From positions 1 to 54,818 of IMG/VR virus record IMGVR_UViG_3300037833_000027: 54,818 nucleotides of DNA. One strand, written 5' to 3'. Made by a program: the position numbers and the translations under genes. This stretch comes from a virus. Under the pieces are notes generated by a model that was given only the letters and a program-made list of their open reading frames with translations, did not search any database and was not told the DNA's origin. This document shows positions 1-54,818 of the stretch, in pieces; position 1 is the first letter of the stretch, and the number at the start of each line of letters is the position of its first letter.

Positions 1-483
1 ATGATTTACACGGGCGCCCGCGTGGGTGCGGTCGCGAAGCTCACCATTCAGAGCTTCTACAACGACGCCGACCAGTGGTTTTTTCGCTTCGATGAGAAGG
101 GCGGCAAGAGCCGCGAGATTCCGTGCCGCCACGACCTGGAGCTCTCCGTCAAGCAGTACAAGCAGGCCGCCGGCATCGCCGGCGAGAAGGTCGGACCGCT
201 CTTTCGCTCGGCCGTGCGTCGCGAGAAGAAGCTCACCGCCCAGGCGATGAGCCCATGGGATATGTGCCGCATGGTGAAGCGGCGGCTCAAAGACGCAGAG
301 CTCCCGCCCCAGATTTCGCCCCACTCCTTCCGCGTCACCCTCGCCACCGACCTGCTCAAGCAAGACGTGCCGCTTGAGCAGGTGCAGTACCTTTTGGGCC
401 ACTCGGACGCCCGCACCACGAAGCTCTACGACCGGCGGAAGCGCCAGGTGACCCGGAACGTCGTCGAGCGGATTTCGGTCTGA
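1..483 (+). CDS. Tyrosine recombinase/integrase, C-terminal catalytic domain (5' end outside window)
   Basis: Site-specific recombinase that cuts and rejoins DNA through a tyrosine. The visible 160 residues hold the catalytic set in order: Arg7 (TGARVG), Lys36 (KGGK), His108-x-x-Arg111 (HSFR), His134 (LLGHSD) and nucleophile Tyr143 (KLYDRR), with the usual nine-residue His-Tyr spacing. The N-terminal core-binding domain is missing because the gene runs off the left edge, so the ATG at base 1 is probably internal. A strong hairpin follows 8 bases after the stop. A second, decayed copy of the last 53 codons lies at 1898-2058. The active site looks intact, so the full gene may be functional. Confidence 0.93.
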   Translation: MIYTGARVGAVAKLTIQSFYNDADQWFFRFDEKGGKSREIPCRHDLELSVKQYKQAAGIAGEKVGPLFRSAVRREKKLTAQAMSPWDMCRMVKRRLKDAELPPQISPHSFRVTLATDLLKQDVPLEQVQYLLGHSDARTTKLYDRRKRQVTRNVVERISV

Positions 484-485
484 GG
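325..485 (+). repeat. 161-bp direct repeat of the recombinase 3' end (partner at 1898-2058)
   Basis: The last 53 codons, the stop and two more bases recur at 1898-2058 in the same orientation. By eye the copies differ at about 17 positions, close to 90% identity, and many differences are third-base changes. The copies bracket a terminator and one minus-strand gene, a layout expected for duplicated recombinase genes or for an insertion that carries its own copy of the target gene's 3' end. Confidence 0.85.
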
Positions 486-490
486 GCATG

Positions 491-533
491 CAAAAGAGAA
501 CGCCTGGCCGCTTTGGCCAGGCGTTCTCTTTTG
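491..533. terminator. Strong hairpin, probably bidirectional terminator
   Basis: A perfect 19-bp stem (491-509 pairs with 515-533) has a 5-nt loop. The outer part of the stem is AAAAGAGAA on one side and TTCTCTTTT on the other, so each strand ends in a T run. It sits between the plus-strand recombinase stop (483) and the minus-strand gene ending at 574, and it fits a shared terminator for the two convergent genes. Confidence 0.88.
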
Positions 534-573
534 CGGTCCTGCTCATTTAGCGAGGGTACACCCCTCCACCGGA

Positions 574-1767
574 TCACGACAGCAGCAGCTTAAACACCAG
601 CTTGGGATCGACCCCCAGATCCTTGAGCCCCTGTTCCGTCTCGTCGACGATCTTCTTCAACTCCTTCCAGGGGTTGACCGGCGCGAGGTTGTGTCCGGCG
701 AAGATGTCCACCTGGTGCGTGTTCACCAAGACCTCAATGGGCAGCTCCGCCTCGAACGTGTCCGTCCGCGAGTGAGCGGCACCCGGCACATACTCGCCGT
801 TGACCCCGTACTTCGGCGTCGTGACGCTGTACAGGACGTTGCCGGCCTTGTCCCTGAAGACGAACATCGTCTCGCTCTTGAAGCCGGCGAGCGCCTCACG
901 CGACCGGGTGTTGATCCGCGCGAAGATCTTCCCGTTCTTTGTCTTATTCAACAGCACCTGGGAAAGACGCAGGACGTTGAACCAGTGCCCGTCCTCGTTC
1001 GGGTGATCGGTTCGGAGAGCCGGTTCGATTAGCTTCTGGCACAGCGAGTCGTGCACTCGCAGATCGGCTTGGATGCCGATCCAAACCAGTCCGATGCCAA
1101 GGTATCCGCCGGCTTTGATCTGCTGATGACGGGTCTTTGCACAATCGTTCGAGGGAAGTTGTTCGACTTTGGCGGCCATTTCCAAGGCCATCGCTTCGGC
1201 AGACTTGACCTGCTCCGGCGTGGCGTCCTTGGCGATGGATTCCTTGTCCGCCGTGTTCATCAGCGCCAAGGAAAAATGTGCGAAGGTGGCGGCTTGGTTT
1301 TCCGCGTCCAGAGGGGTCCGACTGTCGGTGTACAAGTCCGCAAGGTGCGTGTACGCGGCGGGCGAAGTCAGGAACGCCTCATGGAACTGCTTGACTCGCC
1401 ATCCGTACCGGATTCGGAAGCGACAATTTGGATCGGTGATCTCGTCGAGGTCTTTCACTTGTGAAACGTCGATGAAATCCAGCCCGCAGTTCCCCTCCAC
1501 CCACTCGATAAGCTTGAAAGCGTTGGACGTTCTCTTGTCGTTGCTGGGCCATACCTCGCTGTAGTTATCGAGTGCCAGAGCACCGTCAAGCGACGGCTGA
1601 GCCCCGACAGCTTCACTCTTTCGGATGAACGAGGAGCTGACGCCGACTTTTTTGGCGACAAGCCCTGCGCTCACGCCGGTGTTGCCGCGCCATTTCACTA
1701 GGCGGCAGCATGCCTTGTAATACCGCTCGATCAGGGCCCGATTGAGGAACTTGGCGTACGCACTCAT
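574..1767 (-). CDS. Hypothetical protein with N-terminal HTH-like segment
   Basis: A 397-residue protein I do not recognise. The start at 1767 is chosen because AAAGGAA lies a few bases upstream; an in-frame ATG at 1812 has no such site. Residues about 30-60 (GVSAGLVAKKVGVSSSFIRK) look like a helix-turn-helix for a DNA-binding or regulatory role. The middle and C-terminal parts are soluble-looking, with no signal peptide or membrane segment. The gene is alone on its strand between two direct repeats of an integrase 3' end, so it probably arrived as cargo. A regulator or element-encoded DNA-binding protein is possible, but this is inference only. Confidence 0.7.
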   Translation of the reverse strand: MSAYAKFLNRALIERYYKACCRLVKWRGNTGVSAGLVAKKVGVSSSFIRKSEAVGAQPSLDGALALDNYSEVWPSNDKRTSNAFKLIEWVEGNCGLDFIDVSQVKDLDEITDPNCRFRIRYGWRVKQFHEAFLTSPAAYTHLADLYTDSRTPLDAENQAATFAHFSLALMNTADKESIAKDATPEQVKSAEAMALEMAAKVEQLPSNDCAKTRHQQIKAGGYLGIGLVWIGIQADLRVHDSLCQKLIEPALRTDHPNEDGHWFNVLRLSQVLLNKTKNGKIFARINTRSREALAGFKSETMFVFRDKAGNVLYSVTTPKYGVNGEYVPGAAHSRTDTFEAELPIEVLVNTHQVDIFAGHNLAPVNPWKELKKIVDETEQGLKDLGVDPKLVFKLLLS

Positions 1768-1894
1768 GTGATTCCTTTCGTTGGGACGGACCGATGCTAT
1801 GCACGGAAACACAGGACACAGAACATTTGTGTTCGTTGATAAGGCTAAGAGCCACCAGATGAAGGAGATCAGGAATCACCAGACTCTCTGCGCG

Positions 1895-2056
1895 GGCTCC
1901 TTCCGCGTCACCGTCGCCACCGACTTGCTCAAGCAGGACGTGCCGCTAGAGCAGGTGCAGTACCTCCCCGGCCACGCCGATGCCCGCACCACCAAGCTCT
2001 ACGACCGGCGGAAACGCCAGGTAACCCGCAACGTCGTCGAGCGAATTTCCGTCTGA
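1895..2056 (+). pseudogene. Tyrosine recombinase 3' remnant
   Basis: This fragment matches only the last 53 codons of the recombinase at 1-483. It keeps the Arg of the HxxR motif, the second His (PGHADA) and the Tyr (KLYDRR). It lacks the first Arg and the Lys, and the HxxR His reads Gly (GSFR), so it cannot be active. An open frame runs back to 1781, but residues before Gly-Ser-Phe-Arg do not resemble recombinase. It is either the remnant of a duplicated recombinase or the restored 3' end left by an insertion. Confidence 0.85.
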
Positions 2057-2062
2057 GGCCGT

Positions 2063-2239
2063 TGCACACGTGTGCACTCCCAAAGCCCCACATCCCAGCA
2101 GATTAAATCGGTGTGCCGAGGAGTATATAGACTCTACGGCACCGCAAACTGACGTGTAGACGTGATTTCGGAAGCCCCTGGCCTGTAATCAGACCGCTTT
2201 TTTATTCCAGAATCAAAAGCGAGTGCAGACGTGTGCACT
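2063..2239. repeat. Two related palindromes around GTGTGCA
   Basis: TGCACACGTGTGCA at 2063-2076 is a perfect 14-bp palindrome. AGTGCAGACGTGTGCACT at 2222-2239 is an 18-bp palindrome with one mismatched pair. Both share the core ACGTGTGCAC. They lie in a 293-bp gene-free stretch just after the recombinase remnant, so they may be binding sites for a dimeric protein or recombinase arm sites. The function is not known. Confidence 0.5.
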
Positions 2240-2280
2240 TCTAAGTGCTGATTTCACGGGGGCTTGCAAAGCTTCCAACC

Positions 2281-2316
2281 ACAGTATCGTGCAGACCATA
2301 TACAGCACGATACTGT
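2281..2316. repeat. 12-bp perfect inverted repeat
   Basis: ACAGTATCGTGC (2281-2292) and GCACGATACTGT (2305-2316) are perfect inverted copies separated by 12 bases. There is no T run, so a terminator is unlikely. It could be an operator or a recombination core site. It sits about 35 bases past the 3' end of the minus-strand gene 2350-2835. Confidence 0.55.
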
Positions 2317-2349
2317 CGTTGGATTCGTGATTTTGGAATCAAAGAGCCC

Positions 2350-2835
2350 TTAAACCGCTGAATCACGAGGCCTCTGCCGCTCCAGCTCAAGCGGTTCGAC
2401 TTCCCTTTCCCCTACCGCGGTGACCGCCCCCGGGCCGACCCGAGGCCTGTACCCCTCCGGGATCCACCAACCGTGAAGTCCGTAGGCCTCAACGGCCGCA
2501 AATAGGCGTTGGCCAGCGTGAGCGTTGGGCGCTCCGATGGGCGTCAGACCGCGGATGCGGCCAACCTCGGTTAGGAGTTCCGTCGGCAAGTGTCGGCATC
2601 GCATGAACTCGTGGGTCTCGACCATCTCAAATCGCTCGCGGCCGCCCTCGAACTCGTCCGCGACGCTGGTCGCGGTGACGGGCACACAGTTCCACTCGTC
2701 GTTCCGCAGGAACGACACGTACAAGTTCCGCTCCCGCCCTGTCCCCGTCGGCTGGATCCGAAGCTGGTAGACATCTAGCCGCGGAGTCACCATCAGGGGT
2801 CGGTTTAGTTCCATGTCGAGTTGCGTGGTGTCCAT
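2350..2835 (-). CDS. Hypothetical protein
   Basis: A 161-residue protein with no family I recognise. The start is supported by GAGGAG seven bases upstream. It is rich in charged residues, with mixed alpha/beta-looking sequence, no signal peptide and no membrane segment. The last 30 residues are Arg/Glu/Pro-rich and probably disordered. About 800 bp of gene-free DNA lies upstream, so regulation may be encoded there. It has no convincing operon partner. Confidence 0.6.
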   Translation of the reverse strand: MDTTQLDMELNRPLMVTPRLDVYQLRIQPTGTGRERNLYVSFLRNDEWNCVPVTATSVADEFEGGRERFEMVETHEFMRCRHLPTELLTEVGRIRGLTPIGAPNAHAGQRLFAAVEAYGLHGWWIPEGYRPRVGPGAVTAVGEREVEPLELERQRPRDSAV

Positions 2836-3654
2836 CGTGTCTCCTCGTGGATAGTCCCCGGGCCTTTATCCCCAACACTCCCCGTTCCCATCCGCAAGAC
2901 CCCTCGGGCCGGGCGGTGGAACGGGCTGTCGGTCGGGGACGGACGGGCCGGCAACTGCTCGTCGGCCCGGGGTACGGTGGAGGACTGGTAGGGGCGGTTA
3001 GAAACGGCCCGGCTGTTGGGGCACCAGGTCAGGCCCGGGGGAGGCTGGAGCCTGGTTTGATCGCCGGGGCGAAGACCGCCCTCTCCCCATCCCGTCGCCC
3101 GGGTGCACTGCACCTGTGCGGGCGCCTCGTCAACTTCGAACGCGAGGGGCGGGTTTGGCTACCCGCCGGGGAGCTTTTACGTCGTGTTGGTTGCCGACCT
3201 TTGCCTGGTCGGGGCCGGGACGAACTTGGCCGGCCTTCTCCACCGTCTTCAGTTGTCGGTCGGAGGCCGCACATCGCGACCTCTCCACCCTCCGACGGCC
3301 GGGTAAAGTCGCTCGGCTAGTGGTGCCCGGTACGGACGGGGTGGACGGCAGTTCGCAGGGGCCCCGTCGCCCTACAGACCCGTCTCCGCTGCACAGGAAG
3401 GTACTTCGGAGGCACGGGAACGGGTCGGATACTACCAGGGTAGCCCGGGCGCGACCTCCGGCTTCCCGATGCGGTCTCCGAACAAACCCGCCGTCGGCCG
3501 CCCGATTCACTGTCGTGCGTTGATGCCTGTCGCTGACCCCGTGTTAGAGAGGCGGTGCCCTCTCATAATGGACCGAGCCTATATCGCTCTGTTCTAATAG
3601 TGTCACCATCGACCGCTGGGGTCGGTTGACAGGCACCCGCACCGGAGACACGTG
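2836..3654. other. Gene-free GC-rich block with many hairpins
   Basis: About 815 bp without a convincing reading frame on either strand; the open frames here have biased, non-protein-like composition. Several short stems are visible: 3148-3154 with 3161-3167 (7 bp, 6-nt loop), 3194-3199 with 3207-3212 (6 bp, 7-nt loop), and a CGGAGG/CCTCCG pair around 3260-3295. The block could be a structured RNA, a long leader of either flanking gene, or decayed DNA. No tRNA, tmRNA or RNase P signature was seen. Confidence 0.45.
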
Positions 3655-3885
3655 ATGCAGATCCAAGTGACCCAGACCCTGACCCACAGCGACGAGTCAA
3701 GCGGCACCACCATCTTCTCGGACGGCACCCGCGCCTACTGGACTGAGGGCGACTCCCCCGTCGTCTACAGCCCTACTCCTGTGGATTCGCGCCCCTACTC
3801 CGCCCTGCTAAGCAGCGGCGAGATGGGCGACATGCGGGAGATGACCGAACGCGAGGAGCACGAGTGGGAGGCCGCGCGCGAGTAG
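3655..3885 (+). CDS. Small acidic hypothetical protein
   Basis: A 76-residue acidic protein of unknown function. The ATG at 3655 is preferred; a GTG directly before it is also possible, and GGAG lies about eight bases upstream. It contains a Ser/Thr-rich first half and a Glu-rich C-terminal helix (MREMTEREEHEW), with no membrane segment. It is convergent with the HNH nuclease gene, 11 bases away. Such small acidic proteins are often inhibitors or adaptors, but nothing here shows that. Confidence 0.55.
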   Translation: MQIQVTQTLTHSDESSGTTIFSDGTRAYWTEGDSPVVYSPTPVDSRPYSALLSSGEMGDMREMTEREEHEWEAARE

Positions 3886-3896
3886 TAGTGCACCCT

Positions 3897-4598
3897 CTAC
3901 CCTTTGTCGCGTCGGCCGACGTGCCGGTTGACAATTCTCCGAAGTTGATCGATGGACATGGGAGGAACGGTGCGGTGCAGGACGGCGTGGCAGTTCGGGC
4001 ACACCGGTACGAGGTCGCGGACAGGGTCTACCTGGTAGCTGACACGGATCTCCGACAGCGGCTTGATGTGATGCACTTCAATAAGGTGCCAGCCAGCGAT
4101 CCCGTAGACGGTTTCGAGGTCGATGCGGCAGACCGCACACTGCCAGCCGTGGTGCCGGATGCACGCGGCCCGGGCCTCGGGACACCTCTCGTAAACGGTC
4201 ACGGCGACACGGGCGGCAGCCCCCTCTACGTATCCCGCCGTGTCCGGCACCGCTTCCGCTTGCCCCGTTGCCACAGGCGGAACGACGGGCGGTGCCACCG
4301 GAACCGTCGGCGCCGAAGGTCGCACGCGTATGAGCCGGAGTGCGACGTCTGCGGGAGTGATTAGAACATAGCGGTCTTTCGCCACCAGCCGAAAGTACTT
4401 GGGTACACCTTCGCGGGCTGCCCAATCCTTTCCCTCGCAGTGACGGCCGATCTCCGACCGCAACGGCTTAACGGGGTCATCACTATGGGAACTCATCAAG
4501 TTCCCCTGCTCGATCAGCTCCCATATCTCCCGGGCGCTAAGTGGACGCTCGGAGCGGTATAAGACTTGGATCGCGGCCCTCACGTATAATCCGGCCAT
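3897..4598 (-). CDS. HARE-HTH/HNH endonuclease
   Basis: A predicted DNA endonuclease of 233 residues. The start at 4598 is supported by GGAGGT six bases upstream; a longer frame to 4715 lacks such support. Residues about 8-75 resemble a HARE-HTH winged helix (AAIQVLYRSERPLSAREIWE), known from restriction enzymes and chromatin proteins. A Pro/Ala/Val linker follows. The C-terminal HNH domain has Cys154-x-x-Cys157, His176-His177 (VHHIKP) and Cys200-x-x-Cys203-His-x3-His208, so zinc and catalytic residues appear complete. It is too short and lacks the domains for IscB. It may be a stand-alone restriction-type nuclease; no methylase is adjacent. Confidence 0.82.
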   Translation of the reverse strand: MAGLYVRAAIQVLYRSERPLSAREIWELIEQGNLMSSHSDDPVKPLRSEIGRHCEGKDWAAREGVPKYFRLVAKDRYVLITPADVALRLIRVRPSAPTVPVAPPVVPPVATGQAEAVPDTAGYVEGAAARVAVTVYERCPEARAACIRHHGWQCAVCRIDLETVYGIAGWHLIEVHHIKPLSEIRVSYQVDPVRDLVPVCPNCHAVLHRTVPPMSIDQLRRIVNRHVGRRDKG

Positions 4599-4752
4599 TC
4601 CGACCTCCGCGCGTTGCTGCCGACCCCAGTCGTACGACCGCTCACGCAAGCAATTCCTGGCAGGTCGGGATGAGAGTGTCGCGACGTCGGGCTGGAGCAG
4701 TTGATCCCGCGGCACTCCGTTGCGCCGCCGACTGAACCGTCTGCAGCGGAAC

Positions 4753-4953
4753 CTACCAGTCTCGATACGGATGGCACCTGCGGCATGGCTTCATCGGCAC
4801 CCCCGAGACCTTCGCGTCCCCGAGCGACTCGAACGGGCCGTGCCACTGCCCCGTCGGCCGCCCGCTCGTTCGCTTTCCCAGCCCGTCGTTGCAGTCCACG
4901 TACCCAGCCTTGTGCAAGGTCGCTTGGGCTTTGTTGACGTAGATCCAGTACAT
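4753..4953 (-). CDS. 66-residue Cys/His mini-domain protein
   Basis: A small protein with a likely metal-binding pattern: His14, Cys21, Trp37-x-Gly-Pro-Phe41, then Cys57-x-x-Cys60-His-Pro. The same layout closes the receiver protein encoded at 5207-5851, so the two proteins share a domain, perhaps an Ada-like zinc-binding fold (inference). Its ATG overlaps the stop of the upstream gene by one base (TGATG), which indicates translational coupling. It is the last gene of the minus-strand operon that begins at 6440. Confidence 0.68.
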   Translation of the reverse strand: MYWIYVNKAQATLHKAGYVDCNDGLGKRTSGRPTGQWHGPFESLGDAKVSGVPMKPCRRCHPYRDW

Positions 4954-5195
4954 CACCCCTCCAGATCGATGCCACACTGAAGGGCGAGCTGGCACACCGC
5001 CTGATACCGGGTGTCCTCGTCCGCCCCGTCGATCCGCACCATCTGCCGGAACCGGCGGGGCGTCGGCGGAGCTTCCGGGTCGATGCTGACCGTTGGTTCT
5101 GCCACGAGGGCCATGGTGCCCGCCGCCTCGTTCACGGTGGCGGTCGTGTAGCCCAAGGACTCGATCTGTTTCAGGATAATCTCGGTGATGGGCAT
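4953..5195 (-). CDS. Small hypothetical protein
   Basis: An 80-residue protein of unknown function. The first 30 residues (ITEIILKQIESLGYTTATV) look like a helix followed by a strand; the rest has a loop and a C-terminal helix. It lies 11 bases downstream of the receiver gene and overlaps the next gene by one base. It is therefore part of the same transcript and probably of the same system. No catalytic motif is visible. Confidence 0.62.
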   Translation of the reverse strand: MPITEIILKQIESLGYTTATVNEAAGTMALVAEPTVSIDPEAPPTPRRFRQMVRIDGADEDTRYQAVCQLALQCGIDLEG

Positions 5196-5206
5196 TCAGC
5201 CGTCCG

Positions 5207-5851
5207 CTAAGCAAGTGGATGGCACAAGTTGCACGGTACAGCTCCGCTCGAATCTGTCCGGATATTCTTAAGTGCAAATGGACCGCGCCACATCTTTGAT
5301 CCGTCACCGTCAAAAGGTGTACAAAGTCGCGACCTGTTAAGACACACTTCGCGGTGGATGGTGGGCCTTTCACTACCCACGCTAATCCAGAACTGACAGA
5401 TGCCTGGGAGGCATAACTCCTCCGCCGATTCGTTCGTCATTCGAAGCAAACTGACTGTGAACTTCAGAAAGTCCCGAATCTGGAAAAACCCCTTCTGAAT
5501 CAATTGAACATGGCCTAACTCAAACAGCTGAAAATCGCGGCTCTCAATCTGGCCGGATAAGATGACGAGAGGAAGAGCATGTGTGTTCATGTCATTCATC
5601 TCATGGTTCAGCTGCCCCTTTTTTAGTTGCTTAACGAATGATCTAGCATCCTTGAAACGTTCATCATCTGGAAGACCAAGATCTGATATCAATAGGTCAT
5701 ATTTCTCCGTTTTCAACTTGTAAAGTCCGGTAGCCATCGTGAGGGCGAATTGCAACTCTAAGTCGGGTGAATACCGTCTAAATGATTTTTCCGACATCTC
5801 ATTGGCCTGTGCCGAATCCTCAATCCAAAGTATCTTATAGCCCTGCTTCAT
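5207..5851 (-). CDS. Receiver-domain protein with C-terminal Cys/His domain
   Basis: A 214-residue response-regulator-like protein. Residues 1-135 form a CheY-like receiver: acidic pair Glu11-Asp12 (WIEDS), phospho-acceptor Asp57 (LLISDLGLPD), Ser99 (VILSG) and Lys120 (LIQKGF), so the phosphorylation site looks intact. There is no standard DNA-binding output domain. Instead residues 164-214 carry His166, Cys170, Trp188-x-Gly-Pro-Phe192 and Cys207-x-x-Cys210-His-Pro, matching the 66-residue protein two genes downstream. The start overlaps the upstream membrane-protein gene by 17 bases. No histidine kinase is in the window, so the phospho-donor is unknown. GC content is lower than in neighbours, which suggests separate acquisition. 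Confidence 0.75.
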   Translation of the reverse strand: MKQGYKILWIEDSAQANEMSEKSFRRYSPDLELQFALTMATGLYKLKTEKYDLLISDLGLPDDERFKDARSFVKQLKKGQLNHEMNDMNTHALPLVILSGQIESRDFQLFELGHVQLIQKGFFQIRDFLKFTVSLLRMTNESAEELCLPGICQFWISVGSERPTIHREVCLNRSRLCTPFDGDGSKMWRGPFALKNIRTDSSGAVPCNLCHPLA

Positions 5852-6440
5852 GCCTTGTCGTCCTTCTAACCACCCGATCCATGCGAAAGTCTCTTAAAGA
5901 GTTTTGGTAGTCGGTCAATCGACGCCTCGCTTCGGACAGCTGCCGCCGTGCAGCTTCAGGCATCTGGGCAGTCCATTCCTTGCCCGCCAATTCGATGGAG
6001 ATGACTTGTTCAACGTCAACGGCAGTGTTTTTGGCAGAATGGAACGTTTTCCTCTCATTCTCCGCGAGTGTGACGTGGTGCTTTTCATAACAGCCCAAAA
6101 AATGATCCCGGGTCTTGAGTGCTCGTTCGATCGCTTCGGGAGCACGAAGGCTGTTGGGGGGGGTGGCGAGCACCAGTTGAATCAGATCCTTGAGCTGTTG
6201 AATAGATTCTGAAGCACTTGCTAGTCCTTGGACGCTTGTGGCCAGCTCCTTGTCCGCCTCTTCGTTCAGCCTTGCCCGCGATGCGAGCTCCTGCCGTAGG
6301 CGCTCTAAATTCTCCTGTGCTACCGCGGATTTACGGCTCGACATTATTGCCGTCAGAAGACTAAGCAGAGACACAATTACTGCGGCTGCGGCTGCTACAA
6401 GGGCAGCATCGACGGACGAGCTAGGTGTTTGACTCAGCAT
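5835..6440 (-). CDS. Membrane-anchored coiled-coil protein
   Basis: A 201-residue protein with one N-terminal transmembrane helix (about residues 12-34, VDAALVAAAAAVIVSLLSLL) followed by a long Glu/Arg/Gln-rich coiled coil and a helical C-terminus. It probably sits in the inner membrane with the coil in the cytoplasm. It is the first gene of a four-gene minus-strand operon and overlaps the receiver gene by 17 bases, so it may sense or anchor for that protein. No enzymatic motif is visible. This pattern occurs in small effector or signalling modules; the role here is inference. Confidence 0.72.
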   Translation of the reverse strand: MLSQTPSSSVDAALVAAAAAVIVSLLSLLTAIMSSRKSAVAQENLERLRQELASRARLNEEADKELATSVQGLASASESIQQLKDLIQLVLATPPNSLRAPEAIERALKTRDHFLGCYEKHHVTLAENERKTFHSAKNTAVDVEQVISIELAGKEWTAQMPEAARRQLSEARRRLTDYQNSLRDFRMDRVVRRTTRHEAGL

Positions 6441-6456
6441 TTGTCCCTAGAGCGTG

Positions 6457-6900
6457 TTACGCACTTTCAGTCCAGTTCGCCAGTCCAGCCGGCATGACGA
6501 TCGCGACAGCAGCGAGTTGCATGTTCCAGAGCGTCGACGCGAGCCGCTCGTAGTCCCGGGTCAACCAGCGGAACCGTACCAGCCACGCGAAGCTCCGCTC
6601 GACGACCCACCGCCGCGGGAGCATCGCGAAGCCGTTTCCGCCGGCTTCTCGCCCGTGTACCCCTGGTTGTCGCACGCCGGGTCGACCGACTCGCTGCTGC
6701 GCCTGCTGGTATACGGCGGACCACGGCGGCAGGTCGTTCGGCATCATCCGCCAAGCCTGGCCGCCGCGAACCATGTACCGCATCCCGTCGAACACCTCGC
6801 GGAGGTCGTGCGCCCGCTGCGGCGCGTTCGCGACCATCAGCGTCAGGTGCGGGGCCACGAACTCCCACTCCGCGTCCGTCACGTCGCTCGGGTACGGCTC
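6457..6900 (-). pseudogene. IS5-family transposase remnant with internal deletion
   Basis: The N-terminal part of an IS5/IS4-type transposase ([11 protein letters not shown], then [20 protein letters not shown]) runs, after a scrambled stretch, into the C-terminal part ([16 protein letters not shown]). The central DDE catalytic core between them is absent. No ATG is found in the correct frame before GEPYPSD-like sequence, so the 5' end is also damaged. Clear terminal inverted repeats were not found. It is inactive and lies directly downstream of the coiled-coil operon promoter region. Confidence 0.82.
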
Positions 6901-6911
6901 CGGCCATGCTG

Positions 6912-7286
6912 CTAAACTTGCCGCGCGCGTGCCCCGGCGTCAATCACGGGACGCGTGTGGCGGCCGAGGCAGAGTAGCATGAGCTGGACTGCCGGCAGGC
7001 CGGTCCGCCGTCGGGCGTGGTTGATCCGCCCCACCAGGTTGTCGTCGAGCGGCACGCGGACCAACTTGTTAGCGGGTACCGTGTCCTCCCCCACGAGGCC
7101 GATGCCGCGTAACGCCTCGACCAGCTCCCCGAGCTCCCCGTCGAGCGCGTCGTGCAGAACTTCGTGCAACGTCTTGCCTTCCTCGGCCGCCCGGGCCTTC
7201 ACCCCCTGCCACAGCGTTGCCGGCATCCGGACCGTCCGGTGGAACTGCGGGAGGTCGTCCTCACCATCGTCGTCGGGGAGGGTCAC
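6912..7286 (-). CDS. Ribbon-helix-helix-like protein
   Basis: A 124-residue protein. Residues about 15-50 ([20 protein letters not shown], then a helix ending in LHDALDGEL) fit a ribbon-helix-helix DNA-binding fold of the Arc/CopG type, with an acidic N-terminus before it. The second half is unassigned. It is the last gene of a minus-strand chain and overlaps the DUF2958 gene by 4 bases (ATGA). It may regulate this gene cluster or act as an antitoxin-like repressor; no toxin is adjacent. Confidence 0.65.
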
Positions 7287-7600
7287 CGATCACCTCCCTG
7301 CCGCCCGGCAACGCACTCGGCAACCGGCTTGGGCGTGAAGTGGAGGTCCCGCTCGACCCGCAGACCGCCCGGCCCACGGACCTGCTCCAGCTCGTCCAAG
7401 CTGAAGTACCCCCACTCGGTCTCCAGGCCCTCGACGAGGCCGAAGAACAGCCGGTCGGCCGGGTCGTACTCAGTCGCGCACCACGTCCAGGACGTCCACG
7501 GCGTGAAGAACTTGGCGCGGGCGACGGCCGCGGCGCCGAGCGACTCCTGCGAGTAGAGGGGCGGCAGCGACGCCTCCAGTTCGTCGGTCATCAGCTTCAT
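7283..7600 (-). CDS. DUF2958 family protein
   Basis: A 105-residue protein that matches DUF2958 over its length: LPPLYSQE, KFFTPWTSWTWCATEY, FFGLVEGLETEWGYFSL, then ERDLHFTPKP. The family is common on plasmids and integrative elements; its biochemical role is unknown. The start is the ATG at 7600 with GGAGG upstream. It overlaps its neighbours by 4 bases on both sides, so it is translationally coupled within the accessory operon. Confidence 0.88.
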   Translation of the reverse strand: MKLMTDELEASLPPLYSQESLGAAAVARAKFFTPWTSWTWCATEYDPADRLFFGLVEGLETEWGYFSLDELEQVRGPGGLRVERDLHFTPKPVAECVAGRQGGDR

Positions 7601-7794
7601 CGCCGGCCCTCCGGGTGGAGCACGCCCTTGGCGGCCTCGTTCACGTCGTCCGTGCACAGCACGAGCTCCGCGACCGGGATCCGCTCCGCCGCCGCCCGGG
7701 CGCGAAGGGCGGTCAGCACGTCCGCCGCCTGCTGGTCGGTCAGCGGGTAGTGGGAGGTCGAGACCAGCTCCTCGATCAGCCGCCCGTCGCTCAT
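7597..7794 (-). CDS. 65-residue hypothetical protein
   Basis: A small mostly helical protein (LTDQQAADVLTALRARAAAE) with no family I recognise. It overlaps the upstream DUF6884 gene by 4 bases and the downstream DUF2958 gene by 4 bases (ATGA in both cases), which is the main evidence that it is real. It has no membrane segment and no cysteine cluster. It may be an accessory subunit encoded with its neighbours. Confidence 0.6.
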   Translation of the reverse strand: MSDGRLIEELVSTSHYPLTDQQAADVLTALRARAAAERIPVAELVLCTDDVNEAAKGVLHPEGRR

Positions 7795-8768
7795 GACCGC
7801 ACCCCCCTGCCGCCGCCGCGGGCGGCCGGCCGGACGGCGGCGACGACGAACTCGGGCCAGTCGGTCACGTCGACCTCCTCCATCGCCACGGCCTTCCGAG
7901 CGACGACCGCCGGCTTGGCCGGGAACGTGTAGTGGGCCGGGTCGTAGCTGGCCTTCAATCGGTCGTTGTACGTGTTCGCGTACGTGACCGTGCCGGCGAC
8001 CTCGTTGACCGCCATCCAGCAGGCGGCCCGACAGTTCGTGAACTCCGGCATGTCCCGCCGGTACAGCTGCGTCGCCTGGATGGGCGGGCCGGCGTAAGCC
8101 CGGGCCGGCCGTGCCGGCTCGGCCGCCTTCACCCTCTTGACGCTTCGCTTCGCGCGCATGGGGTGCTCCTTCCGAAACGGGGTCGCGGCCGGGTGGCAGG
8201 GAACGCCCCCGCCGCCGACGACGACATCTGTGATGACTCGCTTGTAGGCCACCAGCTGCTCGCCGATCGGCAGGCCGCGGACGGGCAGCCGGACGGCGAC
8301 GCCGTCCGGCAGATACGGGTTGTCGGCCAGCAGCCGCGCGTAGCGGGCACCGGCGTGCAGCTCGATCACCGCGCCCGCCGGCAGGCCGAGGCCGCGGAGC
8401 GTGCGGGCGACGGCGAACGCGAGGCCGTCCCGCTGCTCGCGGCTCAGGTCGGCCAGCTCGACGTCGTACGGCGGGATCGGCTGCTGCGGGTGGACCAGCC
8501 CGTGCTTCGCCGACAGGATCCGCCACGGCCGGCCGCTCGCCTCGGCGTACGCCCGCCGCTTGGCGAACAAGCCGGAGGTGTACAGGTCGGCGGCCGGCAC
8601 GCGGTCGTCGGTCGCCCGCTTCGACTTCGCGCAGCCGACGACGATCAGGTCGGCCTCGTTGCCGGCCGGCGGGAGGAGGTCGCCCTTGCCGTAGCGGGCG
8701 CGGACGCGGTCGAGGTGGCGGCAGATCGGATCGGGCTCGGCGATGGCGGACGGGTAGGTTGCGAGCAT
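7791..8768 (-). CDS. DUF6884 protein with C-terminal extension
   Basis: A 325-residue protein. Residues about 38-180 match the DUF6884 type: LIVVGCAKSK near the start, AADLYTSGLFAKRRAYAE, then ILSAKHGLVHPQQPIPPYD. The family is common in mobile elements and its activity is unproven; a nuclease-like role has been guessed. Residues about 204-325 form a separate basic domain. That part begins with an in-frame ATG at 8159 preceded by AAGGAG six bases upstream, so a 122-residue second product is possible. The gene overlaps the next by 4 bases and is second in a minus-strand operon. Confidence 0.78.
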   Translation of the reverse strand: MLATYPSAIAEPDPICRHLDRVRARYGKGDLLPPAGNEADLIVVGCAKSKRATDDRVPAADLYTSGLFAKRRAYAEASGRPWRILSAKHGLVHPQQPIPPYDVELADLSREQRDGLAFAVARTLRGLGLPAGAVIELHAGARYARLLADNPYLPDGVAVRLPVRGLPIGEQLVAYKRVITDVVVGGGGVPCHPAATPFRKEHPMRAKRSVKRVKAAEPARPARAYAGPPIQATQLYRRDMPEFTNCRAACWMAVNEVAGTVTYANTYNDRLKASYDPAHYTFPAKPAVVARKAVAMEEVDVTDWPEFVVAAVRPAARGGGRGVRS

Positions 8769-8796
8769 CGGTTTCTCCTAGTGGGTCGGTGGGGAA

Positions 8797-9090
8797 TCAG
8801 CGCAGGACGAGGTGGGCGACGGCACGTTCGAGGGTGGAGGCGACCGCAGTTCGCGAGCCTTGGTGGAAAGCTTGGCAGGCTCCGCCGGGGCTGACGGCGA
8901 TCAGGCCGAGGTAGCGTCCACCGCGGAGCGCGACCCACGACTTCACCCGCGACGCCGTCCAGTCGTACGGGTGGAGGTCGACGCCGGAGACGACCCGGGG
9001 CCGGTGGGGCGAGGCCGAGTACGGGTGGAGGTGTGCCGGCCAGCCGGCCGGCACGCGGTTCGAGTTCCGTTGCTTTAGCTGCATCAACAC
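8797..9090 (-). CDS. Hypothetical protein
   Basis: A 97-residue protein of unknown function, 28 bases upstream of the DUF6884 gene and probably the operon's first gene. It includes SRVKSWVALRGGRYLGLIAV and a C-terminal helix (TLERAVAHLVL). Two Met codons near the start (9090, 9084) are possible starts. It is divergent from the nuclease/EVE gene at 9210, with 119 bases between them that must hold both promoters. Confidence 0.55.
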   Translation of the reverse strand: MLMQLKQRNSNRVPAGWPAHLHPYSASPHRPRVVSGVDLHPYDWTASRVKSWVALRGGRYLGLIAVSPGGACQAFHQGSRTAVASTLERAVAHLVLR

Positions 9091-9209
9091 GAATTAGAAC
9101 AGACGGTGTTTTGGCCCACAATCATGAGCGAAGCTGCCGTCTCTAACGTGTTGCCGGGCCGGAGGCGGTCGCGACAATGCACACCCCCGAAAGGTAGGGT
9201 CACAACCAC

Positions 9210-9992
9210 ATGTCCACGGGCCACAAACCAAAGTTCAGGCCGGAGATGCTCGACCGGGGCCCCATGCAGTACGCCCCCGAGAACGAATTGGGTGTCGTGT
9301 TCCTCTTCGCAGAGCTGTCGCGTCGGTGGCGCCTGCGGGTGGAGACGATTCGGCCCGGGTACCCGGACTGCATCGCGTACCAGAAGGTCGGCGGCCGCGA
9401 ACGGCAGGTGCGGATCGAGTTCGAGTTCCGATCGCGGAACTTCTTCAGCCACCGGCACAAGGCCCGCGGGTGTGACTGGCTCGTCTGCTGGGAGCACAAC
9501 TGGCCGGCGTGCCCGGAGCGGATCCGCGTCGTAGAGCTGCGACGGGAGTTCGGTCTCGGATTTAACGTATGGGTGCAACCCGTGTCGGGCGAGTACAAGC
9601 AGCGGATCTCCGCCATCGACTCCGATCCAGATTGGAGCGCGCCCAGCCGGGCGCAGAAGGGGGACCTCCTGTTGTTCTATCACAACCGCCCGGACATGAG
9701 CATCAAAGACCTGTTCGTCCTCCGGGGTCCGGTCAGGCGCAAGCGTGCCGGGTGGCGGCCGGGCATGGACTACATGGCCCCGATCCGGCGGGTCTGCCGG
9801 TTGGACGCTCCGGTCTTCTTGGAGGACCTGAGACGCGACCGCATCGTGCGCACCGCGGGCTTCGTCAGAAAGAACATGCTCGGGCGGCCGAACGCCACCG
9901 AGCATTGGCCATACGTGTACGACATGATCGTCCGGCGCAACCCCTCGGTGCGGCGGCGCCTGGCTAAGTTCGCGCCCGATCAGCTTGGGTGA
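9210..9992 (+). CDS. PD-(D/E)XK-like nuclease fused to an EVE/PUA-like domain
   Basis: A 260-residue protein that looks like a modification-dependent restriction enzyme. Residues about 25-110 carry a nuclease-like core: ENELGVVFLF helix, Asp53 in GYPDCIA, then a strand with Glu70 and Glu72 (RIEFEFRSRNF), and a CDWLVCWEHNWP strand-turn. The usual Lys of ExK is not evident. Residues about 148-245 resemble an EVE domain, a modified-base reader (GDLLLFYHNRP, LRGPVRR, APVFLEDLRRD). AAAGGTAGG lies upstream of the ATG. It is known that EVE domains are often fused to nucleases in type IV-like systems; the combination here is inferred by eye. It is convergent with the decayed gene at 9993. Confidence 0.68.
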   Translation: MSTGHKPKFRPEMLDRGPMQYAPENELGVVFLFAELSRRWRLRVETIRPGYPDCIAYQKVGGRERQVRIEFEFRSRNFFSHRHKARGCDWLVCWEHNWPACPERIRVVELRREFGLGFNVWVQPVSGEYKQRISAIDSDPDWSAPSRAQKGDLLLFYHNRPDMSIKDLFVLRGPVRRKRAGWRPGMDYMAPIRRVCRLDAPVFLEDLRRDRIVRTAGFVRKNMLGRPNATEHWPYVYDMIVRRNPSVRRRLAKFAPDQLG

Positions 9993-10612
9993 TCAGCAGC
10001 TGCCACCACTGGCCCGAACGACACACCTGCGCGACCGGTCCGGCGCTCCGCCCGACGAGCCCCCGTGGCTGAACCGCTCCTTGAAGATGCATAGGAAGTC
10101 CTCGACCCCGTCGCAGGCGAGCCGCCGCAGCTCGCGCGGCAGCTGCGCCCGGGTCAGGTGGTCATCGGTCGCTTCCAGGCCGAGGGCCGCCGCCCCCTTC
10201 CGTACGCCAGCATGCAGGTAGACCTTGTCCGGCGACAGGTACAGCCATGCGCCCGGTCGGACTGCGGCGTCGTAGACGGACAGGTCGGCGAAGCCGGGGA
10301 CGCGGCAGCCGTCGACGATCGCCAGCAGCGCGTCGAAGTCCGCGGCCCGCTTGACCGCCTTCCGGCGGGCCCACAGGTTGTCGCGGACCTCCTCCAGGAC
10401 GTCACGCGGGATCCTGCGTTGGTGGTCACACCGCTTGCCGTCCGGCCGGGTGCGGTCCGGAGGCTGGGGAGCGACCGGTAGAACGCGGCCTGCTGCCGGC
10501 GAAGGGCGCGTCGGCTCTCGACGAACTGGTCGACCAGCCGCCGTAGGACGACCGGGCCCGTTACCGGCGTGGATATTGTCGTCGAGGTCGAACGCGATGG
10601 CATCGTCCCCAT
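9993..10612 (-). pseudogene. Frame-disrupted hypothetical gene
   Basis: Protein-like sequence switches frame. One minus-strand frame gives AFDLDDNIHAGNG near 10600 and then a long convincing stretch from about 10440 to 9993 (IPRDVLEEVRDNLWARRK, LLAIVDGCRVPGFADL, PGAWLYLSPDKVYLHAGVRK, ELRRLACDGVEDFLCIFKER). Between them the protein-like text (RRLVDQFVESRRALRRQQAA) is in another frame. In the main frame a stop codon lies directly before AFDLDD and there is no ATG. Two compensating frameshifts or decay would explain this. The family is unknown. The call rests on amino-acid composition only. Confidence 0.5.
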
Positions 10613-10835
10613 TCTACCGATGCGCGGATCAGCGCGTTTCGAATGTGGTGACTGCATACCGCGGTTGGGCCTTCAGTTCAGGCGTCCCGACGGCGACGAA
10701 TGTGGAGCTTCGATCGGCGGTGGCGTCTGTTAACCCCTATTTGGCACATGCGGCCGTCCCCGGGCTCAGCGGGGATGGCAAGCCCGCAGCCGGCCGGCGC
10801 AGCCTTTGTGCCTTTGCCAACTGGTCGTCGGGCAA

Positions 10836-11216
10836 TCAGCCGTTGCGGGTGCCTAGCTTCCGGGCGGCGGCCAGGACGTCGCGGACGAACCGCTTGACCG
10901 GCTCGTCGGACAGCCGCTCGAGGTCGCGGATCGCCGCCCGGGTCGTCGCGTCGACCGGCCCGTCCGGGATCTCGTCGGGCAGGAACAGCTCGTAGTAGCT
11001 CGCCCCAAGCGCGTCGGCCAGCTTCGCGACGGCCTCCAACGACGCGGCCTTCTCCCCCCGCTCGATCGACCCGACGTGCTTGAAGTCGACGCCGGCGGCC
11101 GCGCCGAGCTCCTGCTGGGTCAGGCCCGCGGCCTCGCGGAGCAGCCGCACGCGGCGGCCGAACAGGGCCGGCAGCGGCTCGGGGTTCGGGCTGTCCTTCG
11201 GCGGTCCCTTGGCCAC
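10836..11216 (-). CDS. XRE-family HTH regulator
   Basis: A 126-residue DNA-binding protein. Residues about 15-70 form a Cro/CI-type helix-turn-helix (RRVRLLREAAGLTQQELGAA, then HVGSIERGEKAASLEAVAKL). The C-terminal part is helical with basic residues. The GTG at 11216 is preferred, with a G-rich site just upstream; a TTG at 11249 is also in frame. It is divergent from the DUF429 gene, and a 9-bp inverted repeat (11294-11320) lies between them, so it probably controls both. Confidence 0.85.
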   Translation of the reverse strand: MAKGPPKDSPNPEPLPALFGRRVRLLREAAGLTQQELGAAAGVDFKHVGSIERGEKAASLEAVAKLADALGASYYELFLPDEIPDGPVDATTRAAIRDLERLSDEPVKRFVRDVLAAARKLGTRNG

Positions 11217-11293
11217 GCCCCCCAGATTAAGGGGTGCCGGAGATTGCAAAACCGTCCGTTTGGCGTCTTCGCCGGTGTCATTGCAGCCATTAT

Positions 11294-11320
11294 GGCGGTA
11301 TCGTGCCGGCGGATACCGCC
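11294..11320. promoter_or_regulatory. Inverted repeat, likely operator
   Basis: GGCGGTATC (11294-11302) and GATACCGCC (11312-11320) are perfect inverted copies with 9 bases between. The repeat ends two bases before the ATG of the DUF429 gene and lies about 80 bases upstream of the divergent XRE regulator. Binding there would block translation or transcription of the DUF429 gene. It has no T run. Confidence 0.6.
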
Positions 11321-11322
11321 TG

Positions 11323-12012
11323 ATGGACTACCTGTGGCACGTCGGCGTCGACCTGGGGTGCTCCGCGCAGAGCGGCAGCCCGTCGTCCGCCGTCGCCGTG
11401 CTCGACGCGGCCGGGAAGCTGACCGGGCCGCCCCGCCACTTCCGCCGGGCGGCCGAGCTGGTGGCGTTCCTGGCCCCCCTGCCCCGCGGTTCCATGGTGA
11501 TCGCGGTGGACGCGCCGCGGTCGGTGCCGGACCACACGAAGGAGAACTACGCCCGGCGGAGCTGCGAGACGCTGCTGGCCCGGCACTCGGGCGAGCACGT
11601 CGGCTCGTTCGCGGGCGTCGCGTCGCTGTTCGTGCGGTGGCACGAGATCGAGGCCGCCCATTTCGCCGACGTCCGGGTGATCGAGACGTACCCGCGGGCG
11701 GTGTGGGCGAGGCTCGGCGTGCCCCACAAGCCGAAGGACTATAAGGACAAGGGCAAGACCGCGGAGATCGCGGCCGCGATCGAGCGGCTTACGGGCGTGT
11801 GCTGCGCCGGGTTCACGTCCCACCAGGTCGACGCCCTCCTCTGCGCGTACACGGCCTGGTGCTACGCCCGGGGGCGGGTCGAGTGGCACGGGGAGCCGGG
11901 GGAGGGGCTGATGATCCTGCCGTCCGGCACGGGGACGGGGCGGCCGCCGCCGGACGCGGAGGCGATCGGCGATCCCTTCCGCCGGTTTGGGTCGCAGGAA
12001 TCCGGCCGCTGA
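11323..12012 (+). CDS. DUF429 family predicted RNase H-fold protein
   Basis: A 229-residue protein. It has the DUF429 layout: an N-terminal strand with Asp (HVGVDLGCSAQSG), VIAVDAP at about residues 60-66, YPRAVWARLG, and a late Asp in SHQVDALLCAYTAW. The family is predicted to have an RNase H-like nuclease fold; activity is not proven. The ATG at 11323 follows an inverted repeat with no clear ribosome site, so it may be tightly regulated. It is divergent from an XRE gene, a typical arrangement for controlled effector genes. Confidence 0.82.
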   Translation: MDYLWHVGVDLGCSAQSGSPSSAVAVLDAAGKLTGPPRHFRRAAELVAFLAPLPRGSMVIAVDAPRSVPDHTKENYARRSCETLLARHSGEHVGSFAGVASLFVRWHEIEAAHFADVRVIETYPRAVWARLGVPHKPKDYKDKGKTAEIAAAIERLTGVCCAGFTSHQVDALLCAYTAWCYARGRVEWHGEPGEGLMILPSGTGTGRPPPDAEAIGDPFRRFGSQESGR

Positions 12013-12057
12013 GCGAACAGCTGTTGCCCCCCTTGCCCCGACTGTCCCAGAAACCCT

Positions 12058-12257
12058 CGTGGTACATTCATCGCCCGTTGGCCACCCGCTCGCGGGAACC
12101 GATCGACCGGCGCGACCTACGTCGTCTGTCCCGCATCGCGGCCGACGACCGACGCGAGTTCTTAGCTCGGCGGCCCCGCTGGCACGCGATGGCGGGTCGC
12201 GCTCTGCGCGTCGCGCCCTGCCAAGGCGGCTCCCTCGATTCGCGTGGCCCCGTGTGA
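12058..12257 (+). pseudogene. Truncated small gene fragment
   Basis: A protein-like stretch (EPIDRRDLRRLSRIAADDRR, then EFLARRPRWHAMAGRAL) ends at a TGA after GSLDSRGPV. It has no ATG start. It resembles the N-terminus of a larger conserved protein seen in some actinobacteria and planctomycetes, but this is from memory and unsure. The rest of the 345-bp stretch between the DUF429 gene and the next minus-strand gene holds nothing I can support. Confidence 0.3.
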
Positions 12258-12357
12258 TGAGGCTACCTGTCATCGGACCCGTCCATGGCGCAATCGCCGA
12301 ATCGGTGATGCTGCGACCTCTGTTGTTGCCGCGGCTGGTGTCATCCCAGAATCGTGG

Positions 12358-12672
12358 TCAGTCGCCGGCGCCTTCCTCGTAACGGAATGAGTCGTCCCAG
12401 ATCGTCCAGCTGTCCACCCAATCCAACGTTGCCCCGTCCACCTTGGCCACGTACAGGGTCAGATATTCAGGTTCCCCGCTGCTCAGGTTGTCCACATACC
12501 TCTTGGCTGTGTTCCAATCGTCCAAGAGGTGCTGCGCCTTCATGCGGGCGGCAGCCTCGGTGCGGTAGACGCCGACGAACGCATCGCCCGCGTCCCCTTG
12601 ATACCCAACCATGAAACAGGACAGGAAGTCGCTGTCGTGCGGCTGTCCTACAGAATTTACTTCGCGTGCCAT
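12358..12672 (-). CDS. Hypothetical protein
   Basis: A 104-residue protein of unknown function; the start has GGGAGG upstream. An acidic, aromatic-rich sequence: CFMVGYQGDAGDAFVGVY, a helix (TEAAARMKAQHLLDDW), then strands (EYLTLYVAKVDG) and DWVDSWTIWDDSF. It reads like a small alpha/beta fold. No signal peptide. It lies about 90 bases downstream of the D12-class methylase on the same strand and may be cotranscribed with it. Confidence 0.6.
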   Translation of the reverse strand: MAREVNSVGQPHDSDFLSCFMVGYQGDAGDAFVGVYRTEAAARMKAQHLLDDWNTAKRYVDNLSSGEPEYLTLYVAKVDGATLDWVDSWTIWDDSFRYEEGAGD

Positions 12673-12763
12673 CACATCCTCCCGCGGAGATCATCCGCAG
12701 ATAGACCCGTCAGCAGGGATCCTACGAGTTCCCCCAGATGAGCCAACGGGATCACAGTTCAGT

Positions 12764-13561
12764 TTAGAAGTTCATCCACAGACCTTCGGTCTCCCGACGC
12801 TTTTGGCCACCACCGGCCGCGTGGTTGGCGATGTCCCGCGTCACGCACCGCCAATCACGGTAGAGCTTCCGATAGAGCTCGGACGGGTACCCGCTCAACA
12901 CCACCTTGGACCGGCACCCTCTCAGGGCGTCCGCCAGGTCAACGTGGTCGTCGTCCGTCATCTCGTGCCCGTACACCGACGTGCTCGCCCGCGTCCCGTG
13001 GACGTACGGCGGGTCGCAGTAGATCAGTGCCTCGGCGTCGTCGAACTTCCGGATCGCGTCGACCGCAGGCATGCACAGGAGCTCGACCCGCCGGAGCCGG
13101 GTGACGACCTGCGGCAACCCGTCGATCGCCGTCCACCACGCGTTGACGTCGCCTGCCATCCCGCCCCGGGCGCGGCGGGTCGTGCAGCTCCAGCTGCCGC
13201 CGCGGCCGCCGAACGACTGTCGCCACCGCACGAAGTCCCGCCGGGCCTCGTCGACCTCGCCCGCCCCGCTCGGGCGCCCGTCGGCCGCGGCGGCGTCAAA
13301 CTCGGCCTGAGCGTACGGCGTGAGCCGGAGCCGGTCGGCCAGCTCCGCCCCCCGCTCGCGCAGCACGCGGAACAGCCGCACGATCCGCCCGTCCAGATCG
13401 TTGTACGCCTCGACGTCGGCCGGCTCCTTGTTCAGCAGGACCGAAGCCCCGCCGCCGAACGGCTCAAGGTAGATCCGGTGTGGAGGGAAGTGCCCGATGA
13501 TCCAGTCGCACAGGTAGAACTTCCCTCCGTGCCATTTCACCGGCGGTCGTAACTTGGCCAT
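12764..13561 (-). CDS. dam: D12-class DNA adenine N6-methyltransferase
   Basis: A 265-residue SAM-dependent methylase that modifies adenine in DNA. It shows the D12 family order: N-terminal KWHGGKFYL, motif I EPFGGGASVLLN (residues 33-44), catalytic DPPY at 183-186, and a C-terminal ETEGLWMNF, as in Dam and phage T4 Dam relatives. No restriction enzyme gene is adjacent, so it is a solitary methylase, typical of mobile elements that avoid host restriction or control their own replication. Length is normal for the family. Confidence 0.92.
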   Translation of the reverse strand: MAKLRPPVKWHGGKFYLCDWIIGHFPPHRIYLEPFGGGASVLLNKEPADVEAYNDLDGRIVRLFRVLRERGAELADRLRLTPYAQAEFDAAAADGRPSGAGEVDEARRDFVRWRQSFGGRGGSWSCTTRRARGGMAGDVNAWWTAIDGLPQVVTRLRRVELLCMPAVDAIRKFDDAEALIYCDPPYVHGTRASTSVYGHEMTDDDHVDLADALRGCRSKVVLSGYPSELYRKLYRDWRCVTRDIANHAAGGGQKRRETEGLWMNF

Positions 13562-13748
13562 AGCTCCTCCACTCTCGACGTCACGCTGTGCTCCGGTCGC
13601 GAACTGCGGACCGGCCGACCTTACGAAAGGAATATGCTGCGAACTCGAACGGTGTTGCGCACCCGCAAGGAAACGTGCTCCGCACGTCGTCGGCCACCAG
13701 ACGAGTTTGTCCGGGAGGGCACCGCGGAGCCGCCGACCACCCCGAGGG

Positions 13749-15926
13749 CTACCCGGATGCTCCTCGGCCGCGCCGCGGGCTCCCGCATGCCCGTCCGTGC
13801 CGTCGGGGGCCCGTGGACCGGCCAGGCGGATCGGGCGGTGACGCCGCCCGCGCGGCCACGAGCGGGTCGATGGCCGCCGGGTCGAACAGCAGCATGCCGG
13901 AGATCGACCGCGTGGGCTGCGGCAGCTTGCCCGTCGTCAGCCACCGCCCGAGCGTCGTCCGCCCGATCCCGAGCAGCGTCGCGACCCGCTGGCCGGTGTA
14001 GAGATCCTTCGCCAGCTCCCAACGCTTCCGCGCCATCCCCTTGTGCCGACACTGGTCGTGGAACTGCGGGACGCCGGCCCAGTAGTGCTTGCGGCGGATC
14101 GGCAACGCCCGCCCGCACCCGCACGAGCAGACGTGCTTGCCCTCCTGCCCGCGCATCCACTCGGTGATCCGGTCGCCCGCCATCCGCGCGTCGCCGCGGA
14201 TCTCGACCGCGAACGCGGCGTCCGTCGCGTCGGCCGGGTCGGCGCCCGGCGGCGCGAGGCGGAGCCGGATCGACAGGTGCGACGCGTCCTGCGCGTCCAC
14301 AGTCAGCCCGTGGTGCTCGACCAGCGACCGCACGAACGCGCGGCCGGCGTCGGCCGTCTGGCCGACCAGGGCGTGCAGGCTCTTCAGGTACCGCGCGACC
14401 CGCTCGCGCGACATCGGCGGCCCGGCCGACTTGGCCGCCGCCGCGTCCGCCCGCTTGGTGTCGTCCCGCTCGCGCAGCTGCTTGGCCCGCTGGGTCAGCT
14501 CGACGATCCGCCGCCACGCCGCCTCCTGCTCGGCCTCCGCCCGCGCCCCGTCGTGCCGGCGGTACCACAGCTCGAGGTCCGCCTCGACCTTCCGCAGCGA
14601 GGCCACGGAATCCTCACCCCGCTCCTGCTCCCGCCGCCGGGCGTCGGCGAGCCGGCGGGCGGCCTCGTGGACGCGGTCGACCAGGTCGCCCGACGCGATC
14701 AGTTCGCCGACGCCGCCCCAGAACGCCTCGTGCACCTTGTCGGTGTTCAGCGGCGGGAACTCGCACCCGCCGACCGCGGCCGGGCCGCGGTACTTGCGCT
14801 TAGAGCAGACGTAGTACCCGTAGCTCCCGCCGGTGCGGCCGGGCCGGGCGGCCATCGCGGCCCCGCACGTGCAGCGGAGCACGCCGGTCAGCGGGTACCG
14901 GCGGCTCGCGTACGCCGCCGTCCCGCGGCCGAGGTGCTGGCACGTGTTCGCCGCCTTGATCGCTTGGGCGCGCCGCCACGTCTCCTGGTCGACGATCGGC
15001 TCGTGGCGGCCGCGGTGCAGCTCCTGGCGGCTCTTGGCCGCCCGCCGCCCGCGCTGGGTCTGGAACAGCTGCTCGTCGAAAGGGATCCACCCGGCGACCA
15101 CCGGGTCGTTGACGATCCGCCGGACCTTCTCCGGGCACCAGAGCAGGCCGGAGCGGCGGCGGTGGCCGAGTTGGTTCAGCTCGTTCGAGATCCGGCGGAC
15201 GCCCCAGCGGTCGTGCACGTACCGGTCGAAGACGAGCCGCACCACCTTGGCCTCGGCCTGGTCGACGTACAGGTGCCCCCGCTGGGGGTACTCGGTTTGC
15301 GCGGTGACGCTCGCCAAGTCGGTGTCGGTGCCGGCGGCGACCAGGTCGGCCCGCCGCCGCGCCTGGCTCGTGTAGCCGTACGACGGCGGGCCGCCGACGT
15401 GCCGACCGTCCTGGGCCATCGCCCGCTTGACCCGCCGGACGCGGTCGCCGACCTGATCCTTCTCCAGCTCGGCGGCCGCGGCCCGGACGCGGCCGGCGAA
15501 CTTGTCGGACGGGCTGCGGAGCGCGAGCGGGCCACTCAACGTGTGCAGCTCGACGCCGTGGTCGGTGCAGAGCTGGCGGAGCTGGTCCCACAGGGCGAGC
15601 TTCCGCGTTAGCCGGTCGACGTCGCGGACGACGATCGCACCGACCCGGCCGGCGACGACGTCGTCGATGAGCCGGCGCCCGGCCTCCCGGAGCTCGAACG
15701 GGACGTCGCCACCGACCGCCTTCAGCTCCTCGTACATCGTGACCGGGCCGAGGCCGGCGCGGAGGACGTAGGCGGTGATGTTCTCCCGCTGCGCCGACGC
15801 CGACAGGCCCTTCAGGCTCTCGTCTTTTGTCAATCGGATGTAGCCGGCGGTGACGCGCCGCTCACCGGCCGCCGCGGGCGGAGCCGGGGCTGGAACGCTT
15901 CGAACTTGTCCGACGGTCGCGTTCAT
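13749..15926 (-). CDS. Large serine recombinase family protein with Thr at the nucleophile position
   Basis: A 725-residue site-specific recombinase-like protein; the start at 15926 removes a non-homologous leader present in a longer frame to 16100. Domains: resolvase N-terminal (about 26-175; RDVDRLTRKLALWDQL fits the family), recombinase domain (about 215-330), a zinc ribbon (CTCGAAM then CSKRKY), a Glu/Arg-rich coiled coil, a second Cys-rich motif (CSCGCGRAL) and a C-terminal MerR/excisionase-type HTH (VATLLGIGRTTLGRWL). The Y-x-R-x-S motif reads YIRLTKDE, so the catalytic serine is replaced by Thr33. Either a nearby Ser acts or the protein is inactive or unusual. It lies upstream of the primase gene on the element. 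Confidence 0.88.
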   Translation of the reverse strand: MNATVGQVRSVPAPAPPAAAGERRVTAGYIRLTKDESLKGLSASAQRENITAYVLRAGLGPVTMYEELKAVGGDVPFELREAGRRLIDDVVAGRVGAIVVRDVDRLTRKLALWDQLRQLCTDHGVELHTLSGPLALRSPSDKFAGRVRAAAAELEKDQVGDRVRRVKRAMAQDGRHVGGPPSYGYTSQARRRADLVAAGTDTDLASVTAQTEYPQRGHLYVDQAEAKVVRLVFDRYVHDRWGVRRISNELNQLGHRRRSGLLWCPEKVRRIVNDPVVAGWIPFDEQLFQTQRGRRAAKSRQELHRGRHEPIVDQETWRRAQAIKAANTCQHLGRGTAAYASRRYPLTGVLRCTCGAAMAARPGRTGGSYGYYVCSKRKYRGPAAVGGCEFPPLNTDKVHEAFWGGVGELIASGDLVDRVHEAARRLADARRREQERGEDSVASLRKVEADLELWYRRHDGARAEAEQEAAWRRIVELTQRAKQLRERDDTKRADAAAAKSAGPPMSRERVARYLKSLHALVGQTADAGRAFVRSLVEHHGLTVDAQDASHLSIRLRLAPPGADPADATDAAFAVEIRGDARMAGDRITEWMRGQEGKHVCSCGCGRALPIRRKHYWAGVPQFHDQCRHKGMARKRWELAKDLYTGQRVATLLGIGRTTLGRWLTTGKLPQPTRSISGMLLFDPAAIDPLVAARAASPPDPPGRSTGPRRHGRACGSPRRGRGASG

Positions 15927-16075
15927 CCTGTTCAACCACGAGTCGTGCGAGCATCTCAACCAGCTCGTCCGCGACCGCCGCGGACGACGAGTTGAGTTTG
16001 TCGGGAGGGGAACACGCCGGTTGAGGTTCAGTAATGTTTTGCCTGCGAACATGGTCGGGCGGCGTGCCCGCGCGT

Positions 16076-16101
16076 CCGGAACGCTGGAACACTGGAACAC
16101 C
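16076..16101. repeat. 26-bp inverted repeat, left copy (partner 19795-19820)
   Basis: CCGGAACGCTGGAACACTGG plus AACACC at 16076-16101 is the inverted copy of 19795-19820 with one mismatch (position 16091). Each copy is itself built of iterated GTTCCAGC units. Together they bracket the primase and its partner. The left copy lies between the primase stop and the recombinase gene. Confidence 0.82.
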
Positions 16102-16109
16102 TCCGCCGA

Positions 16110-18611
16110 TCAGGGCTTGACGTCCTCGTGGCCGAGCGAGCGTACCGGGATGAGCAGGCCCCACGCGTTCACGCCGGCCGCCCGCAGGCGATGCCGCTCC
16201 GCCCCCGGCACGCGGGCCAGGACGTAGCCGGTGTTGGCGCCCGACCAAGCCGTCCCCCGCAGCAGCTTGTGCTCCACGGCCTTCGGGTTGAAGAAGACCT
16301 TGTCGCCGACGAGCTTGATCCCGACGGCGTTCAGCTCGGCGGCGCCGCGCCGCTCGCGCAGCAGGTCGCCGACCGGGACGTCACCGCCCCCTCCGTTCTC
16401 CCCGTACCTCACGGTCGCCGAGAGGATCGCCTGCAACAGCTCCTGCTCGTCGGGCTCCCCCTGCTGCTCCAGCACGGTCTGCCGCTCGGACAGGACCTGG
16501 CCCAGCCACGCCCGCGCGTCCGCCTCCGACAGGCCGCACATGACCCCACGGACGGTCGCGGGCAACGCCAATAGCTCGAGCAATCGGCCGTACCGCTGGA
16601 ACTCGGGGTCGACGCTGAGCACCGCCACGCGCCGACGCACCTCCGCGGCCGATACGAGGGCGGCCGCCAAGAGCTCAAGACCGAGTCCGGCCAGGTCGTC
16701 GGCCGGCGGCATCGGGGCCGCCTCCCGTCCCGTGAGCTCGAAGACGACGAACCGGTTCCGGTCCACCGCGTCCCGGAGGCCGACGCTGACCGCGGCCATC
16801 CAGAACATGTGGTGGACGTAGAACCGCAGCGGCCGCCCGCTCGGCGTCCCCTTGCTGATCGGCGCGGCGCCGCGCCGGGTGGCGGAACGGGCCAGCTTGA
16901 TCAGGCCGCGGCGGCCGTGCCAGTTCTCGCACTCGTCGATCAGGCACGGGACGGAGGTCGCGCCGATCTGCTGGCGCACGGCGGCCTCGCTCGTCTCGTT
17001 CTCGAACCGCCGGGCGAACGGCCAGAGCCGGTTCAGCAGGGTGACCAGGGCCGTCTTGCCCGTGTTCGTCGCGCCGGTCAGCCACGCGTGCGGCCGGACG
17101 TCCCAGGTCTGCTGCAGCGGCGTGGCGACCGCGAGCGCCGCCAGCAGCTCGCGGTCGTGCCCGTGGCTGAACTTCCACGGCGCCAACGTGTCGAGCAACT
17201 GGCACCATAACAACTGCAGGTGATCGGCCGTACACGCTTTGGAGGCCTCAACGAGCCTTCCGACGTCGATGAACGGCGCGGGCCCCGTCAGCTCGAGGAG
17301 CTTCCCGTTCACCAGCGGGATCTCGATCGGCGAGCTAGCTAATCCGGGCGCAGCAGGGTCGGGCCCGATCCGGTACGCGCGGTTACCCACATTCAGGATG
17401 AACGTCGCATCGCCGTCGAGCCGCCAGACGCCCGCGCCCAGGACGTCGTCCGCGCCGAACACGCGCTTGCGTGACTCGGCGGCGATCGCGTTACGGTAGA
17501 TCGCCGCGTCGACTTCCAGGTCCACCGCCGCCGGCCCCGCCATCTGGATGAGCGTCGCATGATCCAGCTCGCGGAGCTTCCCGACCCGCCACAGCCGCTT
17601 GGTGTCCCGGGACCAGATCAGCGTGTCGCCCCGGTCGTCGAGTCCGAGCACCTCGATCGAACCGGGGACGATGCTCCTGCTGCCCGCCTCCCCTTCCTCT
17701 CGGGCGGCTCCGTCTTTTGCGACTTCGGCCGCCGCGGCACTCCAGGTGCGGTCGAAGTAGTCGTCGCGAGGGTCACCGAACTTGCTCTTCCCCGACAGCC
17801 AGCCGCGGGCGCGCTCGCGGTCGACGCCCGCACGGATCAGGTCACAGCACGCCCGGAAGTCCGCCCTGCTGCGATCGCCACCCGGCGCATCGAGCCCTGC
17901 CAGGACGCGGAGCACGTCGGGGGGCGGCGGATCTCCCGCGGGCACGGCCCCCGCAGCCGGTCCCGGCCCGTCGCCCGCCTCGGGGAACGCTTCAATGCCG
18001 TGGCGTCGGGTCGCATCCGCTGAGACGAGCACACAGGGGGCCGGCGGGGCGCCGTTTCGGGCGTCCTTCACGTTGTCGAACTCGGGCAGGCGAAGGAGCC
18101 GAGCGACGTCGTTCGTGTGGTCTCCGCCGACGGCGCGCCGGACGGCCTCCAGGATCCGCGTGGCCTTCTGCCGGTTACCCGCCTCGTCCAGTAGTAGCGG
18201 TGCCTCAAGGCGCCAGTAGAGGTGTGTGCCGTGCCCGCTGTTCACGACCGCCGAGGGGGCCGGGAGGCCAGCCTGCTCCGCCCGAGCGAGCGCGGTTTGA
18301 GGCGGGCAGCCGTCGACGTCCGCCCACAGCACTCGGAGCAGCGACACATCCTTCGAGGTTCCACCCCCATGTGCTCGTCGGGGACACACCCCGAAGAAGA
18401 CGTTCACCCAATGGGGTGCGGAGTTGATCTGGAGAAGGTCAGGGATCAGGTCTGACAACCGGTCGCACCTCGACCAGTGTCGACATGCTGCGCGGGTGCG
18501 ATTGGCACCCCCGGAACGCCACGTTTCGATCCCGCGGACCTCGACGAGGTCCTCCGGCTCGAACAGCGTGTTTAGGAATCGGGCCAGACCCGAGCGAACA
18601 GCCTCATTCAT
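16110..18611 (-). CDS. Primase-polymerase/helicase-type replication protein
   Basis: An 833-residue element replication protein. The N-terminal half resembles an archaeo-eukaryotic primase: WADVDG with Asp98 and Asp100, SGHGTHLYW at 125-133, and GDHTNDVARLLRLPEFDNVK at 163-182. The C-terminal half is a P-loop ATPase, Walker A GATNTGKTAL at about residue 515 and Walker B CLIDECENW further on, like helicases fused to primases on plasmids and integrative elements. It would prime and unwind element DNA. It sits between inverted iteron-like repeats, with the serine recombinase downstream and an unknown gene 81 bases upstream on the same strand. Confidence 0.85.
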   Translation of the reverse strand: MNEAVRSGLARFLNTLFEPEDLVEVRGIETWRSGGANRTRAACRHWSRCDRLSDLIPDLLQINSAPHWVNVFFGVCPRRAHGGGTSKDVSLLRVLWADVDGCPPQTALARAEQAGLPAPSAVVNSGHGTHLYWRLEAPLLLDEAGNRQKATRILEAVRRAVGGDHTNDVARLLRLPEFDNVKDARNGAPPAPCVLVSADATRRHGIEAFPEAGDGPGPAAGAVPAGDPPPPDVLRVLAGLDAPGGDRSRADFRACCDLIRAGVDRERARGWLSGKSKFGDPRDDYFDRTWSAAAAEVAKDGAAREEGEAGSRSIVPGSIEVLGLDDRGDTLIWSRDTKRLWRVGKLRELDHATLIQMAGPAAVDLEVDAAIYRNAIAAESRKRVFGADDVLGAGVWRLDGDATFILNVGNRAYRIGPDPAAPGLASSPIEIPLVNGKLLELTGPAPFIDVGRLVEASKACTADHLQLLWCQLLDTLAPWKFSHGHDRELLAALAVATPLQQTWDVRPHAWLTGATNTGKTALVTLLNRLWPFARRFENETSEAAVRQQIGATSVPCLIDECENWHGRRGLIKLARSATRRGAAPISKGTPSGRPLRFYVHHMFWMAAVSVGLRDAVDRNRFVVFELTGREAAPMPPADDLAGLGLELLAAALVSAAEVRRRVAVLSVDPEFQRYGRLLELLALPATVRGVMCGLSEADARAWLGQVLSERQTVLEQQGEPDEQELLQAILSATVRYGENGGGGDVPVGDLLRERRGAAELNAVGIKLVGDKVFFNPKAVEHKLLRGTAWSGANTGYVLARVPGAERHRLRAAGVNAWGLLIPVRSLGHEDVKP

Positions 18612-18692
18612 AGTGGTCTCCTTTCACGACGGTTCGTGCGGAAACCTAAGCTGTCTTGGGACTGGGAATCGGGAAGAGAATCGTGAATTCCG

Positions 18693-19733
18693 TTACGCCG
18701 CGCCCCCTCCGCGAGGATGGCGCGTCGTGCGCACCGCTGTTAGCGGCGCGCACCGCTCGATCAGCGCAAGGAGCTCGCGGTCGGCGCGAACCACATACAC
18801 GGCCTGACTTTTTAGCTTTCCCACCCGCAGCTGAGATCTGCGCCCGGCTGGCGCCTTTGGTAGGAAGTGATCCGCGGCAAAACCGAGCTGACGACGGATT
18901 TCTTGAAGCCTCTTTCTGTACGTGGCCGGGTCGAGCGGGTCGTCCGCGTAGAGCGTAGCGTCCGTGGGGGGCAGCGGGCGCCGCGCGCTTAGCATCAGGG
19001 CGAGTAGCGTATCGACCCACGCCGCCAAGTGATGCTTGGGACCACCGCTGTAGAGGCCCGCCATGGGACGAACGTTTGACTCGCCACCCGACGGCGACAT
19101 GAAAATCTGTCGCCTCACCACGTCGACGAGGAGCAGGGGCCGGTTGCAGGCCCAGCTAATGAGGTCCTCTCGCGTTACCTGCTGAAACCGCGTGACGTCG
19201 CCTACGAACGCGTCGAACGGCTGCTCACTCGCGCACTTGAGCCCGTTGAAGTCCGCCCCGCCGGCGACGGGAAAACCACGATTGAACGCCTCCTCGTACA
19301 CCGCCGACCAGTTGACAGAAGCCGCGCCATTGAACGCCCGTGTGGTCTCCAGAATTGGCACGTGCCGCCCGTAGCTGCCCGGGACCTCCTCCAGCTGTGC
19401 CAAGAACACCAGTCGGTTGAGCCTCGAAAGGTCCAAATAACTGTCAGCGGGGCGCAACGCCAGCCCGGTGGACCGGCACATCAAATGCAAGAACCGCAGG
19501 TCAGCCTGCAAAGGAGTGTTTGCCGCGGGAAGCGCCAATGGCCCGGTTGGCACATTGACATGTAGAAGGCCTACGCAATCAGGCCGTGGTGCAAGACTGG
19601 TGAAGACGAGGATCTGCAGCGTGGCGTCTCGACAGCCCAGCCTCCCCGGGTAGACGCTGTCCGCGCGGCGGGCGCCTAGTACGCAACAAATCAGTTCCCG
19701 CCCGACCGGTACCGGTATGGGTTTCTCGGTCAT
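18693..19733 (-). CDS. Hypothetical element protein
   Basis: A 346-residue protein of unknown function, first gene of the likely primase transcript. It contains no signal peptide or membrane helix. The C-terminal third (YRKRLQEIRRQLGFAADHFL, then LRVGKLKSQAVYVVR) looks like a winged helix for DNA binding. The right copy of the 26-bp iterated repeat lies about 60 bases before its start, where an operator or replication origin would be. It may be an origin-binding or control protein (inference). Confidence 0.65.
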   Translation of the reverse strand: MTEKPIPVPVGRELICCVLGARRADSVYPGRLGCRDATLQILVFTSLAPRPDCVGLLHVNVPTGPLALPAANTPLQADLRFLHLMCRSTGLALRPADSYLDLSRLNRLVFLAQLEEVPGSYGRHVPILETTRAFNGAASVNWSAVYEEAFNRGFPVAGGADFNGLKCASEQPFDAFVGDVTRFQQVTREDLISWACNRPLLLVDVVRRQIFMSPSGGESNVRPMAGLYSGGPKHHLAAWVDTLLALMLSARRPLPPTDATLYADDPLDPATYRKRLQEIRRQLGFAADHFLPKAPAGRRSQLRVGKLKSQAVYVVRADRELLALIERCAPLTAVRTTRHPRGGGAA

Positions 19734-20100
19734 GTCCTCTGCCTCGCCGTCGTTCTGCCGGGACGCCGTCCGAATCCGACTTATCTCGGCCCCGGGTGTT
19801 CCAGCGTTCCAGCGTTCCGGATTCGGGCTAACGCCGAGTTTAACCTGACCGCATGGTTACGCAGCGTCCGGACCGTCACCGGGACGTTCACCCGCTACTT
19901 GACAAGGGCAGGCCGTACCACCGTGTGCTCGTTAAGGCTGCCGCCACCGCAGAGGCTGATAGTTCCGGTGCAACGACGACCGAGATAGCCACGATGGCGT
20001 TCTACGTTCAGCGTCTCACACTGGGAATTCGCGGTCCCAGCAGCCATTCGGTTATCAATTCGACCGGGCCTTCGCGACTCCACCGGCCGCCACTCGTGAC
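19734..20100. other. Gene-free stretch with right copy of 26-bp repeat
   Basis: No convincing gene. The stretch holds the right copy of the inverted repeat at 19795-19820, with three tandem units (GTTCCAGC, GTTCCAGC, GTTCCGG), and is the likely promoter region of the gene starting at 19733. A plus-strand open frame at 19853-20176 has no protein-like composition. Confidence 0.5.
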
Positions 20101-20493
20101 TCAATTGTGGCCGCGGTTGTCCCGCCTCAACCCTGACTTTCTAGTCTTCCCCGAGTTGGGCGTGAACACTCGGTAGTCGGGGTCAAACAGCGACTCCCAG
20201 TTGACCTCCTTCGTTCCGATGGTTGGGCGCGCGCCGGCGCGGTTGCCGAGCAACTCCGGCAGCCAGTCGCCGACAAACGAGTTCCAATGGACCGCTTTGT
20301 GCAGACCCGCCTATTGCTGATCCCTTGCGTACCAGACGTTGAGGAACAGGGCCGGTGCAGCCAAACGCTCGGGGTGGTGCCTGTCGCCCCAGGACCACCG
20401 GGACAAGTTCAACGGCGGGTTCGCGTTCAGCGTTTTCCACCCCGGCACCAGCGTTCTGACACTGCCGTTCTCGGTCTCCAAGCTGATCGGCAA
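20101..20493 (-). pseudogene. Hypothetical gene with in-frame TAG
   Basis: One minus-strand frame is protein-like from 20493 to 20101 apart from a TAG at 20311-20313. Before it: TLVPGWKTLNANPPLNLSRW and ALFLNVWYARDQQ. After it: WNSFVGDWLPELLGNRAGAR, then KEVNWESLFDPDYRVFTP. Without the TAG it would encode about 130 residues from a TTG start. This is a nonsense mutation or a recent decay product; suppression cannot be excluded. I do not recognise the family. It is divergent from the truncated helicase gene. Confidence 0.55.
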
Positions 20494-20611
20494 CGATTAA
20501 TTCTTGTTGCAACATGAGTTAGGACGAAGTTTGATTCATACTGGATGACTGGTAGCATGACACAATCGCTAGCGGTGGGTTCACCTCCAACCGCCGCGGC
20601 TTGGACTGCCC

Positions 20612-21975
20612 ATGACGAAAGCTGTTTATCTCCCCGCTATAGAAGAGGTACGAGGGCGCGTGCTTGGCAGCCCGATTCAGCAGTACCGTTGGGTCGCCGG
20701 ATCCGTGGACGGATCCATTCAAGCTTACAACAGGGGGGTAGTGAACGGGCATGCGTTCACCCCTGTCGCTGGTTGTACCCACGCGTGCGGGGAGTTCTTG
20801 ATTCTGGGTAAGCCGTCCAGCTCGCGCGCTCTCCCCAAGCTGGTTCTGCTCGCCCCGAACGGCCCACCGGCCGATGCCGCCGGAGCCCGGGCGTGTCGGT
20901 GGCTGCAACCACACCCGGCCGGACTGCCTGACGTCGTGCAGTGCGAGGCAGCGGCCGACGCGGTCAGGAAATCGTGGACAGGACAGTTCCAATTTAAGGC
21001 GGAACGTCGCGAAGGCGATCGACTCATCGAAGAAGGACTGCGCCCACCGCAGATCGGCGCGTTGCACAACGTGCTCGGGCACTGGACGGTCTCGAACGAT
21101 CCAGCCACGATCGTGATGCCGACCGGAACCGGCAAGACGGAGACGATGTTGGCCCTGCTCGTCGCGGAGCGGCTCGAACGCGTGCTCGTCATCGTCCCCA
21201 CCAACGCGCTGCGCGAGCAGATCACGGGAAAGTTCCTGACGCTCGGCGTGCTCAAGGCGGCGGGAGTCATCGCCGCCGGCGCGCGGCTGCCGATCGTCGG
21301 CACATTGTTGCAACGCCCGAAGACTGTCGCCGAGGCGGGCGAGTTCTTCCGGCGGTGCAACGTCGTGATCACGACCGCCGCCATCGTCGGCAACTGCTCG
21401 GACGCGGTACGGCGCAAGGTCGCCGAGTATTGCAGCCATCTGATCGTTGACGAGGCGCATCACGTCACGGCACCCACATGGGAGTGCATCCGAGCCGCAT
21501 TCAAAGGGAAGCCGGTCCTGCAATTCACTGCCACGCCGTACCGCGGGGACGGGAAGCTGGTCGACGGCAAGGTGGTCTACAACTACCCCCTGCGGAAGGC
21601 CCAGGCGGAGCGGTATTTCCAGCCGATCCGATTCAAGGCCATCCAGGAGTACAACGACGACAAGAGCGACGAGAAAATCGCGGGTGCGGCCATCGCGCAG
21701 CTGAACGCCGATCTTGCTGCCGGCCGGGACCACCTGATGATGGCGCGGTGTTCGACCATTCAGCGGGCGGAGGAACTTTACGCCCTGTACACAAAGCTCG
21801 CCGCCGCCCACAAGCCGGTGCTGGCTCACAGCCAACTCGCGACATCGACAAATCGCGAGGCGGTGCGACAACTCCGCGAGCGGGAGAGCCGCATCGTCGT
21901 CTGCGTCGATATGTTCGGGGAGCCGCGCAGTGCGATTTACGATGCACGTGGGGGCGGATACCCTCGTGCTGCTTA
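20612..21975 (+). pseudogene. Superfamily 2 helicase, 3' end lost
   Basis: A DEAD/DEAH-type helicase with ATP-binding GTGTGKT (about residue 171), Walker B DEAHH (about 280) and motif III TATPYRG. The second RecA-like domain starts but stops after SRIVVCVDMFGE, where related proteins go on to the arginine-finger motif. A short unrelated sequence then runs to an IS5-family element at 21976. The loss of motifs V and VI implies no activity. The first 130 residues are a distinct N-terminal region. The truncation precedes the IS end by about 50 bases, so an earlier deletion is likely. Confidence 0.8.
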
Positions 21976-22875
21976 GAGCCTCTAACACAACCGGCAAAAC
22001 GTGGGTTCGCGCCGCGGCCGGCCCGGCGGACGATGCGGCGAGCCAGTCACGGAGGACGCCATGGCCAAGCCGCTCGTCCCGGACGAACTTTGGGCGATCG
22101 TCGAACCGCTGCTCCCGCCGCACGCCCCGCGGCCCAAGGGCGGCCGCCCGCCGGTCGAGGACCGCGCGTGCCTGGCCGGCGTCCTGTTCGTGCTCAAGAC
22201 GGGCATCGGGTGGGAGGACCTGCCGGCCGAGATGGGGTGCGGGTCGGGCATGACGTGCTGGCGCCGCCTGCGCGACTGGCACGCGGCCGGCGTGTTCGAC
22301 CGGCTGCACGCGGCCCTGCTGGCCGAACTGCGCGCGGCCGGGTGCGTCGACTGGGAGCACACGGTCGTCGACAGCGCGAGCGTCCGCGCGGTTTTTGGGG
22401 GGGCCTCACCGGACCCAACCCGACCGACCGGGTCAAGGCCGGCACGAAGCACCACGTCGCGACCGACGCCGGCGGCGTCCCGGTGGCGGCCGTCGTCACC
22501 GCGGCGAACCGGAACGACGTGACGCAGTTGATCCCGCTGGTCGACGCGATCCCGCCGATCCGCGGGGCGGTCGGCGCGCCGCTGACCAAGCCGAAGGAGG
22601 TGATCGCCGACCGCGGGTACGACAGCGACCCGCTCCGGATGACGCTGTCGGGGCGTGGCATCCGCCCGACGGCCGCGCGGCGGAACACGGGCCATGGGAG
22701 CGGGCTGGGCGTGCTGCGGTGGGTGGTCGAGCGGACCCTGAGCTGGCTGCACCAGGCCCGGCGGCTCCGCGTCCGGTACGACCGGACGGCCGCGATCCAC
22801 GAGGCGTTCGTGAAACTCCGGTGCGGGGTGATCTGCTTCAGCCTGCCACAGTCGGAGGCGTTTTGTTAGACGCTC
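21976..22875 (+). mobile_element. IS5-family insertion sequence, about 900 bp
   Basis: The ends are imperfect inverted repeats: GAGCCTCTAACACAAC on the left and, on the opposite strand, GAGCGTCTAACAAAAC on the right. TTA is found on both sides (21973-21975 and 22876-22878), which fits a 3-bp target duplication of the TNA type known in some IS5 subgroups. Inside is one transposase in two frames. The copy looks complete and recent. It interrupts a short frame that otherwise joins LVLL to RARGRPTI. Confidence 0.87.
22061..22869 (+). CDS. IS5-family transposase made by -1 frameshift
   Basis: DDE transposase that cuts and inserts the IS. The first frame starts at ATG 22061 with GGAGG upstream and carries the N-terminal domain and the first Asp (TVVDSASVRA). 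A T5G7 run (22392-22403) precedes the point where homology moves to the -1 frame, which supplies TGPNPTDRVK, KHHVATDAGG, a second Asp in IADRGYDSD, and the Glu in WVVERTLSWL near the C-terminus. Several IS5 subgroups use this kind of slippage. A sequencing error in the G run is the other explanation. If unshifted, the first frame would end at 22522. Confidence 0.85.
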
Positions 22876-23028
22876 TTAGGGCACGCGGGCGACCGACCAT
22901 TTGAAAGTCGTTCACCACGCGTCCCTTTACGGGCTCATAAAATTACGCCCAACCGCCTGTTCTGATCTGCTGGATCCTTTGCGGGGCTGACGCCTCCGCC
23001 GTAACCTTTGCAGATAGGACAGGAGCCG

Positions 23029-24495
23029 ATGGCATCGATGCAAGCCCGTCTGAAGCAACATTTTACGGACGCCAAGCAGATCAATCAGATGATGTGCCAC
23101 CTGCTTGGCCCCGTCGATGGCTGTACAGTGCTAGAACCTTGCGTCGGACATGGGGCCTTCTTAAAGGGCCTCAACGGACGTCCGAAGCTGGTGGACGTAA
23201 TCGACGTGGATGATGCAGCCCTTGAAGTGGTCCGTTCGCAGTTTGAGCACCTGCCACTCAGAACTTTCCATGCTGATTTCGTAGATCTCTTCGTCAATAG
23301 CCTGCCGAACAGCCGTCACCCAATCAATCAAACGGCCTACGACCGAACGATTTGTAACCCACCGTATGGTTTATTTTTCGACCTTTCGTATCGAAAAGAG
23401 ATCAAGCGGGCGTTTCCTAACGTCTATGCACGCGAGTCCTACGGCCTCTTCTTCAGTTTCGCACTTTCGAGATTACGGCCGGGCGGTACGTATGTTTTTC
23501 TGCTACCTGACACTTTTTTGTCCAGCCGGAATCACCGGCCACTGCGCGCGTTTGCCTGCACTGACGCCGCACCTACTCACGTAATCAGGTTTCCATCGAA
23601 GTTGTTTGAGACCGTTAACTTCGGTTACGGCAACTTGTGCATCATCGCAGGGGAGCGGAGAGAACTTCGTAGCACCGATCAAGTGCAATGGCTTGACCTC
23701 TTCGGAAATGACGCAGACTTGTCGTTAAGTCGGCTAGAGGATGCACGGTACGTACCGGGGTCGGTTTTACTGGCGGGCGTTCAAGACGGCTGGTCGTCCA
23801 GCACGTTATCAGCAGCAGATACGGCTTCGCAGACCTTGGCGGAAGTGGCCGACTGCAAGACGGGGATCTATTCGGGAGACAATGAACGATTTCTAGGCTT
23901 CGACGTGACGCGGGCCGCAAGGCAGCTTAATGGCCACAAGATCGATTGGGACCGTCAGGTATACGTCGAGCCGTTGAGCGACGATCAAAGGCGAAATGGA
24001 CTTGAAGGCCAGCGATGCTACGTGCCCCTCATTCGTGGCGGTCACCGTCTCCCCTTTGAGTTCACTGCTTGGGCGATTGATTGGTCGCTGGAAGCGGTTA
24101 AGCACTACCGAGAGGATAAGAAGGCCCGACTTCAAAATGCTCGATTCTACTTTAAGTCGGGCTTGTCTGTCCCGATGGTGACGACCAAGCGTATCTCGGC
24201 AGCGTTGCTTGAAAGTGCTGTTTTCGATCAGGGCGTGGTCGGGGTCTTCCCCCACCGTGCATCGCAACGAGCGGCTCTCCTCCTGTACCTGAACTCCGCG
24301 ATAGCTTCGCAGAAGATGAAAGCGCTCGTGAACGGGAGTGCGAATAACTCCGCCAATTACCTGAAGCGGCTTCCGGTTCCCCGGTTTAGCGAAGCTGATG
24401 AGCTGCGTGCAATTGCGATTGTTGACGCTGCCCAGCACTCGGGGCAGCTCCTCCAGGAGACGTGCGACGCTTTTATTCGTGGTTTACCAACGTAG
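23029..24495 (+). CDS. N6-adenine DNA methyltransferase (TaqI/type II-like)
   Basis: A 488-residue DNA methylase. The ATG at 23029 has CAGGAG upstream; a TTG at 23008 is less likely. SAM-binding motif I is LEPCVGHGAF (residues 34-43), and catalytic NPPYG is at 110-114, in the gamma-class order. The C-terminal half (from about 250) would be the target-recognition domain. It is convergent with, and overlaps by 12 bases, a gene with a nuclease-like motif, so the two form a candidate type II restriction-modification system. GC content is lower than in flanking genes, which suggests transfer as a unit. Confidence 0.88.
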   Translation: MASMQARLKQHFTDAKQINQMMCHLLGPVDGCTVLEPCVGHGAFLKGLNGRPKLVDVIDVDDAALEVVRSQFEHLPLRTFHADFVDLFVNSLPNSRHPINQTAYDRTICNPPYGLFFDLSYRKEIKRAFPNVYARESYGLFFSFALSRLRPGGTYVFLLPDTFLSSRNHRPLRAFACTDAAPTHVIRFPSKLFETVNFGYGNLCIIAGERRELRSTDQVQWLDLFGNDADLSLSRLEDARYVPGSVLLAGVQDGWSSSTLSAADTASQTLAEVADCKTGIYSGDNERFLGFDVTRAARQLNGHKIDWDRQVYVEPLSDDQRRNGLEGQRCYVPLIRGGHRLPFEFTAWAIDWSLEAVKHYREDKKARLQNARFYFKSGLSVPMVTTKRISAALLESAVFDQGVVGVFPHRASQRAALLLYLNSAIASQKMKALVNGSANNSANYLKRLPVPRFSEADELRAIAIVDAAQHSGQLLQETCDAFIRGLPT

Positions 24496-25341
24496 GTAGC
24501 CCCGAAGGTTGTTAGCCCCGAGGAAGGCAACGAAGTCCGGCGAAAGGTCGGCGTCCCAATCGATTACATCACGCCGGACTGCCTGCATGTCGGCACCGGT
24601 CAGTTGCGAGATTTGTGCGTAGGCGTTGTCGCCGGTGTGTACATCCCACAAACCTGACCTCTTCAGCACCTTCAAGTAGTTATTGTTCTCGTCCTGACGA
24701 ACAAGCAGCATCAGCCGCGTGTCTGGATTCCATATTTTGTATGCCCGGCCAACCGTAAGGAGCCGGACCATATTGCCCTTTTCGTTAGACCCAAATCCGC
24801 TTTTGAAGTCGATCACATGCGGTACGTCGTCCACCGAGAACACTTCATCTTCGGACATGTTGATGTCGCCCACGATCTCGAACAGAGTGGCTACGTCCTT
24901 CAACACGTCGTCCCGTTTTTCATGACCGTCGAGGTTGTCAGTGATCCGTCCAAGCAGTTCCCCACGTACGGTATCAAATGAGGGCATTGCGATACGTTTT
25001 ACTCCGGGGCGGCTGGGGAGGTCCCAGGCGGAGTTGCAGAATGCCTGCCAAAGTTCTCCTACTCGTCGAGAGAAGGCCATGTACTCGTATGGCCAGACGC
25101 TGTGGCGGTATTCGAGGCTTGCCACCGAGCAGCAGTATTGAAGCGTTAGTGCGGCATCCGGTCGCTCAGCAACCGGAAGTGCGGCGATGCGATGGACAAA
25201 TCCTTGGCGAGCGGCGCTAATGGCTGCGTTCACCAACTTCGCCTTGTCCTCCCGCTCACCGCCACCATTAGCGATTCGTGCCACTTGCGGCTGGACCTGC
25301 TGGTGTATTCTCTCAAGAATTTCGACCTTGGCGACGGGCAT
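24484..25341 (-). CDS. Probable restriction endonuclease partner
   Basis: A 285-residue protein without an obvious family name. The start at 25341 has GGAGG upstream. The segment VPHVIDFKSGFGSNEKGN (Asp178, Lys180) resembles the D-x-K strand of a PD-(D/E)XK nuclease, with acidic residues just before it (NMSEDEVFSVDD). Placement opposite an N6-adenine methylase, with a 12-base tail overlap, is the main evidence for a restriction role. The N-terminal half is helical. The two genes would need separate promoters. Confidence 0.65.
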   Translation of the reverse strand: MPVAKVEILERIHQQVQPQVARIANGGGEREDKAKLVNAAISAARQGFVHRIAALPVAERPDAALTLQYCCSVASLEYRHSVWPYEYMAFSRRVGELWQAFCNSAWDLPSRPGVKRIAMPSFDTVRGELLGRITDNLDGHEKRDDVLKDVATLFEIVGDINMSEDEVFSVDDVPHVIDFKSGFGSNEKGNMVRLLTVGRAYKIWNPDTRLMLLVRQDENNNYLKVLKRSGLWDVHTGDNAYAQISQLTGADMQAVRRDVIDWDADLSPDFVAFLGANNLRGYLRW

Positions 25342-25572
25342 CCCCGCACCTCCTGGCGAACAGCCGCTCACAAGCGGCAGGTTCGCAGAAAGTCTATGGG
25401 GTACGGGTCGGATGTAAAGAACGGGCGCGCGGCTAGGGCGACGAACTCGTTAGAACGCTGGGCTCCTCTCTGTCCCCCGGCACGGGAAGTACCGTGGACG
25501 CAACGCTTAGCCTGTAGTGTGTGCTTATGCTGGACGTGTCGTTGAGACGGTTGATGACTACGTCCATGGTTT

Positions 25573-26090
25573 GGGGGAAATCGATGTTGGCCGCCCGTGT
25601 TCCCGGCATCCTCCCCCCGCTCTCCCGCGCCGAGTCTCTCGAGACCACACGGATCTACTCCGCGCTCGGCCTGCTGCCGGACGGCGTTGCCTTGATGGAT
25701 CGCCGCCCGGTCCGCACCCCCCACCATTCCGCGACGGCCCAGTCCCTCGTCGGCGGCGGCACGATCCCCAAGCCCGGCGAGGTCTCGCTCGCCCACCACG
25801 GCGTCCTGTTCCTCGACGAGCTTCCCGAGTTCTCACGGTACGTCCTCGAGATGCTCCGCCAGCCGCTCGAGTCGGGCGAGGTGACCGTCGCCCGCGTCCA
25901 CTCCTCGATCAAGTTCCCCGCCAAGTTCATGCTCGTCGCCGCCATGAACCCGACCGCCTCCGGCCACAACGCCAGCGACCCGAGCAAACGCAACAAGTAC
26001 CTCGAAAAGCTCTCCGGCCCCCTGCTCGACCGGATCGACCTCCACGTCGAGGTGCCCGCCGTCCCCTACTCCGAGCTGACCCAGTGTCAC
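25573..26090 (+). pseudogene. comM: Internal fragment of comM/YifB-type Mg-chelatase-like AAA ATPase
   Basis: ComM is a hexameric helicase that helps branch migration in DNA uptake. The fragment starts inside Walker A ([16 protein letters not shown]) and runs through [15 protein letters not shown], Walker [12 protein letters not shown] and sensor sequence [14 protein letters not shown] to [14 protein letters not shown]. Both ends are cut: the N-terminal Lon-like domain and the C-terminal helical part are missing. The right break at about 26090 coincides with the first phage-like gene, so an insertion or deletion joined comM to the prophage. Confidence 0.85.
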
Positions 26091-26097
26091 CCGAAGT

Positions 26098-26361
26098 GTG
26101 ACTCGGCTGCGCATCGACGTGCGGCTTGAGTTCCCCCGCATTTCCCACCGTCCCCGCATCGACCCCAACATCAAGAAGGCCAACGACAAGGCCCGCAACA
26201 GGCGCTGGCAGATCGCCAACAAGGCGAAGCTCGCCCTCTGGGCACGGCTCAACCGTGCCAAGAAGCGGGCGGCGACGTGTGAGCACTGCGCCCCGCCCTC
26301 CCCGCAGCATCAGGCCGCAGCCTACGCCCGGTGGGGCAAGCCCACTGCCCAGACCAAGTAA
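26098..26361 (+). CDS. Small basic phage-region protein
   Basis: An 87-residue Arg/Lys-rich protein starting with GTG. It has a run of basic helices ([20 protein letters not shown]) and a Cys-containing end (TCEHC). It could bind nucleic acid. It lies next to the comM break and is the first gene of the prophage strand. The 5' end overlaps the junction sequence, so the start is uncertain. Confidence 0.45.
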
Positions 26362-26418
26362 CCCCGCTCCGAGGCCACACGCCACCTTGGCGTGTGGAAC
26401 CGTTTTGACAAGGAGGCC

Positions 26419-26625
26419 ATGACCATGCCCGACCGCGACACTCCCGCAACCGAACTAGCCGCCCTTGCAGATGGGTTGATCGACCAGACCGCCAGCGAGA
26501 TCGGCAGCGACGACCCCGAGGCCGTGGCCGACCAGTTGAAGGCCGACCTCGACCAGTTCCCCGAGCACGCCGTGACGATTCGGGCGGCGCTTGAACGTCT
26601 CAAGGTCAAAAGCGTGTCGGCCTAA
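26419..26625 (+). CDS. Small acidic phage-region protein
   Basis: A 68-residue acidic protein with a perfect AAGGAGG site before the ATG at 26419; a second ATG follows at 26425. It is helical (TELAALADGLIDQ, ADQLKADLDQF) and has no known family. It is followed by 212 bases without a gene that hold a 9-bp inverted repeat (26634-26642 with 26659-26667) and a terminator. Confidence 0.6.
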   Translation: MTMPDRDTPATELAALADGLIDQTASEIGSDDPEAVADQLKADLDQFPEHAVTIRAALERLKVKSVSA

Positions 26626-26784
26626 GTCGTCATCGCGGGCATAGTCGATGAGACCTACATGCCCGCGACGTGCGGGCAAAACGGCAGTCTGCAAAACCGC
26701 CGAGCCGAGCAACCAACTATGAGCCGACAGACCTGAACGGACTGCCGACATAATCTTCATCGCGCTCATGGCGATGGTTGCTCC

Positions 26785-26826
26785 GACTCGGAAGGGCTTG
26801 CAGACCCCTTCCGAGTCTCTTTTTTT
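26785..26826 (+). terminator. Rho-independent terminator
   Basis: GACTCGGAAGGG (26785-26796) pairs with CCCTTCCGAGTC (26806-26817), with a 9-nt loop, and is followed by TCTTTTTTTT. This is the clearest terminator in the window. Its T run ends only a few bases before the ribosome site of the next gene, so it may act as an attenuator for the downstream operon. Confidence 0.92.
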
Positions 26827-26837
26827 GGAGCACACAC

Positions 26838-27074
26838 ATGCAACAGCATGAACCGACCGAGACCGAATACTTGGACGCGATCCTCGCCGTCGAGAAGATC
26901 GGCGAGATCATCGCGGAGTTCTCCCGCACCACGTCGCAGTGGACCGACTTCCGCGACAACCTCTTCGACCGGCTCGCCGAGATCGTGGCCGAGCACCGCA
27001 CGGGGTGCGACACGTTCAACCGGATCGACCGCATCATCACCGCCATCACCACCGGCGATATGGAGGGCAAGTAA
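26838..27074 (+). CDS. Small helical phage protein
   Basis: A 78-residue acidic, all-helical protein (EYLDAILAVEKIGEIIAEFS) with unknown function. GGAG lies seven bases before the ATG. Its stop is immediately followed by the GTG of the DUF3987-like gene, so the two are translationally coupled. It may be an accessory factor for that ATPase. Confidence 0.65.
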   Translation: MQQHEPTETEYLDAILAVEKIGEIIAEFSRTTSQWTDFRDNLFDRLAEIVAEHRTGCDTFNRIDRIITAITTGDMEGK

Positions 27075-28790
27075 GTGGCCCCCATCGACCCCGAAACACA
27101 GAAGGCCGAGGACTGCTTCCTCCAACTCGTGACTACCGACCGCGAGGCGTGCGCCCGGTGGGTCGAGACGAACGACCCGCCCGTCGAGAACTTCCACGAG
27201 AAGCACCGCAGGCTGGCGGGGAACGTCTACGAACGCTGGGAGAAGCATCAAGCCCTGTACACCCGCGAGGCCGCGAACGAGGACGCCGAGGCCCTGCCGA
27301 GGCGGGAGCGGATCGGCTACCTGTCCGCGTTCTCCGGGACCAAGTTCGTTGACACCCGCGTCAAGAAAGACAACCAGCCGACCTACGCCGCCGCCGTCAA
27401 CGAGGCGGCGAGGAAGCGGGCGACCCTCGCCGCCGTCGAACTGATCCGGGAGGGGAAGGCCGTCGAGGCAGCCGAGGCCATCCTCTCGGCCGCACGCCCC
27501 GAGCCACCCAAACCGCAGGAGCGCCCGCCCCTGTCGTTCGACCTGTCCCGACTCCCCGCGAAGCTCGTGAAGGGGTTTGCGGGGTTGACCCGGTTGAACC
27601 CCCTGTTGTCCGCAAGCGGGCAGATCATGGTTCCGTTCGCCGTCGCGGGCACGATCATCGGGAAGCGAATGGAACTCGACAACTTGTGCAACCTGTACTA
27701 CCCGAACATCTGGACAGTGGTCATTGCCCCAACCAACAGCAACAAGACGGGAACCCGCAACCTAGTTCTGCGGTCACTCCCGGACCACTTGAAGTTGCCC
27801 GACTCCCCGACGTGCGAAGCCCTGATTGACCGGATCGGCGGCACGTTCAAGAAGGAATCGGGTGAAGAGCTTACCCTCGCCCTTGCCGCAGCCGCGACGG
27901 CCAGCAGGGCGAACCTCAACGGCGGGTGCATCGTGGCCGACGAGGTGACGGGGACGCTCCGCAAGCTGATCGGCGAGCCGATGGGGAACGGCAAGGGGGA
28001 GCAGAACTTGGAGACCGTGTTGAAGCTCGCCACCTCGGGCGAGTCTATCGAGCAGCCCCGGACCACGGCGGGCCACCGTGCCGCCTACGACTGTTGCGTG
28101 AGCCTGATCGGGTTCACCCAGAACGACACGTGGCAGGCGTGCTACGGGGACGACAAGTACCGTTCGGTGGGGTTGATCGGCCGCATCATCACCTGTTGCG
28201 ACGGGTTGCAGTTCACCAACATGCCCGAGGCCGACAGGGACGACTGGACCGCGTTCGTAGCCGCCGTGTCCAACATGGGCGACCCGTTCGACGAGGCGGA
28301 CCACCGCGACCACAGGAACCGTGCCGTCATCACGGCCGAGAACGACAGCATCGGCCCCGTCATGCGGGAGATCAAGAAAACGCCCGCGTGGGAGGCGTTG
28401 CGCTACGCCGTGGGCGACTACTCGGACAGCCTCTATGGGAAGGTCATCGCTCAGGGGGCCAAGCTCGCGATGGTGTGCGCGTGGATCGAGCGGACAGGCC
28501 CCGCCAAGTGGCTCGCGGCCTGTTGCGAGCTTGTGGCCTGCTGCTGGGCCAACTACTTCACGAGGACGGCGGGCAGCACGGCCAAGCTGGGGGCGAGGGA
28601 CTACGCCGCCCTCGTCTACATCAGGGAGAACCCCGGTTGCACGCCCAACCAGTTGCGAAGGAAGCTCAGCCTGCGGGACATGCGGGAGGTGTGGCTCATC
28701 GTCGGCACGTTGGAGGAAGAAAACCTCATCGAAGTCAGGGAGGGCAAGCGTAAGGACAGCCCCGCCCTCTTCGCCAAGAGAGTGGCGTAG
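27075..28790 (+). CDS. DUF3987-like phage ATPase/helicase
   Basis: A 571-residue protein of the DUF3987 type, found in phages and mobile elements as a replication ATPase. The central part has the family hallmarks: a conserved PLLSASGQIMVPFAVAG stretch, a P-loop-like APTNSNKTGTRN at about 222-233, GGCIVADEVTGTLRK with Walker B-like Asp-Glu, and RAAYDCCVSLIGFTQND. The C-terminal 90 residues look like a winged helix (CTPNQLRRKLSLRDMREVWL). It starts with GTG directly after the preceding stop. A strong terminator follows at 28834. It is the only replication-type gene of the prophage. Confidence 0.8.
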   Translation: MAPIDPETQKAEDCFLQLVTTDREACARWVETNDPPVENFHEKHRRLAGNVYERWEKHQALYTREAANEDAEALPRRERIGYLSAFSGTKFVDTRVKKDNQPTYAAAVNEAARKRATLAAVELIREGKAVEAAEAILSAARPEPPKPQERPPLSFDLSRLPAKLVKGFAGLTRLNPLLSASGQIMVPFAVAGTIIGKRMELDNLCNLYYPNIWTVVIAPTNSNKTGTRNLVLRSLPDHLKLPDSPTCEALIDRIGGTFKKESGEELTLALAAAATASRANLNGGCIVADEVTGTLRKLIGEPMGNGKGEQNLETVLKLATSGESIEQPRTTAGHRAAYDCCVSLIGFTQNDTWQACYGDDKYRSVGLIGRIITCCDGLQFTNMPEADRDDWTAFVAAVSNMGDPFDEADHRDHRNRAVITAENDSIGPVMREIKKTPAWEALRYAVGDYSDSLYGKVIAQGAKLAMVCAWIERTGPAKWLAACCELVACCWANYFTRTAGSTAKLGARDYAALVYIRENPGCTPNQLRRKLSLRDMREVWLIVGTLEEENLIEVREGKRKDSPALFAKRVA

Positions 28791-28833
28791 ACCGGGCGCA
28801 CAACTGGTGGACAGGCAGACAGAGAGGCCCATC

Positions 28834-28881
28834 ACGGGGGTTTCAACAGGCAGGACTCTGCCGGTTGAGACCCCCGTTTTG
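28834..28881 (+). terminator. Long two-part hairpin terminator
   Basis: ACGGGGGTTTCAAC (28834-28847) pairs with GTTGAGACCCCCGT (28864-28877) with one G-T pair, and an inner stem GGCAG/CTGCC (28849-28853 with 28858-28862) closes on a 4-nt loop. TTTT follows. It ends the early transcript after the DUF3987 gene. Confidence 0.88.
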
Positions 28882-29113
28882 CTAGTTGCTACGCCAGTCG
28901 ATTTTGACCCCAGATATGCTGTATTTCATAGGGATATTAGTAGTAGTAGAGGAGTAGTAGTATTAACAGGTGTAAGAGGTGTATCCCTTCCTGCTACCCT
29001 CTGAAAGCTGACTTCCCTTTCTAGGCCCCCACCTGTTCTCCCTGTTCCACTTGTTGACCGTTAATTGCGTGTCCGAGGCATCCCAGAGACGGGGGCGCGT
29101 CGATGAACTAGAC
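28882..29113. other. AT-rich gene-free patch with TAG triplets
   Basis: After the terminator comes a patch of unusually low GC, including TTAGTAGTAGTAGAGGAGTA and a second TAGTAG run (about 28937-28963). All frames are closed here. It is the likeliest place for the promoter of the structural genes, but no clean -35/-10 pair could be assigned. A replication origin is another option. Confidence 0.4.
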
Positions 29114-29374
29114 ATGACCCAACACGAACGAGACCTCACCTACTTGACCCGACACGGGGCCACCGTTCCCCCTCGCCCGCAGAAGCCCGCTAGTCGCTCA
29201 CAGTGGGCCGTCTGGCGCTCCGAGGTGTCCAGAGCCGCTGACGAGCTTTGCGAGGCTCTTATCGAACGGGAAGAGCGGGAAGAGGCCGCGTGGTTGGAAC
29301 TGCTGAAGAACTCGGAACCCGTCCACCGCAAGTGGGTTCGCAACCGACGCACAACGGTAGGAACCGGTCGATAG
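29114..29374 (+). CDS. Hypothetical phage protein
   Basis: An 86-residue charged helical protein (DELCEALIEREEREEAAWLE). A TTG start at 29051 would extend it by 21 residues, but neither start has a good ribosome site. It lies 8 bases before the HNH/AP2-like gene. The function is unknown. Confidence 0.55.
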   Translation: MTQHERDLTYLTRHGATVPPRPQKPASRSQWAVWRSEVSRAADELCEALIEREEREEAAWLELLKNSEPVHRKWVRNRRTTVGTGR

Positions 29375-29382
29375 GTGATAAC

Positions 29383-29928
29383 GTGAGCAGCGACTACATC
29401 AAGAAAGTTCCCGACCGCAACGTCTACCAGCCCGACGCCAACGACCCGAGCTTGACCCGCCTCGTCATCACCCGGAACGACGGCAGCCAGTACACGGTGA
29501 TGCTCGACACGGGCGACGTGGCGAAGGTCCGCCGCCACGTCTGGCGCGTGCAACCGTACTTCCACGGCCAGTACGTCTACCCTTGCACGGGCACGGCGGG
29601 GGCGATGTTTTCGGTGGGCCAGTACCTGCTAGGACTAGGACCGGCAGACCCCGACAACCGTTGCGCCGCGTACCGCGACCGCGACGGCATGAACTGCCGC
29701 CGGTCCAACCTGTTGATCGCTTCACGTAGCGAGATCAAGCGCAAGGCGAAGCTCCCCCCGAACACCAGCAGCGGCGAGCCGAACATCTTCCGGTTCCCGA
29801 ACGGCAAGCGGTTCAGGGTGAACATCCAGCACCGGGGGCACCTCTACGTGTCCACCCACACCAGCCTTGGCGAAGCCGTCGCAGCCCGTGACGCCATGAA
29901 GGCCAAGCTCTTCCCCGACGCCGCCTAG
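29383..29928 (+). CDS. HNH/AP2-like homing endonuclease-type protein with degenerate HNH
   Basis: A 181-residue protein starting at GTG 29383 with AGGTGA upstream. The middle has the phage HNH signature in weakened form: DPDNRCAAYRDRDGMNCRRSNLLIAS, where the Asn-rich end is present but the catalytic His normally in the H-x-x-G-x3-DNR pattern reads Tyr. The C-terminal part resembles an AP2-type DNA-binding domain (FRFPNGKRFRVNIQHRGHLY, then SLGEAVAARDAM). Such genes are mobile selfish endonucleases in phage genomes. The motif change suggests loss of cutting. Confidence 0.7.
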   Translation: MSSDYIKKVPDRNVYQPDANDPSLTRLVITRNDGSQYTVMLDTGDVAKVRRHVWRVQPYFHGQYVYPCTGTAGAMFSVGQYLLGLGPADPDNRCAAYRDRDGMNCRRSNLLIASRSEIKRKAKLPPNTSSGEPNIFRFPNGKRFRVNIQHRGHLYVSTHTSLGEAVAARDAMKAKLFPDAA

Positions 29929-29957
29929 GAATTGAAACTCGGATGGTCGATAGAGAG

Positions 29958-30048
29958 AACGTCGCCACTCGCCGTGGCAGGTCTTCCCACGGTGGCGATG
30001 TTGTGCTCAGCGCCCGCCCTCGCGCCCTAACGCGAGGGCGGGTTCGTT
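29958..30048 (+). terminator. Tandem hairpins, second one a likely terminator
   Basis: The first hairpin pairs 29958-29967 with 29993-30002 and CCGTGG (29972-29977) with CCACGG (29987-29992). The second pairs CCCGCCCTCGCG (30013-30024) with CGCGAGGGCGGG (30031-30042), followed by TTCGTTT. Both lie between the HNH/AP2-like gene and the glycosyltransferase gene. The stems are strong, and the T run after the second is weak. Confidence 0.68.
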
Positions 30049-30180
30049 TCGATGGGCAGTCAGACCACCGGGGGAGGGTTCCTAGGAAAAGGGCCGGGAA
30101 CGGAAGACCGAACGACGCCTGTTCGCCGTTTTTGAGCCACTTTTGAAGGAACCCGGTATCCCCCGCTTGAACCACTAGGC

Positions 30181-30987
30181 ATGCGAGTCGCGGTTCAGAC
30201 CACCACGCTCCCGAGGGAGCAAATCTACTGGCTTGAAGAGTGGGTCAAGTACCACCTGTGGCTCGGGTTCGACCACGTGTTCATCTACGACAACACGGGC
30301 AGCGTGGCCTACGAGTACAGCGCGTTGTTCGGGCAGCCGACCGTCACCACGGACGGCCGCAACTACAAGGGCCACGAGATCAGGGCAATGACCGGCCACC
30401 TCACCGATGCCGACGTGGCCGACATCGTGAAGCAGATCGGGGAGAAGTACGCCGGGCGGGTGACCATCACGCCGTGGTTGCCGCTTAACGCGGAGGGGAA
30501 GCCCTTCTACGGCCAGACGGCCGCGATGGAACACTTCCTCGTGAACCACGGGCCGCACTACGACTGGGTGTTGTTCGTGGACCTCGACGAGTACCTCGTG
30601 AACCCGGACTGGCGGACGTGGTTGGAGCACTTCGAAGCCCACGGCCGCAACGAGGTTCTCGTCGGGGCGAAGTTGTTCCGGGAGCGCATCACCGGGGCGG
30701 TCCCCACGATCCCCACCCAGAGCATCACCCAGAGCTACCCCGACCACTGGGACCGGCAGCCCAAGCGGTTCGCGAAGTGCGCCGACGTGATCCAGCCGGG
30801 AGTTCACTACGGGGGCAAGTGGAGGCAGTACCACCCCGCCCACGACACGTGCCTTTACCTCCACCACTACCGAGTGGAGCGGCGGCAGGAAATCACCCGC
30901 ATGGAGCATGACGACACGCTCGCGAAGATCATCCCCGAACTGCGGCTTGACGGTTGCGTGCCGGTGCCGAGGAAGGCCACGGCGTGA
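30181..30987 (+). CDS. Glycosyltransferase family 2/92-like
   Basis: A 268-residue enzyme that should transfer a sugar from a nucleotide sugar. It has an N-terminal EQIYWLEEWVKYHLWLGFDH, then VFIYDNTG, and the metal-binding DLDEY (about residues 131-135) inside DWVLFVDLDEYLVNP. This is the pattern of DUF23/GT92-type transferases. There is no membrane helix, so it acts in the cytoplasm. Its stop overlaps the next gene's GTG by 3 bases. It lies upstream of the terminase genes in a phage module that has two more sugar-modifying enzymes at its far end. Confidence 0.85.
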   Translation: MRVAVQTTTLPREQIYWLEEWVKYHLWLGFDHVFIYDNTGSVAYEYSALFGQPTVTTDGRNYKGHEIRAMTGHLTDADVADIVKQIGEKYAGRVTITPWLPLNAEGKPFYGQTAAMEHFLVNHGPHYDWVLFVDLDEYLVNPDWRTWLEHFEAHGRNEVLVGAKLFRERITGAVPTIPTQSITQSYPDHWDRQPKRFAKCADVIQPGVHYGGKWRQYHPAHDTCLYLHHYRVERRQEITRMEHDDTLAKIIPELRLDGCVPVPRKATA

Positions 30988-31778
30988 GTGACCCGCTTGC
31001 GAACCTGAAGGCGTTCGACCCCGCCAGCTTGCCCGACGTGTCGCTCTACACCGCCGACATGCCCACCCACGACGAGTGGGCAGCGGAGGTGCCGCAGCCG
31101 TTCGACGACGTGCCCGACTTCGACCCCGAGGCCGACCCCGAGGTGAACGTCAACCGGCAGTTGTCGGGCGACAAGACCTACACCCGGTTGCCGGTGCGCC
31201 GCCTGTTCATCGACTACCGCGAGAACCCGGAAGCCTACAGGCACATCGCGCACCTGCCCGCCGAAGGGGAGGACGTGGAGATGCTCATCTCCGGCAGGTA
31301 CGCCATGTGGGAACTTGTGCCCTCGCTCATCGTGAAGACGGGCCAGAACATCGACACGTTGACCATCGCCACGTTGAGCTACAGCAAGCAGAACGCGGCC
31401 GAGCTTCTGGGGCTACTGGATGACGGGCGGATCGGGCGGTGTGGGTTGCTCGTGAGCTACTTTTTTAAGGCCCAGAACCGCCCGCTTTACGACAGCCTCG
31501 TGCCGGGGTTGCGGGAACGCGGGTGCAAGGTGTTGGCCATGCGGACGCACGCGAAGGTGTTCCTCGTGAAGATGGTTGACGGCACGTGCTACGTGATCCG
31601 GGGCAGCCCGAACATGCGCTCATCGAAGAACTTCGAGCAGTTGACCATGAGCCGTGACGCGGGGCTTTACGAGTTCTACGCCAAGTGGATCGAAGGAGAG
31701 CTACTGCACGGCGTGGAACTAGGTAAGGATGCCGACGAAGAAACAGACAGAGACAAAGCGACCGACACCGCCCCCTGA
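30984..31778 (+). CDS. Phospholipase-D-like phage protein
   Basis: A 264-residue protein; GTG 30984 overlaps the previous stop. The C-terminal part has a single HxK-type motif, THAKVFLVK, followed by RGSPNMRSSKNFEQ, as in PLD-superfamily nucleases and related phage proteins. The first 60 residues are acidic and probably disordered. A single HKD motif would need dimerisation. It overlaps the small terminase gene by 50 bases and sits where phages often put packaging accessories, so a DNA-processing role is plausible. Confidence 0.68.
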   Translation: MSDPLANLKAFDPASLPDVSLYTADMPTHDEWAAEVPQPFDDVPDFDPEADPEVNVNRQLSGDKTYTRLPVRRLFIDYRENPEAYRHIAHLPAEGEDVEMLISGRYAMWELVPSLIVKTGQNIDTLTIATLSYSKQNAAELLGLLDDGRIGRCGLLVSYFFKAQNRPLYDSLVPGLRERGCKVLAMRTHAKVFLVKMVDGTCYVIRGSPNMRSSKNFEQLTMSRDAGLYEFYAKWIEGELLHGVELGKDADEETDRDKATDTAP

Positions 31779-32103
31779 GATCGAGGGTGAGGCCCTACTC
31801 GAATGGGACCGGTGTTGCGAAGAGCTTGAACAACTGGGGCGACTGAACACGGTGGACCGGGGGATTCTCACGGTTCACTGTCAAATCTACGCAGCAAATC
31901 AGGCCGCATTTAAGCACGTGGCGCAGTGGGGGCCGGTGTTGAAGGCCGCGAACGGCGTGGTGGGACAGGGGCCGTTCTGGAAGACCATGAAGGACGCCAC
32001 CGCCCTGTTGCAGAAGAGCTACGCCGAACTCGGACTCACCCCGAAAGCTCGTGGGTTCGACGCCAACCAAAGGGATGACGAGGGCGACGACCTCGACTTT
32101 TAG
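31729..32103 (+). CDS. terS: P27-family terminase small subunit
   Basis: A 124-residue DNA-recognition subunit of the packaging motor. It fits the P27 family in length and pattern: acidic helical start (EALLEWDRCCEELEQLGRLN), TVDRGILTVHCQIYA, and a C-terminal LLQKSYAELGLTPKAR. It lies directly before the large subunit gene (2 bases between stop and GTG) and overlaps the PLD-like gene by 50 bases. Confidence 0.9.
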   Translation: MPTKKQTETKRPTPPPEIEGEALLEWDRCCEELEQLGRLNTVDRGILTVHCQIYAANQAAFKHVAQWGPVLKAANGVVGQGPFWKTMKDATALLQKSYAELGLTPKARGFDANQRDDEGDDLDF

Positions 32104-32105
32104 AA

Positions 32106-34004
32106 GTGGCAGAGACACCCGACGAGAAACACAAGGCCGCACGCAACGCCTACTACGACCAGCACGCCCGAGACCCGGACGCGAAGCGCTTCTACAACAG
32201 CGCGGCATGGAAGCGGGCACGGAAGGCGAAGCTCGCCCAGTACCCCGTGTGCCAGCGATGCGAGAAGGTGTTCGCCGAGCACGTTCACCACGTCATCCCC
32301 CTGAAGGATTGCACCGACGCCCAAAAGCTCGACCCCGGCAACCTGTTCAGCACGTGCGCCCCATGCCACAACATCATGGAGGCCCAGACGCAGAGCGCCG
32401 CCGCCCTCACGGTGTCGGGCACGCTCGTGGTGGCCGAGGACGAGAACTACTTCTACGACGCCGAGGCAGCCGAGAAGCCCGTCCGGTTCATCGAAACCTA
32501 CTGCCGCCACTACGAGGGCCTGTTCGCCGGGCAGCCGTTCACCCTGTTGGACTGGCAGAAGAGCATCATCCGCACCCTGTTCGGGTGGAAACACCGGGGG
32601 ACGGGACTACGCCGGTTCAGGGAGTTGTGGCTTTTGACGGCCAAGGGTGCGGGCAAGACGCCCATGCTCGCCGCCATCGCCCTCTTCATGCTGCTAGGAG
32701 ACGGGGAAGCGGGCGCTCACGTCGTCAGCATGGCCAGCAGCTTCGAGCAGGCCAATCTGACGTTCGACGCGGGCAAAAAGTACATCGCGCAGAACCCCAA
32801 GTTGTCCAAGGCCTGTGAGTCGCAGCAGTTCGTCATCAAGGGGCCGAAGTTCGGCAAGTGGACGACGATCTCCGGGAAACCGAACGGCAGATCGGGGCCG
32901 CGCCCCTCGTGCATCATCGCGGACGAGGTTCACGAGTGGCCCACGGGCACCGACAAGGCCTACGACCTGTTGACGGCCAACTTGTTCAAGCGGTCGCAGC
33001 CCCTGTTGCTCGTGGCCACGAACGCCGGGGCCGACCGCACCGGGTTCGCGTGGCAGTTGCACGAGCGGGCCATGAACGTGTTGTCCGGGAAGGTGACGGA
33101 CGACACGTTGTTGCCGGTCATCTACGAGGCCGACAAGTCGCTCGACTGGCGCAGCGAGGAAGCCGCCAAGGCCGCTAACCCGTCACTGGGCGGGTTCGTC
33201 AGGTTCGAGCAGTTGCAGCCGGAGCAGTTGAAGGGCGAGGCCCGCTACCGCCGCCTGTACCTGTCGCAGTGGGTGACGGGTTCCGACAAGGCGTTCGACA
33301 TGGAGTTGTGGGACTCGTGCGCCGCAGACCTCGACCACGGGAAGTTGAAGGCCCTCCCCCTCTACGTCGGCATCGACGCCAGCGCCGGTGACGACCTGTT
33401 CGCCGTCACCCACGTCTGGGTGACCCCGGAGCGTCACTACGTGGATGCCCACTTCTTTCTCCCCAAGGTGACGGCCCAAAAGTACGAGGACAGCCACCGC
33501 ATCCCGTTCACCCGGTGGGCGGAACAGGGGCACATCACCCTGTTGGACGAGCCGACCATCAACCACGCCGTTCGCCAGCGAATTGCGGCCGAGATCATCG
33601 CCACGAGCAAGGTGAACCCGGTTTTGAAGCTCGGCTATGACCGGGCATGGAAGGCCGACGAGGTGGTGGCCACGGTCGCGGCAGCGGGCATCGAGTGCGA
33701 ACCCATCGGGCAGGGCTGGGGCGTGTGGGAAGGCAGCCGCGAGCTAGACAACCGGTTGAAGGAGAAGGCCGTCACCGTGAGCCGGAACCCCGTGCTGCGC
33801 TGGTGCGCCGAGAACACGGAGTGGGAGCACGGTAAGCACGGGGGGTTCTGGCCGGTCAAGCCCAACGCAAAAGGCAGTTATGCGGGAAGGAGATCGGCCA
33901 AGATCGACGGAATTAGCGCACTGGTGACCTGTCTGACGGAAGCACGGAAGCACGCTTTCCCGAAGACCCAACAGCAATGGCGGGGGACGATCCATTTTGC
34001 ATAA
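32106..34004 (+). CDS. terL: Terminase large subunit with fused N-terminal HNH domain
   Basis: A 632-residue packaging ATPase/nuclease of the HK97 type. Residues about 28-92 are a complete HNH domain: Cys49-x-x-Cys52, His61-His62 (VHHVIPL), Asn79 and Cys84-x-x-Cys87-His88. After a short linker comes TerL: LDWQKSIIRTLFG, Walker A TAKGAGKTPM (about 178-187), Walker B CIIADEVHEW (Asp273, Glu274), and the RNase H-like nuclease with Asp424 (VGIDASAGDD) and a late Asp in AKIDGISAL. In most cos-type phages the HNH protein is a separate gene beside TerL; here both are one continuous frame with no internal start signal. The start is GTG. Confidence 0.93.
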   Translation: MAETPDEKHKAARNAYYDQHARDPDAKRFYNSAAWKRARKAKLAQYPVCQRCEKVFAEHVHHVIPLKDCTDAQKLDPGNLFSTCAPCHNIMEAQTQSAAALTVSGTLVVAEDENYFYDAEAAEKPVRFIETYCRHYEGLFAGQPFTLLDWQKSIIRTLFGWKHRGTGLRRFRELWLLTAKGAGKTPMLAAIALFMLLGDGEAGAHVVSMASSFEQANLTFDAGKKYIAQNPKLSKACESQQFVIKGPKFGKWTTISGKPNGRSGPRPSCIIADEVHEWPTGTDKAYDLLTANLFKRSQPLLLVATNAGADRTGFAWQLHERAMNVLSGKVTDDTLLPVIYEADKSLDWRSEEAAKAANPSLGGFVRFEQLQPEQLKGEARYRRLYLSQWVTGSDKAFDMELWDSCAADLDHGKLKALPLYVGIDASAGDDLFAVTHVWVTPERHYVDAHFFLPKVTAQKYEDSHRIPFTRWAEQGHITLLDEPTINHAVRQRIAAEIIATSKVNPVLKLGYDRAWKADEVVATVAAAGIECEPIGQGWGVWEGSRELDNRLKEKAVTVSRNPVLRWCAENTEWEHGKHGGFWPVKPNAKGSYAGRRSAKIDGISALVTCLTEARKHAFPKTQQQWRGTIHFA

Positions 34005-35538
34005 CCTAACGACCATCAACGGCATCCGGGTTTACGACGCGAAGCCCGGTGACGTGATCGGCACGAGCATCATCAACGGCTACAGTGCCCTCACCGTCCC
34101 CGCCTACTGGCGGGCCATCAACTTTTTGGCCACCAACTTGGCCAGCTTCCCCCGCTCGGTTCATCGGGACGGGGCGAAGGCCGACGAGCCGCACCCGCTC
34201 GACCGCATCCTGAAGCGACGGCCCAACGCCTACCAGAACGCCACCCAGTTCTGGCGCACCCTGTTCGCGCACGCCGGGCACTGCGGCAACGGGTTCGCGG
34301 AGATCAAGCGGACGGCCACGGGCCGGGTGGACGCCGTTCACAACCTGTTGCCCGAGGACGTGGCCCCGTTCCGCTACGCCCCGGACGACGGGAGCGGGCC
34401 GCAGCAGTTCTATTACCACGCGACCACGAAGCGGATTCTCCCCGCAGCCGACGTGGTTCATCTTGCCGCGCTCAGTTGGGACGGCATGAGCGGGTTCGAC
34501 CCCGTGGAACTGTTGGCCGACACGTTCCAACAGGCCAAGGCCCACCAGAAGTATTCCACCCGCTACATCCAGACGGGCACCGTCATCAAGGGCGCGGTAG
34601 AGGTGCCGGGCAGCATGACGCCGGAGCAGTTGGCCCAGTTCACGACCCTGTTGCGGACCCACTTCAGCGGCAGCACGGCCGACCGTGACGTGATGATCCT
34701 GACGGACGGGGCGAAGCTCAACAACTCAACTATCACGCCCGTGGAGAGCCAGTTGGTGGAACAGGGGGCGAGCATCACCAAGGCCATCGCCCAAGTCACC
34801 GGCGTGCCGCCCCAGTTCCTCTACGAGTTCTCCGAGTCGAAATACAACGACAGCATCGAGCAGATGGGCCAAGACGTGGTGCGCTACACGTTCCGCCCGT
34901 GGATCGAACAGACGGAAGACGAGTTGATGGTCAAGCTGTTGACGGAACAGGAGCAGGAGCAGGGGTTCACCATCCGGTTGAACCCGGACGCCCTGTTGCG
35001 GGGCGACACGGCAGCCCAGACCGCCGCCGTCATCAGCACCGTGAACGGCGGGTTGCGGTCCCGCAACGAGGGCCGGGCGCTGCTGGACTTGCCGCCCGAC
35101 TCGGACCCCGAGTCCGACAAGCTGAAGACGTTAGGCGACACCACGGTCAACCAACCGAAGGCCCTGCCGCCCAAGTCGTCGGCCACGAGCGAGGGCGACA
35201 CGTTCGCCGCCCTCATGCCGGTCATCACCGCCGCCGTGGAGCGTGTGGAGACGAAGACGGCCAACGCGTTCACCAGCACGGCCGCGAAGAAGCCCGAGGC
35301 CGAGCGCGTCATCTGGGCCAACGTGTTCGCGGAGCAGCAGGCCAAGTACGTGGCCGACGCGCTCGCGCCCGTGGCCGAGACGTTGACGGTACTCGGTGGG
35401 GCAGCGTTGCCGGTGCCCCAGATCGCGGAGCGGTACGGGGCACAAGTTCGACGCCGGGCAGCATCCGGGGAAGGCACCGACCTAAAGGGAATCATCGCCG
35501 ACTTGATCGGCCGGGGGGAACATGGACAAGCCGAGTAA
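33997..35538 (+). CDS. HK97-family portal protein
   Basis: A 513-residue portal subunit; twelve copies form the DNA channel at one capsid vertex. Typical segments are present: VPAYWRAINFLATNLASFP, FWRTLFAHAGHCGNGFAEIK, HLAALSWDGMSGFDPVEL and QVTGVPPQFLYEFSESKYND. The Ala/Glu-rich C-terminal 130 residues are an extension. The start is a TTG at 33997 overlapping the TerL stop by 8 bases, with GGGGGA upstream; another start is possible. It overlaps the protease gene by 17 bases. Confidence 0.92.
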   Translation: MHNLTTINGIRVYDAKPGDVIGTSIINGYSALTVPAYWRAINFLATNLASFPRSVHRDGAKADEPHPLDRILKRRPNAYQNATQFWRTLFAHAGHCGNGFAEIKRTATGRVDAVHNLLPEDVAPFRYAPDDGSGPQQFYYHATTKRILPAADVVHLAALSWDGMSGFDPVELLADTFQQAKAHQKYSTRYIQTGTVIKGAVEVPGSMTPEQLAQFTTLLRTHFSGSTADRDVMILTDGAKLNNSTITPVESQLVEQGASITKAIAQVTGVPPQFLYEFSESKYNDSIEQMGQDVVRYTFRPWIEQTEDELMVKLLTEQEQEQGFTIRLNPDALLRGDTAAQTAAVISTVNGGLRSRNEGRALLDLPPDSDPESDKLKTLGDTTVNQPKALPPKSSATSEGDTFAALMPVITAAVERVETKTANAFTSTAAKKPEAERVIWANVFAEQQAKYVADALAPVAETLTVLGGAALPVPQIAERYGAQVRRRAASGEGTDLKGIIADLIGRGEHGQAE

Positions 35539-36151
35539 GCGCATCATCTTCACGAAGGGCGACCACGCCAAGGTGGAGTTCGTCGCTGCGCCCGAGGGCA
35601 CGGCCGACAGCATCGGCACGATCAAGGGCTATGCCCTCGTGTGGAACGTGTTGAGCAGCGACCGAGGGGGCTACAAGGTCCGCCTGTTGCCGGGCAGCGC
35701 CAAGTTCACCAGCACGGTTCACGCCCTGTACCACCACGAGTGGACGGGCGGGCCGTTGGGCGACACCCAGACGAACACGCTCCGCATTCTCCCCGCCGAC
35801 GACTACGGCATCCCCGTAGAGATCGACTTGCCCGACACGACCAACGGCCGCGACACGTTGGAGCTTGTCCGCACGGGCCGGATGACCGGCATGAGCTTCG
35901 CCATGATCGGCAAGCCCACCAGTCACGAGACGGAAGAGGACGGAGAGACCGTGTTGAACGCGGAGGCCTACGAGGTGGACGAGGTGACCGTCACCGCGTT
36001 GCCCGCGTTCACTCAGACGGTTGTGGCCGTGAAGCCGGACCCCGAGCCGGAGCAGTTGTCGGCCGACAAGAAAAATCCCGAGTCGGGGAAGGAGTCGGCC
36101 CGGCAGAGTCGGAAACTAAGTGAGCTACGCCTATCCGTGCTGAAGCTGTAA
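35522..36151 (+). CDS. HK97-family prohead protease
   Basis: A 209-residue serine protease that matures the capsid by cleaving scaffold sequence and itself. It has the family pattern: an early strand, GYALVWNVLS, His71-His72 (YHHEW), and the Ser in RTGRMTGMSFAM (Ser125). The Lys/Glu/Ser-rich tail of about 50 residues is expected to be autocleaved. It is placed between portal and capsid, as in HK97. Confidence 0.92.
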   Translation: MDKPSKRIIFTKGDHAKVEFVAAPEGTADSIGTIKGYALVWNVLSSDRGGYKVRLLPGSAKFTSTVHALYHHEWTGGPLGDTQTNTLRILPADDYGIPVEIDLPDTTNGRDTLELVRTGRMTGMSFAMIGKPTSHETEEDGETVLNAEAYEVDEVTVTALPAFTQTVVAVKPDPEPEQLSADKKNPESGKESARQSRKLSELRLSVLKL

Positions 36152-36227
36152 TCGTCGGCAGAGTTTCGACGCCCCCAGTGGCAGGAAGGACGGCATCGAC
36201 ATCAAACCCAAAAGGGGGAATCCGCTC

Positions 36228-37424
36228 ATGGATTTCATTTCAAAGCTACGTGAAGAGTTCGCAGCCACCCACGCCGAAGCCGCCACGGTCATCGAGACCG
36301 CAGGCACCGAAGGCCGCGACCTCACCGCCGACGAGAAGGCCGCGAACGAGAAGCGTTTCGCCCGCCTTGAGACCATCAAGAACGTCATCGACGACCAGAT
36401 GAAGTTCGCGAAGCTCGCGCTCGAAAAGGGCGAGGCCATCACGCCGAAGACCGCGCCGGGCAAGGCCGAGTACGAGGCCAACGAGGGCGAGCAGTTCGCC
36501 AAGGCCGACAAGATCGACAAGGCCGAGTTCAGCAAGGCCCTTTCCCAGTGGGCGCTGACGGGCCAGATGGCCCCGAAGTTCGCCACCATCACCACCGCCA
36601 CCTCGTCTGGCGCGTTGTTCCCGAAGCAGGTTGCCGCCCCCGTGGTCGCGACTCAGGGTTCGGCGCTCCGCGAGGCGATGGCAGCCGTTGGCGTGTCGCC
36701 CATCAAGACGGACGGCACCGCCGACCTCAACATCCCGGTCATCGCCGTTGCCGTTGGCAGCGACGTTTCCGAGACGGCATCGTCGGGCACGGACAACAGC
36801 CCGGTGCCGCCGGTCATCAACCTGAAGCCGGTCCCGATCCAGTCGGGTCAGGCGTGGGTGTCCAACTTGGAGTTGGGTTCGCTCGACTACGACCTGTTGG
36901 GCGAGATCGTCCCCGGTCTGGCCGACGCGAAGGAAATGCGTCTGGAACAGAAGGCGTTCGCGGCCATGATCGCCGACGCTGGCATCACCCAGACCGTGGC
37001 CACCGCCACCACGACCGGGTTCACGTTTGCGAACCTCGTGGACCTGAACCGCAAGTTCAACCGCCGCTATGACCGCCTGAAGGTCATCGTCCTGTCGGAC
37101 GCCGCCTACGCGGCAGCCGAGAAGCTGACGGGTTCGGACGGCCACCCCGTCCTGAACCGCGACCCCCAGAACCAGAGCCTGTTGCGCTTCAACGGCACGC
37201 CGGTAATTCGCAGCAGTTACCTTGAGGCGTTCGGCGCTTCCAAGGTGGTCGGCGTCATCCTGTCGTTCGTCGGCGTGAAGGTCCGCGACTGCGGCACGCA
37301 GCGGATCATCCGCCACGTGGACGACAAGGACAAGGTGGAGCAGACCGGGTTGAACCTCGTGGGCTACCACGCTGTGGGCTACACGCCCGAAGCCGTGGCC
37401 ACGCTGAAGACCCCGGTGAGCTAA
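36228..37424 (+). CDS. HK97-fold major capsid protein
   Basis: A 398-residue capsid subunit. The first 100 residues are a helical delta/scaffold domain (FISKLREEFAATHAEAATVI) that the protease would remove. Then comes TTATSSGALFPKQV at the start of the mature part, E-loop region GTADLNIPVIAV, and the C-terminal A-domain-like end FNGTPVIRSS, NLVGYHAVGY. A strong GGGGGAA ribosome site lies upstream. A terminator follows, as expected for a highly expressed gene. Confidence 0.93.
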   Translation: MDFISKLREEFAATHAEAATVIETAGTEGRDLTADEKAANEKRFARLETIKNVIDDQMKFAKLALEKGEAITPKTAPGKAEYEANEGEQFAKADKIDKAEFSKALSQWALTGQMAPKFATITTATSSGALFPKQVAAPVVATQGSALREAMAAVGVSPIKTDGTADLNIPVIAVAVGSDVSETASSGTDNSPVPPVINLKPVPIQSGQAWVSNLELGSLDYDLLGEIVPGLADAKEMRLEQKAFAAMIADAGITQTVATATTTGFTFANLVDLNRKFNRRYDRLKVIVLSDAAYAAAEKLTGSDGHPVLNRDPQNQSLLRFNGTPVIRSSYLEAFGASKVVGVILSFVGVKVRDCGTQRIIRHVDDKDKVEQTGLNLVGYHAVGYTPEAVATLKTPVS

Positions 37425-37452
37425 GCCAGCCGGAACCCACATCAGAGTCACG

Positions 37453-37487
37453 CCACTGGGGCGGTTAACAGCCGCCCCAGTGGTTTT
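37453..37487 (+). terminator. Terminator after the capsid gene
   Basis: CCACTGGGGCGG (37453-37464) pairs perfectly with CCGCCCCAGTGG (37472-37483) around a 7-nt loop and is followed by TTTT. It probably lowers expression of the connector and tail genes relative to capsid. Confidence 0.9.
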
Positions 37488-37518
37488 CCGAGTCTCGTCA
37501 GGAACTAGGGGGCAGCAA

Positions 37519-37758
37519 GTGGCCAAGGTTCGTTTCATTCAGACGCTCAGCACGTTCCGCGAGGTCTACCTCGCGGGCAGCACCGCAGAACTATCGGCAG
37601 CGGAGGCCGAGAGCTACGTCCGCAACGGTGTCGCCGAGGCCGTGGAGGAAGACCCCACGCCAGAGGAAGTGAAGGAGGCCCTTCACAAGTTGCTCGGTCC
37701 GCCCACCGCCGTGAGGCCGAAGCCCGCACCGAAGCCGAAGGCCACCAAGGGGGAGTAA
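37519..37758 (+). CDS. Small head protein
   Basis: A 79-residue protein; GTG start with AGGGGGCAG upstream. It has a short strand-rich N-terminus (KVRFIQTLSTFREVYLAGST), a helix with Glu, and a Pro/Lys-rich end (RPKPAPKPKA). Genes of this size and place, between capsid and connector, are often head-fibre or completion proteins. The function is not established. Confidence 0.7.
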   Translation: MAKVRFIQTLSTFREVYLAGSTAELSAAEAESYVRNGVAEAVEEDPTPEEVKEALHKLLGPPTAVRPKPAPKPKATKGE

Positions 37759-37759
37759 C

Positions 37760-38287
37760 GTGAAGTACACCGTCACCACCCCGCCCAGTGGCAGGCCCGT
37801 GGACTACGCGACAGCCAAGAACCACCTACGTCTGGACTCCAACGAGGAACAGACCGTCGTGGAACTGGCCATCGACGCCGCCACGGACTTCGCACAGGAC
37901 GCGATGGGCACGAGCCTGTTGGCCCAGACCATCATGGCCACGTTCTACGTGGGCGAGGACATCGCGTTGCCCCGTGGCCCGCTCATCGCCATCACGAGCG
38001 TGACGGACGGTAACGGCAGGATCATCACGGACTACGACGTGTGGCGGGTCGGGCACTCGGATCGGCTGACGATCAACGAGGCCCACGAGCACCCCATCAC
38101 CGTGGCCTACACGGCCGGTTACCCGAACGTCGCCGCTATCCCGGCCAGCATCCGGCAGGCCATCCTAGTTCACGTCGGCACGCTCTACGCGATGCGGGAG
38201 AGCGTGATGGACGGCAGCCCCAAGCCCGTGCCCCACAGCTTGGCCGACTTCTACAAGTTGAAGGGCCGCAACACGGGGGCCGCGTGA
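37760..38287 (+). CDS. Head-tail connector (gp6-like)
   Basis: A 175-residue head-tail joining protein. It resembles HK97 gp6-type connectors: VDYATAKNHLRLD, ELAIDAATDFAQDAMGTSLL, GPLIAITSVT and ASIRQAILVHVGTLYAM. It starts with GTG one base after the previous stop and its own stop overlaps the next GTG by 3 bases. It would form a ring below the portal. Confidence 0.88.
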   Translation: MKYTVTTPPSGRPVDYATAKNHLRLDSNEEQTVVELAIDAATDFAQDAMGTSLLAQTIMATFYVGEDIALPRGPLIAITSVTDGNGRIITDYDVWRVGHSDRLTINEAHEHPITVAYTAGYPNVAAIPASIRQAILVHVGTLYAMRESVMDGSPKPVPHSLADFYKLKGRNTGAA

Positions 38288-38706
38288 TCCGAGCCGGGCG
38301 ACTACATCACCGCGTGACCATCGAGGCCCCCACCAGCACCCCAAACGAACTGGGGGAGGCAGTGCAGACGTGGGCGAGCATCGCCACCGTCTGGGCCGGG
38401 GTTCGTCCCCTGTCGTCGCGGGAACTAATCGCACACGCGCAGGTGGAACACCAAGTCACCCACGAGGTGACGCTCCGCTACACGCCAGCGCTCACGCCCG
38501 CGTGCCGGTTCGTCCACAGGGGGCGCGTCCTTCAGATCGTCGGCATCAAGAACGCCGACGAGCGGAACGTGGAACTACGAGTCACGGTTTGCGAGTCGGG
38601 CGAGATCGTCCCGGCCTCGCAGCCCGCCGCTCTGAAGTTCTCGACCCTCACCGCGCCCCAGTTCTCAACCCTCACGGCCGACCAGTTCGACCAGTTGGGG
38701 GCGTGA
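38284..38706 (+). CDS. Head closure / head-tail adaptor protein
   Basis: A 140-residue protein of the SPP1 gp16-like head-closure type: MIRAGRLHHRVTIE start, TWASIATVWAGVRPLSSREL, and RGRVLQIVGIKNADERN. The C-terminus has a duplicated LKFSTLTAPQ / FSTLTADQFD segment. It begins at GTG overlapping the previous stop and its stop overlaps the next ATG by one base. Confidence 0.87.
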   Translation: MIRAGRLHHRVTIEAPTSTPNELGEAVQTWASIATVWAGVRPLSSRELIAHAQVEHQVTHEVTLRYTPALTPACRFVHRGRVLQIVGIKNADERNVELRVTVCESGEIVPASQPAALKFSTLTAPQFSTLTADQFDQLGA

Positions 38707-39128
38707 TGGGCAAGATCGGCATGCGCATGAAGGGCGACAAGGCCCTGTTGAAGAAGCTCAACAACGTGGCCAAGTCGGGCGCTTACAAGGCGTGCCGCAA
38801 GGCCGTGGTGGCGGGCACCCAGCCGTTGTTCAAGGCCGTGAAGTCCAACGTCCCCGTTGACGAGGGGAACCTCAAGAAAGCGATGGTCAAGAAGGTCAGC
38901 GGCAAGCGAGGGAACTACAACGGCATCGTCGGCGCAGACGTGGATTTCGTCGGGGAGAACGGGGAGCAGCCCATCCGCTATGACCACCTCGTGGAGTACG
39001 GGCACGACGGCGTGCCCGCCCGGTCGTTCGTGCGCAAGGGGTTCGACGAGAGCGGAGCAGCCGCGCGGGCCGCGTACGAGGCCAAGCTCGCGGCCGAGAT
39101 CGAAAAGGAACTGACGAGGGGGAGCTAG
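38706..39128 (+). CDS. HK97 gp10-like tail completion protein
   Basis: A 140-residue protein. It has the family features: KALLKKLNNVAKS start, PLFKAVKSNVPVDEGNLKKA, and a C-terminal YDHLVEYGHDGVPARSFVRK, where GxxGxPARPF-like text is the hallmark. It would sit at the head-tail interface. The ATG overlaps the preceding stop by one base. Confidence 0.88.
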   Translation: MGKIGMRMKGDKALLKKLNNVAKSGAYKACRKAVVAGTQPLFKAVKSNVPVDEGNLKKAMVKKVSGKRGNYNGIVGADVDFVGENGEQPIRYDHLVEYGHDGVPARSFVRKGFDESGAAARAAYEAKLAAEIEKELTRGS

Positions 39129-39132
39129 GAAA

Positions 39133-39552
39133 GTGGAAACGGCTGAAGGAGCAATCGTCGCAAAGTTGAAACTAGATGCAGGGGTTGCGGCGCTGGTGGG
39201 CACTCGTGTTCACCCGACCACATCCCCGCAGGCCGTGGCGTTGCCGAAGCTGACTTACCAAGTCATCGACACGCAACGGCCGCACAGCAACGACGGCCCC
39301 ATCGGGTTGGCCACGGCGCGTTGGCAGTTCGACTGCCGGGCCACGGACCTCATCGGGGCGAAGAGGTTGGCAAGGGCCGTGCGGCGTTGCCTGAACGGGT
39401 TCAGTGGGACCACGAGCGGGTGGGAGTTCGATTCCATCCGCGTGATTGACGAGAGGGAGTTCCCGGAGACGCCGCAGCCGGGAACCGAGAAACCGCCGCA
39501 GCGGGTGACGCTCGACCTGAGCGTGTCCTACGCGGACGACAGCGGCATCTAA
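39133..39552 (+). CDS. DUF3168-like tail terminator protein
   Basis: A 139-residue protein from a GTG start. The pattern EGAIVAKLKLDAGVAALVGT, then RVHPTTSPQAVALPKLTYQV, RWQFDCRATD and FDSIRVIDERE fits the DUF3168/gp17-like tail-completion family, which caps the tail tube. It directly precedes the tail tube gene, as expected. Confidence 0.87.
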   Translation: METAEGAIVAKLKLDAGVAALVGTRVHPTTSPQAVALPKLTYQVIDTQRPHSNDGPIGLATARWQFDCRATDLIGAKRLARAVRRCLNGFSGTTSGWEFDSIRVIDEREFPETPQPGTEKPPQRVTLDLSVSYADDSGI

Positions 39553-39566
39553 CAGGGGGAAGGCAA

Positions 39567-40013
39567 ATGCCTACTAGCTACGTTCTGGGCTACAACAGCC
39601 ACGTCTACTACAGCACCAACGGCACGTCCTACACGAAGATCGGCCAGTCTCGTGACGTTCAGTCGCCCAACCCCGAGGTTGGCGAGGTGAACCTCACGAA
39701 CAACGACTCGCCGAACAACACCAAGGAGTACGCGCCGGGCATGATCGAGCCGGGCGAGCTTGAGTTCGAGTTGGTCTACAAGGCCAGCGCGACCACCACG
39801 CTCTACGGCCTGTTGGGCGACGGCAACATCTACCACTGGGCCGAGAAGTTCGCCGACGGTTCCGGGTTCACGTGCAAGGGCTTCATCAAGTCGTTCGGCG
39901 TCGAGACGGCCACCGAGGACGAGGCCAACATCACCAAGGTGACGATCAAGCTCACCGAAAAGCCGGTGTTCGCCGCCACCCTGTCCATCACCACGGGCAG
40001 CACGAGCCTCTAA
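39567..40013 (+). CDS. Major tail tube protein
   Basis: A 148-residue protein that polymerises into the tail tube. It begins SYVLGYNSHVYYSTNGTSYT, has EPGELEFELVYKASATT, and ends with strands (ATLSITTGSTS). The length, beta-rich sequence, place between the terminator protein and the tail chaperone, and strong GGGGGAAGG ribosome site all fit. Confidence 0.87.
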   Translation: MPTSYVLGYNSHVYYSTNGTSYTKIGQSRDVQSPNPEVGEVNLTNNDSPNNTKEYAPGMIEPGELEFELVYKASATTTLYGLLGDGNIYHWAEKFADGSGFTCKGFIKSFGVETATEDEANITKVTIKLTEKPVFAATLSITTGSTSL

Positions 40014-40032
40014 TCGGGCGGAAAGGTAGCAC

Positions 40033-40365
40033 ATGCAACTGAACCGTGAATCGCTGCTGGGCAAGAGCCTAGCAAAGCAGGAAGTGAAGCTCGACGCGGG
40101 CAACGTCTGGGTTCGTGAACTGAAGGCGTCCGAGGTGGGCGAGTACATCAAGCGTCACAAGGGCAGCACTGACGAGCTTGACCAGATGGCGTGGCTCGTC
40201 ATCCGTGGCACGTGCGACGAGGCCGGGCAGCCGGTGTTCACGCAGGCCGACGCGGAGGCCGTGAAGGGCATGAGCCTGAAGACCCTGAAGGCCATCGCCG
40301 AAGGCGTGGCCAAGGTGTCCGGGTTGTCGGGGGAAGACGACCCAAAAAAGACGGAAGCGGACTAG
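40033..40365 (+). CDS. Tail assembly chaperone, short form (gpG-like)
   Basis: A 110-residue acidic/basic helical protein (VWVRELKASEVGEYIKRHKG) that would coat the tape measure during tail assembly. It is placed between the tail tube and tape measure genes. It ends at 40365 in normal translation; a slippery A-AAA-AAG near the end makes the longer form. Confidence 0.87.
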   Translation: MQLNRESLLGKSLAKQEVKLDAGNVWVRELKASEVGEYIKRHKGSTDELDQMAWLVIRGTCDEAGQPVFTQADAEAVKGMSLKTLKAIAEGVAKVSGLSGEDDPKKTEAD

Positions 40366-40709
40366 CAGACGGCCAGTGCGAGTTCGCGTTCCTGTTGTGC
40401 CGCACGCTCGGAAACGGCCGGTGGATTCATCCCGACGAGATGCTCGACGAGATGGGCCACCGGCAGTTTCTGGACTGGCAGAGAGCCTACCGCCTCAACC
40501 CGTGGGGTGAAGAGCGGGCCGACATGCGGATGGCCCGTCAAGTCTGGGCCACGCTACAGCCCCACGTGGGCAAGAAGAAGATTCGGGAGTCGGAGTTCGT
40601 CTTCGACTTCCGGCCGAAGCAGGCGCTCACGCCCGAGCAGTACAAGCTGAAGGCGTTGAAGGCCTACGCGGCCAATGGGGGGTTCCATGCCCGGAAAAAC
40701 GATCAGTAG
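40033..40709 (+). CDS. Tail assembly chaperone, frameshifted long form (gpGT-like)
   Basis: A -1 shift at 40344-40350 moves ribosomes past the short stop into a frame ending at 40709. The joined product has about 225 residues. The extension includes CEFAFLLCRTLGNGRWIHPD, FLDWQRAYRLNPWGEERADM and ESEFVFDFRPK. The frame continues from the shift site without a start codon of its own. This conserved GT arrangement occurs in most siphophages. Its end overlaps the tape measure start by 23 bases. Confidence 0.87.
40344..40350 (+). promoter_or_regulatory. Programmed -1 frameshift site A-AAA-AAG
   Basis: The zero frame reads CCA AAA AAG, so tRNAs on AAA and AAG can slip back one base, as on the dnaX site. 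The shift links the two chaperone frames and only works in the -1 direction here. GC-rich sequence follows within 20 bases and might stimulate slippage. Confidence 0.88.
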
Positions 40710-42975
40710 CGTCAGCGTCGGGTTGTTCGGCAACGTCGGGCAGTTCACCAAGGCGTTCGGCCAGAAGGCCACGAGCGCCGTCTCCGGGTTCGTCGGCAGC
40801 GTCACCAGCGCGGCGGGCACGCTCGCCAAGTTCACCGGCGTGGGCGCGGCCATCGGTCTGGGCATGAAGGGCATCGACGCCGCCCTAGGGGGCGTCACCG
40901 GAGGCTTTAAGACCGCCGCCAGCATGGAACAAGCCCAAGTGGCTATGGAGACCATGCTCGGATCGGCCGACGCTGCTCGGAAGGTTCTAGGCGACCTCAC
41001 GAGCTTCGCAGCCTCCACCCCCTTCGAGATGCCGGAGCTTGTGGACTCCACGAAGAAGCTCGTGGCGTTCGGCATCGCGCAGGACAAGTTGATGCCCACG
41101 TTGAACGCCATCGGTGACGTGGCGTCGGGCGTGGGCGTGAACGTGTCCGAGTTGGCCGAAATCTACGGAAAGGCCAAGACGCAGGGCACGTTGATGGCCG
41201 AGGACATCAACCAGTTGACGGGCCGGGGCATCCCGATCATCGCGGAACTAGCCAAGCAGTTCGGGGTGACCGAGGGCGAGGTGAAGAAGCTCGTCAGCGA
41301 GGGCAAGGTCGGGTTCGGCAACCTTGAGAAAGCGTTCGCCAGCATGACCGGCCCCGGTGGCAAGTTCGCTGGGATGATGGAGAAGCAGTCGGGCACGCTC
41401 GCCGGGTTGTGGTCCACCTTGTCCGACACCATCGGCATGACGCTGGCGAAGGTCGCCCAGCAGATCATCGACACGTTCAACATCAAGGACGGGATCAAGG
41501 GACTGACGGCCGGGTTGGGCAACGCCGCTGGCGTCGTGACCGGGTTCGTGGCCAAGGTCGCGCCGATCATCAAGGGGTTCGCCCTAGCCGTCTACAACGC
41601 CTTCACCGCCGCCTACCAGTACGTGGCCCCCATCGTCACCCGCATCTACGAGGTGGTGGCCAACGTGTTCGGGTTGCTCGTGCCCAAGGTCATCGGGGTG
41701 ATGCAGGCCGTGTGGTCCGGCCTCGTGAGCGTGTGGAACGCCATCTACAAGTTCGTCGCCCCCATCGCCACGGGCATCTACCAAGTCATCACTTCCACGT
41801 GGGAGGCGAGCCTACAGACCGTGACCGCCTACGCACTCGGAATCTGGGGTGTGGTCAAGAGCGTGTTCGGCGTGGTTGCGAACGTCGTCTCCACATTGTG
41901 GAGCGGGATCGTCGCCGTGTGGAACTGGGGCAGCGAGTTGATTTTCGGCAAGACCACCACGGTGGGCAACGCGACGGTGACGACGTTCCAGAAGATGGGC
42001 GAGTGGTCCCGCTGGATGATGGACAAGCTCACGTTCGCGTTCAACGTGACGGAGTACGTCATCAGCCACTGGCGGGACGTTTTGGACTTGGCCGTCACGA
42101 AGGCGGCACTCGGCATCGTGCGGTTCGCGAATCAGGTTCAGTATTTCCTAGTGGACGTGATCCCGGCCGTGGCCTCGTGGTTCGCGGACAACTGGAAAGA
42201 GATTTTCATCGACCAGTTCAATTTCACGACCACGATCTACGCCAACCTCGCCCGGAACATCGTCAGGATCATCAAGAACATCCCGAAGCTCATCAAGGGC
42301 GACGTGACGTTCGGCGACCTGTGGACGCCGTTGACGGACGGGTTCAAGGCGACCCTGAAGGAACTGCCGAACATCCCGGAACGGCAGCTAGGCGACTTGG
42401 AGAAGGCCCTCGACCAGAACGTCAGCGACCTAGAGGGGCGGTTTTCCAAGGGGTTGGGCGACCACCTAACAGCGAAGCAGAAGGAAGCCGCCGACGCCGC
42501 CAAGGGCATCGCGGACGGCATCAAGGACGTGTTCAAGGAAGAGGTGAAGCCGCTCACCCCCGAGATCAAGCCGCCCGAGGCCCCGAAGGTGCCGCCGGTG
42601 AAGCTCGACGCAAACCTGAACAACGACAACCTGAAACTGACGGTGACGCCGGAGATCAAGCGAGCCAAGGCTATCACGTTCGGGAGCGCCGAGGCCCAGC
42701 TTCTGCGGCTGAAGGTTCCCGAGCTTGCGAAGGCGGCACCCAAGCCGGGGGCAGCGCCCGCCGCGCCCGCACCAGTTGCACCGGCAGCGCCGCAGCCCGC
42801 CGCGCCCACGGGGCCTGTGTCACCCGAGGCGCGGCAGGCCAGCTACACGGAATCGAAGGGCATGGAGAAGTGGTGGGCACAGTATCTGGCCGAGGCAAAG
42901 AAGCAGACGAGCACGCTCGACAAGATCGAGCAGAACACGAGGGCGGGGACCACGTTGGGCGTGGCCAGCTTCTAA
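40687..42975 (+). CDS. Tail tape measure protein
   Basis: A 762-residue protein that sets tail length and enters the cell during injection. Residues 1-60 are Gly/Ala/Ser-rich helices; about 80-250 match the tape-measure N-terminal domain (VAMETMLGSADAARKVLGDL, TPFEMPELVDSTKKLVAFG, GRGIPIIAELAKQFGV). The middle holds hydrophobic helices likely to act as membrane segments (about 280-420). The C-terminal third is Pro/Ala/Lys-rich. The ATG at 40687 is preferred to 40675 because it follows GGGGGG. Confidence 0.92.
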   Translation: MPGKTISSVSVGLFGNVGQFTKAFGQKATSAVSGFVGSVTSAAGTLAKFTGVGAAIGLGMKGIDAALGGVTGGFKTAASMEQAQVAMETMLGSADAARKVLGDLTSFAASTPFEMPELVDSTKKLVAFGIAQDKLMPTLNAIGDVASGVGVNVSELAEIYGKAKTQGTLMAEDINQLTGRGIPIIAELAKQFGVTEGEVKKLVSEGKVGFGNLEKAFASMTGPGGKFAGMMEKQSGTLAGLWSTLSDTIGMTLAKVAQQIIDTFNIKDGIKGLTAGLGNAAGVVTGFVAKVAPIIKGFALAVYNAFTAAYQYVAPIVTRIYEVVANVFGLLVPKVIGVMQAVWSGLVSVWNAIYKFVAPIATGIYQVITSTWEASLQTVTAYALGIWGVVKSVFGVVANVVSTLWSGIVAVWNWGSELIFGKTTTVGNATVTTFQKMGEWSRWMMDKLTFAFNVTEYVISHWRDVLDLAVTKAALGIVRFANQVQYFLVDVIPAVASWFADNWKEIFIDQFNFTTTIYANLARNIVRIIKNIPKLIKGDVTFGDLWTPLTDGFKATLKELPNIPERQLGDLEKALDQNVSDLEGRFSKGLGDHLTAKQKEAADAAKGIADGIKDVFKEEVKPLTPEIKPPEAPKVPPVKLDANLNNDNLKLTVTPEIKRAKAITFGSAEAQLLRLKVPELAKAAPKPGAAPAAPAPVAPAAPQPAAPTGPVSPEARQASYTESKGMEKWWAQYLAEAKKQTSTLDKIEQNTRAGTTLGVASF

Positions 42976-42990
42976 GGGGGGCGTGGGGGA

Positions 42991-43836
42991 ATGGCAGTAC
43001 ACCGTCAGTCAGCACTAGGAACCGCAGGCAGCACGAAGGACGAGAAGGGCGTGGTGGAGCGCACCGCCACGGAGTATTACCTCGTCACGTTCGGAAGCCC
43101 TTCCACGGCCGTGGCGGCATCCGCCGCCGTGGACGTGGCCACGCACCCCGATGACAGCGCCCTGAAGTTCAAGAGCAAGTCGGCCAAGATGGTTGACGAG
43201 AGCAACCGCCTTGAATGGCAGGTTCAAGTTGACTTCAGCAACAAGCGCCCCGAGGCCGAGCAGGAAGAGAACCCGCTCAACCGCCCCGCCGAATACTCGT
43301 GGTCGTTCGACCAGAGCAGCCAGCCGTATTTCATCGACGTGGAAGACAAGCCCGTGGTGAACACGTCGGGCGAGCCGTTCGAGGACTTGAAGGAACGGGA
43401 GATCAGCAACATCACGGGCAGCGTCAAGAAGAACGTGCCCGCCAGCTACAGCGCAGCCACGCTGGCGAACTACAAGCGGGCCATCAACAACGGCGCGTTC
43501 ACGTTCGACGGCGTGAGCATCGGTGACGGTCAGGCCCGGTTCGCGGGGGCGGACCTGTCCCCCGTGAAGAGCGAGAACGGCGTCAGCTACCGCGAGATCA
43601 GCGTCACGTTCAAATTCCGAGAGACATGGGACGATGAAGTAGAAGACCGGGGCTTCAACGAGTTGGGGGCGGGGAACAAGTTGAAGGAGATCGTCAAGGG
43701 CGTGCCGCCCACGAGGGTGGACAAGCCCTACCCGCTGGACGGGGCGGGCAAGGCAAAGCCGAACCCCACCGACGTGCCGCACAAGCTGACGTTCAAGCCC
43801 TACGACCGCTTGCCGTTCAACGTGTTCAACTTCTAA
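42991..43836 (+). CDS. Tail protein (distal tail-like)
   Basis: A 281-residue beta-rich protein after the tape measure gene. It has VVERTATEYYLVTFGSPST, SNRLEWQVQVDFSNKRPEAE, and PAEYSWSFDQSSQPYFIDVE. I do not recognise a named family. Position suggests a distal tail or baseplate-hub subunit. A strong GGGGGA ribosome site precedes it. It has no signal peptide. Confidence 0.75.
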   Translation: MAVHRQSALGTAGSTKDEKGVVERTATEYYLVTFGSPSTAVAASAAVDVATHPDDSALKFKSKSAKMVDESNRLEWQVQVDFSNKRPEAEQEENPLNRPAEYSWSFDQSSQPYFIDVEDKPVVNTSGEPFEDLKEREISNITGSVKKNVPASYSAATLANYKRAINNGAFTFDGVSIGDGQARFAGADLSPVKSENGVSYREISVTFKFRETWDDEVEDRGFNELGAGNKLKEIVKGVPPTRVDKPYPLDGAGKAKPNPTDVPHKLTFKPYDRLPFNVFNF

Positions 43837-43847
43837 GGGGCGGGGCG

Positions 43848-44834
43848 ATGCCGGAAAAGGTCTACGGGTTTGGTGCGGATGATGCGAAGCGCATCATCAA
43901 AGCCGCCAAGTTTATCGAGCAGCTTCCCACGAAGACGGGGGAGCGGGACAAGTTCCGCCTAGAGGAACCGCAGCGTGGGTTCTGGGCCATCATCGTTTGT
44001 TGTGGCCCCCGTGGCTGCCAGATCGACCCCGACTTCAAGGACAACCGCTACTGGTTCAAGCGGGCCTACGTCGCCAACAGCAACGGTTCCGACCCGGACG
44101 ACTTCAACGCGCAGGTGGACACCTCGAAAGAGAAGGTGTCCTACGTCATCGAACCCGCGACGTTGGACGGGAAGGCGAACCCCTACTACCTCCACCGGGC
44201 GGGCACGCACCACTTCGAGATGTGCAACTCGCACGAGTTGAAGCCCGGCGTCATCGTCTGGGTGAAGTGGGAGTACGACCGCAGCCCGAAAGCCAAGCCC
44301 CGCTACAGCATCTTTGCCGCCGACCGGTGGGCGGAATGTCTGGCCCCTTGTGACACGTCCAGTAGTTCCAGCGGATCGAGTTCCTCTAGCTCGTCGTCCT
44401 CGTCGAGCAGTTCGAGCAAGAGCCAGAGCGGAAGCTCTTCCAGTAGTTCGTCGGGCAGCGGTTCCAGCAGCAAGAGCAGCAAGAGCGGCAGCACCGTCAA
44501 CCCGAGTTCCAGCAGCAGCGGCAGCGGTTCGGGTAGCAGCAGCAAGAGCGGCAGCGGCAGCGGCAGCCAGCCGCCGCCTACGGGTTCATCGTCGGGCAGT
44601 GGGAGCGGAAGCCAGCCGAGTGGCGGCAGTGGCGGCAGTGGCGGCAGTGGCGGTTCCGGCGGAAGCGGTGGGAGTGGTGGTTCTGGCGGGAGCGGCGGCA
44701 GTGGCGGTTCCGGCGGCGGCAGTGGGTCCAGCGGGTGCAACTGCCCGTGGGAGTACAAGACCGTGGTGACCGGGGTGTCGTGCGTGAACGGCCAGATTCA
44801 GGTGACAACGGAAACGATCAAGGTTCTCACGTAA
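43848..44834 (+). CDS. Tail protein with long Ser/Gly-rich region
   Basis: A 328-residue protein. Residues 1-165 form a compact domain with Cys pairs (VCCGPRGCQ, then ECLAPC). Residues about 166-295 are almost only Ser and Gly, with serine runs grading into GSG repeats, then a short Cys-containing end (CNCPWEY). The repeat is a flexible stalk and a good O-glycosylation target. It overlaps the next similar gene by one base (TAATG). A glycosyltransferase follows two genes later. Confidence 0.8.
   Translation: MPEKVYGFGADDAKRIIKAAKFIEQLPTKTGERDKFRLEEPQRGFWAIIVCCGPRGCQIDPDFKDNRYWFKRAYVANSNGSDPDDFNAQVDTSKEKVSYVIEPATLDGKANPYYLHRAGTHHFEMCNSHELKPGVIVWVKWEYDRSPKAKPRYSIFAADRWAECLAPCDTSSSSSGSSSSSSSSSSSSSSKSQSGSSSSSSSGSGSSSKSSKSGSTVNPSSSSSGSGSGSSSKSGSGSGSQPPPTGSSSGSGSGSQPSGGSGGSGGSGGSGGSGGSGGSGGSGGSGGSGGGSGSSGCNCPWEYKTVVTGVSCVNGQIQVTTETIKVLT
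44621..44725 (+). repeat. GGCAGT-type microsatellite in the Ser/Gly stalk
   Basis: Tandem GGCGGCAGT and GGCGGTTCC-like units encode repeating Gly-Gly-Ser. Such repeats can change copy number by slippage, so stalk length may vary between isolates. They are coding repeats, not a CRISPR array. Confidence 0.8.
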
Positions 44835-46243
44835 TGCCCGATCCTGTCATCACCACCATCGGCCCATGCGGTTGCTGCGGTTCCAGCAGCAGCAGCAGCA
44901 GCAGCAGCAGTTCCCGCAGCACGTCGTCATCCAGCGGAAGCGGGATGCGTGAGGCGTGTTTCGCCAAGTTCACGTGTGACCACGTGTGTGCGAGCGGAGG
45001 CGGGACTTTCGGCCCCGTCACCCACGTCGTGACCCAGTGCGGCAACACGTTCGGCCTAGGTGAAGGCGTCTGGGTCTACACGGGGCAGACCGGCAGCACG
45101 TGCCACTACGCCTACGTGAAGCGGGGTGCGTTCTGCGATCAAGTCCCATCGTGCGGGGAGGACACGTTCTTTCAGCCCACCCCGCCCGCCCCGCCAGCGT
45201 CCGCGTTCTCGTGCCCGTGTGGCCCGAGTAGTAGCAGCAGCACGAGCAGGAGCGGCAGCGGTGGCAGCAGCGGGAGCGGCTCGGGCAGCGTGACTCAGCT
45301 TTACACGCTGACGCCGTGTGGTGGAGGAACGGTCGTCAAGACGACCGAAGACCTTGAGTCGGTCATCATCACGGGTTCCATCGTTCGCTGGCAGGGCAAG
45401 TGCTACACGGTGGGCGGGCCGGTGCCGAACGACGGTACGGGCATCGCGACCGCGACGGAATCCACCGTCTACTCGACTTGCACCGGTTGCCAATCCGTGG
45501 GCAGCGGCAGTGCGAGCACGAGCGTCAGCACGAGCGGTTCCAACGGATCATCCAACACGACGGGCAGTAGCGGCGGCAGCGGGTCGGGTGGATCGGCCAG
45601 CGGGTCGGGCGGCAGCAGCAGCGATGGCGAGCCGCAGCGCTCGTGCTGGACGAAGTGGTACTACTGGTGGAACTGCCGCACCCGCCAACTCAGCGGGCCG
45701 TTCGCCGACTTCACGGACTGCCGCAACGCGGACGGCAGCGACGTTTACACGGACTGGTTGAACGAGGGGGAGACCGTCTTCGGCAACGAGGTCACGTACA
45801 TCCAGTGCAAGTTCAGCAGGTTCGTGAGCCGTGACTACAACTGCGTCCCGGACCCGGACGGCGGCGGGCCGCAGCAGAGCAGTTGCAGCGGCATGGCAGC
45901 GGGCAGCCCCCCTACCGGCCAGCCCACGCAGGCACAACTAGACACGTGCGGTTGCCCGCCGCTCAGTTCTAGCAGCGTCAGCGTCAGCGTCAGCAGCAGC
46001 AAGACCGGCAGCGGCAGCACGACGGGTAGCGGCAGCGGCAGCCATAGCACCGGCGTGAGTAGCGGCAGTCGGGGGGAGGGTAGCACCAGCACCACCACAC
46101 CAAGTAACGGCAGTGGCAGCAGGCCCGGTAGTGGCAGCAGCAGTGGCAGCGGCAGCAGCAGTTCCGGGGCTGGCAGTGGCGGGCCACCGCTGCAAGCCGC
46201 CCGGCCGGGGAACGACTGCGGATGCAGCCGGGCCAAGAGATAA
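44834..46243 (+). CDS. Cys-rich tail protein with four Ser/Gly linkers
   Basis: A 469-residue protein that begins at the ATG overlapping the previous stop. Small Cys-rich domains (PCGCCG, CFAKFTCDHVCA, CSCWTKWYYWWNC-like text, CGCPPL) alternate with Ser/Gly-rich linkers, including a run of AGC serine codons near 44881. It ends CGCSRAKR. The modular beads-on-a-string layout suggests a fibre or tail tip exposed on the virion. No chaperone or known receptor-binding domain could be recognised. Confidence 0.78.
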   Translation: MPDPVITTIGPCGCCGSSSSSSSSSSSRSTSSSSGSGMREACFAKFTCDHVCASGGGTFGPVTHVVTQCGNTFGLGEGVWVYTGQTGSTCHYAYVKRGAFCDQVPSCGEDTFFQPTPPAPPASAFSCPCGPSSSSSTSRSGSGGSSGSGSGSVTQLYTLTPCGGGTVVKTTEDLESVIITGSIVRWQGKCYTVGGPVPNDGTGIATATESTVYSTCTGCQSVGSGSASTSVSTSGSNGSSNTTGSSGGSGSGGSASGSGGSSSDGEPQRSCWTKWYYWWNCRTRQLSGPFADFTDCRNADGSDVYTDWLNEGETVFGNEVTYIQCKFSRFVSRDYNCVPDPDGGGPQQSSCSGMAAGSPPTGQPTQAQLDTCGCPPLSSSSVSVSVSSSKTGSGSTTGSGSGSHSTGVSSGSRGEGSTSTTTPSNGSGSRPGSGSSSGSGSSSSGAGSGGPPLQAARPGNDCGCSRAKR

Positions 46244-46267
46244 CGAAGACGCAAAGGGGGCGGGGAA

Positions 46268-47641
46268 ATGCGACCGGAAGACGTTTCAGAAGTCCACATC
46301 ATCAACTTGAAGACGAGGCCAGACCGTTGGGTCAACCTCACGTCCGCAATCGACAAGTGCGGGTGGCCCTTCCCCCAGCCGCAGCGGTTCAGCGCCGTCA
46401 GCGGCGACAAGGTGGGCGTCCCCGGTGACTACGCCTACCAGTACGGGGGCCGCGACATAGGCGCACGCGGGTTCTACGAGGGCGGCGGCGCGTTCGGGTG
46501 CAAGCAGTCTCACGTTGCTATCTTGCAGGACTGCTTGATGCGGGACGTGCCGTCCGTGTTGATCCTAGAAGATGACGCGCTCATCGCCCCGGACTTCGGA
46601 CAGCAGGTTCGGCAGTTCCTAGCAGAAGTCCCCGACGACTGGGAAGGCATCATGCTTGGAGGGCAGCACCACGCCGACCCCTCGACCATCGGGCCGAACG
46701 TGGTGAAGGTGAACTACGCCCAGCGCACCCACGCCTACATCGCCCGTGGCGAGTACATGCGGGAGTTGTACCGCCGGTGGGTTCACGCCGGTGCCCACGT
46801 TGACTGGTTGATGGAGAACTGGCAGCACACGCAGCGGGTCTACGCCCCGGTGAAATGGCTCGTGGCGCAGGCGGCGGGGAAGAGCGACATCAACGGCCGC
46901 ACGAACCCCGCCCAGAGTTGGAACGACCCCACGGGCGAGGAACCGGTCATCCACTTGCGAGCGCCCCGACACGTGGCGGAAGAGTTGCGGTTGTGGGGAC
47001 TCCACTACGGGTTCGACCGCGACCCGGAGACGGGAATCGACAAGGGGCTGACGCACGTGATGGCCAGCGGGAACGCGGAGAAGAGCGCCCCGCTTCGCAA
47101 CTGGGTGGCGACGATCCAGCGGGAGGCCATCAGCACGCCGGGCACCGTGGCCACGGTCTGGCACCCCGAGGTGACGACAGAACTCGCACGGCGGGCCGTG
47201 CCCGCCATCGCCAAGGTCTACAACATCGACGCGGACAACATCGCCGACGCCGTGGCCCAGTTGCCCCCCGAGTTGAACCTCGTGCGAACCACCACGTTCG
47301 CCCACCGGTTCACCGTGCTGTTGCGGTCATCTAGGGCCGTGATGGAGCAGTTGCGCGGCCACGGGTTCCACACGGGCTACTGGCGAGGCGGGGACGGCAT
47401 CGACAACGGCTTGAGGGACGTGATGGACTTGCAGGGGCCACCACGGGCCGACGCCCTACGCCAGTGGTGCGCATCGCTCGCCAGAGAGGCCGAGACGATC
47501 CACGAGGGCGTGGTCACTGTGTGGCATCCAGAGGCCACCAGAGAAGAACTAGAGGCCGCTACGGGCCACGCCGTGTTGGAGATCGCCGCCACGAGTGCCG
47601 ACGAGGTGTTGAACGCCTTCCAGCGACAGGTGGCCGCGTAA
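46268..47641 (+). CDS. Glycosyltransferase family 25-like with duplicated C-terminal module
   Basis: A 457-residue enzyme. Residues 1-220 fit GT25 (LPS-type galactosyl/glucosyltransferases): VHIINLKTRPDRW at the start, GAFGCKQSHVAILQDCL, and the metal-binding VLILEDDALIAPDF. After residue 240 a module of about 75 residues occurs twice (from about 240 and 360), sharing G-x-D-x-GL-x-x-VM, LR-W-A-x-x-RE and VATVWHPE / VVTVWHPE. The module is unknown. The gene directly follows the serine-rich tail genes. Confidence 0.86.
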   Translation: MRPEDVSEVHIINLKTRPDRWVNLTSAIDKCGWPFPQPQRFSAVSGDKVGVPGDYAYQYGGRDIGARGFYEGGGAFGCKQSHVAILQDCLMRDVPSVLILEDDALIAPDFGQQVRQFLAEVPDDWEGIMLGGQHHADPSTIGPNVVKVNYAQRTHAYIARGEYMRELYRRWVHAGAHVDWLMENWQHTQRVYAPVKWLVAQAAGKSDINGRTNPAQSWNDPTGEEPVIHLRAPRHVAEELRLWGLHYGFDRDPETGIDKGLTHVMASGNAEKSAPLRNWVATIQREAISTPGTVATVWHPEVTTELARRAVPAIAKVYNIDADNIADAVAQLPPELNLVRTTTFAHRFTVLLRSSRAVMEQLRGHGFHTGYWRGGDGIDNGLRDVMDLQGPPRADALRQWCASLAREAETIHEGVVTVWHPEATREELEAATGHAVLEIAATSADEVLNAFQRQVAA

Positions 47642-47652
47642 CAGGGGGAGCA

Positions 47653-48972
47653 ATGCAGCGAACGGACATCATCAACGAGTTGATCGCACGCCGGGGGTTC
47701 ACGTCCTACCTCGAAATCGGCGTGAGGGACGTGGCAGCGAACTTTAACCACATCCGTGGCCAGAACAAGGTGGGCGTTGACCCGTCCCCCGACGTGTCCG
47801 AAGGCGTGACGCACCTAGTCACGTCCGACGTGTTCTTCGCCAACAACGTGCAGAAGTTCGACCTCGTGTTCATCGACGGGTTGCACACCGAGGAACAGGT
47901 GGGCCGCGACATCGACAACGCCTTGAAGGCCCTCAACCCCGGCGGCGTGATCGTCGTTCACGACGCCCTGCCGCCCACGGCGTGGCACCAGCGTGACCAC
48001 TACGACGGGCAGGACTGGACGGGGACAGGTTGGAAGGCCGTGGCCAAGGCGTTCGCCACGAGCCGCAGCCGGTGTTACGTGGTCGATGGCGACTGGGGGT
48101 GCGCCGTCATCGACACGGGCAGCCCCGTCGCCCACCGCTACGCGCCCGAGACGCCCCTCGACTACGACCGGGACTTCCCGAGCTTCCGGCAGACGTTCGC
48201 CGTGACGCCGGAACAGTTCACTGAGGGCCTGAGCACCGGCCCGCAGGCGAAGCCCAAGCGGGTGAGGATGTTCGTCTGGACGCCGGGGCACATCGCCATG
48301 AACCTGCACACGGAGATGGTCCGGGTTCAGAGCCTCGTGGCCCGCCGCCTACGCCGGGCGATGCCCGACGTGGAGTTCGTCCACGCGCTCGTGTGCGACC
48401 GGATCGACGAGCCGCAGGTGGAGGCCGTCAGGGAGATCGGGAAGGACTTCGACCAGTTCCACCACGGCATCCCGCCCGAGTACGGGCAGGCGTGGGGGAT
48501 TCGCAAGCCCACCCACTACGCCCTCGACCTTGCCAGAGCGGCCGGGTGTTCCCACATGCTCCGCGTCATTCAGGACACGTTCATCATGGACGTGGCCAAG
48601 TTCGCCGCCGACGTGGGCGAGGTGTTGAAGACGCCGGGCGACTGGTTGGGGGCCAACCGCCACGACTGGGAGACGGACGGGCACCGCAGCGTGTGCGAGG
48701 AAATGGGCATCCCGTTAAACACCAAGTTGCGTTACCCGAACGGGGCCGTGATGGTCGCCCCGTTGGCGACGTGGCAGCGGTTTTACGTGCCGATGCCCGC
48801 GAGGATCAACCACTACTGGGACGACATCATCATGGGCGAGTGGATGCTCCACGCGGGGGCCACGCTCGTGGACCTGCCGACGACGTGGGCGCACTTGCAC
48901 GACAGCCGCCCCGAGGTGAGCCGCAGCCACTACGAGGCCCACGCCGCCGAGCTTGCGACACACCCCACCTGA
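47653..48972 (+). CDS. SAM methyltransferase fused to a glycosyltransferase-like domain
   Basis: A 439-residue two-domain protein. Residues about 15-165 are a class I methyltransferase of the Methyltransf_24 kind: SYLEIGVRDVAANF (SAM site), VGVDPSP, FDLVFIDGLHTEEQVGRDI, and GGVIVVHDALPP. From about 198 a second domain starts (RVRMFVWTPGHIAMNLHTEM) with features of sugar transferases (HYWDDIIMGEWML, PTTWAHLHD). It probably methylates and adds sugars to the same target. It has GGGGGAG upstream and ends the structural operon. Confidence 0.78.
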   Translation: MQRTDIINELIARRGFTSYLEIGVRDVAANFNHIRGQNKVGVDPSPDVSEGVTHLVTSDVFFANNVQKFDLVFIDGLHTEEQVGRDIDNALKALNPGGVIVVHDALPPTAWHQRDHYDGQDWTGTGWKAVAKAFATSRSRCYVVDGDWGCAVIDTGSPVAHRYAPETPLDYDRDFPSFRQTFAVTPEQFTEGLSTGPQAKPKRVRMFVWTPGHIAMNLHTEMVRVQSLVARRLRRAMPDVEFVHALVCDRIDEPQVEAVREIGKDFDQFHHGIPPEYGQAWGIRKPTHYALDLARAAGCSHMLRVIQDTFIMDVAKFAADVGEVLKTPGDWLGANRHDWETDGHRSVCEEMGIPLNTKLRYPNGAVMVAPLATWQRFYVPMPARINHYWDDIIMGEWMLHAGATLVDLPTTWAHLHDSRPEVSRSHYEAHAAELATHPT

Positions 48973-49020
48973 GGCCCACCCTGTGGCGCTGTGCCTGAAC
49001 AGTCTGACGACGGCGTAGCG

Positions 49021-49032
49021 TGTTGGCCAACA
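49021..49032. repeat. 12-bp palindrome TGTTGGCCAACA
   Basis: A perfect palindrome in the 170-bp gap between the prophage module and the type III methylase gene. It lies about 110 bases upstream of that gene's start and could be an operator. No XRE gene is adjacent on the 5' side. Confidence 0.45.
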
Positions 49033-49142
49033 TGAAGTTACGCGAGTTGTGGACCGTCTGATCCCGTACGCCCGCTTTCTTGCGTACCCCATCGCCCCGG
49101 ATAGGATGGTCGGCTGTCATGCGGGGAGGCGTCGGAACAAAA

Positions 49143-51593
49143 ATGGCCAAGCTCAGCCGTCAGCAAATCGAGGAAATTAAAGCGCTTCTGGACGCCGGGC
49201 AGGAGCTTGGCGAAGAGCACCTAGACCTCCTGTTACCAGCCGAGCGACGGCGAGAATACGAGCTTGTATATGCGGGCAAGACCAGAGCCGAGGCCGTTCT
49301 CTCCGACACGTGGAGCGTCCCTCTTCAGCCCCTCAAGACGTTCGGCGTGCCCAAGGGGCAGGCCAGCCCCGAGTGGACAAACCGCCTGATCTTCGGGGAC
49401 AACCTTCAGGTTCTGAAGCGGCTGACGGACGACCCGGCCGTCGCTGGCCGGGTGAAGCTGGTCTACATCGACCCGCCCTTCGCGACCATGCAGGAGTTTC
49501 GGGGGAATGAGGAACAGAAGGCGTATCAAGACAAGATCGCCGGTTCGGCCTTTATCGAGTTCCTTCGGAAGCGGCTGATCCTGCTGCGTGAGCTTTTGCA
49601 CCCGAGCGGGGGCATTTACCTGCACTTGGACACCCGGAAGTCGCACTACCTAAAAGTCGTGATGGACGAGGTGTTCGGCGAGAACAACTTCCAGAACGAA
49701 ATCGTCTGGCGGAACACGAACACGCACAACAAGGCGCAGACCTTCGGTGAGATTCACCAGAACATCCTGTTCTACTCCAAATCTTCCGCCCTCGACTTCC
49801 ACAAGCTGAAAAGGCCACGGTTCAAGAAGTACGTCGAGCAACGGCACCGCTTTACCGATGACCGAGGGACTTACCGCTCATCCGACCTGACCGGCGAGGG
49901 CACCCGCACGGGCGACTCGGGCAGAAAGTGGCTCGGCTACGACCCCACGGCGGCGGGCAGACACTGGGCCATCCCTAGCTACGTGTATGACCTCATCGAC
50001 GAGGACATTTCTCATCTCCCTCTCTTGAAGAAGTTAGATTACCTGCTCGAACACGAACTCGTCATCCCGCCGTCGAAGCCCGGCGGTCAGCCGTCGATCA
50101 AGCGATACCGGAATGAAGATGATGGTTCCTTTGTGCAGGACATCTGGTCATATCAGCCGTACACGGAGGGCATCTACGCCAACAGTAAAGAGGCCATCGA
50201 CGAGGACGTGATTTACAGGGTGGGGCCGAAGGAGCATACCGGCTACCCCACCCAAAAGCCCGAGGGACTGTTGTCCCGGATCATCCGCTCTTGCACCACG
50301 GAGGGCGACCTCGTGCTCGACGCTTTTGGCGGATCGGGCACCACAGTGGCCGTGGCTGAAAAACTGGGCAGGCGGTGGATCGGGATCGACTGCGGCAAGC
50401 TCGCGATCTACAGCATCCAGAAGCGGCTGCTGAACCTGAGCACCGAGGTGGGCGGCAAGGGGAAGCCACTGCCGCCGCAGCCGTTCACGCTCTACAACGC
50501 CGGGCTGTACGACCTGCCGAGGATGCGGGATTTGCCTTGGGATGACTACCGCACCTTCGCCCTTCAACTCTTCCAAGTTCGTCACGAGCCGCACAAGCTA
50601 GGCGGCATCGCACTAGACGGGTTCAAAAGCACCGGGGACGTGCTCGTCTTCAACTTCCAGCAGAACGCCGGTGTTCAGCTTGACGAAGAGTACGTGCGGG
50701 AGTTGCACCGCCACCTAGGCGGACGCACGCGCGACGAGTTCTACATCATCGCCCCCGCCTCGCGCGTGACGTTCCTAGAGGACTACATCGACATCGACGA
50801 GACCCGGTACTACTTCCTGCGCATCCCGTACTCGATCATTGACGAACTACATGACCGCCCGTTCCGAGAGATTCGTCAGCCGATCAACGAAAAGGAAGTG
50901 AACGCCACCGTCGAGGCTGTCGGGTTCGACTTCATCCAGCCCCCGAGGCTGAAGGCCAGCTACGCCTACGAGAAGCCCGAACAGGAACTGTTCGGGGCTG
51001 CGACCATCCTCATCGAAGAGTTCCACAGCGAGGCGATGCTAAAGCGAGACCGGGAGTACGAAAACCGGGAGACGCTTTCGATGGTGATGGTGGACTACGA
51101 CTACAAGGGGAACGGCGAGGGCACGTTCGAATTGGACCTCGTGCTGTACCGGCACGAGATCGAAGAGGCGGGGTGGAAGGTGCGGTTGAACCCGAACAGC
51201 ATCGCCTCTCGGGTTATGATTATTTACATCGACATCTTCGGTAACGAACTCAGAGAGGTGAAGACACCGAACGACTTCGGCATCACGGAGTTGCCGAACG
51301 CGAAGGACGTAGACGCTGAGGGCACCGGGGACGTGGGCGAGCCTGTTGACGACGAGGACGATGACGACCGGGCAGGCGCGGGCGAGCCGGAGGCCTCAGG
51401 TCAGATGCGCCAGCGGAAGCCGAAGTCGAAGCCCACCAAAGCCGCAGCCAAGTCCGGCAACAACGGGAACGGATTGCACCGCAAGAAGCCAATCCGGCGA
51501 GCCAAGGTCAAACGGTCGCCGTTGCCGAAGCCGTCCAAGCAGAAGAAGGCGTTGACGAAGAGCGTATCGAGGAAGGCCACATCTCGAAGGTAG
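49143..51593 (+). CDS. mod: Type III restriction-modification methyltransferase (Mod)
   Basis: An 816-residue N6-adenine methylase that recognises the site for the complex. Catalytic motif IV is DPPF at 110-113 (YIDPPF) and the SAM motif DAFGGSGTTV is at about 394-403, the beta-class order of Mod proteins. Between them is the target-recognition region. The last 110 residues are unusual: an acidic run (DDEDDDD) then a Lys/Arg-rich tail. The ATG at 49143 follows GGGGAGG by 13 bases; an ATG at 49119 would add eight residues. The res gene follows after 10 bases. Confidence 0.92.
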   Translation: MAKLSRQQIEEIKALLDAGQELGEEHLDLLLPAERRREYELVYAGKTRAEAVLSDTWSVPLQPLKTFGVPKGQASPEWTNRLIFGDNLQVLKRLTDDPAVAGRVKLVYIDPPFATMQEFRGNEEQKAYQDKIAGSAFIEFLRKRLILLRELLHPSGGIYLHLDTRKSHYLKVVMDEVFGENNFQNEIVWRNTNTHNKAQTFGEIHQNILFYSKSSALDFHKLKRPRFKKYVEQRHRFTDDRGTYRSSDLTGEGTRTGDSGRKWLGYDPTAAGRHWAIPSYVYDLIDEDISHLPLLKKLDYLLEHELVIPPSKPGGQPSIKRYRNEDDGSFVQDIWSYQPYTEGIYANSKEAIDEDVIYRVGPKEHTGYPTQKPEGLLSRIIRSCTTEGDLVLDAFGGSGTTVAVAEKLGRRWIGIDCGKLAIYSIQKRLLNLSTEVGGKGKPLPPQPFTLYNAGLYDLPRMRDLPWDDYRTFALQLFQVRHEPHKLGGIALDGFKSTGDVLVFNFQQNAGVQLDEEYVRELHRHLGGRTRDEFYIIAPASRVTFLEDYIDIDETRYYFLRIPYSIIDELHDRPFREIRQPINEKEVNATVEAVGFDFIQPPRLKASYAYEKPEQELFGAATILIEEFHSEAMLKRDREYENRETLSMVMVDYDYKGNGEGTFELDLVLYRHEIEEAGWKVRLNPNSIASRVMIIYIDIFGNELREVKTPNDFGITELPNAKDVDAEGTGDVGEPVDDEDDDDRAGAGEPEASGQMRQRKPKSKPTKAAAKSGNNGNGLHRKKPIRRAKVKRSPLPKPSKQKKALTKSVSRKATSRR

Positions 51594-51603
51594 GGAGGGG
51601 ACC

Positions 51604-54138
51604 GTGAAGGACACTACCCAGTACAAGCACGAAGACTTGGTTCTCAAGGTCACGCCGAACATCGACCCGGCCAAGTTCGACATGAACAGGTTCGAGCCGT
51701 TCCTCGACAGCATTTCCGGTGACCGGGAGTACCAGAAGGCCACGATCCGCACGGTGTGCAACTACCTCTTCGGCGAAGCGTACCCGAACCTGCGGGCACT
51801 GGCCGGGCAGAATTACAAGGCAAACCCGGTGCTCCGCGAGAAGTACCCGACGCTGGCCGCGTTCGAAGCACAGCTTCAGCTACCGGAGCAGTTGGCGTGT
51901 TCCGTGGACCTCGCGACGGGGACGGGGAAAAGCTACGTCATCTACGCCATCGCCCGCATCGCGTTGGCGGCGGGCAAGGTTGACCGGGTACTAGTCCTCT
52001 GCCCGTCCAACACCATCGAGGCCGGGCTGCTCGACAAGTTCCATGCCGAGTCGAAACAGCCGGACCACACCGACGTTCTACCGGCGGATTCGGTCTACAA
52101 GGTTCCCCACGTGACCAACGCCACGGAGACCGTGCTCCCCGGCGGCGTTTGCATCGAGAACCGCCACGCGGTCTACGCCGGAACGAAAAGCGCTATCGAG
52201 GATTCGTTCAAGGGCATGGGTGACCGCACGCTGGTGTTGTGTGACGAAGCGCACCACATTTACACCCCGGAGCAGGAAGGCCTGCGGCGATGGAAGGAGT
52301 TCCTGCTTTCCCCGGAGTACGGGTTCCGCTACGTGGTCGGGTTCTCCGGGACGTGCTACGTCGGGAACGAGTATTTCACTGATGTGGTGGCCCGCTATCC
52401 GTTGCGGCAGGCCACCGATGACGGCCGTGTGAAGCAAGTCGAGTACACGGTGGACAACGGCACCAACGACGCACGGGAGAAGCTACAGCAGATTTACGAG
52501 AACCACCTCGACAAGCGGAAGAAGTACAAGCTCGTCAAGCCGGTGACCATAATCATCACTCGCGACATCCCGACGTGTAAGCGGCTCACGGACGAGTTGA
52601 TCGAGTTCCTCGCCGAGCAGGAAGGCATCACCGAAGATCAGGCAGCCGCGAAGGTGATGCGAGTTCACACGAAGCGAGGGTCGGGTCAAGGCGCTAAGGA
52701 AGACGCCCAAATCCCATTGAACTTGGCGAAGCTCCGCGCTGGGGAACCGGACCAGAAGGACAGCCCTGTCGAGTGGATTACGTCGGTCAGCATGTTGACC
52801 GAGGGCTGGGACGTGAAGAACGTGTTCCAGATCGTCCCGCACGAAGAACGTGCGTTCAATTCCAAGTTGCTGATCTCCCAAGTGCTCGGACGCGGGCTGC
52901 GGGTTCCACCCGAGTTCGCCGGTCAGAACCCGATGGTGACCGTGTTCAACCATGCGAAGTGGAGCGGGCGGATCAAGGAACTCGTGGAAGAGGTGCTCGA
53001 AGAGGATAAGAAGGTCACTTCCGCCGTCGCCAAGAAAGACCCTGCCTTTGACTTCTCGTTCCACCACATCGACTACGAGAAGTCTCAGCAGATTACCGAG
53101 ACCAAGCAGGAGTCCGAGTACAACTTCGACATGCCCTACGTGAACCTCGCCGTTCAGCGGAAGGTTCTGGATCGGCAGACGGTCTACGAGGCGGCGCTCA
53201 CCAGCCAGCGGCGCAACAAGACGACGGCCGTGCGGATCGAAATGTATTCCGTCGAGGAGGTGGTCAACGCCGTCTACAACAAGTTCAAGGCCATCGACCT
53301 TGAGGAACAGACGGAGTACGCCAAGAAGATGCCGAAGGACAAGATTCGGAACTTGATCCGCGCGTCCCTCGACCAGATCAAGTACGACGGGAACGACGTG
53401 AGCAAAGAGAACAAGCAGCGAATCCTGTCATCGTTCGGCAACCTGAAGCGGGCGGGGAGCAAGAGCATTCGTTACAAGGTCGAGGCCACGAACGTGCGGC
53501 CGATGAAGGCGTCGGGCCGGGGCGTGGAGAACGTCAGCACGTCGATGTTGCGGAGGGGCATTGCGACCGTCTTCTATGACGACCAGTCGAAGACGTTCGA
53601 CCCCGTGCTCGCACAGGTGATCGGGGAGATCGAAGACCAGTTTTCCGACCTGCCGAAGTCAGCCGGGTACAGAGTGCCGAACTCGTTCCTGTTCAAGACG
53701 TGCCTCTCCGTGGCCGTCACCGTGGGCGACCCGGAACGCAGGTTCCTTTACAAGCTGGTTCAGGCCGAGAACGCCGCCAAGATCGACGGTTGGCTGAAGA
53801 ACACGGACAGCGGGTTCTACGAGATCGAGTACTCGTACTCCCGTGGGGACTATTCGCGGCGCGGCATGTTCAACCCCGACTTCTTCATCAGCATGGGCAC
53901 CGACGTACTCGTCGTCGAAATCAAGGAAGACGACGAGGCCAAGAACCCGTCACCCGAGAACGCGGGGAAGCGGCGGGCAGCCGAGACCCACTTCGAGTTG
54001 TTGAACCAGTTGCAGGGTGAGATGAAATACCACTTCTGCTTTCTCACCCCGAGCGACTACGACCTTTTCTTTGCGGAGCTACGGGAAGGACGCGCCATGA
54101 CCTTCCGCAGCGGCTTGGACGTGGAGTTGATGAAGTGA
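51604..54138 (+). CDS. res: Type III restriction endonuclease subunit (Res)
   Basis: An 844-residue helicase/nuclease that cuts unmodified DNA with Mod. Helicase motifs: DLATGTGKSYVI (Walker A, about 102-113), CDEAHH (about 212-217), GFSGTCY, SMLTEGWDVKN and LGRGLR. The C-terminal PD-(D/E)XK nuclease is FNPDFFISMG ... VVEIKEDD (Asp about 759, Glu-x-Lys about 772-774). Both catalytic sites look intact. GTG start with GGGAGGGGA upstream. Confidence 0.93.
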   Translation: MKDTTQYKHEDLVLKVTPNIDPAKFDMNRFEPFLDSISGDREYQKATIRTVCNYLFGEAYPNLRALAGQNYKANPVLREKYPTLAAFEAQLQLPEQLACSVDLATGTGKSYVIYAIARIALAAGKVDRVLVLCPSNTIEAGLLDKFHAESKQPDHTDVLPADSVYKVPHVTNATETVLPGGVCIENRHAVYAGTKSAIEDSFKGMGDRTLVLCDEAHHIYTPEQEGLRRWKEFLLSPEYGFRYVVGFSGTCYVGNEYFTDVVARYPLRQATDDGRVKQVEYTVDNGTNDAREKLQQIYENHLDKRKKYKLVKPVTIIITRDIPTCKRLTDELIEFLAEQEGITEDQAAAKVMRVHTKRGSGQGAKEDAQIPLNLAKLRAGEPDQKDSPVEWITSVSMLTEGWDVKNVFQIVPHEERAFNSKLLISQVLGRGLRVPPEFAGQNPMVTVFNHAKWSGRIKELVEEVLEEDKKVTSAVAKKDPAFDFSFHHIDYEKSQQITETKQESEYNFDMPYVNLAVQRKVLDRQTVYEAALTSQRRNKTTAVRIEMYSVEEVVNAVYNKFKAIDLEEQTEYAKKMPKDKIRNLIRASLDQIKYDGNDVSKENKQRILSSFGNLKRAGSKSIRYKVEATNVRPMKASGRGVENVSTSMLRRGIATVFYDDQSKTFDPVLAQVIGEIEDQFSDLPKSAGYRVPNSFLFKTCLSVAVTVGDPERRFLYKLVQAENAAKIDGWLKNTDSGFYEIEYSYSRGDYSRRGMFNPDFFISMGTDVLVVEIKEDDEAKNPSPENAGKRRAAETHFELLNQLQGEMKYHFCFLTPSDYDLFFAELREGRAMTFRSGLDVELMK

Positions 54139-54145
54139 CCCCGCC

Positions 54146-54238
54146 ATGCCCACCCAAGCCCTGATCCACGTTATCGAGCAATTTGGCTACGCCGTCCGCA
54201 CCAGCGCGATGACGGGCACCGACCGTTTACAAAACTAA
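54146..54238 (+). CDS. 30-residue ORF
   Basis: A short frame of 30 codons (QALIHVIEQFGYAVRTSAMT) starts 8 bases after res. It has no strong ribosome site, but the composition is protein-like and the frame is closed by TAA. A similar FGYAVR-type small protein may be conserved, but this is not certain. It may also serve as a leader peptide for the regulator that follows. Confidence 0.4.
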   Translation: MPTQALIHVIEQFGYAVRTSAMTGTDRLQN

Positions 54239-54253
54239 ACGGCGGTGTATAGC
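54226..54253 (+). promoter_or_regulatory. Promoter, likely giving a leaderless transcript
   Basis: TTTACA (54226-54231) and TATAGC (54248-54253) are separated by 16 bases and resemble sigma70 -35 and -10 boxes. The -10 ends 7 bases before the ATG at 54261, so the transcript would begin at or next to the start codon. There is no ribosome site before that ATG, which fits. Confidence 0.58.
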
Positions 54254-54260
54254 TTTCTAA

Positions 54261-54818
54261 ATGGAGTGCGACTTCAGCAAGCTGGTGCGGGACCGGATAA
54301 CCGACGTGGGCATGTCGCAGGCCGATCTGGCCAAGGCTCTCACGGGCACGGTCACGAAGGCCGCACTGTACTCGTTCCTGAAGGGCGAGTCCGGCCTGAA
54401 CTCGAAGCGGCTGGCCAAGGTGTTCGAGGTGCTGGCCATCGAGGTGCGTCCGAAGCCTCGCCCCGAGACGCCCGACCGCCACCTCGACACCACGGACCTG
54501 TTGAAGCGGGCGAGGGACTACCTCCTGACCGCGAACGACGAGCAGCGGAAGGTTTACCTGATGTGGCGTGCCGGGCAGTGCATCGCCGAGGCACGCCACC
54601 AGTGCGGCGGGGACTGGCCCGAGGTCTGGGACGCCCACGCCCCGCAGTTCGTGGACGCCCGGCTGATGCAGTACGCCGAGGGGGCGCTCCTGATGGCCGA
54701 CAAGTGCAAGGGCGAGTACGAGATTCGCAAGTTCCACAAGCTCGGCGATGCGCTGACGAACTACGAGATCACGAAGGAAAAGGTCAACGGCAAGTACATC
54801 CGCCGCGTGCGTAGGTAA
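54261..54818 (+). CDS. XRE-like HTH regulator
   Basis: A 185-residue protein with an N-terminal helix-turn-helix (ITDVGMSQADLAKALTGTVT, then LYSFLKGESGLNSKRLAKVF). The C-terminal 110 residues are helical with Trp and Tyr and have no known family. The stop ends at the last base of the window. It lies next to the restriction genes, where a control protein often regulates res expression. No ribosome site precedes the ATG. Confidence 0.82.
   Translation: MECDFSKLVRDRITDVGMSQADLAKALTGTVTKAALYSFLKGESGLNSKRLAKVFEVLAIEVRPKPRPETPDRHLDTTDLLKRARDYLLTANDEQRKVYLMWRAGQCIAEARHQCGGDWPEVWDAHAPQFVDARLMQYAEGALLMADKCKGEYEIRKFHKLGDALTNYEITKEKVNGKYIRRVRR

Follow-up and report, generated by a model that had tools for sequence, protein, structure and literature searches.

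The HNH endonuclease of phage HK97 is said to have been found essential by Kala et al. in 2014, acting jointly with the terminase at cos. In that phage the HNH (gp74) and the large terminase subunit (TerL, structure 6z6d, family PF03354/PF20441) are separate proteins. According to passages of one HK97 report (PMC9410871), added GP74 promotes cos cleavage, at most five TerL are present per assembly, and the fusion of GFP to the TerL N terminus leaves packaging unimpaired. The closest solved HNH to the one considered here is that of Geobacillus virus E2 (GVE2; 5h0m/5h0o), a standalone 130-residue chain for which part of the published account (PMC5304195) gives a loss of about 60% of nicking in N109A and of 94% in H93A. 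In the current study, we analyzed a 54,818-nucleotide viral stretch (IMG/VR record IMGVR_UViG_3300037833_000027; here, the window) in which the same two domains as in gp74 and HK97 TerL form one polypeptide, coded between TerS and the portal; the HNH is thus a domain of TerL, unlike its free GVE2 counterpart.

The hnh-terL fusion gene (32106..34004, plus strand) opens with a GTG two bases past the TerS stop and codes for 632 amino acids plus a stop; its frame stays open for 9 further codons upstream of the GTG. Residues 7-98 (32124..32399) make up the HNH domain, as delimited by phrog_144 (an HNH family; residues 7-98, 8.6e-24), Pfam PF01844 (residues 49-90, 28.3 bits against a cut-off of 21.4), a sequence match to GVE2 5h0m (residues 7-94, 1.2e-9) and a structure model. 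After a linker at about residues 97-110 (32394..32435), which is the least conserved interdomain stretch, come the TerL ATPase domain (residues 149-320, 32550..33065; PF03354 profile positions 1-174 of 178, 66.3 bits, cut-off 23.7) and the RNase H-like nuclease domain (residues 330-616, 33093..33953; PF20441 profile positions 2-285 of 286, 50.2 bits, cut-off 24), both of them complete. The TerL family phrog_9 spans residues 95-621 (2e-109), and HK97 TerL 6z6d matches residues 117-572 (2.9e-24); 6z6d and 5h0m were the only solved structures matched by the protein sequence at E<0.001. The original prediction, that a complete HNH precedes a complete TerL in one frame, was therefore borne out by Pfam, PHROG and structure-sequence matches.

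As to the TerL half, the Walker A lysine (K184), the Walker B pair (D273/E274) and the nuclease acids (D424, D512 and D601) are invariant in all seven fusions described below. The roles of these residues were taken from parts of PMC9410871 and from alignment with 6z6d, although that of D601 follows from the Pfam match, since the 6z6d alignment stops at residue 572. Foldseek on the model returned HK97 TerL 6z6d as the best fold match (5.9e-36), and by domains, residues and predicted fold we class the protein as an HK97-type (Terminase_1) large terminase. AlphaFold2 (32 rows) gave a mean pLDDT of 89.3, with HNH and TerL both confident and linker residues 97-103 below 50; the relative placement of the domains in the model is unreliable, given a pTM of 0.68. 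Both halves are under purifying selection: pN/pS was 0.38-0.60 for the HNH part (five pairs) and 0.38-0.43 for TerL, and ranged from 0.36 to 1.05 for the 17-codon linker, all of these being rough ratios, since in most pairs the synonymous sites are almost saturated.

The HNH half has the beta-beta-alpha HNH motif with a CxxC...CxxC zinc site, as seen in the sequence, in the model (strands 59-62 and 80-83 and helix 85-96, pLDDT mostly >90) and in the match to GVE2. In the alignment with 5h0m, GVE2 H93, N109 and H118 correspond to H62, N79 and H88 of the window, and the GVE2 zinc cysteines to C49, C52, C84 and C87, so that all seven residues are kept. Packaging HNHs are coded beside terminase genes, and here the domain is fused to TerL; among the 80 best viral-contig relatives of the window HNH, 64 are followed by TerL on the same strand, starting at most 2.5 kb downstream, and 7 of the 16 others have fewer than 700 bases of sequence downstream. 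On these sequence features we assign the window HNH to the packaging kind, of the gp74 and GVE2 type. A tree of the HNHs themselves was weakly resolved (14 of 20 inner branches open), the sequence being too short.

A packaging-HNH sequence search that yielded 80 loci contained one other fusion with TerL (L044), which is a single 641-amino-acid frame, 48% identical to window residues 15-631. Five more, L149, L150, L151, L152 and L153, came from searches with the TerL clade. The search for this domain order that the original prediction had proposed has thus turned up the same one-frame fusion in six more contigs, with whole-protein identities to the window of 48% (L044), 58% (L149), 53% (L150), 52% (L151), 47% (L152) and 51% (L153). 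In each of the six, Pfam detects both the ATPase and the nuclease of TerL; its HNH model reaches the cut-off in L044, L150 and L152, falls below it in L151 and L153, and finds nothing in L149. A packaging-HNH profile detects the domain in all seven fusions and was built partly from those sequences, but an earlier profile, built without the six other fusions, recovered them as well. We surveyed 163 distinct TerLs that have an upstream stop; seven (window counted) are fused, which is not a rate, as the set was retrieved through its similarity to the window or to the window HNH. In a further 42 of the 163 the N-terminal frame is long but gives no HNH match, and none of the 42 shows CxxC...CxxC. 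As a separate observation, the L044 fusion frame holds no ATG, GTG or TTG before base 4008; it opens with ATC right after the TerS TAA and in the same frame (L044:3483-3489), with GGAG 6 nt upstream, which may point to an unusual start codon, to read-through of the stop or to an erroneous base.

The window TerL falls in a clade of 16 rows (support 100/100). The HNH-TerL junction is in view for 13 of these, L003, L038 and L154 being cut off on the 5' side and left out of the count. Seven are fused; in two the HNH and TerL genes overlap by 4 nt (L155, ATGA; L196, GTGA); and in four (L126, L156, L157 and L198) the HNH is a separate, nonoverlapping gene. Read by eye, L126 appears to have a glycosyltransferase-like gene between HNH and TerL, and L156 a further, endonuclease VII-like gene together with the separate HNH and TerL. 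HNH-TerL fusion is therefore common in this clade, to judge from the assembled contigs, and yet it does not define it, since 6 of the 13 assessable members are split; the suggestion that the fusion might mark out a phage group has to be given up. The best TerL tree calls for three changes between the fused and split states, and an earlier tree without L196 and L198 for two; because part of the fused subclade is poorly resolved, the safe claim is at least two switches. L152, although fused, groups with two split members (support 100/99), and it has the N-terminal Cys/His cluster that is found in the split HNHs and is missing from the other six fusions. This grouping and the retained cluster suggest that L152 represents a second, independent fusion event; a single fusion followed by fission is a possible alternative. 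Of the 14 clade loci tested, nine have a recognizable TerS, in each case upstream of the HNH. The window likewise has the order TerS-HNH-TerL, whereas five named phages with an annotated TerS (Enterococcus KEN22, Campylobacter PC10, Stenotrophomonas TS-12, Paracoccus Shpa and Serratia OS31) have HNH-TerS-TerL. The step that enabled fusion may have been a shift of the HNH into the position between TerS and TerL.

We propose that the fusion is probably a single-polypeptide, cos-cutting packaging nuclease in which the HNH is tethered to each motor subunit. Read directly from the sequences are the fused frame, the complete domains, the catalytic residues of the window, the seven contigs and the purifying selection; nuclease activity, cos cleavage and a fusion that is left unprocessed are what we infer. 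No cos site was located. In this scheme, the HNH nickase that HK97-type terminases use at cos, normally a free neighbor, would have become joined to the TerL N terminus, and the short flexible linker would tether it so that each motor subunit has an HNH of its own. TerS would position the fusion complex. The staggered cut at the ends of the genome would be made jointly by the HNH domain and the RNase H-like nuclease of TerL (the two nucleases belonging perhaps to one chain, perhaps to neighboring chains), and the TerL ATPase would pump the DNA. The window HNH occupies the N-terminal position that GFP holds in the HK97 construct; that construct shows tolerance of an N-terminal domain rather than HNH function there. 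More tentatively, each TerL subunit of the motor may carry two different nucleases in one chain, with the HNH traveling along with the motor and acting at the terminating as well as the first cut.

Other explanations of the joined frame turn largely on the junction. An assembly or sequencing frame error could have joined two genes, and in the two relatives with a 4-nt HNH/TerL overlap one indel would join the frames. Nevertheless, six other contigs are joined in frame in the same manner, the seven are different contigs that cluster on the TerL tree, and the linker can be aligned across all of them, which leaves the chance of such an error negligible. The original prediction had named as grounds for abandoning it a frame error or separate homologues with a conserved start at the junction; the error has thus fallen away and separate homologues do exist (L126, L155, L156, L157, L196 and L198), while the conserved start holds for some of the fusions and fails for the others. 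The TerL start codons of split L126 (ATG) and L156 (GTG) lie at alignment column 145, where the window, L150 and L152 have GTG and L044, L149, L151 and L153 have no start codon. In the window this is the GTG of residue 103 (32412..32414), possibly a relic or an internal start, and from its alignment with the two split TerL starts an internal start is possible there. One gene might accordingly give two products, the full fusion and a free TerL, so that some subunits would go without an HNH. We regard this as unlikely. Besides the four of seven fusions in which that column holds no start codon, the first canonical in-frame start of L044 is at residue 175, just ahead of Walker A, and L149 has no ATG, GTG or TTG in frame across residues 75-142; a separate TerL start by a canonical codon is therefore impossible at those two junctions. 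Moreover, no Shine-Dalgarno-like run was seen by eye upstream of the GTG at the window junction. The earlier statement that there is no internal ribosome site holds to that extent, with the reservation that the residue-103 GTG could start TerL.

Two further alternatives concern the HNH itself. It may no longer be a nuclease and may serve instead as a DNA-binding or docking domain, the TerL nuclease making both cuts. The middle Asn is indeed present in only three of the seven fusions (the window, L044 and L152); L150, L151 and L153 have Gly instead, and L149 has Phe and is also missing a zinc Cys. Of the 6 split relatives, 5 keep that Asn, as read from alignments. An HNH without the Asn may still be functional, however, since N109A in GVE2 leaves part of the nicking; H62 (the general base), H88 and the zinc cysteines C49, C52 and C87 are invariant in all seven fusions, with C84 in six, HNH pN/pS is below 1 in five of five pairs, and the window retains every HNH and zinc residue. 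We consider an inactive HNH quite unlikely. Alternatively, the HNH could have been a selfish homing endonuclease that arrived beside the terminase genes and was then joined to terL; PMC10448857 describes the stretch ahead of terminases as a hot spot of HEG-like nucleases. Homing endonucleases interrupt a gene or lie in an intron or intein, and the window HNH does neither; TerL is uninterrupted, the HNH is N-terminal in seven of seven fusions, and Pfam finds no intein or homing DNA-binding domain in the window protein. The HNH also accompanies the TerL clade in fused and split forms, weakly resolved as the HNH tree is, and a homing origin is to our minds very improbable.

A comparable arrangement may exist in phrog_4581 (annotated terminase small subunit, 395 positions), of which positions 25-113 match the window HNH (6.7e-12). 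From this PHROG match, an HNH may be attached there to a terminase protein that carries a TerS annotation, whereas the partner in the window is TerL. Among cultured phages searched with the HNH and TerL start as the query, one match covered at least 80% of it (best 60 of 1,599 records). This was Halomonas phage YPHTV-1, whose match is in two pieces and corresponds to separate genes. Stenotrophomonas TS-12, SpSL1 and Serratia OS31 were likewise suspected of fusions and proved to be annotated with separate genes. Plasmid matches began at residue 107 or later (best 20 of 496), the portal as a query against viral contigs found no relative, and both scans of genome contigs returned none, yielding neither a host genome nor a prophage copy. 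No paper on an HNH-TerL fusion was evident in the literature searched (titles and abstract openings, a scope outside which Kala et al. 2014 falls). The HNH, TerL and their partnership are already known, and we do not claim priority for the fusion; our contribution is the single-chain form, the fact that it recurs, and the series from fused through overlapping to split.

When two proteins are found fused, there is good reason to think that they act together. The present one ties the HNH to the terminase motor, at the TerL N terminus, and in a ratio of 1:1 unless free TerL is also made; neither tethering nor the fixed ratio nor the N-terminal placement could be deduced from phages with a free HNH. 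The original prediction saw in the fusion a natural test of how HNH and TerL cooperate, and this view gains support from the occurrence of fused and split forms in one clade, which offers a natural series for the gain or loss of HNH tethering. Its premise that the two proteins must act together at cos is known in part for HK97, where GP74 promotes the cleavage. Because close relatives keep the proteins apart, the effects of tethering can be asked about directly (cut position, timing and independence from HNH supply). If soluble, the fused protein could also ease structural capture of the nuclease-motor complex.

The fusion sits in a block of packaging and head genes on the plus strand. Upstream is the small terminase subunit of the P27/Terminase_4 family (31729..32103; PF05119 1.4e-17, TIGR01558 above cut-off), and directly downstream is the portal protein (33997..35538; PF04860 2.5e-72), followed by a prohead protease (35522..36151; PF04586 4.8e-24) and a major capsid protein of the phage capsid family (36228..37424; PF05065 1.3e-6). 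Just upstream of TerS, a gene at 30954-31778 has weak endonuclease PHROG matches and, by eye, an HKD-like (phospholipase D type) motif, and relatives of it occupy the same place in L152, L153 and L157. A second HNH-type gene near the terminase (29248-29928) matches phrog_99 in its C-terminal part. Glycosyltransferase genes lie within the phage gene block at 30181-30987 and 46268-47641 (GT92-like and GT25-like). Elsewhere in the window, a 162-nt direct repeat, 90% identical, flanks a minus-strand gene (324-485 and 1897-2058), and a perfect 20-nt hairpin is found at 490-534. A large serine recombinase with resolvase, recombinase and zinc-ribbon domains (13749-16100) is a likely integrase. Beyond the tape-measure gene, a long run of short GGCAGC/AGCAGC-type repeats with Ser/Gly-rich coding extends over 44440-46190, and a DNA methylase followed by a ResIII-type helicase (49080-54138) may form a restriction-modification pair.

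Follow-up and report, generated by a model that had tools for sequence, protein, structure and literature searches.

Serine-rich tail genes followed by putative glycan-modifying enzymes in a tailed phage and its relatives

The window analysed here is the complete stretch of 54,818 nucleotides of the viral record IMGVR_UViG_3300037833_000027. It contains a siphovirus-type tail module, and because the tape measure gene lies at 40675..42975, the cassette described here closes that module: the tail genes orf1 and orf2 stand at its end, with orf3 and orf4 next in the same direction. The relevant features are:

30181..30987, + strand: second sugar transferase, GT92 / GT2_4 (PF01697 2.2e-12, PF13704 9.4e-11)
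40675..42975, + strand: tape measure protein (PF20155 2.9e-29)
42991..43836, + strand: 281-aa tail protein, between the tape measure and orf1
43848..44834, + strand: orf1, Ser/Gly-rich tail protein in the SerA position, 328 aa
44834..46243, + strand: orf2, Cys/Ser/Gly-rich tail protein in the SerB position, ~469 aa
46268..47641, + strand: orf3, predicted GT25 glycosyltransferase (PF01755 1.4e-9)
47653..48972, + strand: orf4, with a predicted N-terminal class-I methyltransferase domain, Methyltransf_24 (PF13578 3.7e-12)

The initial annotation described Ser-rich tail genes followed by GT25 and methyltransferase genes, and a further transferase upstream of terS. All of these are present, the last being the GT92/GT2_4 gene (terS starts at 31729 and TerL at 32106). 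Neither orf3 nor orf4 nor the GT92 protein shows a strongly hydrophobic segment of membrane type (maximum KD19 1.18), which fits a modification carried out in the cytosol.

The neighbouring genes point to a recurrent arrangement. The tape measure is homologous to that of the related viral locus L003 (1e-52), and L003 and L006 share the gene order tape measure, gene of about 285 aa, SerA, SerB, glycosyltransferase. The 281-aa protein has a phmmer match (8.1e-5) to L073 4893-5792, which likewise lies upstream of Ser-rich genes and a GT9 gene; a scan gave no relatives of the 281-aa gene.

orf1 contains 78 Ser, 52 Gly and 9 Cys, with Ser runs of 14, 7, 5 and 5. An N-terminal domain of about 167 residues is followed by a Ser/Gly stalk and a short C-terminus with Cys. 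The start codon of orf2 (ATG 44834) overlaps the orf1 stop (TAATG), and its product has 102 Ser, 80 Gly and 26 Cys, arranged as Cys-containing modules with Ser-rich linkers between them and including one run of 11 Ser. The two were originally described together as Cys/Ser/Gly-rich; both are indeed rich in Ser and Gly, but only orf2 is rich in Cys. Ser makes up 4.9% of the remaining phage proteins, for which runs of at least 11 are expected about 4e-12 times per 1000 aa. The Ser runs in orf1 and orf2 are thus not due to chance. The 11-residue run of orf2 is encoded mainly by AGC. The runs of orf1 use several Ser codons, and therefore reflect selection at the amino-acid level rather than a simple DNA repeat.

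orf3 matches PF01755 with 38.5 bits, above the curated cut-off of 24. It has a GT-A domain with a LEDDA motif, which is invariant in an alignment of seven relatives, and is predicted to be a GT25-type nucleotide-sugar transferase, a family that also includes LPS enzymes. Its C-terminal part consists of two tandem copies of a domain of about 110 aa (39% identity, E 3e-18), for which no Pfam match was found; the alignment of this repeat is too poorly conserved to scan with. The AlphaFold2 model has a mean pLDDT of 75.7, and Foldseek finds COLGALT1 (5.2e-9) and mimivirus R655 (8e-7), so that the structures nearest to the GT25 domain are protein glycosyltransferases such as COLGALT1. These two share with orf3 the GT-A/GT25 fold and a LEDDA-type motif, and COLGALT1 glycosylates protein side chains. 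However, COLGALT1 acts on hydroxylysine, and orf3 differs in having the two additional C-terminal domains.

The N-terminus of orf4 matches PF13578 with 47.5 bits (cut-off 26.3), which bears out its annotation as a methyltransferase. No confirmation was obtained for the proposed fusion with a glycosyltransferase-like domain: the C-terminal 239 aa give no Pfam match even at E<5, and the single-sequence prediction of the structure is too poor to use (mean pLDDT 35). This half thus has no assignment, its WavE/GT-A-like features being no more than an impression. No full-length relative of orf4 was found in viral contigs. Some methyltransferases within Methyltransf_24 (MT24) have substrates other than sugars, and a role for orf4 as a sugar O-methyltransferase is only suggested, by relatives of the cassette in which GXM, FkbM and MT24 methyltransferases recur next to or fused to sugar transferases. 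This recurrence is also what speaks for the methylated glycans proposed in the initial annotation.

The association between Ser-rich genes and sugar enzymes was analysed from both sides. Starting from the enzyme, IMG/VR contains six full-length relatives of orf3, with 43-50% identity and the same C-terminal repeat region. All six lie directly 3' of a tail gene that encodes a Ser run or Ser/Pro/Gly repeats, the less clear cases being one short Ser run (L004) and one Ser/Pro/Gly repeat at a contig edge. These relatives span three different virion architectures, namely the siphovirus tape measure type (L003/L006), the L002/L004 type, and a myovirus baseplate (L007). A second scan using the GT25 alignment gave no further loci, and a search of genome contigs with GT25 and TerL gave no match. 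Within the full-length subfamily there is thus no glycosyltransferase without a Ser-rich partner, but loci with more distant GT25 domains (L008-L010) lack Ser runs, and in L008 the GT25 cassette adjoins a tail gene that has none.

The Ser side was ascertained independently of the glycosyltransferases, by a scan for (AGY)10. Nine of the records with Ser runs carry a GT2 or GT9 gene, and five of the nine have it no more than 1.2 kb from the Ser gene, against 0.9-1.06 expected (P 0.0008-0.0016, the phages being taken as independent, with one obvious clade collapsed and no tree). A family of Ser-stalk tail proteins, A5, was defined by its C-terminal domain (KSxAIVP...SAYP). It comprises 33 viral loci, 32 of them with Ser-rich linkers, and a glycan enzyme is present within about 4.5 kb downstream in 25 of the 26 untruncated Ser-bearing loci. 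L161 has a GT25 7.1 kb away, and L154 and L160 show sub-threshold Pfam matches only. The one member that lacks Ser-rich linkers (L177) has no GT2, GT9 or GT25 match. The downstream ORFs are varied: GT25 (eight), GT9 and Stealth (three each), MT24, FkbM, sulfotransferase and Caps_synth (two each), and GXM, GT_PLOD, GT7C and pyruvyltransferase. Cassettes thus differ between relatives, L006 having GT25 and GT32, L164 Stealth-MT24 and L162 a GXM fusion. On the upstream side the ORFs encode tail proteins, apart from one glycosyltransferase. In L019, Ser/Thr/Pro-rich genes are accompanied by GT60 (PF11397 1.7e-67), CmcI/MT24-like, GT4 and GT2 genes. Conversely, some poly-Ser phage genes, such as that of L059, have no glycosyltransferase nearby.

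The A5 C-terminal domain is absent from orf1 and orf2, and phmmer matches neither of them to the A5-bearing proteins from L003, L006, L118 and L066. They are tied to the family by their slot and role and by the relatives of their neighbouring genes, and not by homology.

On the basis of the conserved adjacency, seen from both sides, the best reading is that the cassette probably serves for cytosolic O-glycosylation of Ser-stalk tail proteins and methylation of the glycan. To that extent the genomic evidence supports the proposal that the Ser-rich tail proteins are the substrates of the sugar enzymes, and the interpretation offered by the initial annotation is partly supported as a whole. One alternative is that the glycosyltransferase and methyltransferase are lysogenic-conversion morons, which alter the host surface glycan for superinfection exclusion and occupy a common insertion point beside the tail genes. 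LPS-biosynthesis enzymes do fall within GT25, and GT9, which is heptosyltransferase-type, recurs in the relatives; phage glycosyltransferases that change the host serotype are also known, as cited in PMC10955285. O-antigen-converting Gtr systems resemble the cassette in that the phage encodes the sugar transfer. However, no GtrA flippase was found in the record and the enzymes have no membrane segments, so that Gtr conversion is disfavoured. Moreover, the genes of the cassette share one direction, leave almost no gaps and are coupled to the Ser-rich genes; varied glycosyltransferase families recur specifically after Ser-stalk genes, whose upstream neighbours are tail genes; and the single Ser-less A5 member has no GT2, GT9 or GT25 match. 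The moron explanation is therefore unlikely.

Another alternative is that the Ser/Gly stalks are unglycosylated flexible linkers, and that the enzymes modify a different protein of the virion (capsid or tail tube), as happens in mycobacteriophages, whose glycans are reported on these proteins (PMC12619734). Ser/Gly linkers are classic flexible spacers, and L008 has its cassette beside a tail gene without Ser runs; yet the Ser-specific adjacency recurs across unrelated tail types, and the glycosyltransferase is kept while the stalk varies in length, the Ser run of L004 being short, which makes this reading improbable. Hypermodification of phage DNA by glucosylation or methylation, as a defence against restriction, would fit the PHROGs labels of the best families ('glucosyltransferase' for the glycosyltransferase, DNA methyltransferase for orf4). 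We have rejected it as highly improbable, since no thymidylate-synthase-type hydroxymethylase was found in the record and the closest structures are protein and not DNA glycosyltransferases; the sulfotransferases, pyruvyltransferase, GXM and UDP-GlcNAc 2-epimerase of the relatives also suit glycans rather than DNA bases.

Returning to glycosylation of the stalks, the genes, their domains and their conserved adjacency are observed, whereas we infer that orf1 and orf2 belong to the virion and serve as acceptors, along with the sugar used, the sequence of reactions and any advantage gained. Late in infection, the two elongated tail proteins would be made, with Ser/Gly stalks connecting their small folded domains. 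In the cytosol, as the tail assembles or beforehand, soluble orf3 would move a sugar from a nucleotide sugar to stalk serines, or alternatively extend a first sugar already present on the stalk. The orf4 methyltransferase would next O-methylate the glycan, and further sugars may come from its C-terminal half and possibly from the GT92 protein, a possible contributor to the pathway. The outcome would be a tail-tip stalk glycosylated in the manner of a mucin, which may stiffen and protect the fibre, alter adsorption, or both.

Virion glycosylation has been described for Che8 and related mycobacteriophages (Freeman et al., 2023, as cited in PMC12619734, PMC11256854 and PMC12691614), where phage-encoded glycosyltransferases are proposed or shown to glycosylate the phage's own virion proteins. 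The expectation that such a system would be new was therefore too strong. In those accounts the glycans are reported on the C-termini of capsid and tail-tube proteins, and the glycosyltransferase genes of Maravista lie near the 3' end of the genome. Here, the glycosyltransferases directly follow dedicated Ser-stalk tail genes, and relatives add methyl-, sulfo- and pyruvyltransferases. No mycobacteriophage appeared among the orf3 tblastn matches at E<=0.01, and the present system, which like theirs has phage-encoded glycosyltransferase genes, is likened to it in its proposed working and is not classed with it. The serine-rich repeat (SRR) adhesins of Gram-positive bacteria (PMC7948813) share long Ser-rich stretches, cytosolic O-glycosylation, and glycosyltransferases encoded beside the substrate gene, including variable extending ones; the same adjacency is found here. 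Unlike those adhesins, which come with GtfAB and accessory Sec, these are viral tail proteins for which neither signal peptide nor accessory Sec is expected. The record has no GT4 (PF00534) match and hence no GtfA/GtfB pair, whose place GT25 takes. No description of glycosylated Ser stalks on phage tails was found in the open-access literature, and virion glycosylation that uses dedicated Ser stalks and exchangeable glycan cassettes seems to be a variant not described before.

More tentatively, and at somewhat less than even odds, many unrelated uncultivated tailed phages may carry a 'tail mucin' module, in which dedicated Ser-stalk tail proteins are combined with a freely exchangeable cassette. 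Such a cassette would hold GT25, GT9, Stealth, GT60 or other enzymes alongside methyl-, sulfo- or pyruvyltransferases, frequently as multi-enzyme fusions. Each virion would thereby bear a decorated glycan peculiar to it, with hosts, predators or receptors exerting diversifying selection. Docking of the enzymes to the stalks may be the task of accessory domains such as the ~110-aa 'WHP' repeat and zinc ribbons. Phage virions are usually regarded as bare protein. If the proposal is correct, methylated or sulfated O-glycans, built on a dedicated tail stalk by a widespread and modular system, would constitute a variable non-protein layer in host recognition, stability and evasion of defences, and glycoengineering would gain soluble O-glycosyltransferases of bacterial type whose acceptors are simple Ser repeats. 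Through its gene signature, glycan enzymes encoded after a Ser-stalk tail gene, the idea lends itself to direct testing in many phages.

The head and tail module starts about 30 kb into the window (54,818 bases, a virus record from IMG/VR). Its genes are all on the + strand, separated by very short gaps, in the order GT92/GT2 gene, terS, TerL, portal, S78 protease, HK97-type capsid, tape measure, a 281-aa tail gene and orf1 to orf4. This bears out the initial annotation, which had Ser-rich tail proteins followed at once by a GT25-like gene and a methyltransferase ORF, and a further transferase (here the GT92/GT2 gene) 5' of terS.

13749-16100 (-) and 22001-22869: large serine recombinase and transposase-like ORF, the latter directly adjoining a truncated helicase-like ORF
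32106-34001 (+): TerL ORF, with an N-terminal HNH domain (PF01844, 2e-6), TerL ATPase and nuclease
43848-44834 (+): orf1, Ser/Gly-rich tail protein with 9 Cys
44834-46243 (+): orf2, Ser/Gly-rich tail protein with 26 Cys, overlapping orf1 in TAATG
46268-47641 (+): orf3, GT25 enzyme (Pfam)
47653-48972 (+): orf4, N-terminal Methyltransf_24 (MT24) domain (Pfam)
49080-54138 (+): type III-like restriction-modification pair directly 3' of the cassette, an 837-aa N6/N4 methylase (PF01555, 3.8e-44) and an 844-aa helicase-like protein

The left part of the window may be host DNA or belong to another mobile element. Ser runs as long as those of orf1 and orf2 are not expected by chance, and those of orf1 mix several codons, which indicates that selection acts on the amino acid.

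When orf3 and its full-length relatives, seven proteins in all, are aligned, they have in common a GT-A domain, in which the LEDDA motif is invariant, and a C-terminal region. COLGALT1, a protein glycosyltransferase, and mimivirus R655 resemble the AlphaFold2 model of orf3 (mean pLDDT 75.7) in the GT domain only, and sequence profiles agree with these matches. In orf3 the C-terminal region consists of an internally duplicated segment (39% identity across about 100 residues) with no Pfam match. A third copy opens the next ORF of L003, one of the viral loci carrying a relative, and is followed by sequence that also has no Pfam match. This unclassified domain of about 110 aa (G-x-H-x-G ... WHP; window 46943-47638, L003 11259-11594) is a candidate docking domain. 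No convincing membrane segment was found in orf3 or orf4.

IMG/VR holds six full-length GT25 members besides orf3 (L002-L007), and a second scan added none. Strong poly-Ser tail genes lie directly 5' of GT25 in L002, L003, L006 and L007; in L004 a homologue of the L002 Ser protein carries a short run of serines, and the contig edge of L005 falls inside an 18-residue Ser/Pro/Gly tandem repeat. The proposed co-occurrence of the two genes holds for all six full-length relatives and fails only for L008-L010, related at the level of the GT domain, which have no Ser runs. The gene after GT25 differs: GT32/Caps_synth and GT8 in L005-L007, an IRX15/GXM methyltransferase fusion (3.9e-20) in L004, which has a UDP-GlcNAc 2-epimerase and a sulfotransferase farther upstream, and an MT24 fusion, then an epimerase, in L002. 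A zinc-ribbon-like segment (C..C...C..CGC ... CP) is fused to or beside sugar enzymes in several relatives (L003 10986-12599; L005 218-560; L007 9341-10000; L133 587-976; L154 9016-12099).

An AGY-repeat scan of viral contigs that ignored GT content gave at least 120 loci, with about 30 real Ser-run ORFs among the matches listed. Among these matches, nine Ser-run records have a GT2 or GT9 gene, and in five of them it is no more than 1.2 kb from the Ser gene (about 1 expected, P ~0.001). In one of these, L019, from a low-GC phage, Ser/Thr/Pro-rich genes, one of them mucin-like, adjoin genes for GT60 (GlcNAc transferase, 1.7e-67), a CmcI/MT24-like methyltransferase, GT4 and GT2 (35-4487; contig 43415-49954). 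Two further observations concern single ORFs. The Ser-rich segment of L069 (8423-9805) is present as two identical tandem copies, perhaps an artefact of the assembly or of the repeat, and a 507-aa ORF in the 120-kb phage G008 (contig 103376-104942, -) combines GT9 and MT24 domains, far from its poly-Ser genes.

The C-terminal domain common to the Ser proteins of L003, L006, L118 and L066 defines a Ser-stalk tail family (A5). It retrieves 33 loci, 32 of them with Ser-rich linkers, and where the sequence extends far enough a second Ser-rich gene usually follows; the search used found no A5 homology in the window's own Ser proteins. Six Ser-bearing loci end within 1.6 kb. A glycan enzyme lies within about 4.5 kb downstream in 25 of the other 26, where two (L154, L160) depend on matches under the curated cut-off and eight (L168-L175) form one clade; without the four seeds, picked with neighbouring GTs already known, the count is 21/22. 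The exception is L161, with GT25 7 kb from the Ser gene; here a radical SAM gene (14168-15418) comes downstream of both the Ser-stalk gene and an ORF of 1661 aa. The record of L177, the sole homologue lacking a Ser linker, gave no match to GT2, GT9 or GT25. When placement was tested within records, for loci other than the seeds, with clades collapsed and for three GT families only, a GT was found within 1.5 kb in 7/12 (2.1 expected, P 0.001) and within 4 kb in 9/12 (3.8 expected, P 0.0009). The clearest control is the Pfam annotation of all flanking ORFs: the 61 downstream are mainly GT25, GT9, Stealth, methyl-, sulfo- and other sugar enzymes, whereas the 84 upstream are mainly tail proteins, with one GT. 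A single 1289-aa ORF in L162 (9323-13189) has Stealth, GXM methyltransferase (4e-39), Caps_synth and GT8-like domains, and is possibly an entire glycan pathway in one polypeptide.

The enzymes might instead convert the host surface, modify DNA, or place glycans on another virion protein. All three alternatives are weakened because the adjacency to sugar enzymes is Ser-specific, and the first two also because partner genes are missing: the record has no GtrA and no thymidylate-synthase-type hydroxymethylase. The simplest reading is that the Ser stalks are O-glycosylated in the cytosol while the tail assembles, and that orf4 then supplies methylation; the acceptor role of the stalk, the sugar attached and what orf4 methylates are inferred.

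The initial annotation had expected such a system to be new. Phage virion glycosylation as such is not, since it is reported for the capsid and tail tube of mycobacteriophages (PMC12619734, PMC11256854). No description of a Ser-stalk tail gene with a glycan cassette was found in the open-access literature. The phage arrangement would work like the SRR glycoprotein loci of bacteria (PMC7948813), although these use GT4-type GtfAB, which the phage record lacks.
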